Positions 1-64,000 of a stretch of DNA of 64,000 bases are shown here, in pieces. Every line of letters begins with the position of its first letter. Position 1 is the first letter of the stretch. A program made the position numbers and the translations under genes. The notes beneath the pieces were generated by a model. The model had not been told where the DNA came from, ran no database searches, and saw only the letters and a program-made list of their open reading frames with translations. This DNA is from Rhizobium sp. TH2 (GTDB lineage: Bacteria > Pseudomonadota > Alphaproteobacteria > Rhizobiales > Rhizobiaceae), in the NCBI RefSeq assembly GCF_024707525.1, contig NZ_CP062231.1, positions 682,001 through 746,000 of the forward strand, read 5' to 3'.

Positions 1-55
1 GTTATTCAGCCATGATCGGAGCCGGAGCGGCAGGGTGCGGTGAGTCTGCCGGAAC

Positions 56-643
56 CTACGCGGCTGCATCATCCTGACGCGGCTCCGCAAGCCGCAGCGC
101 CGCATCCGCGCCTACTGTCAACATGCGAGCCGATAGTTCTCGCCCTTCCATAATGCGGGCAAGCTGAAGCGTGCCGATGAGGGTGGCACACATCGCCATC
201 GCGGTATCCTCGGGTTTGCCGGTTTGCGGCGGCAGGGCTGATGCCAGCTGGCGGACGAGGGTCAGGAAACGTTCGGTATAGACTTGACGCGCCTCGGCTG
301 GCTGACGCGCGAGCTCCGGTAGAAGCGCTGCGAACGAGCACCCATGTGCCGGGTCGTCGCGATGCTCAGCCGACAGGTAGGTTCCCACCGCCGCCGCCAA
401 CCCGCCAGCGGCAATGGCTTCTGCCACCTGCTTCGATAGATCCTCAAGCGCCGCCGCAACGGTTTCCCGCACCAGCTCCGCCTTGGAATCGAAGTGGGCA
501 TAGAAGGCACCATTCGTCAGCCCCGCGTCACTCATGACACTGGCCAAACCAGACGCGGCGATACCGTCGCAGCGAAAACGTTCGCTTGCGACCTTCATGA
601 TTTGGCGACGCGATGCGTCCTTCCGGCCTTTTTCGTAGCGCAT
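56..643 (-). CDS. TetR/AcrR family transcriptional regulator
   Basis: A 195-residue one-component repressor. The N-terminal helix-turn-helix (about residues 10-55) contains the typical 'GLTNGAFYAHFDSKAEL' recognition region, and a ligand-binding helical domain follows. It is transcribed divergently from a short-chain dehydrogenase gene across a 99-bp AT-rich gap, the usual layout for a TetR protein that controls its neighbour. The ligand cannot be told. The first 55 bases of the window, beyond its stop codon, show no gene I can support. Confidence 0.9.
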   Translation of the reverse strand: MRYEKGRKDASRRQIMKVASERFRCDGIAASGLASVMSDAGLTNGAFYAHFDSKAELVRETVAAALEDLSKQVAEAIAAGGLAAAVGTYLSAEHRDDPAHGCSFAALLPELARQPAEARQVYTERFLTLVRQLASALPPQTGKPEDTAMAMCATLIGTLQLARIMEGRELSARMLTVGADAALRLAEPRQDDAAA

Positions 644-670
644 GATTCGTTTTAGGGCTTTTCAGATTAG

Positions 671-702
671 ATTACGAGTGTTATATAATATTACGATCAT
701 AA
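671..702. promoter_or_regulatory. Divergent promoter/operator region between tetR and the SDR gene
   Basis: The gap is far more AT-rich than its surroundings. ATTACGA occurs twice, 19 bp apart (671-677 and 690-696). A perfect TATAAT lies between them (684-689), and a near-palindrome TTACGATCATAA (10 of 12 symmetric) sits at 691-702. This fits an operator for the divergent TetR protein, but the assignment is inference. Confidence 0.4.
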
Positions 703-742
703 TTTAAAGAATGAAATCATCGGATCGCGATTGGAGAATTGA

Positions 743-1560
743 ATGAGTGGAAATTCGCTACGGACCGCTATTGTGACGGGCGCCTCTTCGGGCATCGGCC
801 GCGCCAGCGCCGAGGCGCTGGTGCAAGCGGGTTTCAGAGTCTTCGGGACAAGCCGCCGGCCGAGCAGTGGCGGTCCGGACGGCGTTTCGATGCTGATCTG
901 CGATGTCACCGATGAAGCCGCGGTCAATTCCCTTGTCGAAACCGTGCTGTCGAAGACCGGCCGGATCGACATTCTCGTCAACAATGCCGGCCTCGGCCTC
1001 ATTGGCGGGGCTGAAGAATCCTCGGCGAGGCAGGCGCAGGTCATGTTCGACGTCAACGTGTTTGGCGTTATCCGGATGGCGACGCAGTGCTTCCGCACAT
1101 GCGAAAGCAGCGAAGCGGCCGGATCATCAACATCAGTTCCGTCCTGGGGTTTATTCCCGCTCCCTTCTCGGCGCTCTACGCATCCACGAAGCACGCGCTC
1201 GAGGGCTACACGGAATCCCTGGACCACGAACTGCGCGTGCACGCCATCCGTGCCATCCTCGTCGAACCAGCCTATACCAGGACGGCTTTCGACCAGAATG
1301 CCGTGTCGCCGGACCGACCGATGCCCGCCTATGAAGCGGCACGCCAGAATGCGGCCACCGTTATCCAGGAGGCGATGAGGACAGCGGACGATCCTCAGGC
1401 GGTGGCGGACATCATTGTAAAGGCAGCCACCGCAGCCGTGGCAAAAAAGCGCTACACGGTTGGCAAGCTGGCCTCTCAGCTGAGCCTGTTGAGGCGCTTT
1501 GTCCCGGCCTTTGCTTTCGACAAGAGCCTGCGCAAGCAGTTGGGTCTCGATCGAGTGTGA
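743..1560 (+). pseudogene. Short-chain dehydrogenase/reductase, frameshifted
   Basis: The two halves of one SDR protein lie in different frames. The first part has the Rossmann motif TGASSGIG (residues 12-19) and NNAG. The second part, after about position 1088, continues with LPHMRKQRSGRIINISS, the catalytic YASTK and a full C-terminus ending at 1560. Restoring one base near 1088 (between the cag codon at 1085 and tgcttccg) rejoins the frames and gives about 272 residues, normal for a classical SDR. All catalytic motifs survive, so this is either recent decay or a sequencing error. It would be the target of the divergent TetR regulator. Confidence 0.8.
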
Positions 1561-1592
1561 TGAACATGCGCGTGGCCATAGGGAAAATTCAT

Positions 1593-1922
1593 ATGAAAGC
1601 AACAGCTCTCTGCGCGATGGCATTGCTTGCCGCCGGCTGTGCCAGGCAGCCCGGCCAGATCGCGGCAAGTCCGGTCGCGACGGATCGCTATCTGCAAATG
1701 TCCTGCGCCGAACTTCTCGCAAAAAGAGACAGCACGAAAATCACGCAGGCGCGGTTGGAGGACGCCCAGCATAATGCAGCCGAGCACGACAAGGCCGCCA
1801 TGAGCGTCATCCACGTTCCCGTTGCTTCGATGGCCGGCCAGGACAGGGAAGACGAGGTTGCGCGCGGCAGGGGCGAACTCGTGGCGATCGACGCGACAAT
1901 CAAGTCCAAGGGCTGCGAGTGA
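1593..1922 (+). CDS. Small putative lipoprotein
   Basis: A 109-residue protein with an N-terminal signal and lipobox (LLAAGC, Cys about residue 15), so probably an acylated periplasmic or membrane-attached protein. I chose the ATG at 1593 because it places the signal peptide at the N-terminus and follows a purine-rich AGGGAAAA. An upstream in-frame start at 1557 would overlap the SDR stop. The mature part is mostly helical and polar, with one more Cys pair (MSCAEL and the C-terminal KGCE). I do not recognise a functional family. It follows the broken SDR gene closely and is probably co-transcribed with it. Confidence 0.6.
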   Translation: MKATALCAMALLAAGCARQPGQIAASPVATDRYLQMSCAELLAKRDSTKITQARLEDAQHNAAEHDKAAMSVIHVPVASMAGQDREDEVARGRGELVAIDATIKSKGCE

Positions 1923-1985
1923 CACATTCACCGCCGTCCGGATCAAACCCAAACAAGCAACAATCAAACTCCTGGAGATAAGACA

Positions 1986-2441
1986 ATGCTGACTTTCAAA
2001 CATGCCGGCGTGCTTGCGATCACCCTGGCCGCTACATTCATGTCTTCCGCCGCGCGGGCGGACAATGCTTCGCCGGTCGGCGTGTGGAAGAACATCGACG
2101 ATGTCAGTGGCAAGCCGCGAGCGTTGATCCGCATCACTGAGTCGAACGGAATCCTGCGGGGTACGGTGGTAAAGGTATTTCCCGGCCCCGACGAAGACCA
2201 GAATCCGAAATGTGGTGAATGCGAGGGCGCGCGCAAGAACGCGCCGATCGTCGGCCTGTAAATTCTGTCCGGGCTGAAAAAGGATGGCGACGAATATACC
2301 GGCGGCGAAATTCTCGACCCTGAAAACGGCGAGGTCTACAGCAGCAATTTGCATCTGATCGACGGTGGCAGGAAACTCAGCGTGCGCGGCTATATCGGCG
2401 TATCGCTGCTGGGCCGTTCGCAGACCTGGATACGTCAGTAA
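1986..2441 (+). pseudogene. DUF2147 family exported protein with in-frame stop
   Basis: The N-terminal part has a signal peptide (cleavage near ARA/DN, residue 26) and the DUF2147 start 'SPVGVWKNIDD'. A TAA at 2259-2261 interrupts it after 'APIVGL'. The same frame continues without a break to 2441 with the conserved second half: DGDEYTGGEILDPENG, then VRGYIGVSLLGRSQTW. The stop is therefore a single-codon lesion in an otherwise intact gene of about 151 codons. DUF2147 proteins are small periplasmic beta-barrel-like proteins of unclear role. Together with the frameshift upstream, two of three adjacent genes here are damaged. Confidence 0.82.
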
Positions 2442-2528
2442 CAGGATACCGCACCAACGGAAAAGCGGTGGTGCGCTTCATGCAATCAACAGGATCGGAA
2501 AGAAAAATACCATGCACGAGAATCTGAC

Positions 2529-3530
2529 ATGAAAGCCTTCTTCATCGATCGCTACGGCAAGAAGAGCGGCGCACGGATCGGCGAGAGACCCGACCCGGCG
2601 CTCAGGGACAATGACGTGCTGGTCCAGGTCCACGCCGCCGGCGTAAACGTGCTGGATTCCAAGATCAGGGATGGCGAGTTCAAGCTCATCCTGCCTTATC
2701 GCCTGCCGCTCGTTCTCGGCAACGACGTGGCTGGCATTGTCCTGCGGGTCGGCCCCAAAGTGACGCGGTTCAAGCCCGGTGACGAGGTCTATGCGCGGCC
2801 GGACAAGGATCGTATCGGCACTTTCGCGGAACTGATCGCCATGAATGAGACCGATGTGGCGATCAAGCCGAAAGACCTCAGCATGGAAGAAGCGGCTTCG
2901 ATCCCGCTCGTTGGCTTGACGGCATGGCAGGCGCTGATCGAAAAAGCCGACCTGAAGAAGGGACAGAAAGTCCTGATCCATGCGGGCTCCGGCGGCGTCG
3001 GAACGTTTGCGATCCAACTGGCGAAGCATATCGGCGCAACCGTCGCGACGACGACGAGTACCTCCAATGTCGATCTGGTCAAAAGTCTCGGCGCCGATGT
3101 CGTCATCGATTACAAAACACAAGATTTCGAGAAAATCCTCAGTGGCTACGACGTTGTCCTCAACAGCCTCGGCAAGGTTACGCTCGAAAAATCCCTTCGT
3201 GTGCTGAAACCCGGCGGCAAGATGATCTCGATCTCCGGCCGGCCCGACCCTGATTTTGCGAAGGAGTTGGGGGCGAGCTGGTTCCTGCGAACAGTCATGC
3301 GCCTTCTGAGCCACGGAATCAGAAAAAAGGCAAAACGCCATGGTGTGAGCTATTCATTTCTGTTCATGCGCGCGCAGGGCGACCAATTGCACGAGATCAC
3401 CGCGTTGATCGATTCGGGTGCCATACGGCCGGTCGTGGATCGGATCTTTCCATTCGCTTCGACCGGGGAAGCACTGACGTATGTCGACGCAGGGCGTGCA
3501 AAAGGCAAGGTGGTCGTCAAGATGAGATGA
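2529..3530 (+). CDS. NADP-dependent zinc-less alcohol dehydrogenase / quinone oxidoreductase family
   Basis: A 333-residue MDR-superfamily protein. It has a GroES-like N-terminal domain (GVNVLDSKIRDG, residues about 39-50) and a Rossmann domain with AGSGGVGTFAIQLAK (about 149-163). The Cys/His ligands of zinc-type alcohol dehydrogenases are absent, so it belongs to the zeta-crystallin/quinone oxidoreductase branch and probably reduces quinones or enones with NADPH. It continues the short accessory cluster that starts with the TetR gene. Confidence 0.85.
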   Translation: MKAFFIDRYGKKSGARIGERPDPALRDNDVLVQVHAAGVNVLDSKIRDGEFKLILPYRLPLVLGNDVAGIVLRVGPKVTRFKPGDEVYARPDKDRIGTFAELIAMNETDVAIKPKDLSMEEAASIPLVGLTAWQALIEKADLKKGQKVLIHAGSGGVGTFAIQLAKHIGATVATTTSTSNVDLVKSLGADVVIDYKTQDFEKILSGYDVVLNSLGKVTLEKSLRVLKPGGKMISISGRPDPDFAKELGASWFLRTVMRLLSHGIRKKAKRHGVSYSFLFMRAQGDQLHEITALIDSGAIRPVVDRIFPFASTGEALTYVDAGRAKGKVVVKMR

Positions 3531-3712
3531 CCGACTTGGCATCTTACTCTCGACGCCGCAACTGGAGCCCGCCCGGACGTTACTCACAGGCGATTGCCGT
3601 GAGCCGCGACCACACGACCCTTGAGCCATTGACGTTTCCGGGATATTGCCGCAATCCAGTGGTCAGATTTGACCAAATGGAAAAAGCAAGAAGAACACCA
3701 AGGCGGACCCCC

Positions 3713-3955
3713 ATGAGCGGATCAGACAAGCCCAAGCAGCTCCTTCATCTCGTTTTCGGCGGTGAACTGGAAAAGCTGACCGGCAGCGAATTCAAGAATC
3801 TCGACGAGCTCGACATCGTCGGTATTTTCCCCGATTACGCCTCGGCACATGTCGCCTGGAAGGCAAAGGCGCAGCAGACCGTCGACAACGCCCATATGCG
3901 CTATTTCATCGTGCATATGCACAAGCTGCTCGATCCGACCTTGGGCGCGAAATAG
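3713..3955 (+). CDS. DUF4170 family protein
   Basis: An 80-residue cytoplasmic protein (GGELEKLTGSEFKNLDELD, then VDNAHMRYFIVHMHKLLDP). Proteins of this family sit directly before waaA in many rhizobia, as here (29-bp gap). I chose the ATG at 3713, which follows AAGGCGG. The same frame is open further upstream to 3527, but that stretch does not look like protein. The 182 bp between the previous gene and this start show no other feature. Function is unknown; the location suggests a link to lipopolysaccharide core synthesis. Confidence 0.75.
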   Translation: MSGSDKPKQLLHLVFGGELEKLTGSEFKNLDELDIVGIFPDYASAHVAWKAKAQQTVDNAHMRYFIVHMHKLLDPTLGAK

Positions 3956-3984
3956 ATGTTCGTCCGGCCAGAGGCACTCGCCCG

Positions 3985-5310
3985 ATGAAGAGCCTGCGCG
4001 CCCGTGCGGCGCTTGCGGCCTATCGTGGGCTGGGTGTCGCCGCCTATCCCGCGATTAGTGCCTTCGTGCTGCTGCGCAGCGCGCGCGGCAAGGAGGAACG
4101 AGCGCGGAAATCCGAGCGCTATGGCTATTCCAGCGCGGCCCGGCCCGAAGGCCCGCTGATCTGGGTGCATGCGGCGAGCGTCGGCGAGACCAATGCCATG
4201 GTGCCGCTGATCAAGGAAATCTCTCGCCGGGGCATCACGGTGCTCCTGACCACCGGCACCGTGACATCGGCGACAATCGCCCGATCGCGGCTTGAGAACG
4301 ACGTGATCCACCAATATGTGCCGCTCGACCTCAAACCCGTCGTGCGGCGGTTCCTCGAATACTGGCAGCCGGACCTGGCGCTGTTTGCCGAATCCGAAAT
4401 CTGGCCGGCGACGATCATGGAGTTGGGCAAGCGGCACATTCCGCAGATCCTGGTCAATGCCAGGCTGTCGGACAGGTCCTTCCGCCGTTGGTCGTCCTTT
4501 CCCCGCATCGCGTCGGCACTGTTCGAGAACATGTCGCTGGTCATCGCGCAATCCGAACTCGACGCCGCCCGCTTCCAGGAACTCGGCGCGTTGCCGGTGC
4601 TGATATCGGGCAACATGAAAGCCGACAGCGACATGCCGGCCGCCGACCCGCTGACTTTGGCGCGAACCAAATCGCAGATCGGCAACCGCGGCACATGGGC
4701 GGCGATCTCGACCTTCGACGGCGAGGAGAAGGCGGCCGCCCAGGTGCACAAGGCGCTCAAATCGCGGCTCGATCTCGTCACCATCATCGTGCCGCGCCAT
4801 CCCGAACGTTGCGACGAAATCGAGGAAATGCTGTCCGCCGAGGGCATGATTGTCGCGCGCCGCAGCCGCAATGACGCTGTCATGGCGGACACTGATATCT
4901 ATCTCGGTGATACGATCGGCGAGATGAGCCTCTACCTGCAACTCACCGAGATCGCCTTTGTCGGCCGGTCGCTCACCGCGTCGGGCGGCCAGAACCCGCT
5001 CGAGCCCGCCATGATGGGCTGTGCGGTGCTGTCGGGCGGACAGGTGGGCAATTTCCGCGAAAGCTACCAGACGCTGGCGCGCAACGGTTCGGCCCGCATG
5101 GTGCGCGACACCGAGATGCTCGCCAAGGGCGTCTACTATCTGATCACCAACGAAACCGCCCGCCACGCGATGATCGATGCAGGTTTGCAGACCGTGCATC
5201 AGATGCGGGGGGCGCTGACCGCGACGCTGCGCGGGCTCGAACCCTATGTCAATCCGCTCACCATGAAGGCCCGGCTGATGCCCCGCAACGGCGCGCTGAC
5301 CGGCAAATAG
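3985..5310 (+). CDS. waaA: 3-deoxy-D-manno-octulosonic acid transferase
   Basis: A 441-residue GT-B glycosyltransferase that moves Kdo from CMP-Kdo to the lipid A precursor at the inner face of the cytoplasmic membrane. Visible family features are an N-terminal hydrophobic anchor (about residues 10-32), 'WVHAASVGE' (about 56-64) with the acceptor-side glutamate, 'LLTTGTVTS', 'FAESEIWP', and the C-terminal nucleotide-binding 'GRSLTASGGQNPLEPA' (about 329-344). Length is normal. It starts a run of same-strand genes including lpxK. Confidence 0.95.
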   Translation: MKSLRARAALAAYRGLGVAAYPAISAFVLLRSARGKEERARKSERYGYSSAARPEGPLIWVHAASVGETNAMVPLIKEISRRGITVLLTTGTVTSATIARSRLENDVIHQYVPLDLKPVVRRFLEYWQPDLALFAESEIWPATIMELGKRHIPQILVNARLSDRSFRRWSSFPRIASALFENMSLVIAQSELDAARFQELGALPVLISGNMKADSDMPAADPLTLARTKSQIGNRGTWAAISTFDGEEKAAAQVHKALKSRLDLVTIIVPRHPERCDEIEEMLSAEGMIVARRSRNDAVMADTDIYLGDTIGEMSLYLQLTEIAFVGRSLTASGGQNPLEPAMMGCAVLSGGQVGNFRESYQTLARNGSARMVRDTEMLAKGVYYLITNETARHAMIDAGLQTVHQMRGALTATLRGLEPYVNPLTMKARLMPRNGALTGK

Positions 5311-5321
5311 AAAGCAATCCC

Positions 5322-6041
5322 GTGAAGATCTCCGGCATTCTCTTCGACAAGGACGGCACGCTGCTCGACTACGACAAGAGCTGGGCGCCGGTGAACCGCC
5401 GCTGCGCGCTCTACGCGGCCGATGGAGACATGGAATTGGGCGATCACCTGCTGCGCACCTGCGGCATGGATCCGGAAACCGGCGAGACTGTTGCCGATAG
5501 CCTGTTTGCCGCCGCTGCCCCAAGCGAGATCGCCGCCGGCATGATCGCGGCCGGCTCGAAGCACGAGGCAGTCGAACTGACCCGGCATCTCGATCGCTTC
5601 TTCCTTGAAGGTGCATCCACCTCCGTGCCGGTCGCCAACCTTCAAGCGCTTTTCCTCAAACTGAAGGAGCGCGGGTTGAAGCTCGGCATTGCCTCGTCGG
5701 ACAACGAGGCCTCGATCCGTTCGATGGCGGAATACCAGCACATACTGCCGTTACTCGACTATATTGCCGGCTATGACAGCGGCCATGGCGTCAAGCCCAA
5801 TCCCGGCATGATCGAGGGCTTTGCCCGCGAATGCGGCATAAAGGCCAGCGAGATCGCCATGGTCGGCGACAATACCCATGACTTGCATATGGCGCGGAAT
5901 GCCCGGGCGGGTCTCGCGATCGGCGTGCTGACCGGTACCGGCACGCCCGCGTCGCTTTCGCCCTTCGCCGATCATGTCCTGGGCAGTATAGAGGAACTCG
6001 GCGCGCTGCTCGATAGTATTTCCGCGCCCGAACCCGTCTGA
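5322..6041 (+). CDS. HAD family hydrolase (phosphoglycolate-phosphatase-like)
   Basis: A 239-residue HAD phosphatase. Motif I is FDKDGTLLD with the nucleophile Asp at about 9 and acid/base Asp at 11. Motif II is the SS of GIASSDNEAS. The motif III lysine is in VKPNPG, and motif IV is MVGDNTHD. A helical cap lies between motifs I and II. The start is GTG, 11 bp after the waaA stop. Its place between waaA and lpxK suggests the same transcript, but the substrate is unknown. Confidence 0.85.
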   Translation: MKISGILFDKDGTLLDYDKSWAPVNRRCALYAADGDMELGDHLLRTCGMDPETGETVADSLFAAAAPSEIAAGMIAAGSKHEAVELTRHLDRFFLEGASTSVPVANLQALFLKLKERGLKLGIASSDNEASIRSMAEYQHILPLLDYIAGYDSGHGVKPNPGMIEGFARECGIKASEIAMVGDNTHDLHMARNARAGLAIGVLTGTGTPASLSPFADHVLGSIEELGALLDSISAPEPV

Positions 6042-6128
6042 TTCAACCCTTGCATTATCCGGGGTTTTAGCGTTTCTTCGCCGCAATTCTGGTTTTACGG
6101 GGCCGGCCACCGATGCGCCGGCGATGAA

Positions 6129-7163
6129 ATGGTATCTGAAGCGCCACCCTTCTGGTGGAAAAAAGGCGATCCAAGGGCCTGGCTGCTTGCACCGGCCTCG
6201 TTGATCTATGGCTATTTCGCCAGCCGGCGCCTCAGGAAGGCCAAGCGGCTGGAAATCGAAGTGCCCGTCATCTGCGTCGGCAACTTCACCGTCGGCGGCG
6301 CCGGCAAGACCCCCACCGTCATCACGCTCGCCAAGGCCGCCAAGGCGCGGGGCTTGAACCCGGGCGTGCTGAGCCGCGGCTATGGCGGCAGCATGGACCG
6401 CACGACCGTTGTCGATCCCGATCATCACCGTGCCCGCGATGTCGGCGACGAACCGCTGCTGATCGCCCGCGAGGCGCTGACCGTGATTTCCCGCAAGCGG
6501 GTAGACGGCGCGCGCACGCTGATCAAGGAAGGCGCCGATATCATCATCATGGATGACGGTTTCCAGAGCGCCGTGCTGCATTTCGACTATGCGCTGATGG
6601 TGGTCGATACGATCCGGGGCATCGGCAACGGCTTCCTCGTGCCGGCCGGCCCGGTGCGGGCGCCGACCACGCTGCAACTGAAATATGCGACGGCGCTTTT
6701 GAAGCTCGGCCGCGGCAACGCCGCCGATCCCTTCATCCGCATCGCGGCCCGATCGGGCAAGCCGGTTTTCGAGGGCAAGGTCGATCCCGTCGGCGACCGG
6801 GATATCATCGCGGGGCAGAACGTGCTCGCCTTCGCCGGCATCGCCGATCCAAACAAGTTCTTTTCAACAGTCGAGGGTCTCGGCGCCAACATCGTGGTGC
6901 GCCGCCCCTTCGGTGATCACCAGCACCTGCTCGACGACGAGATCGGCGACCTGCTGACAACGGCGGAGAAGCAGGAACTCGTAATCGTCACCACCGCCAA
7001 GGATGCCGTGCGCCTGCGCGGCCACCATGGTCGGGCCGAGGAACTGGCGGCCAAGCTCACCGTGATCGACGTGGAAATGGCCTTCGACTCGCCGAACACG
7101 GCGCGGCTGATCATCAACGAGGCGATTGCCAGCTTCAGGAAGCGACGGCTGTTGAGGCCTTAG
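6129..7163 (+). CDS. lpxK: Tetraacyldisaccharide 4'-kinase
   Basis: A 344-residue kinase that phosphorylates the 4' position of the lipid A disaccharide precursor at the cytoplasmic membrane. The P-loop [11 protein letters not shown] is at residues 51-61, preceded by a short N-terminal hydrophobic segment ([12 protein letters not shown]). Also visible are 'LSRGYGG', 'IIMDDGFQ' with the catalytic Asp region, and [10 protein letters not shown]. Its last 4 bases overlap the convergent TetR gene. Confidence 0.95.
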
Positions 7164-7759
7164 GCTTCCAGCCTGCGCCAGACACTATCGACCACATCGC
7201 GCCCGAAGTCGGGTGTCAGCGGCAGGTGACCGACCAGCAGCCGGTAGAAGACCGGCGCATAGAGCATGTCGAGGATGATCTCGATATCGGTATCCAGTGT
7301 GATTTCCCCGTTCTTTTCAGCCGCCGCCAAGATTGCGCGGCCTTCCTCGCGCTGCTCGAGCATGACGCGGGTGCGGAAGGCCTTGGCCATTTCGCTGTCG
7401 GGATCGGCGGCCGCCATGGTCAGCGCGATCTGCCGGCCGCGGGTGGACGCGAAGATATTGAGCAGGTTTTCCATCTGCTGCTGGAGGCGTTGCCGGGACG
7501 CGCCCTTCGGCTCGGCGGGCTTCGCCGAAGGCTGCCCGACCATCAGGGCTGCCATGGCGAGTTCCTGGGCATTCTTCCAATAGCGGTAGATCGTCGGCTT
7601 TCCCACGCGGGCGCGCTCGGCAACCGCCTCGATCGTCAGGCGACCGAGGCCATCGGCAACCAGCATGTCCTGGGCGGCGCGCAATATCGCATCGCGGGCG
7701 GCCTGGCTGCGCGGGCGTCCGCGCTTGGCGGCAGTATTCTCATCGGGCTCTTGACTCAT
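7160..7759 (-). CDS. TetR family transcriptional regulator
   Basis: A 199-residue regulator. A basic leader ([12 protein letters not shown]) precedes a TetR helix-turn-helix with '[16 protein letters not shown]'; the C-terminal domain looks like TetR_C-type helices ending WRRLEA. The frame is open upstream, but the ATG at 7757-7759 is the right start, because the rest would overlap the divergent VOC gene. It faces that gene over 48 bp and is probably its regulator. Confidence 0.9.
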
Positions 7760-7765
7760 TATGAA

Positions 7766-7780
7766 ACGTACCGTAACGTA
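7766..7780. promoter_or_regulatory. Tandem pentamer operator candidate
   Basis: Three consecutive pentamers ACGTA-CCGTA-ACGTA sit 7 bp outside the tetR start, in the only 48 bp between the divergent tetR and VOC genes. Tandem ACGTA-type repeats with partial dyad symmetry are plausible TetR contacts. The link is positional inference. Confidence 0.4.
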
Positions 7781-7807
7781 AATAAAATAACCGGTCAAGG
7801 TGATCCT

Positions 7808-8284
7808 ATGTCCAGTCCAGGAAAAGTCCACGCCATGTGTGCCTATCTCACGCTCAGAAATGCCTCCGAGGCGATCGATTTCTATCGCCGGGCCTTTGGC
7901 GCGGAAGAGCTGTTCCGTCTTGTCGATCCGGGCGACGGCCGGATCGGCCATGCCGAAATGTCGATCGGCGGGCAGCGGTTCTTCGTCAGCGACGAATATC
8001 CCGATTTCGGCGCCATCGGTCCGGACAGGCTGGGCGGCACGACGGTCAAATTTCACCTCGATGTCGATGACGTCGATGCGTTTGCCGCACACGCCGTTTC
8101 CTGCGGCGCGGTGATGCTGAGGACGCCGAAGGATGAGTTCCACGGCTACCGCACCTGCCTGCTTTCCGATCCATTCGGCTATGGCTGGTTCATCGCCAGC
8201 AAGGTCGAGGAGGTGAGCGCGGTCGATATGCAGCGGCGCTGGACGGAGATGATGGGCGGTGCCGGGCAGGAGGCAACGGCATGA
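7808..8284 (+). CDS. VOC family protein (PhnB-like glyoxalase fold)
   Basis: A 158-residue vicinal-oxygen-chelate protein. It has the duplicated beta-alpha-beta-beta-beta fold signature: 'YLTLRNASEAIDFYRRAFGA' then 'HAEMSIGGQRFFVSDE', a second half with 'FHLDVDDVDAFAAHAV', and the C-terminal 'LLSDPFGYGWFIASK'. PhnB-like members have unclear catalytic roles. It overlaps the next gene by ATGA (4 bp), so both are translated from one message. Confidence 0.88.
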   Translation: MSSPGKVHAMCAYLTLRNASEAIDFYRRAFGAEELFRLVDPGDGRIGHAEMSIGGQRFFVSDEYPDFGAIGPDRLGGTTVKFHLDVDDVDAFAAHAVSCGAVMLRTPKDEFHGYRTCLLSDPFGYGWFIASKVEEVSAVDMQRRWTEMMGGAGQEATA

Positions 8285-8658
8285 CACAAGCCGATCTCGA
8301 CGAATTCACCGCAATTGAAAATGCCTTCAACGACGCGATGGTGTCCAACGATGTCACCCGTATCGCCGATTGCATTTCCGACGACTGGGTGCTGGTGACG
8401 CCTGAAGTGGGACCCGTCAGCCGCGAGGGCATGCTGGCGGCGATCTCATCGGGCACGCTCAGCCATGACATGATGGTCAAGCAACTTGCACGGGTGAAGG
8501 TCTATGGCGACATGGCCGTCGTCACTGGACGCGGCCAGAATACCGGAATGTTCAAGGGTGAGCCGATCAAGGCCGATGAATGGATCACGGATGTCTATCG
8601 CAAGCTGGACGGCGAGTGGCGCTGCGTGCTGACGCATCTGACGCCGGCGCAGAATTGA
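8281..8658 (+). CDS. SnoaL/DUF4440-like nuclear transport factor 2 fold protein
   Basis: A 125-residue NTF2-like protein: 'FTAIENAFNDAMVSNDVTRI', 'DDWVLVTPEVG', 'YGDMAVVTGRG' and 'DVYRKLDGEWRCVLTHLTP'. The pocket proteins of this fold bind or isomerise small molecules; the substrate is unknown. It is translationally coupled to the VOC gene, so the TetR/VOC/SnoaL set reads as one small regulated module inserted between lpxK and DUF2093/mutL. Confidence 0.82.
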   Translation: MTQADLDEFTAIENAFNDAMVSNDVTRIADCISDDWVLVTPEVGPVSREGMLAAISSGTLSHDMMVKQLARVKVYGDMAVVTGRGQNTGMFKGEPIKADEWITDVYRKLDGEWRCVLTHLTPAQN

Positions 8659-8671
8659 AGGGAATTCAGGC

Positions 8672-8899
8672 CTATTGAACCGGCCACGCGCCAGCGCGCT
8701 TGTCGCCTTCGAGCGAAGCAGCCGCATCGGCATAGGCTTCCTGTCGGTCGACGCTCCAGTATTTGAGCTCGTCGATCGGGATCTGCTTTCCTGTGACCGC
8801 GCAGGTCACATAGCCGCCCGGCAGCAATATCTGGAAATCGCCGTCGAGGTAGCGGATCTTCGCTTCGCGGCTGCCGCTGCCTTCAAACCGGTTCATCAT
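8672..8899 (-). CDS. DUF2093 domain-containing protein
   Basis: A 75-residue protein with the DUF2093 core 'KIRYLDGDFQILLPGGYVTC' and 'GKQIPIDELKYWSV'. The family is small, alphaproteobacterial and of unknown role. It sits between lpxK and mutL, 58 bp downstream of mutL on the same strand. Confidence 0.85.
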   Translation of the reverse strand: MMNRFEGSGSREAKIRYLDGDFQILLPGGYVTCAVTGKQIPIDELKYWSVDRQEAYADAAASLEGDKRAGAWPVQ

Positions 8900-8957
8900 G
8901 ATGCTTGGATTCCAGACTGTGATCGTTAGCCGGATATATCGCGGCCGGAGAATGCTT

Positions 8958-10766
8958 TCAACTGCGTCCGAACAGCCTTTCGATATCGGAGAGCTGAAGC
9001 TTGATATAGGTCGGGCGGCCGTGGTTGCACTGGCCGGAGCCCGGCGTGGCTTCCATCTGGCGGAGCAGGGCGTTCATTTCCTCGACCCGCAGCCTGCGGC
9101 CGGAGCGCACCGAACCATGGCAGGCCATGGTCGCGGCGACATGTTCGAGCCGCGAATGCAGCGTTGCTGACGTATCCCATTCGGCGATCTCGTCGGCGAG
9201 TTCCCGGATCAGGCCCTGCGCGTCGACCTTGCCCAGCATCGAGGGTGTCTCGCGGATCATGATCGCGCGGGGGCCGAAGCGCTCGTAGTGCAGGCCGAGC
9301 ACTTTCAGCTCCTCGGCATGGGCCATCAGCCGGTCGCAATCCTCTTCGGGCAGATCGGCAATCTCGGGGATCAGCAGCGCCTGCGACGGGATCGAGCGGG
9401 ATGCCAGCGCCTTGCGCATGTCCTCGAAGACGAGGCGCTCATGGGCGGCATGCTGGTCGACAATGACCATGCCGTCCTCGGTCTGGGCGATGATGTAATT
9501 CTCATGCACCTGCGCCCGGGCGGCGCCGAGGGGGAAGGAGAAGCCTTCCTCCGCAACCGGCTCCGTTCGCATCGAGGGCTGCGATTCAGCAGAGCGGGCG
9601 GCGGGCGCCATCACATCGCCGAAGGCCGCTTGCGTCGCTTCGGCGAAGGCCGGCTGGCGCGGCTGGAAGCTGAACGGGCGCGATGGCGAAGCCGACGGTG
9701 TCCAGTCCCGGCGCGGCTCGGGCCGGAAGCCCGGCGTGAAAGCCGCCATCATCGACCGCGCCGCCGTAGTCGAGGACCGGTCGCCTTCCACCGCCAGCGC
9801 CTGGCGGATGGCGCCGACGATCAGGCCGCGCACGAGGCCGGGATCACGGAATCGCACATCGGACTTGGCGGGGTGGACATTGGCATCGACAAGTGCCGGA
9901 TCGAGCGTCAGGTCGAGCACCGCGACCGGGTGGCGGCCACTCGGCACCGTCTCGGCATAGGCACCGCGCAAAGCGGAATTGATCAGCTTGTCGGCGACCG
10001 GCCTGCCGTTGACATAGGCAAACTGGTGGGCGGCATTGCCGCGATTGAACACCGGCAGCCCGGCAAAGCCCGTGAGCCGCACGCCCTCGCGCTCGGCATC
10101 GATCTCGATCGCGTTCTCCTCGAAATCCTTGCCGATGACCTGGGCGATGCGGGCGAGGCGATCGGTGCCGGTGGCGGCGAATTCCAGCGTCGCGCGGTCG
10201 GTGCCCGAGATCACGAAGCGGACATGCGGGAAGGCGATCGCCATGCGCCGGATGATCTCGGTGATCGCGCCGCCCTCGGCCTTCTCGGTCTTGAGGAATT
10301 TGAGCCGCGCGGGCGTGGCGAAGAACAGGTCGCGGACCTCGACGATGGTGCCGGTATTGGCGGCCCTCGGGCGGATCGGCGTGGCGCGGCCGCCGGTGAC
10401 CGCGATCTCCGAACCGTTCTCGGCGTCGCGTATGCGGCTGACGATCGAGAGCTTGGCGACCGAGCCGATCGAGGGCAGCGCCTCGCCCCGAAAGCCCAGC
10501 GTGCGGATATCGTCGAGCCCGTTCTCGAGCTTCGAGGTGCAATGCCGCCGCACCGCGAGCTCGAGATCCTCCGGCCGCATGCCGGAACCATTGTCGATCA
10601 CTCGGATCAGGCTTTTGCCACCACCCGACGTGGCGATCTCGATGCGCGTTGCGCCGGCGTCGATCGCGTTCTCGACCAGTTCCTTCACCGCGCTGGCCGG
10701 TCGTTCGATGACCTCGCCAGCGGCGATCTGGTTGATGAGCGTTTCGGGCAGGAGCTTGATGGCCAT
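8958..10766 (-). CDS. mutL: DNA mismatch repair protein MutL
   Basis: A 602-residue GHKL ATPase that couples MutS mismatch recognition to strand processing. N-terminal ATP-site motifs are [18 protein letters not shown] and [10 protein letters not shown]; the linker from about residue 340 is Pro/Ala/Ser-rich. The C-terminal dimerisation domain has '[18 protein letters not shown]' and '[12 protein letters not shown]'. The endonuclease motif [12 protein letters not shown] is present, as expected where MutH is lacking. I set the start at the ATG giving MAIKLLPET (10764-10766), 30 codons inside the open frame. Its 5' end is repeated upstream at 11968-12071. Confidence 0.97.
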
Positions 10767-10805
10767 GGGGGTATTGTCTAGGATTCGGCGGCAAGAGGGA
10801 AGGGG
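10702..10805. repeat. 104-bp direct repeat, copy 1 (native mutL start)
   Basis: This stretch covers the first 22 mutL codons plus about 39 bp upstream. It aligns without gaps to 11968-12071, 1266 bp away, with about 94 of 104 bases the same. Differences are concentrated around the ATG and the spacer before it. The copies bracket an alpha/beta-hydrolase gene. Confidence 0.9.
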
Positions 10806-10874
10806 CGGGGCATCGAAGCGCCGCTTGGATCGTTGGTGACACCCTGAAGCACTCAAGAGTGCCGGGCCTGCGCC

Positions 10875-11948
10875 TCAGTCGGTTCGAGCCTTGCCGTAGA
10901 CCGACTCCGCGAGCACATCCGCCAGCCGACCGCGCCGCGCCAGCTCGCCGATGATAAAATGCTGGTCCCAATCGGGAATTTTCTCGATCGTCACATTCGG
11001 CAATCCCTCGAGGGTCTTCGTCTGCATTGCGTCAAATACCGAACCCTCTCCATACAGAAAATGCACCAGAACATCGTTTGCACTGTAGATCGCACGCAGA
11101 TCCGGCTCGCGCAGGTTTTCCTGTTCCATCAGCTTTGCGACGTTCTGGTAGGACGGCTTGTCAGCAAACATCTGCGATCCGGCTTCCAGTGAGGTCGGCC
11201 CGGAAAAGCACAGCACGCCGTCGGCATCGAGCATCGCGCCATAGTTGAGGGCGGCGTAGACACCTGCCGAACTGCCGATGCAGACCAATCTTTCGCTGCC
11301 GAGCGCTGCGACGTCGTCTCGAATTTTGGCGACGGTCTGCGCCATGTTACCGATGGATGCCAATCCCCCGAGATAAAACGACTTGCGGGAGTCGCGCAAG
11401 TAAATCGCATTGACCGATGGGTCGCTGAGCCACAGCATGAACGCGTTGATTTCGACGCCGAACCTGTTCGCGGCACCGCAAAAAAGGATGACCGTGGTGT
11501 TGGCTTTCCGGTCGATGACCTGATAGTCGAGCCAGTATCGGTCCAAATGATCCGTCCTATCGATCTGCGGCCCGAGTTGCAGCATCGAACTGGTCTCGTT
11601 TACGCTTTGACTGGTGAAGCGTTCCATGCAAAGGGCGATGTAGGTTCTTGCGACGCTGATGCGCCCAACGCTTATGATGAAATTCAGCGCTGGCTTGGCG
11701 ATCATGAGCTGAACGTCGAGCTTGAACGACTTGCCAGCTTCGATCTTGCGTATGGCGTTGGTTGCGTGCAGCGCGATCTTTTTGAGACCCGTATTGTCCG
11801 AGTACAGATCCTTGATCGTTGCCTTCAGCGCCTCGTAATCAACATCGTCGTCATAAAAGAACGGTATGAGCGCCTCAAGACTCTTCATTTTTTGGCCATA
11901 GATTCGTTTGGTGTCGCCCGAACTGGCCGTGGGCTGCTCTTCAGTCAT
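10875..11948 (-). CDS. Putative alpha/beta-hydrolase, insert beside mutL
   Basis: A 357-residue protein from the ATG at 11948. It has a helical N-terminal part (about 1-130) and an alpha/beta-hydrolase-like C-terminal half. The serine nucleophile is in 'CIGSSAGVYAAL' (GxSxG), a late Asp in 'YSANDVLVHFLYG', and a His in 'PDWDQHFIIGE', giving a possible Ser-Asp-His triad. I do not recognise a named family; some polysaccharide-locus esterases look similar. The frame is open back to a second mutL-type ATG at 12032, which would add the first 22 MutL residues plus KEHQIA (385 residues). Base composition is more AT-rich than mutL, a sign of transfer. Confidence 0.75.
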   Translation of the reverse strand: MTEEQPTASSGDTKRIYGQKMKSLEALIPFFYDDDVDYEALKATIKDLYSDNTGLKKIALHATNAIRKIEAGKSFKLDVQLMIAKPALNFIISVGRISVARTYIALCMERFTSQSVNETSSMLQLGPQIDRTDHLDRYWLDYQVIDRKANTTVILFCGAANRFGVEINAFMLWLSDPSVNAIYLRDSRKSFYLGGLASIGNMAQTVAKIRDDVAALGSERLVCIGSSAGVYAALNYGAMLDADGVLCFSGPTSLEAGSQMFADKPSYQNVAKLMEQENLREPDLRAIYSANDVLVHFLYGEGSVFDAMQTKTLEGLPNVTIEKIPDWDQHFIIGELARRGRLADVLAESVYGKARTD

Positions 11949-11967
11949 TGCTATTTGATGTTCCTTG

Positions 11968-12071
11968 CGTTCGATGACTTCGCCGGCGGCGATCTGGTTG
12001 ATGAGCGTTTCGGGCAAGAGCTTGATGGGCATCCGCCTATTGTTTCGGATTCGGCGGCAAGAGGGAAGGGG
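11968..12071. repeat. 104-bp direct repeat, copy 2 (displaced mutL 5' end)
   Basis: An upstream duplicate of the mutL start region. On the minus strand it encodes [20 protein letters not shown] and two more residues, then runs in frame into the hydrolase gene. Repeat, hydrolase and native mutL are in the same orientation, as expected if an element inserted at the 5' end of mutL carried or regenerated this sequence. The 217 bp from here to the sulfatase start show no gene. Confidence 0.9.
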
Positions 12072-12288
12072 TGCGAGATGACACGAGCTACCATAAGTCA
12101 CTCGCAATCGCTGTACGGATGGCGCATTTGTCCATGTGAGCTCCGGCAGTTCACGACGAGCGTTTGACCGCCATTGGCCCATTGCGGACTCCGGAGACCG
12201 CTGCCGCAATGGTCGATGTTACTGTAACGTGCTTGCTCTTTTCGCTTTGAGGTCTACCGTTCCAATCTCCATAAAAAGGGAGGAACCA

Positions 12289-13740
12289 ATGACCAGCGAT
12301 ACGTCTATCCAGACTGCCGGTGTCAGCCGGCGCGCAGTTCTTCTTGGCAGCACCACTCTCGCGGCGACGATTGCTTTATCGCTTAGCCGCCCGGCATCTG
12401 CGCAGGCTGCTACGCCACCGCACATCGTCTACATCGTTTCAGACGATCAAGGCTGGAAGGATGTCGGGTTTCATGGCTCCGATATTAAAACGCCGAACAT
12501 AGATGGTCTCGCAGCAGCCGGTGCGGAGCTGATGCAGTTTTACGCGCAGCCGATGTGCTCTCAGACGCGAGCGGCGATGCTGACGGGCCGGTACCCGCTG
12601 CGGACCGGTTTTCAGACGACGGTCATCCCGTCGGGCGGCCTGTATGGGGTGCCGATGGATGAGTACCTATTGCCACAGGCGATGAAGGACGCAGGGTACG
12701 AGACTGCACTCGTCGGAAAATGGCACATTGGGCATGCCAAGACCGAGTTCTGGCCTCGTCAGCGAGGATTTGACTATTTCTACGGCGCGATGGTGGGCGA
12801 GATTGACCATTTCAAGCATGAAGCTCATGGGGAAGGCGATTGGTATCGCAACAATGATCGCATTGAGGAGGAAGGCTACGACACGACGCTTTTCGGCAAT
12901 GAAGCAGTCAAGCGGATCGAAGGACACGATGCCAGCAAGCCACTGTACCTCTATCTTGCCTTCACAGCGCCTCATACGCCTTACCAGGCACCTGACGAGG
13001 CTCTCGCCAAGTATCCGGAGATCGCCGATACGTCGCGGCGCACTTACGCCGCGATGATCACTGCTATGGACGATCAGATTGGACGCGTGCTCGAAGCCTT
13101 GGACAAGAAAGGCATGCGTGAGAACACACTGATAGTTTTTCACAGCGACAACGGCGGAACACGTTCGGCGAAATTCACAGGTGAATCGAAGGTGACCGGT
13201 GAGCTTCCGCCCAACAACGGGCCATATCGTGACGGCAAGGGAACATTGTACGAAGGCGGCACACGCGTCGTGGCGCTCGCCAATTGGCCCGGCAAGATCA
13301 AGCCGGGAAAAGTCGATGGAATGATCCACGTGGTTGACATGTATCCGACGCTGGTCAGCCTCGCAGGAGGGGCGCTCGACAAGGCCAAGCCGCTGGACGG
13401 CCTCGATGTATGGGCGACGATCAGCGAAGGGAAGGTCTCGCCGCGCACGGAAGTCGTTTACAACGTGCAGCCCTGGGCAGCCGCTGTACGCCAAGGCGAC
13501 TGGAAGCTGGTGTGGCAGACGATGATTCCGGGCAAGTTGGAGCTGTTCAACATTGCGGACGACCCAGCGGAAGCCACAAACCTAACGGAAGCAAATCCCG
13601 TCGAAGTGCAGAAACTTCAGAGCCGGATCACGGAACTGGCGGCCGAAGCGGCACCGAATCTGTTCTTGAAAGACGCATTTCGCCTCGTGGTTTCCGAAAC
13701 GCCATCGACACCCGAGGGCTATTTCGAGGTGTCGGACTGA
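12289..13740 (+). CDS. Tat-exported arylsulfatase (alkaline phosphatase superfamily)
   Basis: A 483-residue type I sulfatase. The N-terminus has a twin-arginine signal (SRRAVLLG, Arg14-Arg15, then a hydrophobic stretch ending PASAQA), so it folds before export to the periplasm. Metal ligands Asp52 and Asp53 lie in 'YIVSDDQGW'. The formylglycine site is Cys90 in C-S-Q-T-R; the usual CxPxR has Pro where this has Gln92, which may matter for maturation. Also present are KWHIGH and 'HSDNGG'. A good AAGGGAGGA ribosome site precedes the ATG. No formylglycine-generating enzyme lies in the window. It stands alone between the mutL insert and core genes. Confidence 0.9.
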   Translation: MTSDTSIQTAGVSRRAVLLGSTTLAATIALSLSRPASAQAATPPHIVYIVSDDQGWKDVGFHGSDIKTPNIDGLAAAGAELMQFYAQPMCSQTRAAMLTGRYPLRTGFQTTVIPSGGLYGVPMDEYLLPQAMKDAGYETALVGKWHIGHAKTEFWPRQRGFDYFYGAMVGEIDHFKHEAHGEGDWYRNNDRIEEEGYDTTLFGNEAVKRIEGHDASKPLYLYLAFTAPHTPYQAPDEALAKYPEIADTSRRTYAAMITAMDDQIGRVLEALDKKGMRENTLIVFHSDNGGTRSAKFTGESKVTGELPPNNGPYRDGKGTLYEGGTRVVALANWPGKIKPGKVDGMIHVVDMYPTLVSLAGGALDKAKPLDGLDVWATISEGKVSPRTEVVYNVQPWAAAVRQGDWKLVWQTMIPGKLELFNIADDPAEATNLTEANPVEVQKLQSRITELAAEAAPNLFLKDAFRLVVSETPSTPEGYFEVSD

Positions 13741-13951
13741 CGCCAAGGCAGGAGATCGGACTCGGCTTGACTAAGGAGTGCCGTTCGCTTGTGTGACGGC
13801 CTCACCCGTGTGTCGGTTCCGAAAGAACCAGACGATGAAATACTTTCGACTCCAGGCAGCGATGGATTGTCTGCTTGTGGCGCAAAGAGCTCGATCTAAC
13901 ACACACCTGAGAGATAGGCGGGAACGACTCAAGGCCACCGCAAGCATGGGC
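13741..13951. other. Intergenic stretch without recognisable gene
   Basis: 211 bp between the convergent sulfatase and hybrid kinase genes. I see no conserved protein, RNA gene or clear terminator hairpin. Confidence 0.5.
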
Positions 13952-16900
13952 CTACTCCGCCGCTTGCCTCACCACCCCCGCGATCCGGCTGAGCGACGCC
14001 CGGAGTGCCGCCGGCTTCACCGGCTTGTTCAACTGCGCAATCCCATCGCGATCCGCGAGCGCCCGGACCTCAGGCGTGCGGTCGGCGGTGATCAGGATGC
14101 CGGGGAGGGGGCCGAAGGCGAGGCGGAGGCGGGCGATGGCCGTGATGCCGTTGCCGTCGCCGAGATGGTAGTCGGCGATCACCGCGTCCGGGCGCCATTG
14201 CCGGGCGATGATATCCTCGCATTCGGCGAGGCTTGCCGCTGTTTCGATCACACAGCCCCAGCCCGAAAGCAGGATCTTCATGCCGTCGAGGATGGCAGGT
14301 TCGTTGTCGATGCAGAGCACCCGCAGCCCGTCGAGTTTCTGGCCCGGTCTAGTCATTGTGCTTGCCGGCTCGGTGGAGAGCGGCACCGCGCTGGTCTGGT
14401 CGAGCGGCAGGCGCACGCGAAACACGGTGCCCTTGCCCGGCGTCGATTGCAGTTCGACGGGGTGGGATAGAACGCGCGAAATGCGGTCGACAATCGAGAG
14501 GCCGAGGCCGAGGCCCGATGCCGTGCGGGCGCCTTCGTCGAGCCGGGCGAATTCCTTGAACACGGTCTTGAACTTCGATGACGGTATGCCGATGCCGGTG
14601 TCGTAGACCTGGATCCATGCCTCGTTGCCGCGCCGCCGGACGCCGACCAGAACGCGGCCCTTGATCGTGTATTTGATGGCGTTCGAGACGAGGTTCTGCA
14701 CCAGCCGGCGCAACAGCGTCGGGTCGGTCTTCACCTTCAGCGATGTTGGCAGCACTTTCAGCGTCAGCCCCTGGGCGCGAGCGAGCGGCTGGTAATCGGT
14801 GTCGATGCGCTTCAGGAAATCGTCGAGCGCCACGGTCGAAAGCCGGGGTTTCATGGCGCCGGTGTCGAGGCGGGAAATGTCGAGCACGGCGCCGAGGATC
14901 GTCTCGACCGATTCCAGCGCCGAATCGATATTCTGCACGAGATCGCTGTTGGACGACCGGCCGAGGCGCTCGACCAGCGAGGAGGAATAGAGCCGCGCGG
15001 CATTGAGCGGCTGGAGGATGTCATGGCCGGCGGCGGCGAAGAAGCGCGTCTTGCCGATATTGGCCTCTTCGGCCGAGGCGCGGGCCTCGGCAAGCTCCGT
15101 GTTGACCCGGGTCAGTTCCTGCGTGCGCTCGGCGACGCGCTGTTCCAGCGTCTCGTTGGCCTCTTCCAGCGCCCGGTTGGCCTGCACGCGCTCCGTAATA
15201 TCGGTGCAGGTGGTGACCATGCCGAGATCGGGCATCGGGTTGGAGCGCAGTTCGACGATCCGGGCGCCGCCATCGAGCACGATGAGGAAGGGCGTGTCGG
15301 GGGTGAGGATCTTTTCGATCACATCCTCTTCCTCGCCCATTCCGATATCACCACGGGCCTTGAGGATATCGATGATCGAGGCGAGTTGGAAACCCACCTG
15401 TCCGGCCTGTTCGGGCAGGTCGAGCAGGGTGCGGAAGCGGCGGTTCCAGATCGTCAGCCGCTTTTCTGCGTCGAAAACGGCGATGCCCTGGTCCATCTGC
15501 GAGAGCGCGGTCTGCAGCATGCCCTGGTTATATTGCAGCGCCTCGCTCGCCTGGTCGAGCAGCATGGCGGTCTCGGTCGTCTGGTCGTCCATACGGCGCA
15601 TCGAGAGCGAGAGCACGAGACGCGCCGACGACGAACCGATCGCCGAGCCGAGCAGCTGTTCGGCGAAATTCATCAGGTCGGCGTCGGCGAGATCCTTGTC
15701 CTTGAGCTTGCGGCCGAGCTCCTCCTCGTAGGATGTAAAGGAACGCAGCATGCGCTCCTCGCCGAGATAGCGGCCGATCGCCAGCTTGAGGTCGCCGATC
15801 GTTAGGTTGGTGCGCCAGGTGCGCCGGTGCGGGCGGATGTTAGCATGCGGAATGAAGACATCCGCCTGCTGGCGTTCCAGCCCCTTGGCGTTGCGCGACA
15901 GCGAGCCGAGCACGAAGGCCGTGGTGTTGACGAACAGGCTGAGGATGACGGCATTGACGAAGGAATCGCTGCCGGGGCCGAACATGCCGCCGAACGGGAA
16001 GAACGCATCGAGGATGGCGGCGGCATCCGCCGATGTGTCGGTGCCGCCGAGGCTCGGCACGAACAGCATCCAGACCCAGACGGCAAAGCCGGTGGTGAGG
16101 CCGGCAATGGCGCCACGCGCATTGGCCCGCCGCCAGTAGAGCCCGCCGATCATCGCCGGCGCCATCTGGGCGATGGCCGCGAATGCGATCAGCCCGATCG
16201 AGGCGAGCCCGCCCGATGTGCCGGCGGAGCGATAATAGGCATAGCCGAGCAGCAGCACGGCGAAGATAGCGCCGCGACGGATGCCGAGCACCAGCTTGCT
16301 GATGTCTTCGAATTCCGGCTTGGCCTCGACCAGGTTGCGACGGAGCAGGACCGGCATGACGATATCGTTGGAGATCATGATCGACAGCGCCACCGAGGCG
16401 ACGATGACCATGGCCGTGGCAGCCGAGAAGCCGCCGATGAAGGCGATCATCGTCACCCAGGGCATGTCGGCACTGAGAGGCAGCGCCAGCACATAGAGAT
16501 CGGCATTGCCCGTGCCGTTGAAGTGGATCAGCCCGCCGATCGCGATCGGCAGCACGAAGATGTTGATCAGGACGAGATAGAGCGGGAAGAAGAAGGCCGC
16601 GAGCTTGAGTTCGCCGAAGGTGCGGTTCTCGACGACCATGACGTGGAACTGACGCGGCAGCATGATGATGGCGAAGGCCGAGAGAAGGATGACGACGATC
16701 CAGCGGCTGATCGGGGTCGAATGGCTGAGTGTCGCCTGGGCGAGCGCGTTCTGCTTTGCCAGTTCCCAGAGATGCGCCGGTCCATCGAAAATTCCGTAGA
16801 GCACGGTCAGCCCCACCGTCAGGATCGCGATCAGCTTGACCAGCGACTCGGTGGCGATGGCGAGGATCAGGCCGTCCTGGTGCTCGGTCGCATCGGCATG

Positions 16901-17449
16901 GCGCGTGCCGAACACGACGGCGAAGAAGGCGAGCGACAGCGACACCAGCAGCGGCAGGTCGATCAATTGATGGCTGTCGAGCCCGATCGCATATTGCGAC
17001 GTATCGACCAGCGAACCGACGGAACTGGAAATCGCCTTGAGCTGCAGCGCGATGTAAGGCACGGCGCCCGCCAGCGCGATGAAGGCGACGATCATCGCCA
17101 CGACGGGATTCTTGCCATAGCGGGCGGCGATGAAGTCGGCGATCGAGGTCAGCCGCTCGGCCTTGGCGATCTCGGTGATCCGCCTGAGCAGTGGCAGGCC
17201 GACGGTGAAGACCAGCATCGGCCCGATATAGATCGCGGTAAATTCGAAGCCGCGCGAGGCGGCGAGCCCGACGCCGCCGAAATAGGTCCAGGACGTGCAG
17301 TAGATGGCGAGGCTGAGCGCATAGACCAGCGGCCGGCCGCCGCTCGCGACCGCGCCGTTCTTCGTCCGTCTGTCGCCGTAGCTCGCCACCCCGAAGAGCA
17401 GGACGAGATAGGCGATGGCCGAGCCGAATATCACCCAGCCTGGCAGCAT
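13952..17449 (-). CDS. Hybrid sensor histidine kinase/response regulator with Na+/solute symporter domain (NahK/ErcS type)
   Basis: A 1165-residue protein. Residues about 1-510 are a multi-helix sodium/solute symporter (SSF) module (TSIADFIAARYGKNP is typical). Next come a linker and a PAS domain (LLDQASEALQYNQGMLQTAL onward), a coiled-coil segment, HisKA with the phospho-His in FAAAGHDILQPLNAAR, and a HATPase with NLVSNAIKYT and GLGLGLSIVDR. A C-terminal receiver has the Asp in 'AVIADYHLGDG'. I chose the ATG at 17449 because GGGAGGCG lies just before it. Such proteins may sense the solute moved by their symporter module. No cognate output regulator is adjacent. Confidence 0.93.
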   Translation of the reverse strand: MLPGWVIFGSAIAYLVLLFGVASYGDRRTKNGAVASGGRPLVYALSLAIYCTSWTYFGGVGLAASRGFEFTAIYIGPMLVFTVGLPLLRRITEIAKAERLTSIADFIAARYGKNPVVAMIVAFIALAGAVPYIALQLKAISSSVGSLVDTSQYAIGLDSHQLIDLPLLVSLSLAFFAVVFGTRHADATEHQDGLILAIATESLVKLIAILTVGLTVLYGIFDGPAHLWELAKQNALAQATLSHSTPISRWIVVILLSAFAIIMLPRQFHVMVVENRTFGELKLAAFFFPLYLVLINIFVLPIAIGGLIHFNGTGNADLYVLALPLSADMPWVTMIAFIGGFSAATAMVIVASVALSIMISNDIVMPVLLRRNLVEAKPEFEDISKLVLGIRRGAIFAVLLLGYAYYRSAGTSGGLASIGLIAFAAIAQMAPAMIGGLYWRRANARGAIAGLTTGFAVWVWMLFVPSLGGTDTSADAAAILDAFFPFGGMFGPGSDSFVNAVILSLFVNTTAFVLGSLSRNAKGLERQQADVFIPHANIRPHRRTWRTNLTIGDLKLAIGRYLGEERMLRSFTSYEEELGRKLKDKDLADADLMNFAEQLLGSAIGSSSARLVLSLSMRRMDDQTTETAMLLDQASEALQYNQGMLQTALSQMDQGIAVFDAEKRLTIWNRRFRTLLDLPEQAGQVGFQLASIIDILKARGDIGMGEEEDVIEKILTPDTPFLIVLDGGARIVELRSNPMPDLGMVTTCTDITERVQANRALEEANETLEQRVAERTQELTRVNTELAEARASAEEANIGKTRFFAAAGHDILQPLNAARLYSSSLVERLGRSSNSDLVQNIDSALESVETILGAVLDISRLDTGAMKPRLSTVALDDFLKRIDTDYQPLARAQGLTLKVLPTSLKVKTDPTLLRRLVQNLVSNAIKYTIKGRVLVGVRRRGNEAWIQVYDTGIGIPSSKFKTVFKEFARLDEGARTASGLGLGLSIVDRISRVLSHPVELQSTPGKGTVFRVRLPLDQTSAVPLSTEPASTMTRPGQKLDGLRVLCIDNEPAILDGMKILLSGWGCVIETAASLAECEDIIARQWRPDAVIADYHLGDGNGITAIARLRLAFGPLPGILITADRTPEVRALADRDGIAQLNKPVKPAALRASLSRIAGVVRQAAE

Positions 17450-17643
17450 GGCGCCTCCCAACCCCCGAAATCAGGGACACGACAAGATGATAGAGCATCT
17501 CTCGGAAGTTTCAAATGCGGCTTTCGTCATGAAATTCCAGCAATTTGAGCGGGATTTTTCGGCTGGATTCTCGCGGCCGCTCTGTTAACCTCCGCCTTAT
17601 CCGGAGTCTCATCCGGGAACTGGGATATGAGAAGGAAAGCGCC

Positions 17644-18057
17644 ATGCTGAATGAGTTCAAGGCTTTTATCGCGCGCGGCAACGTGCTGGATCTGGCGGTC
17701 GCCGTCGTCATCGGCGCGGCGTTTACGGCCATCGTCAATTCGGTCGTGAGCGATCTTATCATGCCTGTTATCGGCGCCATCGGCAGCGTCGATTTTTCCA
17801 ACTATTTCATACCGCTTTCGAGCAAGGTGACCGCGGTCTCGCTGGCCGCGGCCCGCGAACAGGGCGCCGTCTTCGCTTACGGCAGCTTCATCACGGCACT
17901 CGTCAACTTCCTGATCATTGCCTGGATCATCTTCCTGATCGTCAAGGCCGTGAACAGGATGATGCCGAAGAAGGCGCCGGAAGCACCCACGGGACCGTCC
18001 GAGGAAATCCTGCTGCTGACGCAGATCCGCGACGAACTGAAGAACCGGAACCCCTGA
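17644..18057 (+). CDS. mscL: Large-conductance mechanosensitive channel MscL
   Basis: A 137-residue inner-membrane channel that opens on hypo-osmotic shock. It has the N-terminal amphipathic helix [22 protein letters not shown]1 with '[21 protein letters not shown]', a periplasmic loop, TM2 '[20 protein letters not shown]', and a C-terminal helix ending in a charged bundle. Length and layout are standard. It stands between divergently and convergently placed genes and is probably transcribed alone. Confidence 0.96.
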
Positions 18058-18061
18058 GAGC

Positions 18062-18925
18062 CTATTCGGCGGCGATGCGGCGATTGATCTCCGCATCGAG
18101 CGCCCGCTTGACGTCGTCCTTCACGGACGAGGAGATTTCCAGCACCTCGGCCGCCTTCATGAAATCGAGCACCTTGAAACGTCCGACATCGGGCGCCAGG
18201 AAAACGTGCGGCTTGTGGACGTTGAGCTTCATCGCGATGATCGATTGCATCATCAGCTGGCTTGCACCGAACAGGCTGTCGATGCGGCTCGGGATGAGCG
18301 CCGGATCGCCCGCCGGCCAGCCGACGACATCGATGCCGACGACAATATCGGCCTTGCCGAGCAGGTATTCGAAGGGCACGGGATTGAAGATGCCGCCGTC
18401 GATCATGATCCGGTCGTTGATGCGGACCGGCATGAAGACCGCGGGAATCGCCGCCGAGGCGGCGAGCGCCTGGAAGAGATCGCCTTCGCCGATCAGGATT
18501 TCCGAATTGCCGTAGTAATCGGTGGCGGTCACGTGCAGCGGGATTTTCAGGTCCTTGAAATCCTCCGGCAGCAGTTCCGGAAGGAAGGCCTTGAGGATAC
18601 GCTCCAGATTATACTGGCCGATGCGGATGCCGCCGGCGACCATGTCGGAGAGCGTCGTCGGCCGAAGCGACCAGATGCGGTTCATCACCTCGCGCGGTTT
18701 GCCGACGGTGGACAATGCAAACTCGCGGATTTCGGCACCGCTCATCCCCGCAGCCATGCCGGCGCCCATAATGGCACCGATCGACGAGCCGGTGATCGCA
18801 ACCGGCTTGATTCCGAGTTCGTCGAGCGCTTCGATGACGTGGATATGTGCGAGCCCGCGAGCCCCGCCACCGCCGAATGCGACCGCGACGGTGGGCGAAC
18901 TGGCACTCGGAACGTGATCGGTCAT
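18062..18925 (-). CDS. Patatin-like phospholipase family protein
   Basis: A 287-residue patatin/RssA-type lipid acyl hydrolase. It has the oxyanion-hole GGGGARGLAH (residues about 18-27), the nucleophile serine in GSSIG (about 46-50) and the catalytic Asp in 'MIDGGIFNP'. No signal peptide is seen, so it is likely cytoplasmic or membrane-peripheral. It follows rsmD by 12 bp on the same strand, forming rluB-rsmD-patatin. Confidence 0.92.
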   Translation of the reverse strand: MTDHVPSASSPTVAVAFGGGGARGLAHIHVIEALDELGIKPVAITGSSIGAIMGAGMAAGMSGAEIREFALSTVGKPREVMNRIWSLRPTTLSDMVAGGIRIGQYNLERILKAFLPELLPEDFKDLKIPLHVTATDYYGNSEILIGEGDLFQALAASAAIPAVFMPVRINDRIMIDGGIFNPVPFEYLLGKADIVVGIDVVGWPAGDPALIPSRIDSLFGASQLMMQSIIAMKLNVHKPHVFLAPDVGRFKVLDFMKAAEVLEISSSVKDDVKRALDAEINRRIAAE

Positions 18926-18937
18926 GGGAAACTCGAA

Positions 18938-19495
18938 CTACGGTTGGTAGCGATAGAAGTGCATTCTCGTGTCGCCGAAGGAACGGCTGTCGAGGAGACG
19001 ATATTCCGCTCCCGGCGAAGGATCAACACTCGCACGCTCTTCGAGGATGGCCAGCGCGCCCGGCACCAGCCAGCCGCCCTTGTGGCACTGCCCGAAAGCG
19101 GTTTCGCCAAGGCCTTTCTCGTAAGGCGGATCGGCGAACAGGAAATGGAACGGCTGCATCGTGCCCGGCTGGCCGAGATCGGTGGCGTCGCGGCGGAAGA
19201 TGCGTGCGCGTCCCTGCAGGCCGAGCGCCTCGATATTGGTGCGCAGCAGGCCACGCCCCTCGACCGAGGTTTCCACGAACAGCGCCTGGGATGCGCCGCG
19301 CGACAGCGCCTCCAGCCCGACCGCGCCGGTGCCGGCGAAGCAATCGAACACGCGCGTGCCATCGAGCGCCTCCGGATAGGAGTGGCTCAGGATGTTGAAC
19401 AGGCTTTCGCGCGTCCGGTCCGTGGTCGGGCGGATGTCCTGGCTCTTCGGTGCGGCAAGGGGCCGGCCCTTGAACTCACCGCCGACGATCCGCAC
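18938..19495 (-). CDS. rsmD: 16S rRNA (guanine(966)-N(2))-methyltransferase RsmD
   Basis: A 185-residue SAM-dependent methyltransferase of the 30S subunit. It has [11 protein letters not shown] at the N-terminus, '[15 protein letters not shown]', the SAM loop '[19 protein letters not shown]' and the catalytic motif FADPPYEKG. The start is taken as GTG at 19493-19495, which gives the family's usual N-terminus. It overlaps the end of the upstream rluB gene by 20 bp, indicating translational coupling. Confidence 0.93.
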
Positions 19496-21353
19496 CGCGA
19501 CCTGGTCCCTTGCTGCCAGCGCCCGGGCCCTTGCGCGGTCCATCGCCGCGCGGCTTATCCGAACGAGGTTTGTCCGAACGTGGCTTGTCGCTGTCACCGG
19601 CACGCGCCGGGCGTCCCGAATATGGACGCTTGGGGCGCTCGTCGCCACGGCCTGCACTGTCAGCACGCGGTGCGCTGGAACGCGGGCGCTCCGAGCGCGG
19701 CTTCTCATCATCGCCAGCACGCGCTGGGCGCCCGGAATACGGGCGCTTCGGACGATCGTCACCTGACGATGCGCGGTCAGTGGTGAACGAACGTACGGGA
19801 CGACGCGCCGGGCGTTCACCATCTGCGCGTTCTTCGCGCGGCTTGCGGCCCTCGAACTTGCGTTCGCCGCGCTCACCATCCTCGCGCGAGGTGCGGGCGA
19901 AGGGCTTGGCTGGTCTGCCGGCACGATCCGGCCTGTCGGCGCGGGCCTTGCGCACTGGGGCCTCGGCCGTGTCGGCGCCATCTGTCTTGAGCTTCAGCAC
20001 GCGGCGCCTTGGATTTGTCGCGGTCTCCTCGGCTGCTGCCTTCGTCTTCTTAGGTGCGACGGGCCGGGCGCCGGGTGCCATCCACACATTGGCGGTGCGG
20101 CTCGAGCCAAGCGGCAGGCGCTTCTGCTTCTTGTCCTCGGGCTTGCCGCCCCGGCGATCACCGCGATCACCGCGCTCTCCACGATCGCGATCTCGGTCCT
20201 TGGAGAACTTGCCTTCCGGCTTCTTTGTGTCGATGCGCGCGAGGTCGCGTTCGCGGCGGTCATCGCGGCTTTCGCGGCGCGGGCGCTCGCCGGCACTCCA
20301 TTCGCGGGCGGCAGGCTCTTCCTTGGGTTCGGGCGGCGCGTTGAAGATCGGCGCTTCGAAATTGGCATTCGCCTCTTCGATCAGGCGGGGGCCGAGCTGT
20401 TCGCGCAGCGTCCGGCTCTTGACCTCGACGACTTCGCCATCGTTGAGTTCGCCGAGCTGGAACGGGCCATAGGAAATGCGGATCAGGCGGTTGACGTCGA
20501 GGCCGAGCGCGCCGAGCACGTTCTTGATCTCGCGGTTCTTGCCTTCGCGCAGACCCATCGTGATCCACACATTGTGGCCCTGCTCGCGGTCGAGCGTCGC
20601 CTCGATCGCGCCATAGAGCACGCCATCGACGGCCATGCCATCTTTGAGGCTGTCGAGCTTTTCCTGGGTGATCTCGCCATACGCGCGTACACGGTAGCGG
20701 CGCAGCCAGCCGGTCGAGGGCAATTCCAGCATGCGCGCCAGCCCGCCATCATTGGTGAGCAGCAGCAGGCCTTCGGTATTGATGTCGAGACGGCCGACCG
20801 AAATGACTCGCGGCAGGTCCTTGGGCAGGTTGTCGAAGACCGTGGGGCGACCCTCGGGATCGAAGTTCGTCGTCACCAGGCCCATCGGCTTGTAATAGAT
20901 CCAGAGACGCGTGCGCTCGATCGCGCCGATGACCTGTCCGTCGACCTCTATCCGGTCCTGCGGCGTACAGTTGACCGCCGGGCTTTCCAGCGTCTTGCCG
21001 TTGAGCTTGACGCGGCCCTCCATGATCATCCGCTCGCAGTCGCGGCGCGATGCCACGCCGGCGCGGGCCATGATCTTGGAAATACGCTCGCCTTCGCCCA
21101 CCACGGCGAGATGATCCGGGTTCTTGGCAGCAGGCGCCCTGGGCTTGGCGCCGAAGCTTTTCTTGGCGCCGCCAAAATCCTTCTTTTCACCAAAGGGCTT
21201 CTTGTCGCCGCCGAAGCTTTTCTTCTCGCCATCCCTAGGGAACGGCTTGTCGCCCGAGCGAGCCGGCCTGTCACCTCCGCGCGCGGGCTTTGCACCGTCG
21301 CGGCCGGGGCCGGGTTTGCGTGGCCCGCCGCCGGGTTTCCTCGTGTCTCTCAT
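19476..21353 (-). CDS. rluB: Large-subunit pseudouridine synthase (RluB/RsuA family) with long charged tails
   Basis: A 625-residue protein. After a Lys/Gly/Asp-rich N-terminal tail (about 1-85) come an S4 RNA-binding domain ('[20 protein letters not shown]') and the catalytic domain with Asp in '[18 protein letters not shown]'. The core ends near residue 330. The remaining roughly 290 residues are low-complexity Arg/Asp/Gly/Lys/Pro, with a near-repeat [15 protein letters not shown] seen three times. Such tails are common in alphaproteobacterial members and may aid rRNA or ribosome binding. Confidence 0.92.
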
Positions 21354-21452
21354 TGTATTTGCCTTTTCTTTGATGTCCTCCTAGAGCCTTTCATTGTTAA
21401 ATGGAAGCAGTTCTGCCAGGACAACTGGTTCGGGTTGAGAGGAAAATACCGC

Positions 21453-21905
21453 GTGACAGGCCCAAATCGCTTCATGATGACCGCTTTGGACGAAGCGAGG
21501 GCGGCCGGAACTCGTGGCGAGGTGCCAATCGGCGCGGTCGTCGTCCGGAATGGCGAGGTCATCGCACGCGCCGGGAACCGCACCCGGGAGTTCAACGATG
21601 CCACCGCGCATGCGGAAATCGTTGCGATTAGAGAGGCCTCGGCGACGCTTGGCGACGAACGGCTGGTGGATGCCGATCTCTATGTGACACTCGAGCCCTG
21701 CACCATGTGCGCCGGCGCCATTTCCTTCGCGCGCATCCGCAGACTCTACTACGGCGCGCAGGATCCAAAGGGCGGGGCGGTGGAAAGCGGCGTGCGGTTT
21801 TACGCGTCGGCGACCTGCCACCATGCGCCGGAAGTCTATTCCGGGATCGCCGAAACGGAGGCAGCCGAAATACTGCGGGAATTCTTCAGGGAAAGGCGCG
21901 ACTGA
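21453..21905 (+). CDS. tadA: tRNA-specific adenosine deaminase TadA
   Basis: A 150-residue zinc deaminase that converts A34 to inosine in tRNA-Arg(ACG). It has the zinc motif HAE (in 'NDATAHAEIVAIREA') and PCTMCAGA, plus 'GEVPIGAVVVRNGEVIARAG'. The GTG at 21453 follows GAGAGGA and gives MTGPNRFMMTALDEA, the expected start; ATG codons at 21474 and 21477 are alternatives. It is divergent from rluB. Confidence 0.94.
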   Translation: MTGPNRFMMTALDEARAAGTRGEVPIGAVVVRNGEVIARAGNRTREFNDATAHAEIVAIREASATLGDERLVDADLYVTLEPCTMCAGAISFARIRRLYYGAQDPKGGAVESGVRFYASATCHHAPEVYSGIAETEAAEILREFFRERRD

Positions 21906-22706
21906 TCAGGCGGCCGAGACGTCGTCTTCCGCGAATTCGCCGAGTTCCACGCGGTTACGCCCGCCGCGCTTGGCCCGATAGAGCTGGCGGTCCGCGTCGC
22001 TCATCGCCTGCCGGGCGCTGAAATGACCCGAGAGATGGACGCCGCCGATGCTGATGCTGACCGGCACGCGACCCCGTTCGCGCTTGATCTCGATTGCCTC
22101 GATGTTGCGGCGGATGGCTTCGGCGACGGCCGAGGCTTCTTCGTCGTCGCTTCCATCAAGAAATATCGCGAATTCCTCGCCGCCGATGCGGCCCCAGAAA
22201 TCGCTGATTCCGGTCGTCGATCCGATGGCCGACGCGATCGCCATCAGGGCCTCGTCGCCCGTCTGGTGTCCGAACGTATCGTTGATCTGCTTGAAATGAT
22301 CGGCATCGGCGAGAAGCAGCGTCCCGGCGCGCCCGTTGGCGGCCGCCCGGTCGAATTCGGCGAAGAACGCCTCGCGGTTGAGACCGCCGGTCATGGCATC
22401 CATGCGAGCCTTTTCCGTCAGCGCCGTGTGGGCCAGCAACAATTCGCGGTGCATCCGGTCGGCGTGAAGATGGAGCGCGGCCAGTTCGTCGCGCGAATTG
22501 CGAAGTTTCTCGCTCTGGTGAAACTGCCAGGCGCTTGCGGGAAAAGAAATGAGCATTGGGCAGGCGAAGCTCATCCACATGCCGATGCCGTCATAGGTGC
22601 CGCCGAGGATGGGCACGATGGACGCCGCGATCAGCACGGACACGCCGGTGCTGACTGCCATGGCAATGAATGCCTTGCCGAGTGTCTGCCTACTGATCAG
22701 GAACAT
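21906..22706 (-). CDS. Membrane-anchored diguanylate cyclase (GGDEF)
   Basis: A 266-residue protein. Two N-terminal transmembrane segments (about residues 10-30 and 38-58) and a coiled-coil linker lead to a GGDEF domain. The active site is GGEEF (in 'WGRIGGEEFAIFL'), an accepted variant, with the 'DADHFKQINDTFGHQTGDEAL' metal/GTP site before it. No clear RxxD inhibitory site is visible. It should make c-di-GMP at the membrane. I chose the ATG at 22706. It meets tadA tail to tail. Confidence 0.88.
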   Translation of the reverse strand: MFLISRQTLGKAFIAMAVSTGVSVLIAASIVPILGGTYDGIGMWMSFACPMLISFPASAWQFHQSEKLRNSRDELAALHLHADRMHRELLLAHTALTEKARMDAMTGGLNREAFFAEFDRAAANGRAGTLLLADADHFKQINDTFGHQTGDEALMAIASAIGSTTGISDFWGRIGGEEFAIFLDGSDDEEASAVAEAIRRNIEAIEIKRERGRVPVSISIGGVHLSGHFSARQAMSDADRQLYRAKRGGRNRVELGEFAEDDVSAA

Positions 22707-22787
22707 GCGGCGTAAGGTAGGGCCACATTGGTTAATGCCATGTGACCATCGCGAGTGCACCCGAAAATTTTGTCCGGCGAAAGCGCT

Positions 22788-23300
22788 CTATGGCGCGCGC
22801 AGACATTTCTGGCCGGAAATGCGGATCAGGCCGGTCTCTTGATATCGCGCCGCAGCTTCCGATACTGCGAGTTTGATCAGACAGCGCCATTCGTCCTCCC
22901 GGTCCGGATTGGGCGTCACCAATGCCGCCTCGACGCCAAACTGCGGCGTGCCATCATGAGGGATGAAATAGGCTTCCGGGCTTATGCCGGCGGTGAAGCG
23001 GATGGTGTAGAGCCATTCCCGGCCGCTGGCGGTCTTGACCCATTTGCCGACGTCATAGGTGTGAACGAGATTGACGATGACATCCGCCCCAGGCCCGAGG
23101 CCCGACTTCGGTGTCAAACCGGCCGCATCGAGAGCCTCGCCCATCGGCGGAACATAGAATTCCGTCAGCCCGCTCTGCGTGCTCGCCATCTCCAACATGT
23201 AGGATTTTCCCTTGAGGGGCGAGGCGGCGAGCGCATTGCTCGTCAGCGCCATAAAGGCAAAAAGCGCGCCTGATAGACCTAAGGCGCGCTTCGACATCAT
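22788..23300 (-). CDS. Exported protein of unknown function
   Basis: A 170-residue protein with a cleavable signal (KRALGLSGALFAFMALTSNALAA, cleavage near residue 25). The mature part contains 'YMLEMASTQSGLTEFYVPPM', 'GADVIVNLVHTYDVGKWVK' and a C-terminal 'GLIRISGQKCL'. I do not recognise a family. The first of two adjacent ATGs (23300, 23297) lies just after the stop of the upstream lipoprotein gene (4-bp gap), so the pair is co-translated. Confidence 0.65.
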   Translation of the reverse strand: MMSKRALGLSGALFAFMALTSNALAASPLKGKSYMLEMASTQSGLTEFYVPPMGEALDAAGLTPKSGLGPGADVIVNLVHTYDVGKWVKTASGREWLYTIRFTAGISPEAYFIPHDGTPQFGVEAALVTPNPDREDEWRCLIKLAVSEAAARYQETGLIRISGQKCLRAP

Positions 23301-23304
23301 CGCA

Positions 23305-23922
23305 TCAATTCCAGAGTTGCCACCACTGGGTGCCGCTACCGGCGATCGCGGCTTCCTTCTTGCGAGCCTTTTCCTTGGCCGCCTCGGATTCGCCGAGATC
23401 GGCGAGCTTCGCCGGATCATCGACCTTGCGGTATTCAAGCGGCGGATCGCTCATGAAGCGGCGCTTGTTCTCGCGGCCATCCTGGATCTTGCGGGCCTCG
23501 CGGAATTCAAGGCGCTGCTGCTCGGGCGACTTGACCTTGCCTTCGGTGACCGAAACCGCGAGCGGCGAACGGTAGCTGCCATTGTCGGCATTCTCGTCAG
23601 CCTCCATCTTGAGACGCTGGCGTGTCTGCTCGGGGCTTTCGAGCCAGGCAGGGTTGTTTTCGGTCGAAGCGAGATCCTTCTGCGGCTCGACGAGCTTGGT
23701 GGGATCAGCGGGCTTCACCAGGGTGCCGCGCGGCTGGTAGGCGAGAGCCTCGGGTTTCTTCTTCGGCGTGATGGACATGGCATCGCCGAGGTCATCGACC
23801 AGCTGTTCACCAGAGGACTTGTCGGTGCCGTAGGTCGGACCCATGCAGCTCGACGCGCCGAAGGCTACGCCCAAAAGCACGACCAAGGTGCCCACGCGAT
23901 ACATTCCTGTCATTCCGTCCAA
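23305..23922 (-). CDS. Putative lipoprotein, alphaproteobacterial conserved
   Basis: A 205-residue protein whose N-terminal hydrophobic stretch ends in a lipobox (GASSC, Cys about 26). The mature chain is hydrophilic and rich in Lys, Glu, Pro and Arg, ends in GTQWWQLWN, and has no obvious catalytic motif. Its position just downstream of ileS and upstream of another exported protein suggests an envelope function. Internal ATGs at codons 4 and 7 are alternative starts. Confidence 0.65.
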   Translation of the reverse strand: MDGMTGMYRVGTLVVLLGVAFGASSCMGPTYGTDKSSGEQLVDDLGDAMSITPKKKPEALAYQPRGTLVKPADPTKLVEPQKDLASTENNPAWLESPEQTRQRLKMEADENADNGSYRSPLAVSVTEGKVKSPEQQRLEFREARKIQDGRENKRRFMSDPPLEYRKVDDPAKLADLGESEAAKEKARKKEAAIAGSGTQWWQLWN

Positions 23923-24044
23923 GCCCTTCCGGCGATGTCAGTAAAAGTTAACAACCCATTCATGCGGTGCCGCAGAAATCCGGCCATTTTCAGGCGCTTT
24001 TACCGAAGATACCGCAAAAGTGCAAACGATTCCAAAATGCGACA

Positions 24045-24070
24045 TGCCCCGCATCGGGCAATGCGGGGCA
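24045..24070 (-). terminator. Probable rho-independent terminator after ileS
   Basis: A perfect 10-bp stem, TGCCCCGCAT / ATGCGGGGCA, with a 6-base loop lies 54 bp past the ileS stop. On the minus strand it is followed by a moderately T-rich run. It separates ileS from the envelope-protein pair. Confidence 0.55.
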
Positions 24071-24124
24071 ACGTGTTGCAGAAACGCTCGAATATCAGGC
24101 ACTGAAAGCCGGCATTCCTGTGGA

Positions 24125-27100
24125 TCAGGCGGCCTTGAGTGCCGCAAGTTCCCTCAAGGCGCGGGCGTCGCGCGCCGAGACATCCGGGTATTCACGGTCC
24201 GACCCGACATCCCTGGTGATGCGCCAGGAGCGGGCACATTTGATGCCCTCGGCGAGAGCAGGGACAACAGCGACATTTGCGACATCCTCGGCACGGAAGG
24301 CACCAACTGGACCGGCGCCGTCGATGATCGTGATATCCGACGTGATGCAGATCTCGGCGAAATCGAGACCGGCTAGCGCCGACAGCAGCGCTGAGTCCGA
24401 GATATGGACGACCGGGGCGGCCTCAAGCGATGAGCCGATGCGCTTGTCCTTGCGCTCGATTTCCAAGGCACCGGTAACCGCGCGGCGCACGGTGCGGATT
24501 TTCTTCCACTTCTCCGCCACCGCATCATTCCTCCAGTTCGCCGGGATAACCGGGAACTGTTCGAGATGCACGGACACCGCCGACGGGTCCCGCGACAGCC
24601 AGGCTTCTTCGGTGGTAAACGGCATCATCGGCGCGAACCACAGCACAAGGCAATCAAACAGCTTGCGGATGACGAAGAGCGCCGCACGGCGCTTGTCGCT
24701 CGACGGCGCATCGCAATAGAGCGCATCCTTGCGGATGTCGAAATAGAAGGCCGAGAGCTCGACATTGGCGAAATCCGTCAATGCGCGGGCGATCTTCTTG
24801 AAGTCGAATTCGTCATAGCCGGAGCGGACCAGCTGATCGAGTTCCGCCAGCCGGTGCAGCACGAGCTTTTCGAGTTCGGGCAGATCGGCATAGGCTATCT
24901 CGTCACCATGATCGTGCGCCAGCGTGCCGAGCATCCAGCGCACCGTGTTGCGGATCTTGCGATAGGCATCGACATTGGTCTGGATGATCGCCTTGCCGAC
25001 CCGGAGGTCCTCGGCATAGTCCGATGTCATCACCCAGAGCCGCAGGATATCGGCGCCGGCATCCTTCATCACGTCCTGGGGCGCGGTGACATTGCCCTTG
25101 GACTTCGACATTTTCTCGCCCTTCTCGTCCATGATGAAGCCGTGCGTCACCACGGCATCATAGGGCGCGCGGCCTCGCGTGGCGCAGCTTTCGAGCAGGG
25201 AGGAGTGGAACCAGCCGCGATGCTGGTCGGAGCCTTCGAGATAGACATCGGCCGGCCATTTGAGGTCGGGACGGTCCTCGAGCGTGAATGTATGGGTCGA
25301 GCCCGAGTCGAACCAGACATCGAGGATATCGGTGACCATCTGCCACTGTTCGCCATCATGCGCGTTGCCGAGGAAGCGCTCCTTGGCGCCGGCGGCGAAC
25401 CAGGCATCGGCGCCTTCCGCTTCGAAGGCTTCGAGGATACGTCTGTTGACGGTCTCGTCTTGCAGCACGTTGCCCTTGGCGTCGGCGAAGACGCAGATCG
25501 GCACGCCCCAGGCGCGCTGGCGGGACAGGACCCAATCCGGGCGCTGCTCGATCATCGCACGCAGCCGGTTCTGGCCGGCGGCGGGAACGAAGCGGGTCCG
25601 ATCAATCGCGTTGAGGGCCAAATTCCGCAAAGTTACGGGTTTGCCAAGTAGACCAAGGTTGACTGCTTGTTCCTTAAAGCCTTCATTCTCAAGAAGAAAT
25701 CTTGCGGCGCCACCTTCCTCAAGTTCAAATTCTCGATCCATATAGACGAACCATTGCGGCGTATTGCGGAAGATGACCGGCTTCTTGGAGCGCCAGCTAT
25801 GCGGATATTCGTGCTTCAGCCGGCCGCGCGCGAAGAGCGCATTATGGGCGATCAGCTGCGAGATGACGCGGCTGTTGGCATCGCCCTTCTTGCCGTTGTC
25901 GTCGATGACGCGAGCAGCACCGCTCTCGGCATCCGGGCCGAATCCAGGCGCATCCTCGGTGAGGAAGCCGCCATCATCGACAGTGAAGGGGATTTTGGAC
26001 GAGATGCCGCGTGCTTCGAGTTCGCGGGCGTGATGCATCCAGATCTCGAAGTCGTCGCGGCCATGGCCCGGGGCGGTGTGCACGAAGCCGGTGCCGGCAT
26101 CGTCGGTGACGTGGTCGCCGTCGAGGAGGGGAATGGTGAATTCGTAGCCGCCGCCGAGGCCCTTGAAGGGGTGGGCGCAGATCATGCCTTCGAAGATACC
26201 CCAAGGCACAATATCGATGAATTTCAGGGTGACCTTTGCTTTGGCCGCGCACTCCTCAGCCAAACGTTTAGCAAAGATCAACCTCTCGCCCGGTCGAGGA
26301 CCAAAGTCGTTCTCGGCTGCAGCGACCTCGTACAATCCGTACTCGACCCTCTTAGAGAAAGAGATGGCGCGATTGCCAGGAATTGTCCAAGGGGTCGTGG
26401 TCCAGATGACCACTGAGCTGTCTTTCAGATAGTCGAAATCACCCGCGACGACAGCACCACTAACCGTATCCCCGTCGCTGGATAGATTCCCTATCGTGTT
26501 AAAGCCCTCCGGAACGGAGATATTCGCTACCGGAAACTTCACCCAGATCGTATCGCTCTCATATTCCTGATACTCGACCTCGGCCTCGGCCAGCGCCGTG
26601 CGCTCGACCACGCTCCACATGATCGGCTTCGAGCCGCGATAGAGCTGGCCGCTCATCGCGATCTTGATCAGTTCGCCGGCGATGCGCGATTCCGCGTGGA
26701 AATTCATCGTCGTATAGGGGCGCTCGAAATCGCCCTCGATGCCGAGGCGCTTGAATTCGGCCGACTGGATATCGATCCAGTTCTGCGCGAAATCGCGGCA
26801 TTCCTTGCGGAATTCGTTGACCGGAACCTCGTTCTTGTCCTTGCCCTTGGCGCGATAAGCTTCCTCGATCTTCCACTCGATCGGCAGGCCGTGGCAATCC
26901 CAGCCCGGCACGTAGTTGGCGTCATAGCCGCGCATCTGGAACGAGCGGGTGATGACATCCTTCAGCACCTTGTTGAGCGCGTGGCCGATATGGATGTTGC
27001 CGTTGGCATAGGGCGGGCCGTCATGCAGGACGAACTTTTCGCGGCCGGCGGCGGAAGCGCGGAGCTTCTTGTAAAGCTCCATCTTCTGCCACTTGGCGAC

Positions 27101-27202
27101 GAGTTCGGGCTCCTTCTGCGGCAGGCCGGCGCGCATCGGAAAATCCGTCTGCGGCAGGTAAAGCGTTGCGGAATAATCGTTCTTTTGGGTGGCTTCGTTC
27201 AT
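24125..27202 (-). CDS. ileS: Isoleucyl-tRNA synthetase
   Basis: A 1025-residue class I aminoacyl-tRNA synthetase. HIGH is at residues 71-74 (GNIHIGHAL), the editing domain has '[18 protein letters not shown]' and '[17 protein letters not shown]', and KMSKS is near residue 697. The C-terminal zinc motif is degenerate ('KCARSW' then '[12 protein letters not shown]'), which I recall as usual in rhizobia. It seems longer than typical rhizobial IleS because of extra segments around DNA 26440-26560 and 25640-25740. These are more AT-rich with different codon choice. Essential housekeeping gene. Confidence 0.97.
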
Positions 27203-27425
27203 TTGAGGACCATTTCGGCAGGCGCGGCTCAGCTAGCGCGCAAATTTCGGAAATCGTGTGTGATCGGCTTTATAGGCGAAACGCCTCAAGTCCCGGACCT
27301 TCGCTCCCGCCAATCAGGCGGCGAAGGCCGGGCTTATAATTCGGGAAATGAACAATAGCCGTATCGTGCGCATATCGGCGCGGTACTTAGAGGGTTTTGG
27401 CGCGGAAGAAAAGGCTTTTCATGCG
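27203..27425. other. Intergenic region upstream of ileS
   Basis: 223 bp between ileS and the AraC gene, both on the minus strand. It should hold the ileS promoter. A GC-rich imperfect hairpin at about 27298-27328 (CCTTCG...CGAAGG) may end transcription of the AraC gene upstream. No gene is seen. Confidence 0.45.
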
Positions 27426-28316
27426 TCAACCGGCACGCAATGCCAGCGCCGCCCAACGCCCCGGCGTCATCCCGTACGCCTTCTTGAAATGCCGGGAAAA
27501 ATGCGCCTGGTCGGCAAAACCGGTGTCGGCCGCGATATCGGCGAGGGGCTGGCCGAGCGAGATGCGTTCGCGAGCGCTCGCCAGCCGGCGCATCAGGAGG
27601 TAGCGGTGCGGGCTGGTGCCGAATTGGCGGCGGAACTGGCGGGCGATGGTGAAACGGTCGAGGCCGGCGACATCTTCCAATTCGCCGGAACTCACCTGGT
27701 CGAAGCGGTTGGCATCGAGATAATCGCGAACGGCGTGAAGATGTTTGACCGGCGCCGCGCCGGCTTTCGGGCCACGCTCATGTGCCAGCCTCAGGAGAAT
27801 CGGCGCCAGGTCGGCCACGAAGCCGTCGATCTGCAGGCTTGAGAACTGTGCGTCATTCATGTCGAGAATCGAAAGCGAAAGCCGCTGCAATTCGGGGTCC
27901 TCGACCACCGGCGTCGATACGAAGGGCAACGTTTCGCCGAGCGGCGCGAGTGCTTCGGCGAGAAGCGCCGGATCGAGATAGAACATCCGGTAATGCAAGC
28001 CTGTCTCGTCGCCGGCCGCGCCGTCATGCACTTCGTCGGGATGCAGGATGATGCATTTGCCTGATGTGGATATGCGCCTGGCGCCGCGATAGTTGAAGGT
28101 CTGGACACCTTCCAGCGTTACGCCGATGCCGTAGGTATCGTGGCGGTGCGGCTCGTAGGTGTAGCGCGAGATCGTGACGTCTATGCGTTCAAGGCCCGAT
28201 ATCCCGGCATCGTGGATGATGTGGTCGCCGCTTGCATCCTCGCACAAACGTTCAAGACCCCTTGGCCCTGCCTGTCCTAATTCCCGCGTCACGTCAGGTT
28301 TCATCGGAGGAAGCAT
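27426..28316 (-). CDS. AraC family transcriptional regulator
   Basis: A 296-residue regulator. The N-terminal cupin-like sensor has 'YTYEPHRHDTYGIGVTLEGVQTF' and 'ILHPDEVHDG'. The C-terminal double helix-turn-helix has 'DVAGLDRFTIARQFRRQFG' and 'IAADTGFADQAHFSRHFKKA'. It is divergent from the DUF2000 gene (2-bp gap by the starts chosen), so it probably controls that gene and itself. The ATG at codon 5 (28304) is an alternative start. Confidence 0.9.
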   Translation of the reverse strand: MLPPMKPDVTRELGQAGPRGLERLCEDASGDHIIHDAGISGLERIDVTISRYTYEPHRHDTYGIGVTLEGVQTFNYRGARRISTSGKCIILHPDEVHDGAAGDETGLHYRMFYLDPALLAEALAPLGETLPFVSTPVVEDPELQRLSLSILDMNDAQFSSLQIDGFVADLAPILLRLAHERGPKAGAAPVKHLHAVRDYLDANRFDQVSSGELEDVAGLDRFTIARQFRRQFGTSPHRYLLMRRLASARERISLGQPLADIAADTGFADQAHFSRHFKKAYGMTPGRWAALALRAG

Positions 28317-28318
28317 CC

Positions 28319-28726
28319 TTGTTCGACACCAAGATAGTGGTCATGCTTCGCGACGATCTCAAGCCCTGGCAGGAACTGAATGTCACGGCCTTCCTGATGA
28401 CGGGCATCGCGGCGCAGTCACCCACCCTCATCGGTGAGCCCTATCGCGACCGCGCCGGCCATGTTTACAATCCGATGAGCATCCGGCCCGTCGTCGTGTT
28501 GTCGGCCAGTGCCGAGACGATGGCGAGCGCGCATCGCAAGTGCCTCGAACGCGACATCATCGCCTCAGCCTATATCGAGGAGATGTTCGCGACCGGGCAT
28601 GACACCGCCAATCGCGCTGTCTTCGCGGAATATGCGCCGGATGATGCGAAGATGGTCGGGCTGGCCTTCCGCGCGCCGAAGAAGACCGCCGACAAGATCA
28701 GCAAGGGGGCGAAGATGCATGCCTAG
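28319..28726 (+). CDS. DUF2000 family protein
   Basis: A 135-residue protein: FDTKIVVMLRDDLKPWQELN, 'SIRPVVVLSASAETMASAHR' and 'ERDIIASAYIEEMFATGHD'. The family is thought to be peptidyl-tRNA-hydrolase-like, with no firm function. The start is set at TTG (28319-28321) because GGAGGA lies 7-8 bp before it. It is divergent from the AraC regulator and overlaps the convergent YeeE gene by 4 bp. Confidence 0.75.
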   Translation: MFDTKIVVMLRDDLKPWQELNVTAFLMTGIAAQSPTLIGEPYRDRAGHVYNPMSIRPVVVLSASAETMASAHRKCLERDIIASAYIEEMFATGHDTANRAVFAEYAPDDAKMVGLAFRAPKKTADKISKGAKMHA

Positions 28727-29178
28727 CCGGAGGCCGTGACCTCCGCCGCGCGCGCCCGGTCGTTCAGGATGCCGCTGGCCGTGCGGGCGAGCAGCATTCC
28801 GGTGATCATCGCGGCGAGAAAGATGAAAATGCTGTTGTCCACGAGGCCGATCACCGGAATGGCGCCGCCTGGGCAGAAGCCGACAATGCCCCAGCCGATG
28901 CCGAAAACGGCCGAGCCGCCGACCAGCCGTGCGTCTATGGTGCTGCGCGTGGGAAGACTGAAGGCCAGTTCCAGCACGGGCTTCTGGCGGCGGCGGAAAA
29001 TCAGCGCATAGCCGGGCAGCGCCGCGGCGAGTGCGCCGGCCATGACGAAGGCGAGGCTGGGGTCCCAGGTGCCGGCGAGATCGAAGAAATTCTGCACCTT
29101 GGCCGGATTGCCCATGCCCGAGATTGCGATACCGATGCCGAACACGGCGCCGATGAGGAGGGCGGAGAGATATTTCAT
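28723..29178 (-). CDS. YeeE/YedE family membrane protein, second half of split transporter
   Basis: A 151-residue protein with four hydrophobic segments and the sulfur-transport signature 'GWGIVGFCPGGAIP' (Cys in a membrane-embedded GFCPG). Single-chain YeeE transporters take up thiosulfate or related sulfur species through conserved Cys residues. Here the two halves are separate genes, 11 bp apart. The C-terminus lies in the cytoplasm by charge. Confidence 0.85.
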   Translation of the reverse strand: MKYLSALLIGAVFGIGIAISGMGNPAKVQNFFDLAGTWDPSLAFVMAGALAAALPGYALIFRRRQKPVLELAFSLPTRSTIDARLVGGSAVFGIGWGIVGFCPGGAIPVIGLVDNSIFIFLAAMITGMLLARTASGILNDRARAAEVTASG

Positions 29179-29189
29179 AGGTGCTCTCC

Positions 29190-29606
29190 TCAGAATACGT
29201 GGCGGATCAGGAAGACGGTGACCAGCGCGGTCGCCATGAAGGTCAGCGTCGCCACGAAAGAGCGCGGCGACAGCCGGGCCATGCCGCAGACGCCATGGCC
29301 GGATGGGCAGCCGTTTCCGAAGGTCACGCCGATGCCGACGATCAGTCCACCAACGACGAGTGCCGTCGGTCCCGCCGGGACGAAAAAATCGATCGGTCCT
29401 GCCAATGCCATATAGATCGCCGGCCCAATGACGGCGCCGGTGAGGAACGCCACACGCCATTGCCAGTCGATCGAAAAGGGCGGCAGCAGCCCGCCGAGCA
29501 CGCCGCTCAGGCCGGCGATACGGCCGTGAAACGCCATCAGCAAGACGGCTGACAGGCCGATCAGCAGGCCGCCAGCCATGGACGTCCATGGAGTGAAGTC
29601 CGTCAT
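29190..29606 (-). CDS. YeeE/YedE family membrane protein, first half of split transporter
   Basis: A 138-residue membrane protein with about four transmembrane helices and the motif GNGCPSGHGVCGMARLSPRS (about residues 96-115), which holds the conserved Cys pair and Arg. It precedes its partner on the same strand and the two should assemble. An AT-rich stretch at about 29622-29650 just upstream may hold the promoter and operator. In related loci a sulfide-responsive ArsR-type repressor controls such pairs, but none is present here. Confidence 0.85.
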   Translation of the reverse strand: MTDFTPWTSMAGGLLIGLSAVLLMAFHGRIAGLSGVLGGLLPPFSIDWQWRVAFLTGAVIGPAIYMALAGPIDFFVPAGPTALVVGGLIVGIGVTFGNGCPSGHGVCGMARLSPRSFVATLTFMATALVTVFLIRHVF

Positions 29607-29665
29607 GCGTGATCCTCAGGTAAAAATCGATAAATTATATAGATTATGGAATAACGCAACCGCAC

Positions 29666-30499
29666 TCAGCCCTCGGGCGTCTCTTCCGCCGCCTTGATCG
29701 GCGGGCCGCCATGTTCGGGGAGCAGCGGCCAGTAATTCTTCCGGGTGAAGAAATCCCGTGTACGCTGTTGCGCCGGCTGGAGCGGCGATGACGGAGCGAT
29801 GATGAGGTTATAGCGCCCTTCGCCGGAGAATTCTCTGGAGAATTTGACGCTGATGCCGAAATTGCTGAGCGAGAAGGTCGTGAGCGATGCCACCTTGGGG
29901 GCTTCCTCGGCGAGGTCGAGCCAGTTGGCATAGGTGCCGAAGAGGGCGAGCATCCTGGCGGCGCCGGCGGCGAGCGGTGGGCGCTGGTCAGCTTCGCTGA
30001 AGATGAGCTTCGCCCGGGTGGACAACAAATGGCCGTCGGCCGTGCCCTTGACGATGAGAAAGAAGGTCGATGGATTGCGAGCATCGGCGGCATTCGGCAG
30101 CGTGGTTTCGTTGGAGCACTCGAACACCTGCTGCGACAGGCTGCTGGCAGCCCATGGGGTCATATCGAAACCTTCCTTGCGGAAGAGTTGGCAGAGCGCC
30201 TCGCCGCTCTTCTGCATGCTGCGCATGAAGGCGCTTTCACGCGTCTTGACCGGTGGCGCGAACGTGTTTTCGGGCAGCAGGACAGCCACGCCCTGCAGCC
30301 GCTTGCCCTTGAAGGCTTCCATCGTGCCCGGCTTGGGAATGACCATGGTGCGCGTCTCGACACCCAGTTCCCGGAGGAGAACGTTGAGGTTGCGCCGGTC
30401 GTTGGCGAGCAGCACGGTCGCCGCGATTGCACCCGCCACGGCCAGGAAAACCAGCGAGAAGATCAGCGCTCCGCGTCTCTTTCGAGGCTGTTGCTCCAT
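29666..30499 (-). CDS. Membrane-anchored protein, DUF6030-like
   Basis: A 277-residue protein with a basic N-terminus and one transmembrane helix (about residues 11-32), then a large periplasmic domain with two Cys (EALCQLF and QVFECSNE) that may form a disulfide. It resembles the rhizobial DUF6030 family, whose function is unknown. It is divergent from the kinase-aminotransferase gene. Confidence 0.6.
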   Translation of the reverse strand: MEQQPRKRRGALIFSLVFLAVAGAIAATVLLANDRRNLNVLLRELGVETRTMVIPKPGTMEAFKGKRLQGVAVLLPENTFAPPVKTRESAFMRSMQKSGEALCQLFRKEGFDMTPWAASSLSQQVFECSNETTLPNAADARNPSTFFLIVKGTADGHLLSTRAKLIFSEADQRPPLAAGAARMLALFGTYANWLDLAEEAPKVASLTTFSLSNFGISVKFSREFSGEGRYNLIIAPSSPLQPAQQRTRDFFTRKNYWPLLPEHGGPPIKAAEETPEG

Positions 30500-30540
30500 A
30501 TTCGCGCTGCCGGGCTCCGGTTCGGGGTTCGAGATTAGGG

Positions 30541-30560
30541 ATACACTGCAATAAGTGTAT
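30541..30560. promoter_or_regulatory. 20-bp inverted repeat in divergent promoter region
   Basis: ATACACT-N6-AGTGTAT is a perfect 7-bp dyad in the 136 bp between the divergent DUF6030-like gene and the kinase-aminotransferase gene. Size and position fit a dimeric repressor or activator site. The cognate regulator is unknown. Confidence 0.45.
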
Positions 30561-30635
30561 GGCGGGTTGAATTCGCCGTGATCTTCGCACTAAGCTCGGA
30601 AAATTCGACAAGAAAATGCCCGGGGAGTTTATGTG

Positions 30636-33539
30636 ATGATCGACACGGCCGCCTTAGATCGCGCAGACCTGCCCCGGCCCGATGTTTCGGTGGTCGATGC
30701 CGGGACCATCCTGGCCGAGCGCTACGGGCTGAATGGCCGGATCGCGGAACTCGGAAGCCAGCAGGACCGCAACTACCGGATCGATAGCGACGACGGCCGC
30801 TACGTGCTGAAGATCAACCGCGCCGCCTATGGCACGGTCGAACTCGATGCCCAGAATGAGGCGATGAAGCACCTTCGTGCCAGGGGCGTGCTTGTGCCCG
30901 CCGTCGGCCAGTCCGTCGACGGTCAGGAGATCATGCCGCTGATCGTCCGCGGCGAGCACTATCTCGCACGGCTTCTCGAGTTTCTCGATGGCGAACCGCT
31001 TACCCGGCGGAAATATCTCAGCGAACGGACGCGCGAGGCGCTGGGCGCGCTGGTGGCGAATGTCGTGCGCGGGCTTGAAGACTTCCGACATGCGGGGCTC
31101 GACCGTTCCGTGCAGTGGGATCTCCGGCGCGTGGTGCAGGTGACCGAACACATGCTGCCGCAGGTGACGGACGCCGAGATACGAGACCGTATCAGGACAA
31201 TGCTCCATGATGCCGATCAGCATGTGCGCCAAGCAGCGCCGAACCTCCGCATCCAGGCGATCCATCACGATATCACCGACGACAATGTGGTGGCCAGGCC
31301 GGATGCGGACGGCCACTTGATCCCGGACGGGGTGATCGATTTCGGCGACCTCGTCTATGGCTGGGTGGTGGCCGATCTCGCCGTCTGCTGCGCGTCACTG
31401 CTGCATCACGCCGATGGCGATCCGTTCTACATACTACCGGCAATCCGGGCATTTCAGCGCATCTACCCACTGACGGACCAGGAACTGGGCGCGCTCTGGC
31501 CGCTGATCGTGCAGCGCGCCTGCCTGCTGATGGCGGCCGGCGAGCAGCAGCTCGCGGTCGATCCGGACAACGAATATGTGCAGCGGAATCTGGAAAACGA
31601 GCGCGAGATTTTTCGTGTGGCGACATCGGTACCCTATGGCGTGATGCGGGTCGCGATCACGAGCGCGACGGGCGCCGAACTACCCGCGATCGAGGGTGAG
31701 TTTGCGCCGTTGCTGCCAACCGTGCCGCAGGGCGATATCAGGCTCATCTCGCTCGATCCGCAATCCGATGACTGGGACAGGTTCAACTGGCTGACGGCGG
31801 GCATCGATCGCAAGATTCTCCGATCGGCAGCGATCGACACCGGTTATGCCGCTACGCGTTACGGCGAGTACCGCCTGTCGGAGACGAAGACCTGTGCATC
31901 GTCCGCCCCGGCCACGCATGCACTCTTCACTGATCTCTGCATTCCCTCGGGCACCCGAGTCGCAGCACCGTTTGAGGGTGAATTATCCGAGATCGCAGGC
32001 GGCCGGCACCGGCTGGTTGGCGCAGAGATTGTGCTCTTGCTCGAAGGGCTGGAAGCGAGCGCCGCAGGCGAAGTCGGTGTGGGCAAGGAGTTGGGAACCG
32101 TCGGCGACGGTGGCATCCTGCGCGTCTGGCTCGCGCATGAACCGGATGTCGAGCCGCAGCCATTCTGCCTGCCGCACCATGCCAGCGCATGGCGGCGGGT
32201 TTTGATCGATCCGAGCCGTGTGCTGGGCTTCGATTGCGCGGCGCATGAACCAAGAAGCGAGGCCATTCTCGACAGACGCAACGCCCATTTCGCCCGGCCG
32301 CAGAAGAACTATTACAAGCAGCCGCCGCAGATCGAGCGTGGCAGCCGCGAGCATATGTTCGACGTCACCGGCCGCGCCTATCTCGACATGGTCAACAATG
32401 TGACGATTGCCGGCCACGGACATCCCCGGCTGGTCGAAGCCGTGCGGCGGCAATGGGCGCGGCTCAACACCAATTCGCGCTTTCACTATGAAGGCGTGGC
32501 CGAATTCTCGTCGCGACTCGCAAGCCTGGCGCCGGAGGGATTGGACACGGTCTTCCTCGTCAACAGCGGTTCGGAGGCGGTGGATCTGGCGCTCCGACTG
32601 GCCTGGGCGCATAGCGGGGCGCGCAATATCGTCAGCCTGCTCGAAGCCTATCACGGCTGGACGGTCGCCTCGGACGCGGTCTCCACATCGATCGCCGACA
32701 ATCCCCGGGCGCTGGAAACACGACCCGACTGGGTGCATCCGGTGACAGCGCCGAATACTTATCGCGGGCCGTTCCGTGGACCGGAATCGGCTGCTCGCTA
32801 CGTGGCTGAGGTCGAGCACGAACTCAGTAAGCTCGAGGTGACGGACCAGTCTCTTGCCGGGTTCATCGCCGAAAGCGTCTATGGCAATGCCGGCGGCATT
32901 CCGCTGCCGCCGGGCTATCTCCAAGAGGTTTATCGTCTCGTCCGCGCGCGCGGTGGCGTCTGCATCGCCGACGAGGTGCAGGTCGGCTATGGCCGGCTCG
33001 GCCACTATTTCTGGGGCTTCGAGGAGCAGGGCGTCATCCCTGATATCATCACCATCGCCAAGGGCATGGGCAACGGCCAGCCGCTCGGCGCGGTGATCAC
33101 GACGCGGGCGATCGCCGATTCATTCGAGCGCGAGGGCTATTTCTTCTCCTCCGCCGGCGGCAGCCCGGTGAGCTGCGCGGTCGGCAATACCTTGCTCGAC
33201 ATCATGCGGGACGAAGGCCTGCAGGAAAACGCCCGCGAGGTCGGCGATTATCTCAAGGAGCGGCTGGAGGCGCTCGGCCAGCGCTTCCCCATTGTCGGCG
33301 CCGTCCACGGAATGGGCCTCTATCTCGGCCTCGAACTGGTACGCGACCGCGAAACGCTGGAACCCGCCACGAAGGAGACGATGGCGATCTGCGACCGGCT
33401 GCTCGACCTCGGCGTGATCATGCAGCCAACCGGCGACCATCTCAACGTCTTCAAGATCAAGCCGCCAATGTGCCTCACCAGGGAGAGCGCCGACTTCTTC
33501 GTCGATATGGTAGCCAAGGTGCTGGAGGAGGGGTGGTAG
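30636..33539 (+). CDS. Phosphotransferase / class III aminotransferase fusion protein
   Basis: A 967-residue multidomain enzyme. Residues about 20-330 are an APH-like kinase with '[10 protein letters not shown]' (catalytic Asp near 212) and '[10 protein letters not shown]'. A middle region (about 415-500, [19 protein letters not shown]) looks like a reduced M23-type fold. Residues about 545-967 are a PLP fold-type I aminotransferase, with the Schiff-base lysine near 809 in [14 protein letters not shown] and '[14 protein letters not shown]'. The C-terminal half resembles ethanolamine-phosphate phospho-lyase/AGXT2-like enzymes, so phosphorylation then PLP-dependent elimination of an amino alcohol is a reasonable guess. 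ATG 30636 follows CGGGGAG; GTG 30633 is possible. Confidence 0.85.
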
Positions 33540-33680
33540 GAATCAGTCACGCCTCCGTCGGTTCGAACTCTGACTCGCATGATCGCGTTTTAATTTAACA
33601 ATTCTGCATATTATACCGAGGGTTGACAGCTTATTATCATCAAGTGCATGTCTCCGATGTCACCCATTTTCGGAGCTGCC

Positions 33681-34010
33681 ATGTTCAAGACGTTTCTGTT
33701 TTCCGCCGCCATCATAGCCAGCCTTGTCGCCCTCGATGGCGCCGCGCAGGCCGACACGCAGAGGGGAAGATGCACGGTCGTGGCATCGGTGCATGGTGGC
33801 AAGAAGTTCGCCGTTCTGAAATGCGACAGGGCCAGCCGTCCCGGTGATTTCATCATTCGATCAGAGGTATGGGAGAAGAACGATCGCGCGGGTTACAACA
33901 AGCTCGCCCGTTTCTCGGGTCACCGGTTCACCTGCGACATCACTTATGAAAATACGACCCGCGGTATTGGGATGGAATCGACCAACTACAAACTCAGCAA
34001 GTGCCGCTGA
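33681..34010 (+). CDS. Small secreted protein of unknown function
   Basis: A 109-residue protein with a signal peptide (MFKTFLFSAAIIASLVALDG, cleavage near AQA/DT) and a mature part of about 75 residues with four Cys (GRCTVV, LKCDRA, FTCDIT, SKCR), probably two disulfides. A consensus TTGACA lies upstream at 33623-33628, but no good -10 is spaced correctly. Not recognised. Confidence 0.6.
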   Translation: MFKTFLFSAAIIASLVALDGAAQADTQRGRCTVVASVHGGKKFAVLKCDRASRPGDFIIRSEVWEKNDRAGYNKLARFSGHRFTCDITYENTTRGIGMESTNYKLSKCR

Positions 34011-34091
34011 CGGGTTGAACGTAGCGTCGTCATGGTTGTTGGTGCGCGCGCCTCCGGGAGACGTCCGGCTGCGCGGCTGAGGTTCAGGGCT

Positions 34092-35627
34092 TCACGCCGC
34101 GTTCAGTTTCCCCGCGCCGATCTGCTCCTTGCGATGCGCCACATAGGCGTCGAGTTCTTCGGAAATCGCTTCGCCGAGCGGCGGCGCTTCATACGTCCTG
34201 AGCAACTCTTTCCAGATCGCGTTCGCCCGCTCGGTGCCGGTCTTCGCGCCGCCTTCCGACCAGTTCTCGAAATTGCGCCAGTCCGACAACATCGGCTCGT
34301 AGAAGGCATGCTCGAAGCGGAGCAGCGTGTGCTGCGTGCCGAAGAAGTGCCCACCGGGGCCAACATCCTGGATCGCATCGACGGCGCGGCTGGCTTCGTC
34401 CACTACCAGCGGTTCGAGGAAGCTGCGCATCATCTGCAGCATTTCGGCGTCGAGGATCAGCTTTTCGAAGGAGGCTGTCAGCCCGCCTTCCAGCCAACCG
34501 GCCGCGTGTTCGATGAGGTTGACGCCGCCGAGAATCGTGCTCCACAGCGACATGCCGCTCTCATAGGCCGCCTGCACGTCGACGGCATTCGATGCCGTGA
34601 CGTTCGAGGAGCGAAACGGCACATTGTAGCGCCGGGCGAGCTGGCCGGAGGCGAACTGCGCCTTGGCATATTCCGGCGTGCCGAAGGCAGGTGCGCCGGT
34701 GCGCATATCGACATTCGAGGTGAAGCCACCATAAAGGACGGGCGCGCCGGGCGCCACGATCTGCGAGAGCGCGATCAGTGCGAGTGCCTCGGCATTCTGT
34801 TGCGTCAGGGCGCCGGCGATCGTCACCGGGCTCATCGCACCGGAGAGCGTGAACGGCGTCATCGCCACCGGCTGGCCGGCGCGGGCCATGGCGCACAGGC
34901 CTTCGCCCATCGGGATATCGAGCCGAAGCGGCGAGTTGGAATTCACCACGGTGAGTGTCGCAGGGTTTTTCCGAAGTTCATCGCGGCTCTGGCCGAGTGC
35001 GATCGCCAGCATCTCGATAGCATCCTCGACGCGGTAGCCGCCGAGCGCCCAACACTGCCAGTTCTTGTCGGTGTAGCGGATCGCGGCATCGTAGAAATCG
35101 AGGTGGCGGGAATCCGGCGCCAGGTCGGTCGGCTCGCAAGGGCAGCCGCCTTCCTGGTGGATGACGTTGAGGCTCTGGACGACCTTGATGTAATCGACCA
35201 TGTCGGCATAGTTGCCGGCGCGGCGGCCGCGATCGAGATCGGAGACGAAGGCCGGCCCGCCGGTGGCGGCAAAGATCAGGCTGCCGTCCCCGACCTTGAG
35301 GTTCTTCGCCGGATCGCGCGCCTGCAGCGTGAAGCTCGACGGCGCGGTGCGGATTTTTTCCGCGATCATGTCGGGATCGAAGCGGACGCGCTGATTGGCT
35401 TCATCGACGGTCGCGCCTGCTTCCTTCAGAAGCTTGCGGCTCTCGTCGTGCATCACCTCCATGCCGGTCTCAGAAAGCAACCGGAGCGACGAGACATGGA
35501 TGCTCTCGATCTCGTCCTGGCTCAGGATGTTCATCGGCGGATAGCGGTTCTCGGCCGCGCCGAACCTGACCTGCCGTACTCCACCCGTCGTCCGCCGTTC
35601 GCGGCGTCCTCCTGCCTGTCTCGTCAT
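34092..35627 (-). CDS. Trimethylamine methyltransferase (MttB) family protein, non-pyrrolysine
   Basis: A 511-residue COG5598 protein. Known relatives without pyrrolysine demethylate glycine betaine or other quaternary amines and pass the methyl to a corrinoid protein. Family traits are 'SDLDRGRRAGNYADMVDYIK', 'GAPVLYGGFTSNVDMRTGAP', 'FGTPEYAKAQFASGQLARR' and 'DVGPGGHFFGTQHTL'. There is no in-frame TAG, so no pyrrolysine. No corrinoid protein or MtrH partner lies in the window. It ends a three-gene operon (OYE-type dehydrogenase, MFS, MttB) with ATGA overlaps. The start at 35627 has GAGGAGAG before it. Confidence 0.85.
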   Translation of the reverse strand: MTRQAGGRRERRTTGGVRQVRFGAAENRYPPMNILSQDEIESIHVSSLRLLSETGMEVMHDESRKLLKEAGATVDEANQRVRFDPDMIAEKIRTAPSSFTLQARDPAKNLKVGDGSLIFAATGGPAFVSDLDRGRRAGNYADMVDYIKVVQSLNVIHQEGGCPCEPTDLAPDSRHLDFYDAAIRYTDKNWQCWALGGYRVEDAIEMLAIALGQSRDELRKNPATLTVVNSNSPLRLDIPMGEGLCAMARAGQPVAMTPFTLSGAMSPVTIAGALTQQNAEALALIALSQIVAPGAPVLYGGFTSNVDMRTGAPAFGTPEYAKAQFASGQLARRYNVPFRSSNVTASNAVDVQAAYESGMSLWSTILGGVNLIEHAAGWLEGGLTASFEKLILDAEMLQMMRSFLEPLVVDEASRAVDAIQDVGPGGHFFGTQHTLLRFEHAFYEPMLSDWRNFENWSEGGAKTGTERANAIWKELLRTYEAPPLGEAISEELDAYVAHRKEQIGAGKLNAA

Positions 35628-36901
35628 GGCTTGCTCTCCTCGGGGTTGGGGTCTGGATCGTCGCCGGCGGGCGTGTGCGGCGCCCATTCGTAGAGCTGCG
35701 GTGATGTCTGCGGATAGGCGACGAAGGCCTCGCGCGACTTGGCGCGCGGCTGGCGGAATCGGCGCCAGAGTGCGAAGGCGGCAAACAGCAGCGCCAGCGT
35801 AATCGAATAGTAGAAGAAGATCTCCGCACCGAATGGCTTGACGCCCGTCGAGATCAGCGCCGGGCCGATCGTGCCGCCGAACGCCCAGATCAGCAGGAGA
35901 TTGGACGACAGCGTCACGAATTCCTCCGGGTCGGCCTTGTCATTGGCATGCGCCACGCCGAGCGGATAGAAGATCTCGGTGAGCCCGCCGAAGAGCGAGA
36001 AGGCGACGATGAATATCCCGAAGGGCATGGCCGCGTCGAGGAAGATCATGGCGCCGCATAGGGCCGCCAGCACCAGTGACAGCCAGAACATCATGGCGCG
36101 CCGGTCGAGCCGGTCGGAGAGATAGCCGAGCGGGAATTGCAGGAACAGCGCGCCCAACTGGGTCGCCGCCATCATCAGCACGATCTGGCCCTGCTGAAAG
36201 CCGAGATCGAGGCCATAGAGCGGGCCGATCGAGGCGAAGGTCGCCGAGATCAGGCCGGTCATCAGGCAGGCCAGCGCGCCGATCGGCGAGGTGCGGAAGG
36301 CGCGGAATATCCGCACGCCGACCTGCACATGCAATTGCGGCTCGCCGACCCAGACGGCGGTCACCGGCACCAGCGCGATCGTGTAGAACGATGCGGCGAT
36401 CATCAGCAGTGGGAATCCGCTGGGCGCGATTTCAGAGGCAAGCAACTGGCCGAGGCCATAGAACAGGCCGATGACGAGGACATAGAGCGTCAGTACCCGA
36501 CCGCGATTGGCATTCGAGACCATGGCATTCATCCAGCTCTCGATCACCACCGCCTGTCCGGCATTGGCAAAGCCGATAGCCGCCTGGATCAGCATCAGCA
36601 GGCCCAGATGCGGGCTGAACCCCCAGGCCATGATCAGCACGGCGGAGATCGCGGAAAGCGCCGCATAGGCCCGCACCTCGCCAACCGAGCGGATCAGCCG
36701 GGTCGAGCCGATGCAGCCGATCAGGAAGCCTGCACCCTCCGCGCCGATGACGAGGCCGACGACATTGGCGCCATAACCATCGGCGATCAGGCGCAGTGGG
36801 ATCAGCGTATGAAACAGCCCCGAGCCCATGGCATGGATCGCCCCGCCGGCCAGCGGCGATGCGATCGACCACGGAGAAATCGTCGGGGCTTCAGTCGTCA
36901 T
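35624..36901 (-). CDS. MFS transporter (YcaD-like)
   Basis: A 425-residue major facilitator with 12 predicted helices. The loop 2-3 and 8-9 motifs are 'GSTRLIRSVGEVRAY' and 'LGYLSDRLDRRAMM'; the cytoplasmic C-terminus is long. It overlaps both neighbours by 4 bp (ATGA), so it is translated together with the flavoprotein and the MttB protein. Probably imports or exports their substrate or product. Confidence 0.88.
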   Translation of the reverse strand: MTTEAPTISPWSIASPLAGGAIHAMGSGLFHTLIPLRLIADGYGANVVGLVIGAEGAGFLIGCIGSTRLIRSVGEVRAYAALSAISAVLIMAWGFSPHLGLLMLIQAAIGFANAGQAVVIESWMNAMVSNANRGRVLTLYVLVIGLFYGLGQLLASEIAPSGFPLLMIAASFYTIALVPVTAVWVGEPQLHVQVGVRIFRAFRTSPIGALACLMTGLISATFASIGPLYGLDLGFQQGQIVLMMAATQLGALFLQFPLGYLSDRLDRRAMMFWLSLVLAALCGAMIFLDAAMPFGIFIVAFSLFGGLTEIFYPLGVAHANDKADPEEFVTLSSNLLLIWAFGGTIGPALISTGVKPFGAEIFFYYSITLALLFAAFALWRRFRQPRAKSREAFVAYPQTSPQLYEWAPHTPAGDDPDPNPEESKP

Positions 36902-39030
36902 GGATGCGCTTTCACAAGGCCTGCTGTGGATGTGTAGGAGGGCTCGAATTCGACGATCGGCGCGTCGCGGCGGAACGGCAGCGCGCCGAGGCCAAGCTCC
37001 TGGGCGGCACGATGGCCCGAATGGACCGCATGCGCAAGCGCGCCCGGCGCCAGCGCATCACCGACCAGCGAAAAGCTCTTGATGCCGGCAGCCCGGAGGT
37101 CGGCCTCGCGTACGGTCATCGCGTCGAAAAGCTCGGCGCGAGGCAGGCGGAGGCCAGTGATGACCACATTGCGACAGGGAAGCGTGGTCTTCTCGCCGGT
37201 GAAAATCTGCGACAGCGTGACGATCTCTCCATCGAAGCCACTCACCAGTTCCTGCGTGCGGACCGGCACCTTGCGTTTCGTCAGCGCCCTGGCCACCAGC
37301 GGCAGTTCATTGGTCATGATCGTCCATGCCGAGGCCTGACCGGCGGGTGTCGCGTAGGTCACCGGAATGCCCTGCGCCGCCAAGTGCTCGGTGATGACGC
37401 CGCCCATGTAATAGTTGTCGAAATCGAACACCAGCGTCGGCCCCTCGGGCAGGCGTCCGGCACCGATATCGTCGGGGGTGAAGACCCGTTCTTGCTCAAG
37501 CTGACCGACCGGGATTTCCATCGAGGAATAGAGGAAGTTGGTCCAGCGCGCGCCCGTCGCGACCAGCACATGGTCGGGCGCGAGATCGATGATCTCATCG
37601 ACGCCGAGATCGCTTTCGAGATACATCTCGACATTGGTCATCTCGCGCAGCCGGCCGAGGCGGTAATCCACCACACGATTCCAGGCCGAAAGGCCGGGCA
37701 GCGTCTTCTCGAATGTCAGCCGCCCACCGAAGGCGCTCGACTTGTCGGCAAGCGTGACCTCGTGGCCGCGACGGCCGAGCGTCAGCGCTGCTTCAAGACC
37801 CGAGGGACCGCCGCCGATGACGAGAACTCGTTCGGGCGTCTCCGCCTTGCCGGGATTTTCCGGATGCCAGCCGCGCCGCCATTCCTCGCCCGCCGTCGGG
37901 TTCTGTGTGCAGCGCACCGGCACGCCATCATGCCAGCTCGAAATGCAGATATTGCAGCCGATGCATTCGCGGATCTCGTCCATCCGCCCTTCGCGGATCT
38001 TGTTCGGCAGGAACGGATCGGCGATCGAGGGACGGGCGCCGCCAATGAAATCCAGCACGCCGCGCTTGATCTGGCTGACCATCGTATCCGGCGAGGTGAA
38101 GCGGCCGACGCCGACGACCGGCTTGTCGGTCAGCTTCTTGACGAAGTCGATCACCGGCTCATGGCTGCCCTCGCCGGTGAAGCGGGAGGCGGAACAGTCC
38201 GTCGGAGAGGAATCCATCTTCACATCGAAAAGATCGGGGACATCGGCGAGAAGCTCGATGACCTCATGTGCCTCGGAGGGATGATTGATGCCGATCTTGG
38301 CGCGCAATTCCTCGAGCGAAATGCGCAGCGCCACGCCGCAATGCTCGCCGACGGCATCCTTGGTCACCTCGATCATCTCGCGCACGAAGCGGACGCGGTT
38401 GGCGATCGAGCCGCCATATTCGTCGATGCGGTGATTGTATTCCGGCAACAGGAATTCGTAGCCGAGATAGCCCATGCCGGCATAGACATAGACCACGTCG
38501 AATCCGGCGCTGCGCGCCTTGCGGGCGCCCTCGGCCTGCCAGCGCAGTACGTCGCGGATGTCCTGCTTGTCCATGGTCTTGGGGCGCAGATTGCCCATGA
38601 AGCCGACATGCGTCGCCATCCACGGAATGCCGGATGGCGAGAGTGGCGCCACCCTTGTGGTGCGGTTCATCACCGAGGCGCCGCCATGCCAGAGTTCGAC
38701 GCCGGCGAGCGCGCCATGCTTGTGCACGGCGTCGGTCATCAGCGCATGCGACTTGATATCGTTGTCATCCCACATCGTTGCCATCGGCAGCGGCGTATCG
38801 TCCGAGGACAGGTCGATGGAACAGGCCCCCGTGCAGATCACGCCCCAGCCGCCCTCGGCCTTGGTCTCGCGGAACTTGGCCCGGACGCGCGGCAGCGCGT
38901 TGGTCATGCCCGACGCGTGCGGCACCTGGTAGAAACGGTTGGGCGCGGTGACCGGGCCGATCCTGACCGGCTCAAACAGGATATCATATCTGCTTTCCGG
39001 CCGGCTTCCCGGCTTCGTCATCATATTCAT
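36898..39030 (-). CDS. Trimethylamine-dehydrogenase-like FMN/4Fe-4S/FAD oxidoreductase
   Basis: A 710-residue protein of the TMADH/DMADH/N-methylproline demethylase family. The N-terminal TIM barrel binds FMN ('ILFEPVRIGPVTAPNRFYQV'), four Cys for a 4Fe-4S cluster are at 356, 359, 362 and 374 (CIGCNIC...RC), and the FAD/ADP-binding region starts with VIGGGPSGLEAAL. From memory of the TMADH sequence, its Cys30 (covalent FMN) aligns with Ala39 and its aromatic-bowl Tyr60 with Ala69. FMN is therefore probably non-covalent and the substrate differs from trimethylamine, perhaps an N-methylated amino acid such as N-methylproline. The start at 39030 follows AGGGG. First gene of the operon. Confidence 0.88.
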   Translation of the reverse strand: MNMMTKPGSRPESRYDILFEPVRIGPVTAPNRFYQVPHASGMTNALPRVRAKFRETKAEGGWGVICTGACSIDLSSDDTPLPMATMWDDNDIKSHALMTDAVHKHGALAGVELWHGGASVMNRTTRVAPLSPSGIPWMATHVGFMGNLRPKTMDKQDIRDVLRWQAEGARKARSAGFDVVYVYAGMGYLGYEFLLPEYNHRIDEYGGSIANRVRFVREMIEVTKDAVGEHCGVALRISLEELRAKIGINHPSEAHEVIELLADVPDLFDVKMDSSPTDCSASRFTGEGSHEPVIDFVKKLTDKPVVGVGRFTSPDTMVSQIKRGVLDFIGGARPSIADPFLPNKIREGRMDEIRECIGCNICISSWHDGVPVRCTQNPTAGEEWRRGWHPENPGKAETPERVLVIGGGPSGLEAALTLGRRGHEVTLADKSSAFGGRLTFEKTLPGLSAWNRVVDYRLGRLREMTNVEMYLESDLGVDEIIDLAPDHVLVATGARWTNFLYSSMEIPVGQLEQERVFTPDDIGAGRLPEGPTLVFDFDNYYMGGVITEHLAAQGIPVTYATPAGQASAWTIMTNELPLVARALTKRKVPVRTQELVSGFDGEIVTLSQIFTGEKTTLPCRNVVITGLRLPRAELFDAMTVREADLRAAGIKSFSLVGDALAPGALAHAVHSGHRAAQELGLGALPFRRDAPIVEFEPSYTSTAGLVKAHP

Positions 39031-39219
39031 GTCGTGATCCCCTCGACCGCATGGACCGGTCGTTGAGTGTTCAGGATAGACACCGATTCTCGTTTCCGCA
39101 AGAGAAATTATAAGATCGTATAGCAAGCGCCGAAGTCACTGAAATCACCGGGGTTGCACGATATGGATTAACGCGATATTCGTGAGGCGGATTTCGATTT
39201 CGAAACAGGATGATAGGTC

Positions 39220-39861
39220 GTGGCATCGATGAAGCAGAAGGCCAAACCGCGCGCACGCTTCCATCGCGAGGCACCCGAGGACCGCAGGCGGCAACTCGGC
39301 GAGGCGGCTTTGCGCTGCATCCGCAAAAACGGCAATGCCGGCGTCTCCGTGCGGCAGATCGCCGCCGAGGCGGGCGTGACACAAGGCCTGATCACCCATC
39401 ATTTCGGCGAAATCAACGAACTCGTGGCCTATGCCTTTGACATCATGTCGGACGGTCTTCTCAAGGAAATCCTGAAAGCGGTCGATGCGGCGGAGCCGAC
39501 GCCGCAGGCGCGCCTCGATGCCTTCATCACCGCGTCCTTCTCGCCGATCATGATGGACCGCGATGTGCTTGGAGTCTGGGTCGTGTTTTGGGGCCTGATC
39601 CTGCATTCGCCGCGCATGAGCACATCCCAGCAGCAGGAATATTCGGATTACGTGGCAGCGGTCGAGGAACTGATTTCGAGCCTCGCCCGCGCCGAGAATT
39701 TCACCGTCGCCGACGTCAATCTCACCGCCAAGGCTTTCAGCGCCCTGATGGACGGCCTGTGGATGGCCTGGTGTCTCAACCCGAATGCATTCCGGCCGGA
39801 AGATGGCGTGGACATGTGTCGCCGGTGGATCGAGGGGCTGAGGCGCGGGGCGTATGGGTGA
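39220..39861 (+). CDS. TetR family regulator, BetI-like
   Basis: A 213-residue regulator. The helix-turn-helix 'VSVRQIAAEAGVTQGLITHHFG' and the C-terminal 'FSALMDGLWMAWCLNP' closely resemble BetI, the choline-responsive repressor. It is divergent from the TMADH-like operon (189-bp gap) and likely controls it in response to a quaternary or N-methylated amine. GTG at 39220 is used; ATG at 39229 is an alternative. Confidence 0.88.
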   Translation: MASMKQKAKPRARFHREAPEDRRRQLGEAALRCIRKNGNAGVSVRQIAAEAGVTQGLITHHFGEINELVAYAFDIMSDGLLKEILKAVDAAEPTPQARLDAFITASFSPIMMDRDVLGVWVVFWGLILHSPRMSTSQQQEYSDYVAAVEELISSLARAENFTVADVNLTAKAFSALMDGLWMAWCLNPNAFRPEDGVDMCRRWIEGLRRGAYG

Positions 39862-39870
39862 GCCCGCAGC

Positions 39871-40884
39871 CTATTCCGCAGGTGCCGGCAGCCTCTGTGG
39901 GCGATTTTTCCACAGCCCGGTCAGGATTCTACGCGAGGGATCTTCGATAATCGTATAGCTCGCCCAGGCAAAAACATAGGCAAGTGCGATCGAAAGTAAG
40001 AGCGCCGGCTCGGTGGAGATAAACCCGCCCAGCAGTCGCGTGCCGATGAAGATCACCGGCACATGAAACAGGTAAAGCGAAAAACTGATCTTGCCGATGA
40101 ACACAAGCGGCCTGCTGGCCAGCACGGCCTCCGAGATCCGGTTGCTGCACGCAGCCAGATAGACAATGACCGTGCCGGTCAATGCCGAGGTCAGCCCCCA
40201 GAATGTCGTCTCGGTCGGGATCAGGCTGCGGCAGAGGAAGAAGAAGACGAGAAGGGCGAGCGCGGCGACGCCTGTGACCGGACCGTCCGGCCGCGTCTTC
40301 TGGATCGCGAAAAGACGCCCGGCAAACGCACCGAATAGAAAATAGGGAAGCTTCGACGTGAGCAGTATGCCGGGGCCGGGAAAGCCGAGATAGGCATCGA
40401 CCGCCAGGAGCACCGCCGTTAGGACACCGATCCACTGATAGCGGATCGGGTTCTGGAACCACAGCCACAGCAGCACGAAGAACAGATAGAACTGGATTTC
40501 CGGAGGAATGGACCAGAACACGCCCGTCGAGCCGAGCATGGCGAGATGCCGGACGATCTGCCCGACGCCGTGGAGCGGCTGGATGTAATCCGCGCAGGCA
40601 AGCGACAGAACCGCGACAAACAGCACGGCGACGGCATAGACCGGGTAGATGCGGGCGAAGCGGTGAATCAGGTAGTTGCCCGCATCGACGGGCCGGTTGC
40701 TGTAGAGCAGCGACATCAGGAAGCCGCTGAGCGAGAAGAAGATCGCAACCGCCTCGTGACCGACGCCCACTTTCATCCAAGCGTACATGGAGGGGTAGAA
40801 GAATGGCAGGTGAGAGAAAACCACGGCGGACGCGGCAATGCCGCGCAACCCATCCAGGCTCGCGATGCGAAATTCCTGTGCCAT
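39871..40884 (-). CDS. Acyltransferase 3 family membrane protein
   Basis: A 337-residue OafA/YrhL-type O-acyltransferase with about ten transmembrane helices. The N-terminal 'IASLDGLRGIAASAVVFSHL' carries the conserved Arg and His, with RFARIYPVY and 'SYTIIEDPSRR' further on. Such enzymes acetylate surface polysaccharides using cytoplasmic acyl-CoA. It is convergent with the TetR gene. Confidence 0.88.
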   Translation of the reverse strand: MAQEFRIASLDGLRGIAASAVVFSHLPFFYPSMYAWMKVGVGHEAVAIFFSLSGFLMSLLYSNRPVDAGNYLIHRFARIYPVYAVAVLFVAVLSLACADYIQPLHGVGQIVRHLAMLGSTGVFWSIPPEIQFYLFFVLLWLWFQNPIRYQWIGVLTAVLLAVDAYLGFPGPGILLTSKLPYFLFGAFAGRLFAIQKTRPDGPVTGVAALALLVFFFLCRSLIPTETTFWGLTSALTGTVIVYLAACSNRISEAVLASRPLVFIGKISFSLYLFHVPVIFIGTRLLGGFISTEPALLLSIALAYVFAWASYTIIEDPSRRILTGLWKNRPQRLPAPAE

Positions 40885-40988
40885 GATCCCGGAGCCCTTC
40901 AATGTCAGGCAAAACAGGACATTAGGCGAGGCCGGTTAAGGATCGGTCAATGATTGCGGTGGCCCTTGGGAAATGACATAATCAGCCG

Positions 40989-41264
40989 ATGAAGAAGGCT
41001 GATGTTGACGCTCTTGTGCTCGTCAAAGTAAACGCCCCGCACAGCAAGGTGCTGGACGCCAACGAAATTGCATTCCTGCTGACAAACCCAATGGAAATGC
41101 GCACTGCTATTGGCCCGATGTCCACTTTCTTCTACGAATTGGATGGTGACTTGCAGAAATGCTTTGCCGAATTTCACAACGTCCCAATATCTTCGCTCGA
41201 AGCCGCATTAACGTTATTCGATCAATGGTCCGGCGCGCGGCGGATTGTGGCGTCGGGCACTTGA
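40989..41264 (+). CDS. Small cytoplasmic protein, upstream partner of a broken nucleotidyltransferase-like gene
   Basis: A 91-residue protein (KKADVDALVLVKVNAPHSKV, 'MSTFFYELDGDLQKCFAEF') with no signal peptide. Its stop codon overlaps the ATG of the next reading frame by one base (TGATG), the coupling typical of toxin-antitoxin-like pairs. I read it as the intact first gene of a two-gene module whose second gene is destroyed. The function is inferred from position only. Confidence 0.5.
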   Translation: MKKADVDALVLVKVNAPHSKVLDANEIAFLLTNPMEMRTAIGPMSTFFYELDGDLQKCFAEFHNVPISSLEAALTLFDQWSGARRIVASGT

Positions 41265-41639
41265 TGGCAAACGGCTGGAAGCAACTGCTTGCGATCGCCT
41301 GCGACATGATCGACCCGTAAACGCGGAATATCCGATTATCGACTCTTGGACACTTGGCGGCGGCACGGCGCCAATATCCTGCCGCGCGACATCTTCGATA
41401 TCGCCGCAGCAAGCCTGGATCACCGTCAGATGCTCGTAGCCGAGCTTTCCAACCACAAGTCCAAAGTTGCCCGGGCTTTGGCGCAGATAGAGGCAGGCGA
41501 ACGCGGCTATGTCGATAGCGCTATCGCCGATCTTCCCATCCGGCCGAGTTTTGATGGTCTCAAGAAAGATGCGGTCGGCATTGCCACCGAACTGTTGAGA
41601 GAAGCAGTGACTCGCCCTACCCCTGCATCCGAAACGTAA
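41264..41639 (+). pseudogene. Remnant of AbiEii/AbiGii-like nucleotidyltransferase gene
   Basis: Three fragments of one protein lie in three frames. MANGWKQLLAIACDMIDP ends at a stop at 41318-41320. Next comes 'YPIIDSWTLGGGTA', the start of the nucleotidyltransferase motif, though the HRxSxDxD stretch that should follow is deleted. Last is 'RDIFDIAAASLDHRQM' and a helical C-terminus running to 41639. The remnant is about 125 codons against some 230-300 in intact proteins of this type. Its end overlaps the convergent TetR gene by 23 bp. Confidence 0.55.
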
Positions 41640-42267
41640 ACCGGCGTGACACCTCGATATCCTCTTCCGTCGGCTCCTGCCCGGAGAAGCTCTTCAGGTA
41701 GGCCGCCACATGCCCATGCCTCGTCTCGAGGTCTTCGTCGACCTCAAGCACATAATGCCCGACCTGGGTGAAATAGAGCACACGGGCGCGGATCAGGGCG
41801 TCCTCCTCGTCATAGCCATGGCGGCGGAACATGCTGGCGACGGCTTCCAGGCGCTGGCTGTCGGCGAGGCGGACGACGGCTTTCACCTCATCGGAGCGAC
41901 GGGCCCAGAGGCGGACGGCCATGTCGAGCTTGGGGTCGTAGAGGCTTTCGTCGGTCCAGCATTCGAAGACGTTGATGATGGCGCGGATGATGGTCGGCGC
42001 CGGGCGGTTGGCGCGCTCGATCATCGGCCCGGTATTGATCTTCAGCCAGTGGTCGAGCAACTGATTGTGCAGGTCCTTCAGGCTCTCGAAGAACCAGTAG
42101 AAGCTCGACCGCGAGACATTGAGCTCGCGCGCGATCACCTGCACCTTGACCTCGTCGATGCCGTGATTGACGAGCGCGCGGATCGCGTGGTTGAGCCAGT
42201 CCTCCTTGGTGGACCGGCCGCCTTCCTCGCTCGTGGCGATCGCCGTCAATCGCGTGCCTCCAGCCAT
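41617..42267 (-). CDS. TetR family regulator at the end of the sox operon
   Basis: A 216-residue regulator with HTH 'VQVIARELNVSRSSFYWFFES' and a C-terminal domain with 'LYDPKLDMAVRLWARR'. Its start overlaps the end of soxG by 22 bp, so it is co-translated with the sarcosine oxidase genes and probably feeds back on them or on the island. Confidence 0.88.
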   Translation of the reverse strand: MAGGTRLTAIATSEEGGRSTKEDWLNHAIRALVNHGIDEVKVQVIARELNVSRSSFYWFFESLKDLHNQLLDHWLKINTGPMIERANRPAPTIIRAIINVFECWTDESLYDPKLDMAVRLWARRSDEVKAVVRLADSQRLEAVASMFRRHGYDEEDALIRARVLYFTQVGHYVLEVDEDLETRHGHVAAYLKSFSGQEPTEEDIEVSRRFTFRMQG

Positions 42268-42758
42268 TGCCAGACATAGGGCGCAAAACCGCGCTCGACA
42301 TGGATGCGGAGTTTGCCGTCACGATGATAGACGATCGCCTGCTGGGCCGCAAAGACCGTTGCCGCGCTCGGGCTCTTGGCGCGTGGATCGACGAACATGG
42401 CTTCGGCGATGAGGTCGGCGAGGCCCGGGCCTTCGAACTCGAAGACATGATACATGGCGCTGACATCGGTGATGGCATAGCCGTGCGCGTGCCAACCGGC
42501 CGGCGTGCTGGACGACGGTGCGTTGACCGCCAAAAGCCGGTCGCGGGCGATGCGCAGTGCATAGCGGTCGCCGGAAACGTCGCCGAAGGCACCCACACCC
42601 GTGTCGGGCAGACCGGCTGCGGTGGCAAATCCACTCAGGTTGCCGCTGACCAGATGCTGCGGACCAACATCGATGGTCCGCGCCGCAAGGCCGTTGTGAT
42701 CTATATTCGCGCCGCGCCAATCCGGGACGCTCGGCCAGCTTGACGTCAAATCACGCAT
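42246..42758 (-). CDS. soxG: Sarcosine oxidase subunit gamma
   Basis: A 170-residue gamma subunit of heterotetrameric sarcosine oxidase. Typical features are 'DRYALRIARDRLLAVNAP', 'TDVSAMYHVFEFEGPGLADL' and the final 'IHVERGFAPYVWQWLEA'. The start is the ATG at 42756-42758, 8 bp inside the soxA end and preceded by AAGGAGGG. A longer frame to 42800 exists but is not needed. Order B-D-A-G is canonical. Confidence 0.9.
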   Translation of the reverse strand: MRDLTSSWPSVPDWRGANIDHNGLAARTIDVGPQHLVSGNLSGFATAAGLPDTGVGAFGDVSGDRYALRIARDRLLAVNAPSSSTPAGWHAHGYAITDVSAMYHVFEFEGPGLADLIAEAMFVDPRAKSPSAATVFAAQQAIVYHRDGKLRIHVERGFAPYVWQWLEARD

Positions 42759-45711
42759 TGAGCCGCCCTCCTTCTGGATCAAAGGCACTGGGGCCGACAA
42801 TGCGCGCCTTCCGCACTTCGCCCATGTGCCTCACGTCGATGATCTCGCCCTGCCGGCTGATGCCGCGTTCGATCAGGCCGAGCGCGATGGGCCGGTTGAG
42901 TGTCGGGCTCATGTAGCTCGAGGTGACATAGCCGATCGAGCGGTGCTTGCCGCCGATCCATTCCACGCCGTGGGCGCCGGCTGCCAGCATGCCGCCGCCA
43001 TCGGCGACTTCGAGGCCGACATATTCCTTGCGGTCCTTGCGCTGGGCGTCGTCCATCATGAGGGAACGCCTGCCGAGGAATTCGACCTTCTTGTTCTTGA
43101 GCGGGCCGTGCAGGCCCATATCGGCGGGGCGGGTCAGGCCGTCGGTATCCTTGCCGACGATGATGTAGCCCTTCTCGGCCCGCATCACGAGCAGCGCTTC
43201 GGAACCCATCAGCACGGCATCGAAGGCGCGGCCGCGTTGTTTCAGCTCGTTCCACAGTACTTCGGCGCGATCGGCGCGGATGGTGATTTCGTAGGACCGG
43301 TCGCCGGTGAAGCTGACGCGCGTGATGCGCACCGGATCGCCGCGATAGCTGCCATGGACCAGCGACATATGCGGCAGCGTCGCGTCGTCGAGCGGCGCGT
43401 CGAAGGCGATGGTCGAAAGCAGGTCGCGCGAGCGCGGGCCGGTGACCGTCAGCGTCGCATAGTTGGCGGTGGCGTTGTGGATATAGACCTTCTTGCGGTC
43501 GAAGCGATCCTGCCGCCAGTCCTCCAGCATCGAATGGACGCCGGCGACATGCGAGGACGAGCAGGAGACGACGAAATGATCGTCGGCCAGCCGCACCAGC
43601 ACGCCGTCGTCATAGACGATGCCGGTCTCGGTGAGGATGAAGCAGTAGCGGCATTTGCCCGGCTTCAGCGTCGAGACAGTATTGTAGAACATGAAATCGA
43701 GGAATTCGGCGGCCTGCGGTCCGATCACCTCGATCTTGCCCAGCGTCGAGCCGTCAAACAGCGCGACACTCTCGCGGGCTTGCCGCACCTCGCGGGCGAT
43801 CTCGGTATCGGCATCGCCCTTGCCGAAAAAGGCGGGACGCAACCAGCCGCCATAATCCCAGAATACGGCGCCATCGGCACGGTGGATGTTCTCCAGCGGC
43901 AGGCGGCGGACGGGATTGAAGAAATTGCCGGAGCGCTTGCCCGCGAAGCTCGCGATTGGCACCGGCGTGAAGGGCGGGCGGTAAGTCGTCGTGCCGACTT
44001 CGGGGATCGTGCGGCCGGTGATGGCAGCCATCAGAGCGAGGCCGTTGAGGTTCGATGTCTTGCCCTGGTCGGTCGCCATGCCGAGCGTGGTGTAGCGCTT
44101 GAGATGCTCGACCGAGGTAAAGTTTTCGCGCGCCGCGAGTTCTACATCCTTGGCGGTCACGTCGTTCTGGAAATCGATCCAGACGCGGCCCTTCTGGCCG
44201 GGCTTGGGCCAGATGGGGGAGATGGAGTAGTCAGGCATTAGAGTGCTGGGCTCACCCCCCTCTGTCCTGCCGGACATCTCCCCCTCAAGGGGGGAGATTG
44301 GATGGGGCGCTGCCTCGACTTCCCGATCTCCCCCCTTGAGGGGGAGATGTCGCGAAGCGACAGAGGGGGGTGAAGCCAAGGCGGTGATCTTCGAAAGCGT
44401 AAACACCCCATTCGCCGCGCCGACGACCTTCAGATTGGCAATCTCCGTGCCCGGCACAAAAGTCTGCAAGGGCTCGTCCCAGCGGAGCTTGCCCCTCGAT
44501 TGGCCATAGAGATGAATGGTCGGCGTCCAGCCGCCGGAGGCGAGCACGGCATCGCAGGCGATGTGGCTGCCGTCATCCAGCACGACGCCGGTGACTTCCA
44601 TCTTGCCCTGTGCCTCGACAATGCGGCGTCCCGCGAGCATCCGAATGCCGGGTGTTGCGGGTGCCGGAGCATCGGCGCGACTGTCGATCAGCAGCACGCG
44701 GGTGCCGGTCGCGGCCAGGGCTTCGGCCACTTCGAGCCCCGAGGAATTGTTGGCGGCGATCACGATCTCGCGGCCGACCACGACGCCGTGGCGGCGGAGA
44801 TAGGCGAGACCGGCATCGGCGGACATGATGCCCGGCAGGTCATTGTTGGCGAAGGGGAGCGGACGCTCGATGGCGCCGGTCGCGAGCACCATTTCCTTGG
44901 CGTAGACGCGCCAGAGCGTATCCGGGCGGCCATCGCCGTGGCGCTGGTTGAGGCCAGTCACGCCGTGGTCGTAGATGCCGAAGGCAGTCGTGTCGGTGAG
45001 CAACGTTGCGCCTAGTTCCTTCAGTCGCTCGACAGCCGATGCGACCCATTCGCGCGCTGGCTTTCCGTCGATCTGGGCACCATGGTCGCGATGGCTGAGC
45101 GCGCCGCCGGCCTCTGACTTCTCGTCGGCGACGATCACGCGCTTTCCAGCTTCCGCTGCTTCAAGCGCGGCCATGAGCCCGGCCGGCCCCATGCCGACCA
45201 CGAGGACATCGGGATGCATATTCCGCTGGGTCGCCAGCCCGGTCTTCTCCCAGTCGCGATCGATCTTGCCGAGGCCCGCCATCTCGCGGATGTTGGGTTC
45301 GTAGAGGTGCCAATCTGGGAAGATGAAGGTCTTGTAGTAGAAGGCCGCCGGGATGAAGCGCGAGAAGCGGTCGAGATAGGAGAAGCGGTCGTTTTTGGCG
45401 GTCGGATCGTTGTTGACGCTGCGGACCTTCAGCCCATCGACGGCATCGACCACCGTGGCACGGTTGTTCGGCGAACTGGAAACAGGTCCCGAAACATCGA
45501 TCAGCGCGTTCGGCTCTTCCGAGCCATGGCCCCAGAGGCCGCGCGGGCGGTGATATTTGAAGCTGCGGGCGACGATGCGGATATTGCCGGCGAGTAGCGC
45601 GGATGCGACGGTGTCGCCGGCAAAACCCTGCACGGTCTGGCCGTCGAAGGTGAAGCTCAGCGGCTTGGCGCGGTCGATAGCGCCGCCTTGGTCAAGTCTA
45701 TACGCACCCAT
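42751..45711 (-). CDS. soxA: Sarcosine oxidase subunit alpha
   Basis: A 986-residue alpha subunit. It has an N-terminal 2Fe-2S-like/ubiquitin-fold region ('SFTFDGQTVQGFAGDTVASA'), the dinucleotide-binding VVGMGPAGLMAALEAA (about 166-181), then a folate-binding aminomethyltransferase-like half ('VDFQNDVTAKD'-type start, 'PGKCRYCFILTETG', ending 'MGEVRKARIVGPSAFDPEGG'). The complex oxidises sarcosine to glycine and hands the methyl to tetrahydrofolate. Residues about 447-487 come from a palindromic repeat inserted in frame between the two halves. The start overlaps the soxD stop (TGATG). Confidence 0.94.
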   Translation of the reverse strand: MGAYRLDQGGAIDRAKPLSFTFDGQTVQGFAGDTVASALLAGNIRIVARSFKYHRPRGLWGHGSEEPNALIDVSGPVSSSPNNRATVVDAVDGLKVRSVNNDPTAKNDRFSYLDRFSRFIPAAFYYKTFIFPDWHLYEPNIREMAGLGKIDRDWEKTGLATQRNMHPDVLVVGMGPAGLMAALEAAEAGKRVIVADEKSEAGGALSHRDHGAQIDGKPAREWVASAVERLKELGATLLTDTTAFGIYDHGVTGLNQRHGDGRPDTLWRVYAKEMVLATGAIERPLPFANNDLPGIMSADAGLAYLRRHGVVVGREIVIAANNSSGLEVAEALAATGTRVLLIDSRADAPAPATPGIRMLAGRRIVEAQGKMEVTGVVLDDGSHIACDAVLASGGWTPTIHLYGQSRGKLRWDEPLQTFVPGTEIANLKVVGAANGVFTLSKITALASPPSVASRHLPLKGGDREVEAAPHPISPLEGEMSGRTEGGEPSTLMPDYSISPIWPKPGQKGRVWIDFQNDVTAKDVELAARENFTSVEHLKRYTTLGMATDQGKTSNLNGLALMAAITGRTIPEVGTTTYRPPFTPVPIASFAGKRSGNFFNPVRRLPLENIHRADGAVFWDYGGWLRPAFFGKGDADTEIAREVRQARESVALFDGSTLGKIEVIGPQAAEFLDFMFYNTVSTLKPGKCRYCFILTETGIVYDDGVLVRLADDHFVVSCSSSHVAGVHSMLEDWRQDRFDRKKVYIHNATANYATLTVTGPRSRDLLSTIAFDAPLDDATLPHMSLVHGSYRGDPVRITRVSFTGDRSYEITIRADRAEVLWNELKQRGRAFDAVLMGSEALLVMRAEKGYIIVGKDTDGLTRPADMGLHGPLKNKKVEFLGRRSLMMDDAQRKDRKEYVGLEVADGGGMLAAGAHGVEWIGGKHRSIGYVTSSYMSPTLNRPIALGLIERGISRQGEIIDVRHMGEVRKARIVGPSAFDPEGGRLNA
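44252..44373. repeat. 122-bp palindromic element inside soxA
   Basis: The perfect 15-bp terminal inverted repeats are TCACCCCCCTCTGTC (44252-44266) and its complement (44359-44373). A second perfect 26-bp inverted repeat pairs 44273-44298 with 44326-44351, leaving a 27-base loop. The whole element can fold into one long hairpin. It is read through in soxA as about 41 residues, including PLKGGDREVEAAPHPISPLE and GEMSGRTEGG. Protein strings like these recur in Hyphomicrobiales annotations because this repeat family inserts in genes. Confidence 0.9.
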
Positions 45712-45980
45712 CACGCTTCTCCCTCGGGCAGCAGGGCCGTCGAGGAATTGACGATGTGCGAGAGCGTGTCGCGGTTCATGGTGAAGACTTCCATGCAGGT
45801 CAGGTGCTTCCAGATTTCTTTCGACTCGCCACGCGGATTGTTGTGCGAGAAGAGGTAGGACGACCAGGTCTCGGGGCTCACCTCGAGAAAGCCTTCTGGA
45901 CGAAGGTTGCCGAGATCGCCGGCGAAGTGGAATTCGGTTTCCGGGCGCGGGCCGCAGAAGGGGCAGGGGAAGGTTTGCAT
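45711..45980 (-). CDS. soxD: Sarcosine oxidase subunit delta
   Basis: An 89-residue zinc-binding delta subunit. Cys6 and Cys9 (FPCPFCGPR) with His59 and Cys62 (WKHLTC) form the likely zinc site known for this subunit. It lies between soxB (18 bp upstream) and soxA (1-bp overlap), giving B-D-A-G. Confidence 0.93.
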   Translation of the reverse strand: MQTFPCPFCGPRPETEFHFAGDLGNLRPEGFLEVSPETWSSYLFSHNNPRGESKEIWKHLTCMEVFTMNRDTLSHIVNSSTALLPEGEA

Positions 45981-45998
45981 GTCTTGGTTCCTCTCCCG

Positions 45999-47252
45999 TC
46001 AGTGCGCGATGCCGGAGCCGGCCGCTTCGTCGATCAGCCGCCCGGTCTGGAAGCGGTCGAGATCGAAGGGCCGTGTCAGGTCGTGGTGCTTGCCATTGGC
46101 CATCATGTAGGCCGTCATTTCGCCGCCCACCGGGATGGACTTGAAGCCGCCGGTGCCCCAGCCGCAATTCAGGTAGAGGCCGGGCAGCGGGCTTTCGCCC
46201 ATGATCGGCGAGGAGTCGGGCGTCACGTCGACCACGCCGCCCCATTGCCGCATCAGCTTGAGCTGGCCGACGGTGGGGAACATTTCCATCAGGCCGGACA
46301 GCACCACTTCAAGCGCCGGCAGGTTGCCGCGCTGGGCGTAGGACGGCACGCGGTCGATGCCGCCGCCGATGACAAGCTCGCCCTTGTCGGACTGGCTGAC
46401 ATAGGTCGCGGTGGCCGGCGCCAGCACGACGGTGTCGAGGATCGGCTTGACCGGCTCGGAGACGCAGGCCTGCAACGTGTAGGAGATGACCGGCAGCCGG
46501 AAGCCGGCCTTGGCGGCCATCTGCGACGAGTTGCCGGCGACTGAAAGACTGACCTTGTCGGAACGGATCGGGCCCTTCGAGGTCATCACGCCGCGGCAGC
46601 GTCCGCCCTCGATGAGGAACTCGGTGACCTCGCAATTCTGGATGATATCGACGCCGAGACGATCCGCGGCACGGGCATAACCCCAGGCAACAGCATCGTG
46701 ACGCGCGACACCGGCACGGCCCTGCCAGACGCCACCGAGCACCTGGAAGCGGCTGTTCGCCGAGAAATCGTAAAGCGGCACGATCTTCTTGCAGGCCTCG
46801 ACATCGAGCAGTTCGGAATCGATCCCATTGATCTGCATTGCATTGACCAGGCGGGCGGCGATTTCCATCTCGCCCTTGGAGTGGACCATGGTCAGCACGC
46901 CGCGCTGCGAGAACATGACGTTGTAGTTCAGGTCCTTCGACAGGCCCTCATAGAGCTGCAGCGAGCGCTCGTAGAGAGCCGCACTTTCCGGATAGAAATA
47001 GTTGGAGCGGATGGTGGTCGTATTGCGGCCCGTATTGCCGCCGCCCAGCCAGCCCTTCTCGATAACAGCGACATTGGTGATGCCGTGGTTCTTGGCAAGG
47101 TAATAGGCCGTCGCCAGCCCATGCCCGCCGCCGCCGATGATGATCGCATCGTATTTCGATTTCGGCTCGGGCGATCGCCAGGCAGGCTTCCAGCCTTTCT
47201 GGTTGGCGAAGCCTTCCTTGATGAGCGAGAGGAGGGAGTAGTGGCGGGTCAT
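45999..47252 (-). CDS. soxB: Sarcosine oxidase subunit beta
   Basis: A 417-residue DAO-family flavoprotein and the catalytic subunit that oxidises sarcosine. The FAD-binding IIIGGGGHGLATAYYLA is at about 37-53, 'EKGWLGGGNTGRNTT' at about 65-79, and the His of 'ARHDAVAWGY' (about 185) is the expected covalent FMN site. The C-terminal GGFKSIPVGG closes the FAD domain. It is the first gene of the sox operon, with a palindromic element upstream. Confidence 0.94.
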   Translation of the reverse strand: MTRHYSLLSLIKEGFANQKGWKPAWRSPEPKSKYDAIIIGGGGHGLATAYYLAKNHGITNVAVIEKGWLGGGNTGRNTTTIRSNYFYPESAALYERSLQLYEGLSKDLNYNVMFSQRGVLTMVHSKGEMEIAARLVNAMQINGIDSELLDVEACKKIVPLYDFSANSRFQVLGGVWQGRAGVARHDAVAWGYARAADRLGVDIIQNCEVTEFLIEGGRCRGVMTSKGPIRSDKVSLSVAGNSSQMAAKAGFRLPVISYTLQACVSEPVKPILDTVVLAPATATYVSQSDKGELVIGGGIDRVPSYAQRGNLPALEVVLSGLMEMFPTVGQLKLMRQWGGVVDVTPDSSPIMGESPLPGLYLNCGWGTGGFKSIPVGGEMTAYMMANGKHHDLTRPFDLDRFQTGRLIDEAAGSGIAH

Positions 47253-47315
47253 TGGCGGCTTTCGCTCATGTGCTTCAAGAAATTTCCCCTCTCTGATTCA
47301 TTCATGGCGAAGCAT

Positions 47316-47522
47316 CACCCCTCACCAACTTCGACCAAACGATCGGTTGCGCCTCTCGCGGTCTTCGTATCCTCTCCCGCAAGGGGAGAGGTAAACCTGT
47401 GGCGCCGCCTCACTTCACGCAGAGGCGGCGCTTGTGGCACCTCTTACCTCTCCCCCTGCGGGAGAGGATAGCAAGTCCGCATGAGGCAAAGCCGAATGCA
47501 TGGACGCGCTTGGTGAGGGGTG
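47316..47522. repeat. 207-bp palindromic element upstream of soxB
   Basis: It fills most of the 308 bp between soxB and the upstream dehydrogenase gene. The terminal inverted repeats CACCCCTCACCAA (47316-47328 and 47510-47522) are perfect. An inner inverted repeat pairs 47370-47394 with 47444-47468 (24 of 25), and an apical stem pairs GCGCCGCCTC with its complement (47402-47411, 47422-47431). It has no coding potential and looks like a MITE-like rhizobial intergenic repeat of a different sequence from that in soxA. Confidence 0.88.
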
Positions 47523-47560
47523 GCCTGCGCTCCAAAATTGGAGCGTGGGCCTATTGGAAA

Positions 47561-49987
47561 TCAGCCCCTCATCACCTTGCCCATCGGGTCATACGGCGAG
47601 GCCTCGATAATCCGGCAAGCGCGCTCATCACCGACGATATGCGTCATCAGTTCCATCCCCGGCACCGCCAGTTCGCGGTCGACCAATGCCATGGCAATCG
47701 ACTTGCCGATCGTGTAGCCGTAGCCGCCCGATGTGACGTAACCCACCAGTTCGCCGTCCTTCCAGATCGGCTCATAGCCCGATGCGTCGGCATTGGTGGC
47801 GTCGACTTCGATCGTCACCTGCAGCTTCTTGGCGGATTGGGTTTCCTTTTCCGCCACCGCCGACTGCTTGCCGACGAAATCGGCCTTGTCGAAATCGATG
47901 AAGCGGTCGAACAGCGTTTCCTGCGGCGTATAGGCCTGGGTGAACTCCCTGGACCAGATGCCATAGCTCTTTTCGAGCCGCATGGAGAGCGAGGCGCCGA
48001 AACCGACTTCCTTGAGGCCGATGTCCCGGCCCGCCTTCAGCAGTGTCTCGCGGACCGTGCGGTGATAGGCGGCGGGGATGTTGATTTCGAAGCCCATCTC
48101 GCCGGTCACCGACATGCGGCCGACCTTGGCGCGGGCCAGTCCGATATCGATCGTCTTGCAGCCGAGGAACTTCAGGCTCGCATTGGAGACATCGTCCTCG
48201 GTCGCGCGCTGGAGGACTTCACGCGACAGCGGCCCGCAAAGCGAGAAGCCGACCCAATCGTCCGAGAGGTCGCGGACCGAGACGCCATCCATGTTGAACT
48301 GCTCGTACCAGCGCATATGCCATTCGCGCAGGTAGTACGAACCCATGATCCACCAGGTGCCATCGCCCCAGTTGAAGATCGTGAGGTCGCCCTTGAGGCG
48401 GCCGTCATGCCCAAGCATCGGTGCCAGCACCGAACGGCCGGGCTTGGGCAGCTTGCAGGCGAAGACCTTGTCGAGCCATTCGTGGGCCTTGGGACCTTTC
48501 ACCTCGTAACGGGAATAGCCGGAGATATCGATCAGGCCGGCTTTTTCGCGGGTGTGCAGCACTTCGCGGCCGACGATGTCGAAGGCGGTCGAGCGGCGCA
48601 GCGTGTGGTTTTCCTCGTACTCTTTGGGCGCGAAATAGAGCGGCACTTCGAGACCCCATGAAGCACCCCAGCGGGCACCGGCCTCGGTCATCTCGTCATA
48701 GGAGGGCGAGACCTTGAGCGGGCGGCCGGCGGGCAGCTGCTGGTTGGGATAGGTCATGACGAAACGGCGGGAATAGAACTGGCCGGTTGTTTCCTTGATA
48801 TATTGGCGGTTGGAGGCATGCTGGCCGTAGCGGGCGATGTCCATGCCGAAGACGTCGTCCTTCGGCTCGCCGAAGATCATCCATTCGGCCAGTGCCTTGC
48901 CGACTCCGCCGCCCTGCATGAAGCCGGCCATGACGCCGCAGGCGACCCAGTAGTTCTTGACGCCGCGCACCGGGCCGACCAGCGGATTGCCGTCGGGCGT
49001 AAACGTGAAGGCGCCGTTGACCCAGCGCTTGATGCCGGTCTTTTCCAGAACCGGATAGCGCTCGTAGGAAAGCGTCAGCTCATGCTCGATGCGATCGACA
49101 TCTTCCTGGATCAGGTCGAAGCCGTAATCCCAGGGCGCGCCATCCATGTTCCAGTGGCGGTGCTCGATTTCGTAGATGCCGAGCAGGATGCTCTTCTGCT
49201 CCTGGCGAAGATAGGAGAAGCCGTCGAGGTCGACCATGGTCGGCAGCTCTTCCTTGAGGCCGTCGAGTTCCGGGATCGCCTCGGTGACGAAATACATATG
49301 TTCGAGCGGCGAGACCGGCAGTTCGAGGCCCGCCATGCGGCCGACCTGCTTGGCCCACAGGCCGCCGGCATTGATGACATGCTCGGCATTGACCGTGCCC
49401 TGCTCGGTGACCACATCCCAGGAGCCATCGGGCTTCTGGGTGAGTTCCATCACGCGATTTTTCTCGACGATCGACGCGCCGCGCATGCGGGCCGCCTTGG
49501 CATAGGAATGCACGACCGCCGAGGGATCGATATGGCCTTCACGATCGGCATAGAGGCCGCCGATGATGCCGTCGGGCTTGACGATCGGGCAGCGGTCAAG
49601 AATTTCGTCTATGCCGATCAGGCGCACATCATCGATGCCGGTGGACTGGAACACGCGGTGCGCCGCCTTCAGCGCATCCCAGCGGTCCGGGTTGCAGGCA
49701 TAGGAAATGCCGCCGGTCGTGTGCATGCCGATATTGACGCCGCTTTCCTTCTCGACTTCGCTGAGAAGGTCGATCGTGTAGGCGTGCAACTGCGCGAGAT
49801 TGGGATTGGAGTTGAGCGCGTGGAAGCCGCCGGCGGCGTGCCAGGACGAGCCCGAAGTCAGCACGTTGCGCTCGATGAGCAGCGTGTCGGACCAGCCGTA
49901 TTTTGCGAGATGATAGAGAATGGCGGTGCCCACCACGCCGCCACCGATGACCACGACCTTGTAATGCGATTTCACGACCCGCTCCAT
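47561..49987 (-). CDS. Dimethylglycine/sarcosine dehydrogenase-family FAD enzyme
   Basis: An 808-residue protein with an N-terminal DAO-type FAD domain (VVVIGGGVVGTAILYHLAKY) and the flavin-linking His50 in SGSSWHAAGG. The C-terminal half is a GcvT-like folate domain ('YSRYEVKGPKAHEWLDK', 'GRMSVTGEMGFEINIP', 'SYGIWSREFT'). The family oxidises dimethylglycine or sarcosine and delivers the one-carbon unit to tetrahydrofolate. Sitting upstream of soxBDAG on the same strand, it would make the sarcosine that sarcosine oxidase then uses. An operator-like sequence lies 33 bp before its start. Confidence 0.9.
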   Translation of the reverse strand: MERVVKSHYKVVVIGGGVVGTAILYHLAKYGWSDTLLIERNVLTSGSSWHAAGGFHALNSNPNLAQLHAYTIDLLSEVEKESGVNIGMHTTGGISYACNPDRWDALKAAHRVFQSTGIDDVRLIGIDEILDRCPIVKPDGIIGGLYADREGHIDPSAVVHSYAKAARMRGASIVEKNRVMELTQKPDGSWDVVTEQGTVNAEHVINAGGLWAKQVGRMAGLELPVSPLEHMYFVTEAIPELDGLKEELPTMVDLDGFSYLRQEQKSILLGIYEIEHRHWNMDGAPWDYGFDLIQEDVDRIEHELTLSYERYPVLEKTGIKRWVNGAFTFTPDGNPLVGPVRGVKNYWVACGVMAGFMQGGGVGKALAEWMIFGEPKDDVFGMDIARYGQHASNRQYIKETTGQFYSRRFVMTYPNQQLPAGRPLKVSPSYDEMTEAGARWGASWGLEVPLYFAPKEYEENHTLRRSTAFDIVGREVLHTREKAGLIDISGYSRYEVKGPKAHEWLDKVFACKLPKPGRSVLAPMLGHDGRLKGDLTIFNWGDGTWWIMGSYYLREWHMRWYEQFNMDGVSVRDLSDDWVGFSLCGPLSREVLQRATEDDVSNASLKFLGCKTIDIGLARAKVGRMSVTGEMGFEINIPAAYHRTVRETLLKAGRDIGLKEVGFGASLSMRLEKSYGIWSREFTQAYTPQETLFDRFIDFDKADFVGKQSAVAEKETQSAKKLQVTIEVDATNADASGYEPIWKDGELVGYVTSGGYGYTIGKSIAMALVDRELAVPGMELMTHIVGDERACRIIEASPYDPMGKVMRG

Positions 49988-50019
49988 CCGATTTGTGAGG
50001 GCTGAACCCTAGATTATCT

Positions 50020-50033
50020 GTACATTGCTGTCC
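50020..50033 (-). promoter_or_regulatory. Shared operator-like motif, site C
   Basis: On the minus strand GGACA-N4-TGTAC, 33 bp before the dimethylglycine-dehydrogenase-like gene. It matches the core of sites at 51673-51686 and 58433-58446. Orientation and distance to the downstream ATG are close to those of the 51.7-kb site. Confidence 0.5.
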
Positions 50034-50081
50034 ATGCGGGTGTAGCGCAGTTCACAGCTTGCCCGCATGCGTTTTTCCGAC

Positions 50082-51635
50082 TTAGGAGACGGCTTCCGCG
50101 CCGCCCTCGGACATGCGTTTTGAAATGAAGCCATCAAGCCGTGCGCCGATCTCGTCGGCGCCTGCGATCGGCTGGTACTGGTCGATGACGCGTTTCCAGA
50201 TTCCGTTGGCGCGTTCGGTGGCGGTCTTCGATCCGCTTTCCGTCCAGTTGCCGAAATTCGAGAGATCGGCGACCAGCGGCTGGTAGAAGGCGGTGCGGTA
50301 GCGCGCCATCGTATGCGCGGCGGCGAAGAAATGGCCTCCCGGCTGCACCTCCTCGATCGCCGAGTAGCCGATCGCCTCGGCATCGCCCGGCGTCGGCGCG
50401 AAGAGTTCCGCCATCGTTTGAAGTGCCTCGATGTCGGTGATGAGTTTTTCGTAGGAAACCGAAAGCCCGCCCTCCATCCAGCCGGCGGCATGGATGCAGA
50501 GCGTGGCGCCCGCCAGCACGCTGCCCCAGAGCGCGAACTGGGTTTCGTGGGCGGCTTGTGCATCGGAGACGTTCGAGGCAGAGCCGCCGCCTGACCGCCA
50601 GGGCAGTCCCGTGAGGCGGGCGAGCTGGCCGGCGCCAAGCGTCGCCTTGACGTGCTCCGGCGTGCCGAAAGCAGGCGCACCGGACTTCATATCGACATTC
50701 GACGAGAAGCTTCCATACATCACCGGAGTGCCGGGTCGCACGATCTGGGCGAGTGCGATGCCGGCCAAAGCCTCCGCATGCTGCAATGTCAGCGCGCCTG
50801 CAACCGTTATCGGCGCCATCGCACCTGCGAGGCAGAACGGCGTGATGACCAGGATCTGCCCGGCCTTTGCGAAGTCGATGATCCCCTGCGCCATGGGAAT
50901 GTCGAGCTGGCGCGGCGAATTGGTGTTGATGATCGTGTAGCACCAGGCATCCGACAGGAATTCGTCATGCGAAATGCCGCGCGCGAGCCGGATCATCTCG
51001 AAGGCATCATCCGCCTGTGGCGTGCCCCGCGCATAGACGAAGGGAAACTTGTCTGATTGCGTGAGCTGCGTACGGGTCACGGCATAGTGCCGGTATTTTA
51101 CCGCAACGTCCTGCGCCTCGACATAGGGACCCTGGACATGCAGGACGTCGAAACTCTGGACGATCTTGGTCAGTGCATCGAAATCGGCGAGCGATCCGGC
51201 GCGGCGGCCACGGTCGAGATCGGTGACATTCGGCGCCCCCGACCCGGCGAGGAATGCCATGTTGCCGAGTTCGAATGTCTGGTCGCGGTTTGCGTTACCG
51301 GTGCGGGCATGGATGGAGCGCGGCGCGGAGGCGAGTCCCGCTTCGACGATGTCGCGGCCGATGCGGACCATCAAGGTTTCGTCATCGACGATGGCGCCGG
51401 CGCGTTGGAAGATGGCGCGTGCTTCCGGCAGCAGAACCTTGATGCCAAGCTCCTCCAGCACGCGCAATGCCGTCTCGTGAACCGCCCCGACCTCGTCGGT
51501 GGAAAAGACCGTCTGCGGCGCGAAGCTGTTCTTGAGGTTTCTGTAGTTCGGGCTGCGAACGGTCTGCGCGCGGTCTTCGCCTCCCAGCCGGTGGCGGCGC
51601 TCGCGGCGCGTCTGATGCAACATCTCGTCGATCAT
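50082..51635 (-). CDS. Trimethylamine methyltransferase (MttB) family protein, second copy
   Basis: A 517-residue MttB-superfamily protein, clearly paralogous to the protein at 34092-35627: 'TDLDRGRRAGSLADFDALTK', 'GTPVMYGSFSSNVDMKSGAP', 'EEVQPGGHFFAAAHTMARYR'. It has a longer basic N-terminal leader (HQTRRERRHRLGG). There is no in-frame amber codon. It heads the gene pair with the dimethylglycine-dehydrogenase-like gene. ATG at 51635 follows AAGGGAG. The natural substrate is not known; the context favours a betaine-like onium. Confidence 0.85.
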   Translation of the reverse strand: MIDEMLHQTRRERRHRLGGEDRAQTVRSPNYRNLKNSFAPQTVFSTDEVGAVHETALRVLEELGIKVLLPEARAIFQRAGAIVDDETLMVRIGRDIVEAGLASAPRSIHARTGNANRDQTFELGNMAFLAGSGAPNVTDLDRGRRAGSLADFDALTKIVQSFDVLHVQGPYVEAQDVAVKYRHYAVTRTQLTQSDKFPFVYARGTPQADDAFEMIRLARGISHDEFLSDAWCYTIINTNSPRQLDIPMAQGIIDFAKAGQILVITPFCLAGAMAPITVAGALTLQHAEALAGIALAQIVRPGTPVMYGSFSSNVDMKSGAPAFGTPEHVKATLGAGQLARLTGLPWRSGGGSASNVSDAQAAHETQFALWGSVLAGATLCIHAAGWMEGGLSVSYEKLITDIEALQTMAELFAPTPGDAEAIGYSAIEEVQPGGHFFAAAHTMARYRTAFYQPLVADLSNFGNWTESGSKTATERANGIWKRVIDQYQPIAGADEIGARLDGFISKRMSEGGAEAVS

Positions 51636-51660
51636 GGCTGGCTCCCTTGGTTGGCAGGAT

Positions 51661-51686
51661 TGAAACATTTACGTACACATATGTCC
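51661..51686 (-). promoter_or_regulatory. Shared operator-like motif, site B
   Basis: On the minus strand 26 bases starting GGACATATGTGTAC match 58433-58458 at 22 of 26 positions. It lies 26 bp before the mttB-like ATG and 64 bp before the divergent enolase-superfamily gene, so one site could serve both directions. The inner ACATATGT is a perfect palindrome. Confidence 0.6.
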
Positions 51687-51750
51687 AGAGATCATTGCGA
51701 AAATTTTTTGCGCGGCCTAAGGTGCGGAAAAGCCAGTTCGGGGAGACGCC

Positions 51751-52920
51751 ATGAAGATCGCAGCCATCCGCGCCACGCCTGTCAACATTCCCTTCACCGC
51801 TCCCTACCGCTTCTCCTATGGCTCGATCGCGTCGCTGACCAAGACGGTGATCGAGGTCGAAACCGATGACGGAGTCATCGGCCTCGGCGAGTGCGCCGAG
51901 GGTGACCGCGCGGCCGACGTGATGGCCCTTGGGCAGCGGTTGATCGGCCTCGACATCAGGCAACTGAACCGGGCCGAGCGCCTGCTCGTCCCCGGCATGC
52001 GATACACGCCCTGGGGCAATGTGCTGGCCGCCCGCCGCGTCTTCGGCGGCATCGAGATGGCTATGTGGGATGCGCGCGGCAAGACCGAGGGCGTACCACT
52101 CTACCTTCTGCTTGGCGGCGCGGTTCGTACCGAAATCCCGCACACCGAATATTTCAGCTACCGCTATCCCGGCGCGCATGACCCGGGCGAATCTTCGCCC
52201 CTCGAAGTCGCGCGCTACTGCGCCCGGATGATCGAGGAGCATGGCTCTGATATCTTCGAGGGCAAGATGAGCACGGTTGGCCTGGCGGAAGAGATCGAGA
52301 TGGTGCGCGAGGTCCGCGCCGCCATCGGCGACCGCGCACTGCGGCTCGATGCCAATTACGGCTGGACGATGCCCACGGCGCGCGAAGCGTTGAAGCGGCT
52401 CGAACCCTTCGACATCCAATGGTTCGAAGACCCGGCGGAGACCTATGAGGAACTCGCGGAACTGAGGAAGCACTCCGCGGTATCCTTCTCGGCTCATGTG
52501 ATCGACCTGCCGAAAGCCGTCCGGGTGCGGTGCCCGGAAACGCTTGTGACCAATGTCAACGAACATGGCGGTATCCGCCGCACCGTCGATTTCATCCGCG
52601 CCTGCGAGACCTTCGACGTCGGCTTCCGCTTCCACTCCGGCGAAACGGGCATCGCCAGCGCCGCCTATCTGCATCTGACGGCGGCCATCGAGCACGTGCG
52701 CGAGGCGAGCCAGACGCTGTTCCGCTGGTATGCGGATGACGTGATCGAAGGCGGGCCGTTTGTGATGAAGAATGGTGTGGTTAAGGTGCCGGATGGGCCG
52801 GGGCTTGGCGTAACGATCGATCCTGTGGCGCTGAAGCGGTGCCATGAGCGGTTTCTGGCGGAGGGGGCTTTTCCCGGGGCAAAGAATACGGCCTATGGGG
52901 ATGGGTTTCGGAAGAAGTGA
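51751..52920 (+). CDS. Mandelate racemase/muconate lactonizing enzyme family protein
   Basis: A 389-residue enolase-superfamily enzyme with an N-terminal capping domain and a barrel. Candidate active-site residues are Lys172 (FEGKMST), Asp200 (RLDANYGW), Glu226 (WFEDP) and His295 (FHSGETGIA). The usual KxK is E-G-K here. The third metal-ligand position, normally Glu or Asp, falls in 'FSAHVIDL' (His249 or Asp252). Known relatives dehydrate sugar acids or hydroxyproline, or epimerise hydroxyproline betaine; the last fits the context but is a guess. Divergent from the mttB-like gene. Confidence 0.85.
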   Translation: MKIAAIRATPVNIPFTAPYRFSYGSIASLTKTVIEVETDDGVIGLGECAEGDRAADVMALGQRLIGLDIRQLNRAERLLVPGMRYTPWGNVLAARRVFGGIEMAMWDARGKTEGVPLYLLLGGAVRTEIPHTEYFSYRYPGAHDPGESSPLEVARYCARMIEEHGSDIFEGKMSTVGLAEEIEMVREVRAAIGDRALRLDANYGWTMPTAREALKRLEPFDIQWFEDPAETYEELAELRKHSAVSFSAHVIDLPKAVRVRCPETLVTNVNEHGGIRRTVDFIRACETFDVGFRFHSGETGIASAAYLHLTAAIEHVREASQTLFRWYADDVIEGGPFVMKNGVVKVPDGPGLGVTIDPVALKRCHERFLAEGAFPGAKNTAYGDGFRKK

Positions 52921-52924
52921 GTTG

Positions 52925-53046
52925 GCCCCTCACCCTAACCCTCTCCCCGTAAGAACGGGGCGAGGGGACGCCAAGGGCGCCCACGGTGCCACAAATCCCT
53001 TCTCCCCTGCTTACGGGGAGAAGGTGGCGGCAGCCGGATGAGGGGC
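52925..53046. repeat. 122-bp palindromic intergenic element
   Basis: It lies between the enolase-superfamily and Ldh-family genes. Outer repeats GCCCCTCA / TGAGGGGC (52925-52932, 53039-53046) are perfect. The inner pair CTCTCCCCGTAAG (52941-52953) and 53010-53022 match at 12 of 13. It is the third palindromic element in 9 kb. An RNA copy would fold strongly and may separate expression of the two flanking genes. Confidence 0.8.
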
Positions 53047-53130
53047 AAAGCAAAGACCTGTGGTGCCCTTGCGGAGATGGAGTGGGGCGGGGTAATCCTC
53101 TCTCAACGTATAGACATAAAAGGACCCGCC

Positions 53131-54150
53131 ATGACCGCGACGAAAAAACTCACCGCCGACCAGGCATCCGACCTGATCTTCGACGCGCTTGTCGGTGCCG
53201 GCACGGTGGCGCGCAATGCGCGCTATTTCGCCGATGCGATTCTCGATACCGAACTTTCCGGGCTGGAAGGTCACGGCTTCTACTGGCTGCAATATTATTG
53301 CGAGCACGTGCAATCGGGCAAGGTCGATGGCAAGGCGACGCCCGTCGTCAAGCGGCTGACCAACGTCTCCTTCCGCGTCGACGCCAAGAACGGTTTTGCC
53401 CATCCGGCGATCGAGAAGGGTTTTGCGCATCTGGTTCCGGCGGCGCTGGAGAATGGCATCGCCGCGATGGCGGTCCACAATTCCTATAATGCCGCGACGC
53501 TTGGCTATCACACCGGTTATCTCGCGCAGCAGGGCCTAGTCGCCTTCGGCTTCACCAATTCGTCGCCGGCGATTGCGCCAGTGGGTGGTACCAAGCCGGT
53601 GATCGGCACCAACCCGATGAGTTTCGCCGTGCCCGGAAAGAAGGGGCGCATTGCCTTCCTGATTGATCAATCCTCGTCGCAAGTCGCATGGACGGCGGTC
53701 AAGCGGGCTGCCGAGGAGAACCAGGTCATCCCGCTCGGCTGGGCGATCGACAGAAGCGGCCAGCCGACCACCGATCCGGAAGAAGGCTTGAAGGGTTCGA
53801 TGGCACCCGCCGGTGGCTACAAGGGTTTCGGCCAGGGCCTGATCGTCGAGACGATGTGCGCGGCACTCGCCGGCGCCAATCGCGGTCAGGAAATGGGCTC
53901 GATGATGGCGAATGACGGCCTGCCTGTCGGCAATGGCCAGTTCTTCATCGCGCTCGAGCCCAAGATGTTTTCTGGCGGCCTGTTCGAAAAGCAGATCGAG
54001 CGGCTGATCGCCTCGATCACATCACAGCCCGGCGCCAGAATGCCGAATTCACGGCGGCAGGAGAACATCAAGAAGAACCTCAAGGGCGGGCTGACGATCG
54101 ACAAGGCACTCTACGACAAGATCAAGGCCTATACCGAGCGCCACGTCTGA
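53131..54150 (+). CDS. Ldh family oxidoreductase (malate/L-lactate dehydrogenase-like)
   Basis: A 339-residue NAD(P)H-dependent enzyme of the YiaK/ComC family. It has 'DTELSGLEGHGFYWL' (substrate-binding His), 'GFTNSSPAIAPVGG', 'GTNPMSFAVPGK' and 'GGYKGFGQGLIVE'. The family reduces 2-keto acids or cyclic imines such as pyrroline-2-carboxylate. The latter would fit catabolism of proline-type betaines. ATG 53131 follows AAAGGACC, 27 bp ahead of the DddP-like gene's operon partner arrangement. Confidence 0.85.
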   Translation: MTATKKLTADQASDLIFDALVGAGTVARNARYFADAILDTELSGLEGHGFYWLQYYCEHVQSGKVDGKATPVVKRLTNVSFRVDAKNGFAHPAIEKGFAHLVPAALENGIAAMAVHNSYNAATLGYHTGYLAQQGLVAFGFTNSSPAIAPVGGTKPVIGTNPMSFAVPGKKGRIAFLIDQSSSQVAWTAVKRAAEENQVIPLGWAIDRSGQPTTDPEEGLKGSMAPAGGYKGFGQGLIVETMCAALAGANRGQEMGSMMANDGLPVGNGQFFIALEPKMFSGGLFEKQIERLIASITSQPGARMPNSRRQENIKKNLKGGLTIDKALYDKIKAYTERHV

Positions 54151-54177
54151 CCGGAACGAAGGCAGGGGGAGCGCATC

Positions 54178-55437
54178 ATGGACCAGCTATTGCCTCCCGT
54201 TTTCAAGGACGAGCGCAAGCGCACCTTCCTCAATGCCGAAGGCGCCGAAAAGCCATTGAAGAGCCCGTTGCCTGGGGATGTGGTGGAGCGCGCCCGCGCC
54301 TATCGCCTCGGCCGGATCAGGAAGGGCCTGATCGAGACCGATTGCGCGGCGGCACTGCTCTACGATCCGGTCAATATCCGCTATGCGCTCGATAGCCCCA
54401 ACATGCAGGTCTGGTCGCTGCACAATCCGGTGCGCTATGCGCTGGTCTTCGCCGTGGGTCCGGCTCTGCTGTTCGACTACAAGGGCGCCGAGCATCACTC
54501 GAAACACCTGAAGGCGATTGACGAAGCCAAGCCCGCGACCTCGTGGATCTATGTCATGGCCGGCGACAAATCTGCCGAGCAGGCCGTGAAATGGGCGGCT
54601 GAGATCGGCGATCTCGTGCGCCAGCACGGCGGCGGCAACAAGCGCATTGCGGTCGATCGGCTCGATGTCGAGGGCGTGCGGGCGCTGGAGAAGATCGGCA
54701 TCGAGGTCGTCGATGGCACGCCGATGACCGAGACGGCGCGCTCGATCAAATCGGCCGACGAGATCGCGCTGATGCGCTGGACGATCCGAGTCTGCGAAGC
54801 CGGCATGGCGCGCATCTACGAGCATTCGGTGCCCGGCGTCACCGAGCAGGAACTTTGGGCGCATCTGCATTTCGAGAATGCACGCTCCGGCGGCGACTGG
54901 CTGGAGACCAAGATCCTCACCTGCGGGCCGAACACCAATCCCTGGTATGGCGAATGTTCGGACCGGGTCTGTCGCGAGGGCGAGATGATCGCCTTCGATA
55001 CCGATATGATCGGTCCCTACGGCTATTGCGCCGATCTCTCGCGCTCATGGACCTGCGGCTATACCGCGATGACACCAAAACAGGCCGAACACTACTCGGC
55101 CGCCGTCGATCAGGTCGAACACAACATTTCGATCCTGCGCGACGGGATGGATTTCCGCGAGTTCAACGAAAAGTCCTGGCGCATTCCCGAGCGCTACCAG
55201 CCTTACCGCTATTCACTCGCCGTCCACGGCGTCGGCATGGCGGATGAATGGCCGATCGTGCTCTGTCATACCGATTTCGAGCAGAACCAGGGCGGCCGGT
55301 TCGAGGCAGGCATGGTGGTTTGCGTCGAAAGTCTGATCTCGGAACCGGGTTGCGAAAGCATCAAGCTCGAAACGCAGGTGCTGATTACGCCGAATGGTCC
55401 GGAGCGGCTCGATCAATTCCCCTGGGAGCGGCTCTGA
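54178..55437 (+). CDS. DddP-like M24-fold enzyme (candidate DMSP lyase)
   Basis: A 419-residue pita-bread-fold protein. Likely di-metal ligands are Asp274, Asp276, Asp286, His350, Glu384 and Glu398. Their spacing nearly equals that recalled for Roseovarius DddP (295/297/307/371/406/421). Tyr345 and Asp356 in 'YSLAVHGVGMADEWPI' match its Tyr366 and proposed catalytic base Asp377. Other shared stretches are 'NMQVWSLHNPVRYALV', GGGNKRIAVDRL and 'GPNTNPWYGEC'. DddP splits dimethylsulfoniopropionate into dimethyl sulfide and acrylate. Ectoine hydrolase and creatinase share the fold but fit less well. Activity on DMSP remains inference; another onium is possible. Confidence 0.75.
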   Translation: MDQLLPPVFKDERKRTFLNAEGAEKPLKSPLPGDVVERARAYRLGRIRKGLIETDCAAALLYDPVNIRYALDSPNMQVWSLHNPVRYALVFAVGPALLFDYKGAEHHSKHLKAIDEAKPATSWIYVMAGDKSAEQAVKWAAEIGDLVRQHGGGNKRIAVDRLDVEGVRALEKIGIEVVDGTPMTETARSIKSADEIALMRWTIRVCEAGMARIYEHSVPGVTEQELWAHLHFENARSGGDWLETKILTCGPNTNPWYGECSDRVCREGEMIAFDTDMIGPYGYCADLSRSWTCGYTAMTPKQAEHYSAAVDQVEHNISILRDGMDFREFNEKSWRIPERYQPYRYSLAVHGVGMADEWPIVLCHTDFEQNQGGRFEAGMVVCVESLISEPGCESIKLETQVLITPNGPERLDQFPWERL

Positions 55438-56323
55438 GCCAGTTCATCAGGTCTACCAGGCCCGCCTTGCGCGCCTTGGCGTGGGGATAGACCAGGCAAT
55501 AGGGATGGCCGAGCGGGATTGGCCGCTCATCCACCAGCACCAGCCGGCCCGCCTCCATATCGTCGGCGCCCATCTCCCGCTGGCCGAGTGCCACGCCGAA
55601 ACCGTCGCGGGCGAGGTCGAGCGCCAGGCTGGATTTGCCGACACGATAGCCCAGCGTCTCGTCTGGGCGCTTGATACCGATCTCGGCGAGCCACGCCTGC
55701 CATCTCGGGTGCGAGACGAAGGTCGGCCCCCAATTGGTGTGGATCAGATCGTCGTCCGGCACCGCAGCCATGCCTTCACTCCGGACGGCCGGATTGCGCA
55801 CGAGATAATCCGGGCTGCACATCGGCACGACCGCATCCTGAACCAGCGGAATGGTGACCATGTCGGGGTAGAGGCTGAGACCGTAGGACAGCCTGAGATC
55901 GATATCGTAGCGGGCGAAGTCGGCGAGATCCTCCTCGGACCTGAGTTCGAAACGGAAGTTCGGGTGATCTTGGAAATAGAGCTTGAGCTTCGGCTCCATC
56001 CATCGCTCGGCGATCGAGGGCAGGGCGCTGATCACCAGCCGCGAACGGGCACGGCCCGAGACGACCTTTTCGGTGAAGGCCGAGATCGATTGCAGCGCGT
56101 CCGATGCGCCGGAGAAAATCGTCTGTCCGGCGTCGGTCAGCACGATGCGGTTGTTGTAGCGCCGGAACAATTGCTTGCCGAGAAACTCCTCGAGGTTCTT
56201 GACCTGCTGGCTGACGGCGGCGGCAGAAACACCGAGTTCGTCAGCCGCCGAGACATAACTTCCGCTCCGCGCGGCAGCCTCGAAGGCGCGCAGGGCATTG
56301 AGTGGCGGGAGTGAGAGTGACAT
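55385..56323 (-). CDS. LysR family transcriptional regulator (GcvA-like)
   Basis: A 312-residue regulator with the N-terminal winged HTH 'LPPLNALRAFEAAARSGSYV' and 'ELGVSAAAVSQQVKNLEEFLG', then a substrate-binding domain ending near residue 300. It is convergent with the DddP-like gene, overlapping its last 53 bp, and divergent from the 2-oxoglutarate oxygenase gene (97-bp gap), which it likely controls together with the Rieske gene. Confidence 0.92.
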   Translation of the reverse strand: MSLSLPPLNALRAFEAAARSGSYVSAADELGVSAAAVSQQVKNLEEFLGKQLFRRYNNRIVLTDAGQTIFSGASDALQSISAFTEKVVSGRARSRLVISALPSIAERWMEPKLKLYFQDHPNFRFELRSEEDLADFARYDIDLRLSYGLSLYPDMVTIPLVQDAVVPMCSPDYLVRNPAVRSEGMAAVPDDDLIHTNWGPTFVSHPRWQAWLAEIGIKRPDETLGYRVGKSSLALDLARDGFGVALGQREMGADDMEAGRLVLVDERPIPLGHPYCLVYPHAKARKAGLVDLMNWLRAAPRGIDRAAPDHSA

Positions 56324-56420
56324 AGGCCTGCCTCAGTTTTTCTAGGTCAGGATAAGAATTTTCGCCGTTGAGTAAAGAGAGAACTTTGCCAAGATGCATT
56401 CAATCAATTGGAGCAATGAC

Positions 56421-57209
56421 ATGCGAAATATCCTTGACCTTGACCGCTATCCCCTCGACCAGCCCGGCAGCACGGGCTGGCGCAATCTCGTGGATCAATG
56501 CCGCATCGATCTCTCGGAGAAGGGCATGTTCGACCTTGAAGGCTTCGTGCGGCCGGAGGCGGTCGAGAAGGCCATCAATGAGGTCAAGCCGGTGATGGAT
56601 ACGCTCTCCTTCGTCCATAAGCGGGCTCACAATGTCTATTTCCGCAAGGAAATTCCGGAATTGCCAGCTGACCATCCGGCGCTGCGCAAGGTCGAGACGA
56701 TCAGCCACACGGTCTGCGCCGACCAGATTTCCGACAGCGTACCGGTTTGGATTTACGAATGGCCGCAATTCGCCGTCTTCCTCGCCGCCTGCATGGAAAA
56801 AGAGACGCTGTTCACCATGCGCGACCCGCTCGCCCGGGTGAATGTCATGGGCTACCGCGAGGGCGAGGCGCTGAACTGGCATTTCGACCGCTCGCAATTC
56901 ACCACCACGATCCTGTTCCAGGCGCCGATCAAGGGCGGCGAGTTCCAGTATCGCTCCAACCTCCGCACCGATACCGATCCCAACTACGAGGGCGTCGAGC
57001 GGGTGCTGCTCGGCGAGGATAACGAGGTCAAGTCGCTGACCCTCGTGCCCGGTTCGCTCAACGTGTTCATGGGCAAGAATACCATGCACCGCGTGACCCC
57101 GGTCAAGGGCGAGCGCGAGCGGTTGATCGCCGTGTTCTCTTACTACGAGCGGCCGGGCGTGATGTTTTCCAAGGAAGAGCAGATGGGTTTCTACGGCCGC
57201 GCGGCCTGA
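56421..57209 (+). CDS. Fe(II)/2-oxoglutarate oxygenase, HalD/BesD-like family, hydroxylase-type facial triad
   Basis: A 262-residue oxygenase. His154, Asp156 (NWHFDRSQFTTT) and His223 (MHRVTPVKG) form the iron triad; Arg232 or Arg234 would bind 2-oxoglutarate. The fold resembles HalD/BesD amino-acid halogenases, but those have Gly where this has Asp156, so hydroxylation is expected. ATG 56421 is preferred because GGAG lies 7 bp before it; ATG 56394 is also in frame. It is followed after 32 bp by a Rieske oxygenase gene, so the two oxygenases act in one pathway. Confidence 0.78.
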   Translation: MRNILDLDRYPLDQPGSTGWRNLVDQCRIDLSEKGMFDLEGFVRPEAVEKAINEVKPVMDTLSFVHKRAHNVYFRKEIPELPADHPALRKVETISHTVCADQISDSVPVWIYEWPQFAVFLAACMEKETLFTMRDPLARVNVMGYREGEALNWHFDRSQFTTTILFQAPIKGGEFQYRSNLRTDTDPNYEGVERVLLGEDNEVKSLTLVPGSLNVFMGKNTMHRVTPVKGERERLIAVFSYYERPGVMFSKEEQMGFYGRAA

Positions 57210-57241
57210 TCATTTTACATCGATATTTTGGGGGTGAATCC

Positions 57242-58375
57242 ATGAGCGTATTTTCGGATCTAAGAGCGGCCCTCAAATCGTCGGAGAATCTCGGCTATGA
57301 CAGCGCCTGGGCGATGCCCCGGGCGTTCTATGCCGATCCAGATGTGCTGGCGCTGGAAAAGAAGCATCTCTTCGGCAGCGAATGGATCTGTATCGGCCGG
57401 GCCGAAGAGGTGCCGGAAATCGGCGACAGCATGGCATTCACGCTCTGCGATGAGCCGCTCGTGGCCGTGCGCGGCGACGACCGGAAGATCAGGGTATTCG
57501 CCAATGTCTGCCGCCATCGCGGCGCAATCCTTGTCGAGGGTAAAAGCCGCGGCAAGCGCATCGTCTGTCCCTACCACCACTGGTCCTACAATCTCGACGG
57601 AACGCTGGCCGGCGCGCCGCGCATGGAAGCGCACGGTGGCTTCCAGAAGGACGATTGCAAACTGCCGGAATATTGGACCGAGGAATGGTGCGGCTTCCTG
57701 TTCACCTCGCTCGCTGCCGATCCGCCGCCGCTCGGACCCAAGCTCGAACCGTTGAAGGCGCTGATCGGCAACTATCACATGGAGGAGATGAAGCTCCGCT
57801 ATCTCGCCGACGAGATCTGGCACACCAACTGGAAGAGCCTCATCGAGAATTTCATGGAAGGCTATCACCTCTCGCCGCTGCACAAGACGACGCTGCACCC
57901 CGTCAATCCGACGCGGCTCTGTTCGCACTTTCCGGCGGGTGACAGCTATTTCGGCTATAATGCCGGCTACTCGCCTGACCTGCCGCGTTCGCAGAAAGGC
58001 CATCCCGACCTCAGCGACGCCGAGGCGGACAATTGCGTGATGTTCGCCGTGCCGCCCGGGTTGATCTCGGGTTGCGGCGGCGATTACTCGTCCTTCATCT
58101 GCGTCCAGCCGGAGACTGTTGACCGCGTCCGCGCCAAGCTCGGCCTCATCTTCTATGGCGAAGGCTGGAGCGAGGAGGCGGTCGACAAGGCCGTCACCCT
58201 GTTCAACGACACGATGAGCGAGGACAAGACGGTGCTGGCCACGTTGATGAAGGGCATCAACGCCAAGTCCTATGTTCCCGGTCCCTTAGCGCCGGCCGAT
58301 TTCGAAGGCAATGTCCTCGATTTCTACCGCTATGTCAGCCGGCGATTGTCGCCTGTGCTCGAAACGGAAGGCTGA
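57242..58375 (+). CDS. Rieske aromatic-ring-hydroxylating-type oxygenase, alpha subunit
   Basis: A 377-residue protein. The Rieske 2Fe-2S ligands are Cys90, His92, Cys109 and His112 (CRHRG...CPYHHW). The mononuclear iron site is in 'NFMEGYHLSPLHKTT' with His209 and His214 and bridging Glu206. A Glu at the bridging site is seen in quaternary-amine oxygenases such as carnitine and glycine-betaine monooxygenases, which supports oxidative N-demethylation or C-N cleavage of a betaine. No reductase subunit is adjacent. Confidence 0.88.
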   Translation: MSVFSDLRAALKSSENLGYDSAWAMPRAFYADPDVLALEKKHLFGSEWICIGRAEEVPEIGDSMAFTLCDEPLVAVRGDDRKIRVFANVCRHRGAILVEGKSRGKRIVCPYHHWSYNLDGTLAGAPRMEAHGGFQKDDCKLPEYWTEEWCGFLFTSLAADPPPLGPKLEPLKALIGNYHMEEMKLRYLADEIWHTNWKSLIENFMEGYHLSPLHKTTLHPVNPTRLCSHFPAGDSYFGYNAGYSPDLPRSQKGHPDLSDAEADNCVMFAVPPGLISGCGGDYSSFICVQPETVDRVRAKLGLIFYGEGWSEEAVDKAVTLFNDTMSEDKTVLATLMKGINAKSYVPGPLAPADFEGNVLDFYRYVSRRLSPVLETEG

Positions 58376-58432
58376 AAACGTCGCCGCTGCATCCTTGGCT
58401 TGAAGGCCTCAAATATTTCCGCAATAATCTAT

Positions 58433-58458
58433 AGACATCGGTGTACATAAATGTTTCA
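58433..58458 (+). promoter_or_regulatory. Shared operator-like motif, site A
   Basis: 26 bases starting AGACATCGGTGTAC match site B (51661-51686, other strand) at 22 of 26, including a shared 10-base TAAATGTTTC-type tail. It lies about 38 bp upstream of the -35 box of the ABC importer promoter, a usual place for an activator. Confidence 0.6.
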
Positions 58459-58495
58459 CTCCCTTCAATCTTTAGACGGCCGGTGAAACTTTGGT

Positions 58496-58524
58496 TTGAC
58501 GGCTGGCGTATGTAGCTATACGAT
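58496..58524 (+). promoter_or_regulatory. Sigma70-type promoter of the ABC importer operon
   Basis: TTGACG (58496-58501) and TACGAT (58519-58524) are separated by 17 bp, inside the 291-bp gap before the substrate-binding protein gene. The resulting leader would be about 135 bases. The rest of the gap has no gene. Confidence 0.55.
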
Positions 58525-58666
58525 CGCATAATAAGGCGCGGCGCCCCGATACCGTGGCGCATTTCCGCTTGACAGGGCCCCCGGAATGGCGGCTCAATAT
58601 GAGACGGGATTAAATCTATACATAATAAAAAGACGGGCCTGCCACAAAGAAAACCAAGAGGGAACC

Positions 58667-60328
58667 ATGACAATCAATTACAAGCTTCTCGACTTCCTGC
58701 GCAAAGGCCGTAGCGAACACGAAAACCATCTGATTGACGGCCTCGTTGCGGGCCGCGTCAGCCGCCGCGAATTCCTGCGCTTCGGCTCGGTGCTCGGCCT
58801 TTCCGCACCCTTTCTAGGCTCCGTCGCCGGTGCAGTCGGGCTCGCCGGCGTGCCGAATTTCGCTCGCGCGCAAACCCCGGGCGGCACCATCCGCGTCGGC
58901 CAGATCGTTCCGGCAGCGGCAATCGAGCCGGTGAAGCTCGCCGACGGCGGCGGCATCACCGTCATCAGCCAGGTTGCCGAGACGCTCGTCCTCTCCGGCA
59001 AGGATCTCGTGGCCCGGCCGCTGCTCGCCGAGAGCTGGGCGCCGAACAAGGACGGCTCGGTCTGGACCTTCAAGATCCGCAAGGGCGTGAAGTTCCATGA
59101 CGGCCGCGACATGACCGCCAAGGACGTGGTGGCCAGTATCGACCGCATTGCCGATCCGGCAAACGGCTCGAACGCGCTTTCCGCGTTGAAGGGCGTGCTC
59201 TCCAAGGGCGGCACCAAGCAGATCGATGATTATACCGTCGAGTTCACGCTGGATGCGCCGAATGGCGGCTTCCCCTATTCGATGTCGACCGACAACTACA
59301 ACGCCGTGATCGTGCCGCACGACTATGACGGCAATTTCGAAGCCAAGATGATCGGCACGGGCCCGTTCAAGCTCGAAAGCTATACGCCGAAGGTCGGCGG
59401 CAATTTCGTGCGCAACGACGCATACTGGGGTGGTCAGGTTCTGCCGGATCGCATCGAGATTTCCTTCTACGACGACTACCAGCCGCAACTGCTGGCGCTG
59501 CAGGGCGGACAGATCGACTTCATCCAGCAGGTGCCGATCCTTCAGGCCTCCGGCATCATCAATGATCCCTCGGTCGATATGATGCCGATCCCCTCGATCG
59601 CGCATTCGCAGGTCCATATGCGCACGGACAAGGCGCCGTTCACCGACAAGCGCGTGCGCCAGGCGATCGCGCTCTGCCTTGACCGGCCGGCGATCGTGCA
59701 GGGACTGATGCGCGGAAAGGCGCAGATCGGCAACGACAGCCCGTTCGCGCTTGCCTATCCGTCGAGCGACAAGACCGTCGCCCAGCGCCAGAAGGACATC
59801 GCCAAGGCCAAGGAACTGATGGCCGCCGCCGGCATGCCGGATGGTTTCGAGGTGACGCTGACCACGGAGAAGTATCTGGAAATCCCGGATTACGCCGTGA
59901 TCATCCAGAATGCCGTCAAGGAGATCGGCGGCAAGATCAACCTCAACATCATGGACCAGGGCGCCTACTACGGCGAGGCGGTCTACGGCAAGTCGAACTG
60001 GCTCGATTCCGACATGGGGATCACGGACTATGGCCATCGCGGCGTGCCGAACGTCTACCTCACGGCGCCTCTGCAGAGCGAAGGCACCTGGAACTCCGCG
60101 CACTTCAAGAACAAGGAGTATGACGGATTGGTGGCGAGCTACATCGGTGCCCTCGATCTTGAAGCGCAGCAGGCCGTTGCCGGCAAGATCCAGACGCTCC
60201 TGCTCGATGAAAGCCCCGTGCTTTTCACCTACTTCTACGACTTCATGTCGGCTGCGAAGAAGGGATCGACGGGCATTGAGGTGACGGCGATGAGCCATCT
60301 GATGCTGAAGGACGCCAAGCTGGGCTAG
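58667..60328 (+). CDS. ABC transporter substrate-binding protein (family 5, dipeptide/oligopeptide type)
   Basis: A 553-residue periplasmic binding protein with a Tat signal (VSRREFLRFGSVLGLSAPFL, twin Arg about 27-28, cleavage near ARA/QT). The family-5 signature is 'TFKIRKGVKFHDGRDMTAKD' and 'DKRVRQAIALCLDRPAI'. It follows AAGAGGGAA. Tat export implies folding in the cytoplasm. With the downstream permeases and ATPase it forms an importer; the ligand may be a peptide or, given the island, an onium compound. Confidence 0.92.
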   Translation: MTINYKLLDFLRKGRSEHENHLIDGLVAGRVSRREFLRFGSVLGLSAPFLGSVAGAVGLAGVPNFARAQTPGGTIRVGQIVPAAAIEPVKLADGGGITVISQVAETLVLSGKDLVARPLLAESWAPNKDGSVWTFKIRKGVKFHDGRDMTAKDVVASIDRIADPANGSNALSALKGVLSKGGTKQIDDYTVEFTLDAPNGGFPYSMSTDNYNAVIVPHDYDGNFEAKMIGTGPFKLESYTPKVGGNFVRNDAYWGGQVLPDRIEISFYDDYQPQLLALQGGQIDFIQQVPILQASGIINDPSVDMMPIPSIAHSQVHMRTDKAPFTDKRVRQAIALCLDRPAIVQGLMRGKAQIGNDSPFALAYPSSDKTVAQRQKDIAKAKELMAAAGMPDGFEVTLTTEKYLEIPDYAVIIQNAVKEIGGKINLNIMDQGAYYGEAVYGKSNWLDSDMGITDYGHRGVPNVYLTAPLQSEGTWNSAHFKNKEYDGLVASYIGALDLEAQQAVAGKIQTLLLDESPVLFTYFYDFMSAAKKGSTGIEVTAMSHLMLKDAKLG

Positions 60329-60352
60329 TCCTCAGGCATTCCTGCATTCCGT

Positions 60353-60378
60353 GTTACCCTGGCTTGTGCCGGGGTAAC
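60353..60378 (+). terminator. Intercistronic stem-loop after the binding-protein gene
   Basis: An 11-bp stem, GTTACCCTGGC / GCCGGGGTAAC (one G-T pair), with a TTGT loop lies 24 bp past the stop. It has no T run, so it probably acts as an attenuator and 3' mRNA stabiliser that keeps the binding protein more abundant than the permeases. Confidence 0.55.
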
Positions 60379-60434
60379 ATCAACCAATCGGGAATCCGGG
60401 GGACGGGGCGATATTCTATTATGTTCTGAAGCGG

Positions 60435-61364
60435 TTGCTTCTGTCGTTTCTGACGCTATGGCTCTTGAGCCTTTTGGTCTTCGCCGGTGGACGCATGTTG
60501 CCGGGCAATGTCGGTCGGGCCATGCTCGGCCCGTTTGCCGATCAGGGGGCCGTTGATTTGCTCAACCATGAAATGGGCACCGATCGCCCGCTGCTGGTGC
60601 AATATGGCAGCTGGATCGGCAACCTCGCCACGGGCGATCTCGGCAAGTCCTATGCCTATCGCGCGCCGGTGTCGCAGTTCCTGGGAACGGCAGTATTCAA
60701 TTCGGCCAAGCTTGCAGGCGTGGTCTTCCTTCTCGTCGTGCCGCTCGGCATTTTCGGCGGCGTCATCGCGGCCTTGTACAGGGGGCGCGCCGCGGACCGC
60801 ATCATCTCGGTCTCCGGCCTGTCGGCGACGGTGGTGCCGGAATTCGTCTCCGGCATCGTGCTGATCCTGATCTTCGGCGTCTGGCTGAGATGGTTTCCAA
60901 TCTCCGCGACCTGGCCGAGGGACGCCGGTTTCTTCACCCAGGTCTATCACCTGATCCTGCCCGCCATGCCGCTGGTTCTCGTGCTGTTCGGCTATATCGC
61001 CCGCATGGCGCGCGCCGGCACGATCGAGGCGCTCGACAGCGAATATACCCGCACGGCAATCCTGAAGGGACTGACCTATCCGCAGGTCATCTGGCGCCAC
61101 GTGCTGCGCAATGCGCTGCTGCCGACGATATCAGTCATCGCCACACAGACGGTCTATCTGATCGGCGGCCTAGTGGTGATCGAGATACTGTTCCGCTACC
61201 AGGGCATCGGCAGCCTGATCTATACCGCCGCCAACAAGAAGGACTTCCCCATGCTGCAGGCGGGCGTCATGATGGTCGGCGCGCTGTTCATGATCTCGAC
61301 GCTCGCCGCCGACCTCCTGCAGGCGATGCTCAATCCGCGCATCAGGTTCGGAGGCAAAGCATGA
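60435..61364 (+). CDS. ABC transporter permease (DppB family)
   Basis: A 309-residue inner-membrane permease with six helices and the EAA-type loop 'ALDSEYTRTAILKGLTYPQV'. The first usable start codon in frame is TTG at 60435, but the frame upstream reads FYYVLKR directly before it, the normal N-terminus of DppB-type permeases. Translation may therefore begin near 60411 at a non-standard codon (ATA), or a base may be wrong. It overlaps the next gene by ATGA. Confidence 0.88.
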   Translation: MLLSFLTLWLLSLLVFAGGRMLPGNVGRAMLGPFADQGAVDLLNHEMGTDRPLLVQYGSWIGNLATGDLGKSYAYRAPVSQFLGTAVFNSAKLAGVVFLLVVPLGIFGGVIAALYRGRAADRIISVSGLSATVVPEFVSGIVLILIFGVWLRWFPISATWPRDAGFFTQVYHLILPAMPLVLVLFGYIARMARAGTIEALDSEYTRTAILKGLTYPQVIWRHVLRNALLPTISVIATQTVYLIGGLVVIEILFRYQGIGSLIYTAANKKDFPMLQAGVMMVGALFMISTLAADLLQAMLNPRIRFGGKA

Positions 61365-62242
61365 GCATCGATGCGACCTCTGCGCCTGTTATCGAAAAGC
61401 CGCATTCGGCCTGGAACGATTTCAAGCACAATTTCGGCCTGATCATGCGCTCGGCGACGTTCCTGACCGGCGCGTTCATCGTGCTGTTCTGGGTGCTCTG
61501 TGCGATCTTCGGGCGAGCGCTCGTGCCCTACGACCCCTTCGCCGATGACATGCTGAACTCGCTGCTGCCGCCGTCGGCCGAGCATTGGTTCGGCACGGAC
61601 CAACTGGGCCGCGACGTGTTCTCCCGCGTCATCGCCGGCGCGCGTGACATCCTGACGATCGCGCCCCTAGCCACGCTGCTCAGCACGTTTCTCGGCACCG
61701 CGCTCGGCCTGACAATGGGCTATTTCGGCGGCTGGATCGATGAAGTCCTGAGCCGCATCGTCGATGCCGTGCTGGCGCTGCCGACCGTCATCGTCGCACT
61801 GCTGGCGCTGACGGCGCTGGGGACCTCGACAACCACAGTGCTCTTCGTCATCGGCTTCAGCTTTGCCCCGATCATCGCGCGCACTGTGCGGGCCAGCGTA
61901 CTCGCTGAGCGCGACCTAGATTATGTCTCGGCCGCCGAACTTCGCCGGGAAAGCCGGCTATACATCATGTTCGTGGAAATCCTGCCCAATGTGATCCCGC
62001 CGATCCTGGTCGAATCCACCGTGCGCCTCGGCTACTCGATCTTCGCGGTGGCGACGCTCTCCTTCATCGGCTTCGGCATCCAGCCGCCGTCACCGGATTG
62101 GGGCCTGTCGATCTCGGCCAATTACGGCCTGATGAATGGCGGTTTCTGGTGGACGGTGGTGTTCGACAGCCTGGCGATCGCCTCGCTGGTGATCGGCGTC
62201 AACCTGATGGCGGATGGTATCCAGAGTGCGCTCGATGACTGA
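61361..62242 (+). CDS. ABC transporter permease (DppC family)
   Basis: A 293-residue permease with the DppC N-terminal motif 'LLPPSAEHWFGTDQLGRDVF', five or six helices and the coupling loop 'AERDLDYVSAAELRRES'. It starts at the stop of the first permease (ATGA) and its own stop lies 8 bp inside the ATPase gene. It partners the DppB-type subunit in the membrane. Confidence 0.93.
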   Translation: MSIDATSAPVIEKPHSAWNDFKHNFGLIMRSATFLTGAFIVLFWVLCAIFGRALVPYDPFADDMLNSLLPPSAEHWFGTDQLGRDVFSRVIAGARDILTIAPLATLLSTFLGTALGLTMGYFGGWIDEVLSRIVDAVLALPTVIVALLALTALGTSTTTVLFVIGFSFAPIIARTVRASVLAERDLDYVSAAELRRESRLYIMFVEILPNVIPPILVESTVRLGYSIFAVATLSFIGFGIQPPSPDWGLSISANYGLMNGGFWWTVVFDSLAIASLVIGVNLMADGIQSALDD

Positions 62243-64000
62243 TGCGACCCCCACGCTGAAACTTGAAAATCTCGATGTCGAATATCGCGTGCGCGGCCGC
62301 TCGCGGAAGGTGCTGAGCGATATCAATCTCGAGATCGGCCGCGGCGAGTGCTACGGCCTTGTCGGCGAATCCGGCTGCGGCAAATCCACCGCCGCCTATA
62401 CCGTGCTGCGCTACCTGCCGCGCAACGGCTCCGTGCCACGCGGCCGGGTGCTGATCAACGGCGAGGACCTGCTCGGCTTCGATGGCGAGAAGCTGCGCGA
62501 ACTGCGCCGCAAGTCCGTTGCCATGGTCTACCAGGATCCCGGCAAGGCGCTCAATCCGTCGATCCAGATCGGCAAGCAGGTCGCGGAGGTGTTCGAGCTT
62601 CTCGGCGTGCCGAAGGCGGAATGGCGGAAGCGCACCGTCGATATCCTCAAGAAGGTGCGCATATCAGATCCCGCAAGCGTCATGGAACGCTACCCGCACC
62701 AACTGTCGGGCGGCATGCAGCAGCGCGTCGCAATCGCCATGGCGCTGGCGAGCGAGCCATCACTTCTGGTGCTCGACGAGCCCACCACTGGCCTTGATGC
62801 CACTGTCGAAGCCGACGTGCTGGACCTCATCGTCCAGCTTCGTCATGAGTTCGATACGTCCATCCTGTTCATCAGCCACAATCTCGGCGTCATCGCCAAG
62901 ATGTGCGACCGCGTCGGCGTGCTCTATGCCGGCCGGCTGGTCGAGCAGGGCAAGACATCGGAGATTTTCCGCAACCCGCGTCATCCCTATACGGTGGGCC
63001 TGCTGCGCTGTCTGCCGCAGCGCGGCCGCTCGAAAGACGTCGCGCCGCTTACCACCATTCCCGGTTTCCTGCCGACCGCGGGTTCCGACATCAAGGGCTG
63101 TGTTTTCGCCGACCGCTGTCCGCTGGCCGATGAGCACTGTCGCAAGGTCGATCCGCCGCCATATCATGTCGGCGAGGGGCATTTCAGCAAGTGCCATTAT
63201 CATGAGCGGGCCGCCAGCCTGAACTTCGACACGGAGGCGGTCAGTACCAGCGGGTCGGAATCGACGAAGAAGATCCTTGAGCTCGTAGACGTCTCCAAGA
63301 CTTTTGGTCGCGGCGGTTCCACTTTCCGGGCATTGAACGATGTATCGTTCGACGTCATGGAGGGCGAGACGCTCGGCATCGTCGGCGAATCCGGTTCCGG
63401 CAAGACCACGCTCGCCCGCTCCGTACTCGGCATCGTGCCGGCCGACGAGGGCAGCACCATCCGGCTTGATGGCAAGCCCGTGGCGCCGCTGCTGAAGAGC
63501 CGCGCCCAGAGCGAAGTCAAGTCGCTGCAGATCGTGTTCCAGAATCCGGATTCGGCGCTCAATCGCTCGCATACTGTGCGCCGCATGATCGGCCGCACCA
63601 TCAGCCTGCTGACCGGCCTGGCAAGTACAGCCAAGGCCTCGCGCATCCTCGAACTCACCCGCGCGGTCAGGCTCGCCGACCGCTATCTCGACATGCGTCC
63701 GCGCCAGCTCTCCGGCGGCCTCAAGCAGCGTGTGGCAATCGCGCGATCCTTCTCCGGCGACCCGCGCGTCGTGGTTCTCGACGAGCCGACTTCGGCGCTT
63801 GATGTTTCGGTGCAGGCGGCGATCCTCAACCTGCTGGTCGAACTGCAGAAGGACAAACAGGTCAGCTATATCTTCATCTCGCACGATCTCGGCGTGGTGC
63901 GCTATCTCTCCGATCGCATCGCGGTGCTCTATCTCGGCCGGCTGATGGAGATCGGCAAGGCTGATGCGGTGTTCTCCGGCCCGCACCATCCCTATACCGA
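62235..64000 (+). CDS. Fused dual ABC transporter ATP-binding protein (DppD-DppF type), partial
   Basis: At least 588 codons, open to the window end. The first ABC domain has Walker A GESGCGKST (about 44-52), LSGGMQQR, Walker B LLVLDEPTTGLD and the oligopeptide-type C-terminal Cys region (GCVFADRCPLADEHC). The second domain starts near residue 345 with GESGSGKTT, LSGGLKQR and VVVLDEPTSALD. Both ATPases of the importer are thus in one chain. The start ATG (62235) overlaps the permease stop. Confidence 0.92.
   Translation, partial: MTDATPTLKLENLDVEYRVRGRSRKVLSDINLEIGRGECYGLVGESGCGKSTAAYTVLRYLPRNGSVPRGRVLINGEDLLGFDGEKLRELRRKSVAMVYQDPGKALNPSIQIGKQVAEVFELLGVPKAEWRKRTVDILKKVRISDPASVMERYPHQLSGGMQQRVAIAMALASEPSLLVLDEPTTGLDATVEADVLDLIVQLRHEFDTSILFISHNLGVIAKMCDRVGVLYAGRLVEQGKTSEIFRNPRHPYTVGLLRCLPQRGRSKDVAPLTTIPGFLPTAGSDIKGCVFADRCPLADEHCRKVDPPPYHVGEGHFSKCHYHERAASLNFDTEAVSTSGSESTKKILELVDVSKTFGRGGSTFRALNDVSFDVMEGETLGIVGESGSGKTTLARSVLGIVPADEGSTIRLDGKPVAPLLKSRAQSEVKSLQIVFQNPDSALNRSHTVRRMIGRTISLLTGLASTAKASRILELTRAVRLADRYLDMRPRQLSGGLKQRVAIARSFSGDPRVVVLDEPTSALDVSVQAAILNLLVELQKDKQVSYIFISHDLGVVRYLSDRIAVLYLGRLMEIGKADAVFSGPHHPYT

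Follow-up and report, generated by a model that had tools for sequence, protein, structure and literature searches.

The window analysed here is a 64,000-nucleotide stretch (64 kb) of the Rhizobium sp. TH2 genome and contains an island of putative onium-catabolism genes. On the minus strand, a gene for a TetR/AcrR-family regulator (41617..42267; PF00440, 32.3 bits, cut-off 24) overlaps by 22 bp the end of a soxG-like ORF (42246..42800), which is named as sarcosine oxidase gamma from its position only, the gene order being that of the annotated Shinella soxBDAG. Genes of the sarcosine oxidase alpha family (42751..46245 as listed, with a true start probably further in; TIGR01372, 1180 bits, cut-off 1164) and beta family (45999..47252; TIGR01373, 685 bits, cut-off 529) belong to the same minus-strand block. 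Between soxB and a gene for a dimethylglycine-dehydrogenase-like (DMGDH) flavoprotein with a folate-binding GCV_T domain (47561..49987, minus; PF01266, PF16350, PF01571) there is a gap of 308 bp, which contains inverted repeats. Next comes an mttB-like methyltransferase gene (50082..51635, minus), whose start was picked by alignment with the related locus L004, the longer start given by the ORF tool (51668) being an in-frame upstream ATG. Its product belongs to the MttB superfamily (MTTB domain, PF06253, 617 bits), and its nearest solved chains are 2qne and the glycine betaine methyltransferase 9yce; assignment to the TIGR02369 trimeth_pyl equivalog was rejected at 279 bits, below the cut-off of 525.

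Divergent from mttB, on the plus strand, are an enolase-superfamily gene (51751..52920; PF13378, PF02746), for which the nearest chains are named only isomerases or dehydratases, an Ldh_2 dehydrogenase gene 3′ of it (53038..54150; PF02615) and a gene for an M24/DddP-like protein (54178..55437; NF043017, 382 bits, below the cut-off of 600). A GcvA-like LysR gene (55385..56323, minus) is followed by a Rieske oxygenase gene (57242..58375, plus), related to carnitine monooxygenase, its nearest relative, and GbcA, and by the gene for the SBP_bac_5 solute-binding protein of an importer (58667..60328, plus; start from similarity to L004). Searches of NCBIfam, of PDB sequences and of gene neighbourhoods allowed no assignment of the pathway substrate.

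The initial annotation had placed three intergenic copies of RGACA-N4-TGTAC at 50020-50033 (minus; site 1, GGACAGCAATGTAC), 51673-51686 (minus; site 2, GGACATATGTGTAC) and 58433-58446 (plus; site 3, AGACATCGGTGTAC). These positions are right, and the three matches compare with 0.03 expected in the window, none of 100 shuffles having given three. In the complete genome (6,439,517 bp, 4 contigs) the string occurs exactly three times, always in the window, against 14 matches for its reversed control; as exact matches, the many unrelated genomic copies that would have spoken against a shared operator are absent. We also recovered, by eye, the 22 identities over 26 bases between sites 2 and 3, which the annotation had considered far beyond chance. 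The distance from site 2 to the mttB ATG (51635) is 37 bp, as annotated, whereas that from site 1 to the DMGDH ATG (49987) is 32 bp and not 33. One amendment concerns the nature of the element, since the string forms the core of a longer imperfect palindrome of 20 bp, CTGGACA-N4-TGTCCAG. Extended in this way, site 1 (50017..50036; TCTGTACATTGCTGTCCATG on the plus strand) lies between mttB and DMGDH, site 2 (51670..51689) in the divergent mttB/enolase intergenic region, and site 3 (58430..58449) upstream of the SBP-family-5 importer. No such site was found before soxB in the window, unlike in Shinella.

A palindromic motif was derived de novo from DNA flanking 26 relatives (44–59% identical) of the island TetR only, neither the window nor L004, its closest relative, being included. 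This motif, tCTGGACACATGTGTCCAGa, is carried by 18 of the 26 loci in the training DNA. When the 64 kb were scanned with it, sites 2, 3 and 1 ranked first, second and third (22.8, 17.6 and 16.8 bits), and the next match reached 6.6 bits; the window's own tetR has no adjoining operator. Unrelated loci totalling 1.31 Mb gave two matches of at least 12 bits (three with a slightly different background). Among 500 column-permuted motifs the best top score, 23.6 bits, was above the observed 22.8, and the third-best score never exceeded 13.6, versus 16.8 observed. The proposal that one regulator serves all three sites is well supported by computation and, because the blind motif comes from tetR loci, that reader is most likely the TetR protein.

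Two readers had been named for the sites, the TetR and the LysR of the island, and only the former fits. LysR proteins frequently control neighbouring catabolic genes, and the LysR gene lies within the island and is retained in L004; that it acts as an activator through the three sites is nevertheless hardly credible. Its own divergent intergenic region has no site, and the best motif score in its 3.9-kb locus is negative. L004 shares part of the LysR/2OG intergenic region, but the sequence conserved there is a different one. Tested with a matched control, none of the loci of 12 LysR relatives reached 12 bits (best 10.3), and LysR was rejected. Furthermore, the sites adjoin TetR relatives in loci whose best LysR match is 30% identical.

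The island TetR carries an N-terminal TetR_N helix-turn-helix with a strongly conserved recognition helix. Its AlphaFold model (mean pLDDT 89.8, 12 helices) predicts an all-helical C-terminal ligand/dimer domain, and Foldseek relates it to HapR, FadR, QacR and RcdA, with E values down to 1.9e-4 against TetR-family chains; the four solved chains matched by sequence cover only the helix-turn-helix part. A palindromic operator near its own or target promoters, as expected in this family, was found by computation. A search of the genome at E<=1e-30, in which 7 of the 27 first-look candidates were scored, showed a single TetR of this kind.

The pattern TRKACA-N4-TGTMYA occurs at four places in the genome, namely sites 1 and 3, 3324869 and 5732631. 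A looser palindrome, allowed up to two mismatches, gave 30 places, fewer than the 58 of the reversed control, showing no genome-wide enrichment of the consensus. By 18-base score, sites 1, 2 and 3 are 4th, 2nd and 6th of these 30; the first (5179087, 20.4 bits) is within a long ORF spanning the entire 2.5-kb stretch, the fifth is at 4488902, and the third is the palindrome of an unrelated TetR/MFS pair (G000:C1:5732630; TTAGACACTATTGTCTAA). At 20.3 bits the latter is on a par with sites 1 and 3, and the motif alone therefore cannot fix the reader. A different regulator, such as another genomic TetR using TTAGACA-N4-TGTCTAA, could then be considered. We find this very unlikely, since the search at E<=1e-30 did not find the TetR of that pair, the flanks of its palindrome are different, and both linkage at the locus and co-occurrence across genomes speak for the TetR of the island itself.

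This co-occurrence was seen in 34 tetR loci from other genomes, many of them near kin and most overlapping the training set, so that they cannot be counted as 34 independent tests. Of these loci, 31 have a site above 12 bits, in no case away from tetR or target operons; the TetR relatives lacking one are L188 (44% identical), L158 and L161 (both 43%). All 25 loci with DMGDH, mttB or soxBA have a site before such an operon, and in eight of them (L151, L157, L164, L175, L185, L187, L189, L190) tetR is operon-distal and the site lies outside the training DNA. The DMGDH-mttB pair recurs together with the island-type TetR among the loci compared; in the cultured Mesorhizobium sp. B1-1-8, for instance, tetR faces DMGDH-mttB-SBP. 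SBP-family genes (25–27% identical) adjoin tetR and sites in five loci (L150, L152, L178, L179, L182), and in L152, L178 and L182 the site stands between the SBP-family gene and tetR.

The earlier proposal also called for conservation in relatives that keep the genes. We compared 48 loci of enolase relatives (L004-L051), mostly from Rhodobacterales and other MAGs and of little use here, among which only L004 keeps the entire block. Its TetR is 91% identical to that of the island, not far above mttB (88%) and DMGDH (87%). L004 retains sites 1 and 2. The former aligns with 8278-8297 (17.4 bits), and the latter corresponds to 9927-9946 (27.3 bits), a conserved block amid a diverged spacer. Intergenic comparison and motif scan gave no counterpart of the importer site 3. 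Exact motif matches within this set are confined to L004 (two) and L048 (one). L017 has homologues of the enolase, DMGDH (59%) and mttB (65%) genes; it gave no tetR match at 1e-20, and no site in it exceeds 6 bits.

Site 3 is located 57 bp behind the Rieske gene, and the likely importer start (58667) follows about 220 bp downstream. A sigma70-like element, TTGAAG-17-AATAAT (58400-58428), abuts it and is one of three promoter-like matches in the region, the other two (58496-58524 and 58599-58626) lying between site 3 and the importer. Because site 3 is absent from L004 and promoter-like elements intervene, the link to uptake rests on the TH2 genome itself and on the SBP-family genes of the five loci. 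These observations, together with the distance to the SBP start, would suit a situation with genuine operators at sites 1 and 2, site 3 having decayed or arisen by copying and exerting no control of the importer. We regard this as doubtful though conceivable, given that site 3 scores higher (17.6 bits) than site 1 and that sites separate SBP-family genes from tetR in L152, L178 and L182. The importer is perhaps under TetR control in TH2.

Sites 2 and 3 and the L004 copy have in common a longer block, CGCAATnATCTnTRGACATnnnTGTACnnAAATGTTTCA. Since the approximately 40 bp shared by sites 2 and 3 comprise, immediately upstream, a -10-like CGCAATnAT, and site 3 is directly adjoined by a promoter-like match, the sites might be duplications of a promoter with common -35/-10 sequences and no operator function. 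We hold this to be the least probable explanation of all, because site 1 has little in common with the others beyond the palindrome, which recurs beside tetR in other genomes, singly or paired.

We consider it very probable, from sequence comparison, that the TetR-family protein encoded in the island has its operators at the three sites; it would act as a repressor relieved by a ligand. A TetR dimer, or adjacent cooperating dimers, would bind CTGGACA-N4-TGTCCAG-like palindromes by the promoters serving DMGDH (site 1), mttB with the divergent enolase operon (site 2) and the importer (site 3), and block transcription. An N-methylated (onium- or betaine-type) substrate or a demethylation product would bind TetR and cause its release from DNA; repression, probably relieved by such a compound, is inferred in preference to activation. 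With read-through from site 1 or 2, tetR, at the far end of the predicted-target soxBDAG block, would be subject to feedback. Control of the mttB/DMGDH/sarcosine-oxidase block and the divergent enolase operon is the best reading of the data. Naming a candidate regulator and defining its operator provides a direct handle on the pathway substrate, which release of TetR from 20-bp DNA by N-methylated compounds could reveal, and the motif predicts which importer and demethylases share one pathway.

Uptake and breakdown of quaternary ammonium compounds are controlled by regulators of the BetI, GbdR and SouR types, GbdR and SouR being AraC-family proteins; no BetI entry was found among the NCBIfam profile or solved-chain sequence matches of the island TetR. 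TetR relatives (40–41% identical) also sit beside OYE-type genes of proline betaine (stachydrine) loci, with a palindrome between. These are the Paracoccus pantotrophus hpbA cluster, where the OYE-type gene is annotated as hpbA, N-methyl-L-proline N-demethylase, and an stcD-like region of Sinorhizobium meliloti, where an OYE-like gene was detected by tblastn. However, the TetRs of these loci belong to another tree group, with TTGACA-type sites and other target enzymes, whereas kin of the window's TetR sit with DMGDH, mttB and sox. In the parts consulted of the literature, including PMC12478193, PMC12239276 and PMC4113996, nothing was found on the island TetR, and the literature searched gave no sign of regulation of the DMGDH-mttB pair. 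The regulon is apparently new and undescribed, although of a known kind.

Among 28 TetR rows with 44% identity or more, 23 have VSRSSFYW(F/Y)F as their recognition helix; the TetRs whose sites are of the TTGACA type show SRTSFYW(F/H)F there, and those whose sites are of the CCATACA type (T/S)RGSFYWHF. It is reasonably likely that the TetR group to which the island protein belongs represents a widespread and hitherto undescribed alphaproteobacterial master repressor of N-methyl/onium demethylation, linking MttB-DMGDH and sarcosine-oxidase operons to SBP-type uptake by one palindrome, and that its recognition helix and the operator diverged in step, giving three dialects (CTGGACA, TTGACA and CCATACA). 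With its PF00440 domain, all-helical model and palindromic operator at predicted catabolic promoters, the island TetR resembles TetR/AcrR repressors with paired operators of the QacR type. QacR operator pairs overlap, whereas those of the island TetR group are 14, 21 or 31 bp apart. At site 2, a weaker dyad shifted by 10 bp (51660..51679; GAAACAT..GTACA; 5.1 bits) overlaps the palindrome, with equivalents at site 3 (58440, 5.0 bits) and at L004 9917 (7.9 bits).

The three intergenic copies of RGACA-N4-TGTAC that had been claimed were all found in the window as described: site 1 before the DMGDH-like gene (50020-50033, minus strand), site 2 between mttB and the divergent enolase gene (51673-51686, minus strand) and site 3 before the SBP importer genes (58433-58446, plus strand), with sites 2 and 3 identical at 22 of 26 bases. 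The complete Rhizobium sp. TH2 genome (6.44 Mb, 4 contigs) has no exact match to the pattern beyond these three. When one mismatch was allowed, it matched 185 places versus 385 for the reversed control, so that the loose pattern alone is uninformative. What stands out is the exact, clustered and intergenic set of three.

Relatives of the TetR protein encoded at 41617-42267 (minus strand) were detected at E<=1e-30 in 57 of 397 genomes of the order, TH2 included, a single copy being seen in the latter at this threshold, and GACA-N4-TGTAC palindromes lie close to tetR in the neighbourhoods of these relatives. A palindromic 20-bp motif was EM-trained on about 300 bp to either side of 26 tetR relatives with 44% identity or more, leaving out the window and L004, a locus from a Rhizobium sp. 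MAG. The resulting motif, tCTGGACACATGTGTCCAGa, is present in the training DNA of 18 of the 26. Scanning the window with it ranked site 2 first (51670-51689, 22.8 bits), followed by site 3 (58430-58449, 17.6 bits) and site 1 (50017-50036, 16.8 bits), the next match scoring 6.6 bits. Third-best scores stayed at or below 10.0 in 100 first-order Markov resamples (top score up to 20.0) and at or below 13.6 with 500 column-permuted motifs (top score up to 23.6).

We then considered 34 TetR-relative loci: 16 from plasmid records (L150-L165; 14 chosen from 60 of 309 matching records, two reached via mttB) and the best 18 after that of TH2 (L173-L190, at most 20 kb each). A site above 12 bits is present in 31 of the 34, which are not independent because many overlap training loci or are near kin, such as five Shinella or Sinorhizobium sox loci. 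L158, L161 and L188 have no site above 12 bits, and L159, L160 and L165 carry weaker TTGACA-type sites (14-18 bits). Over 633 kb of these loci, no site above 12 bits lies away from tetR or neighbouring operons. Homologues of DMGDH, mttB or soxBA with 50% identity or more to those of the window are nearby in 25 loci, and every one of the 25 has a site preceding a DMGDH, mttB or soxBA gene or operon. In eight loci where tetR is last or distal (L151, L157, L164, L175, L185, L187, L189, L190), the site is at the operon head, outside the training segments. SBP-family genes, 25-27% identical to that of the window, adjoin tetR and sites in L150, L152, L178, L179 and L182. For comparison, matches of at least 12 bits numbered 2 in the enolase-search loci (L005-L083, 1.31 Mb), and were present in 17 of 29 short tetR loci (about 3.6 kb). 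Isolated motif-like matches were noted in enolase-relative loci without the island, at L024:15590 (19.7 bits) and L048:12278 (exact RGACA-N4-TGTAC). In Leisingera sp. S132 (L157:5157-7924), a cytochrome P450 gene lies inside a DMGDH-P450-mttB-tetR order.

The gene block TetR-sox-DMGDH-mttB / enolase-Ldh2-LysR-2OG-Rieske-SBP is retained in the closest named relative, L004 (enolase 84% identical), where no match to M24 was found. The expected conservation of the sites held at L004:9930 for site 2 and at L004:8281 for site 1, but no site is present before the L004 SBP genes. Of the three proposed links, that to the importer is the weakest. Aligned with L004, the site-2 palindrome forms a conserved block within a diverged spacer; the site-1 region is conserved too, with surroundings less clearly diverged. 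The L004 genome contains five exact matches, and the three besides sites 1 and 2 are all inside open reading frames. The more distant L017, which has DMGDH, mttB and enolase homologues and in which tetR was not detected, has no site. The SBP gene, single in the window, is apparently tandemly duplicated in L004 (15483-18714).

The LysR protein (55385-56323, minus strand) was the other candidate reader; loci of 12 LysR relatives gave no match of at least 12 bits, the best reaching 10.3. The LysR/2OG intergenic region (56323-56394) shares CAGGATAAGAATTTT..CCGTTGAGTAAAG with L004, possibly LysR's own site. Of the 28 TetR rows with 44% identity or more, a set that includes the window and L004, 23 have the recognition helix VSRSSFYW(F/Y)F (exceptions: L126, L131, L138, L150, L152). 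The group whose sites are of the TTGACA type has SRTSFYW(F/H)F, and the one whose sites are of the CCATACA type has (T/S)RGSFYWHF. Both groups are well supported in the TetR tree, while support is weak (93/59) at the node joining the CTGGACA rows, and long branches leave some joins unsure. The apparent match between helix and operator is a correlation, not proof.

Two adjacent TTAGACA-N4-TGTCTAA-type palindromes were observed elsewhere in TH2 (G000:C1:5732612-5732647, L172) and in another genome (G297:C2:192525, L166), flanked in both by divergently oriented genes for an unrelated TetR and an MFS protein. The TH2 palindrome scores 20.3 bits, so the motif alone does not name the reader, which is putatively designated by linkage and co-occurrence; our main confidence is slightly reduced because this score is as high as those of sites 1 and 3. 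The proposal of the initial annotation that one regulator governs the uptake, demethylation and oxidation units is upheld and sharpened: judging from sequence, the window TetR is likely the reader of the predicted operators, each a 20-bp palindrome. TTGGACAAGCATGTCCAT, found upstream of a seemingly sugar-type solute-binding protein gene (G000:C1:3324868-3324885, L171), may be an additional operator or belong to a different regulator.

For the window TetR, structure prediction gave a confident model (mean pLDDT 89.8), similar to many TetR-family chains (query TM-scores of 0.38-0.67 among the 50 matches listed). Solved chains match by sequence in the HTH part only, so the ligand cannot be read off.

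Close operator pairs are spaced by 21 bp (L150, L178, L179, L182), 31 bp (L157, L164) or 14 bp (L174, L176), the first two spacings making six of eight pairs fit whole helical turns. A weak second dyad lies 10 bp from site 2 (5.1 bits) and site 3 (5.0 bits), and scores 7.9 bits in L004. A sigma70-like element ends at 58428, directly before site 3, with two more downstream of it; a CGCAATnAT block occupies the same place before site 2, and at sites 1 and 2 the search detected no promoter of the consensus used. An operator placed directly behind a -10 element would be suited to repression; we infer the sign of control, as we do the inducer.

The minus-strand order is mttB, DMGDH, soxB, soxD (a translated frame named by position), soxA, soxG and tetR, the last two overlapping by 22 bp. 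Inverted repeats occur in the 308-bp gap that separates DMGDH from soxB. In the window soxB is not preceded by an operator, and sox-tetR might be read from site 1 or 2. The inverted-repeat element at 47317-47522 resembles stretches at several places in L004 and may be a terminator or attenuator. The region 34092-39126, from which the motif is absent, combines an ORF resembling mttB at the DNA level with genes for an MFS protein and an OYE-type flavoprotein, and is a possible further N-demethylation cluster.
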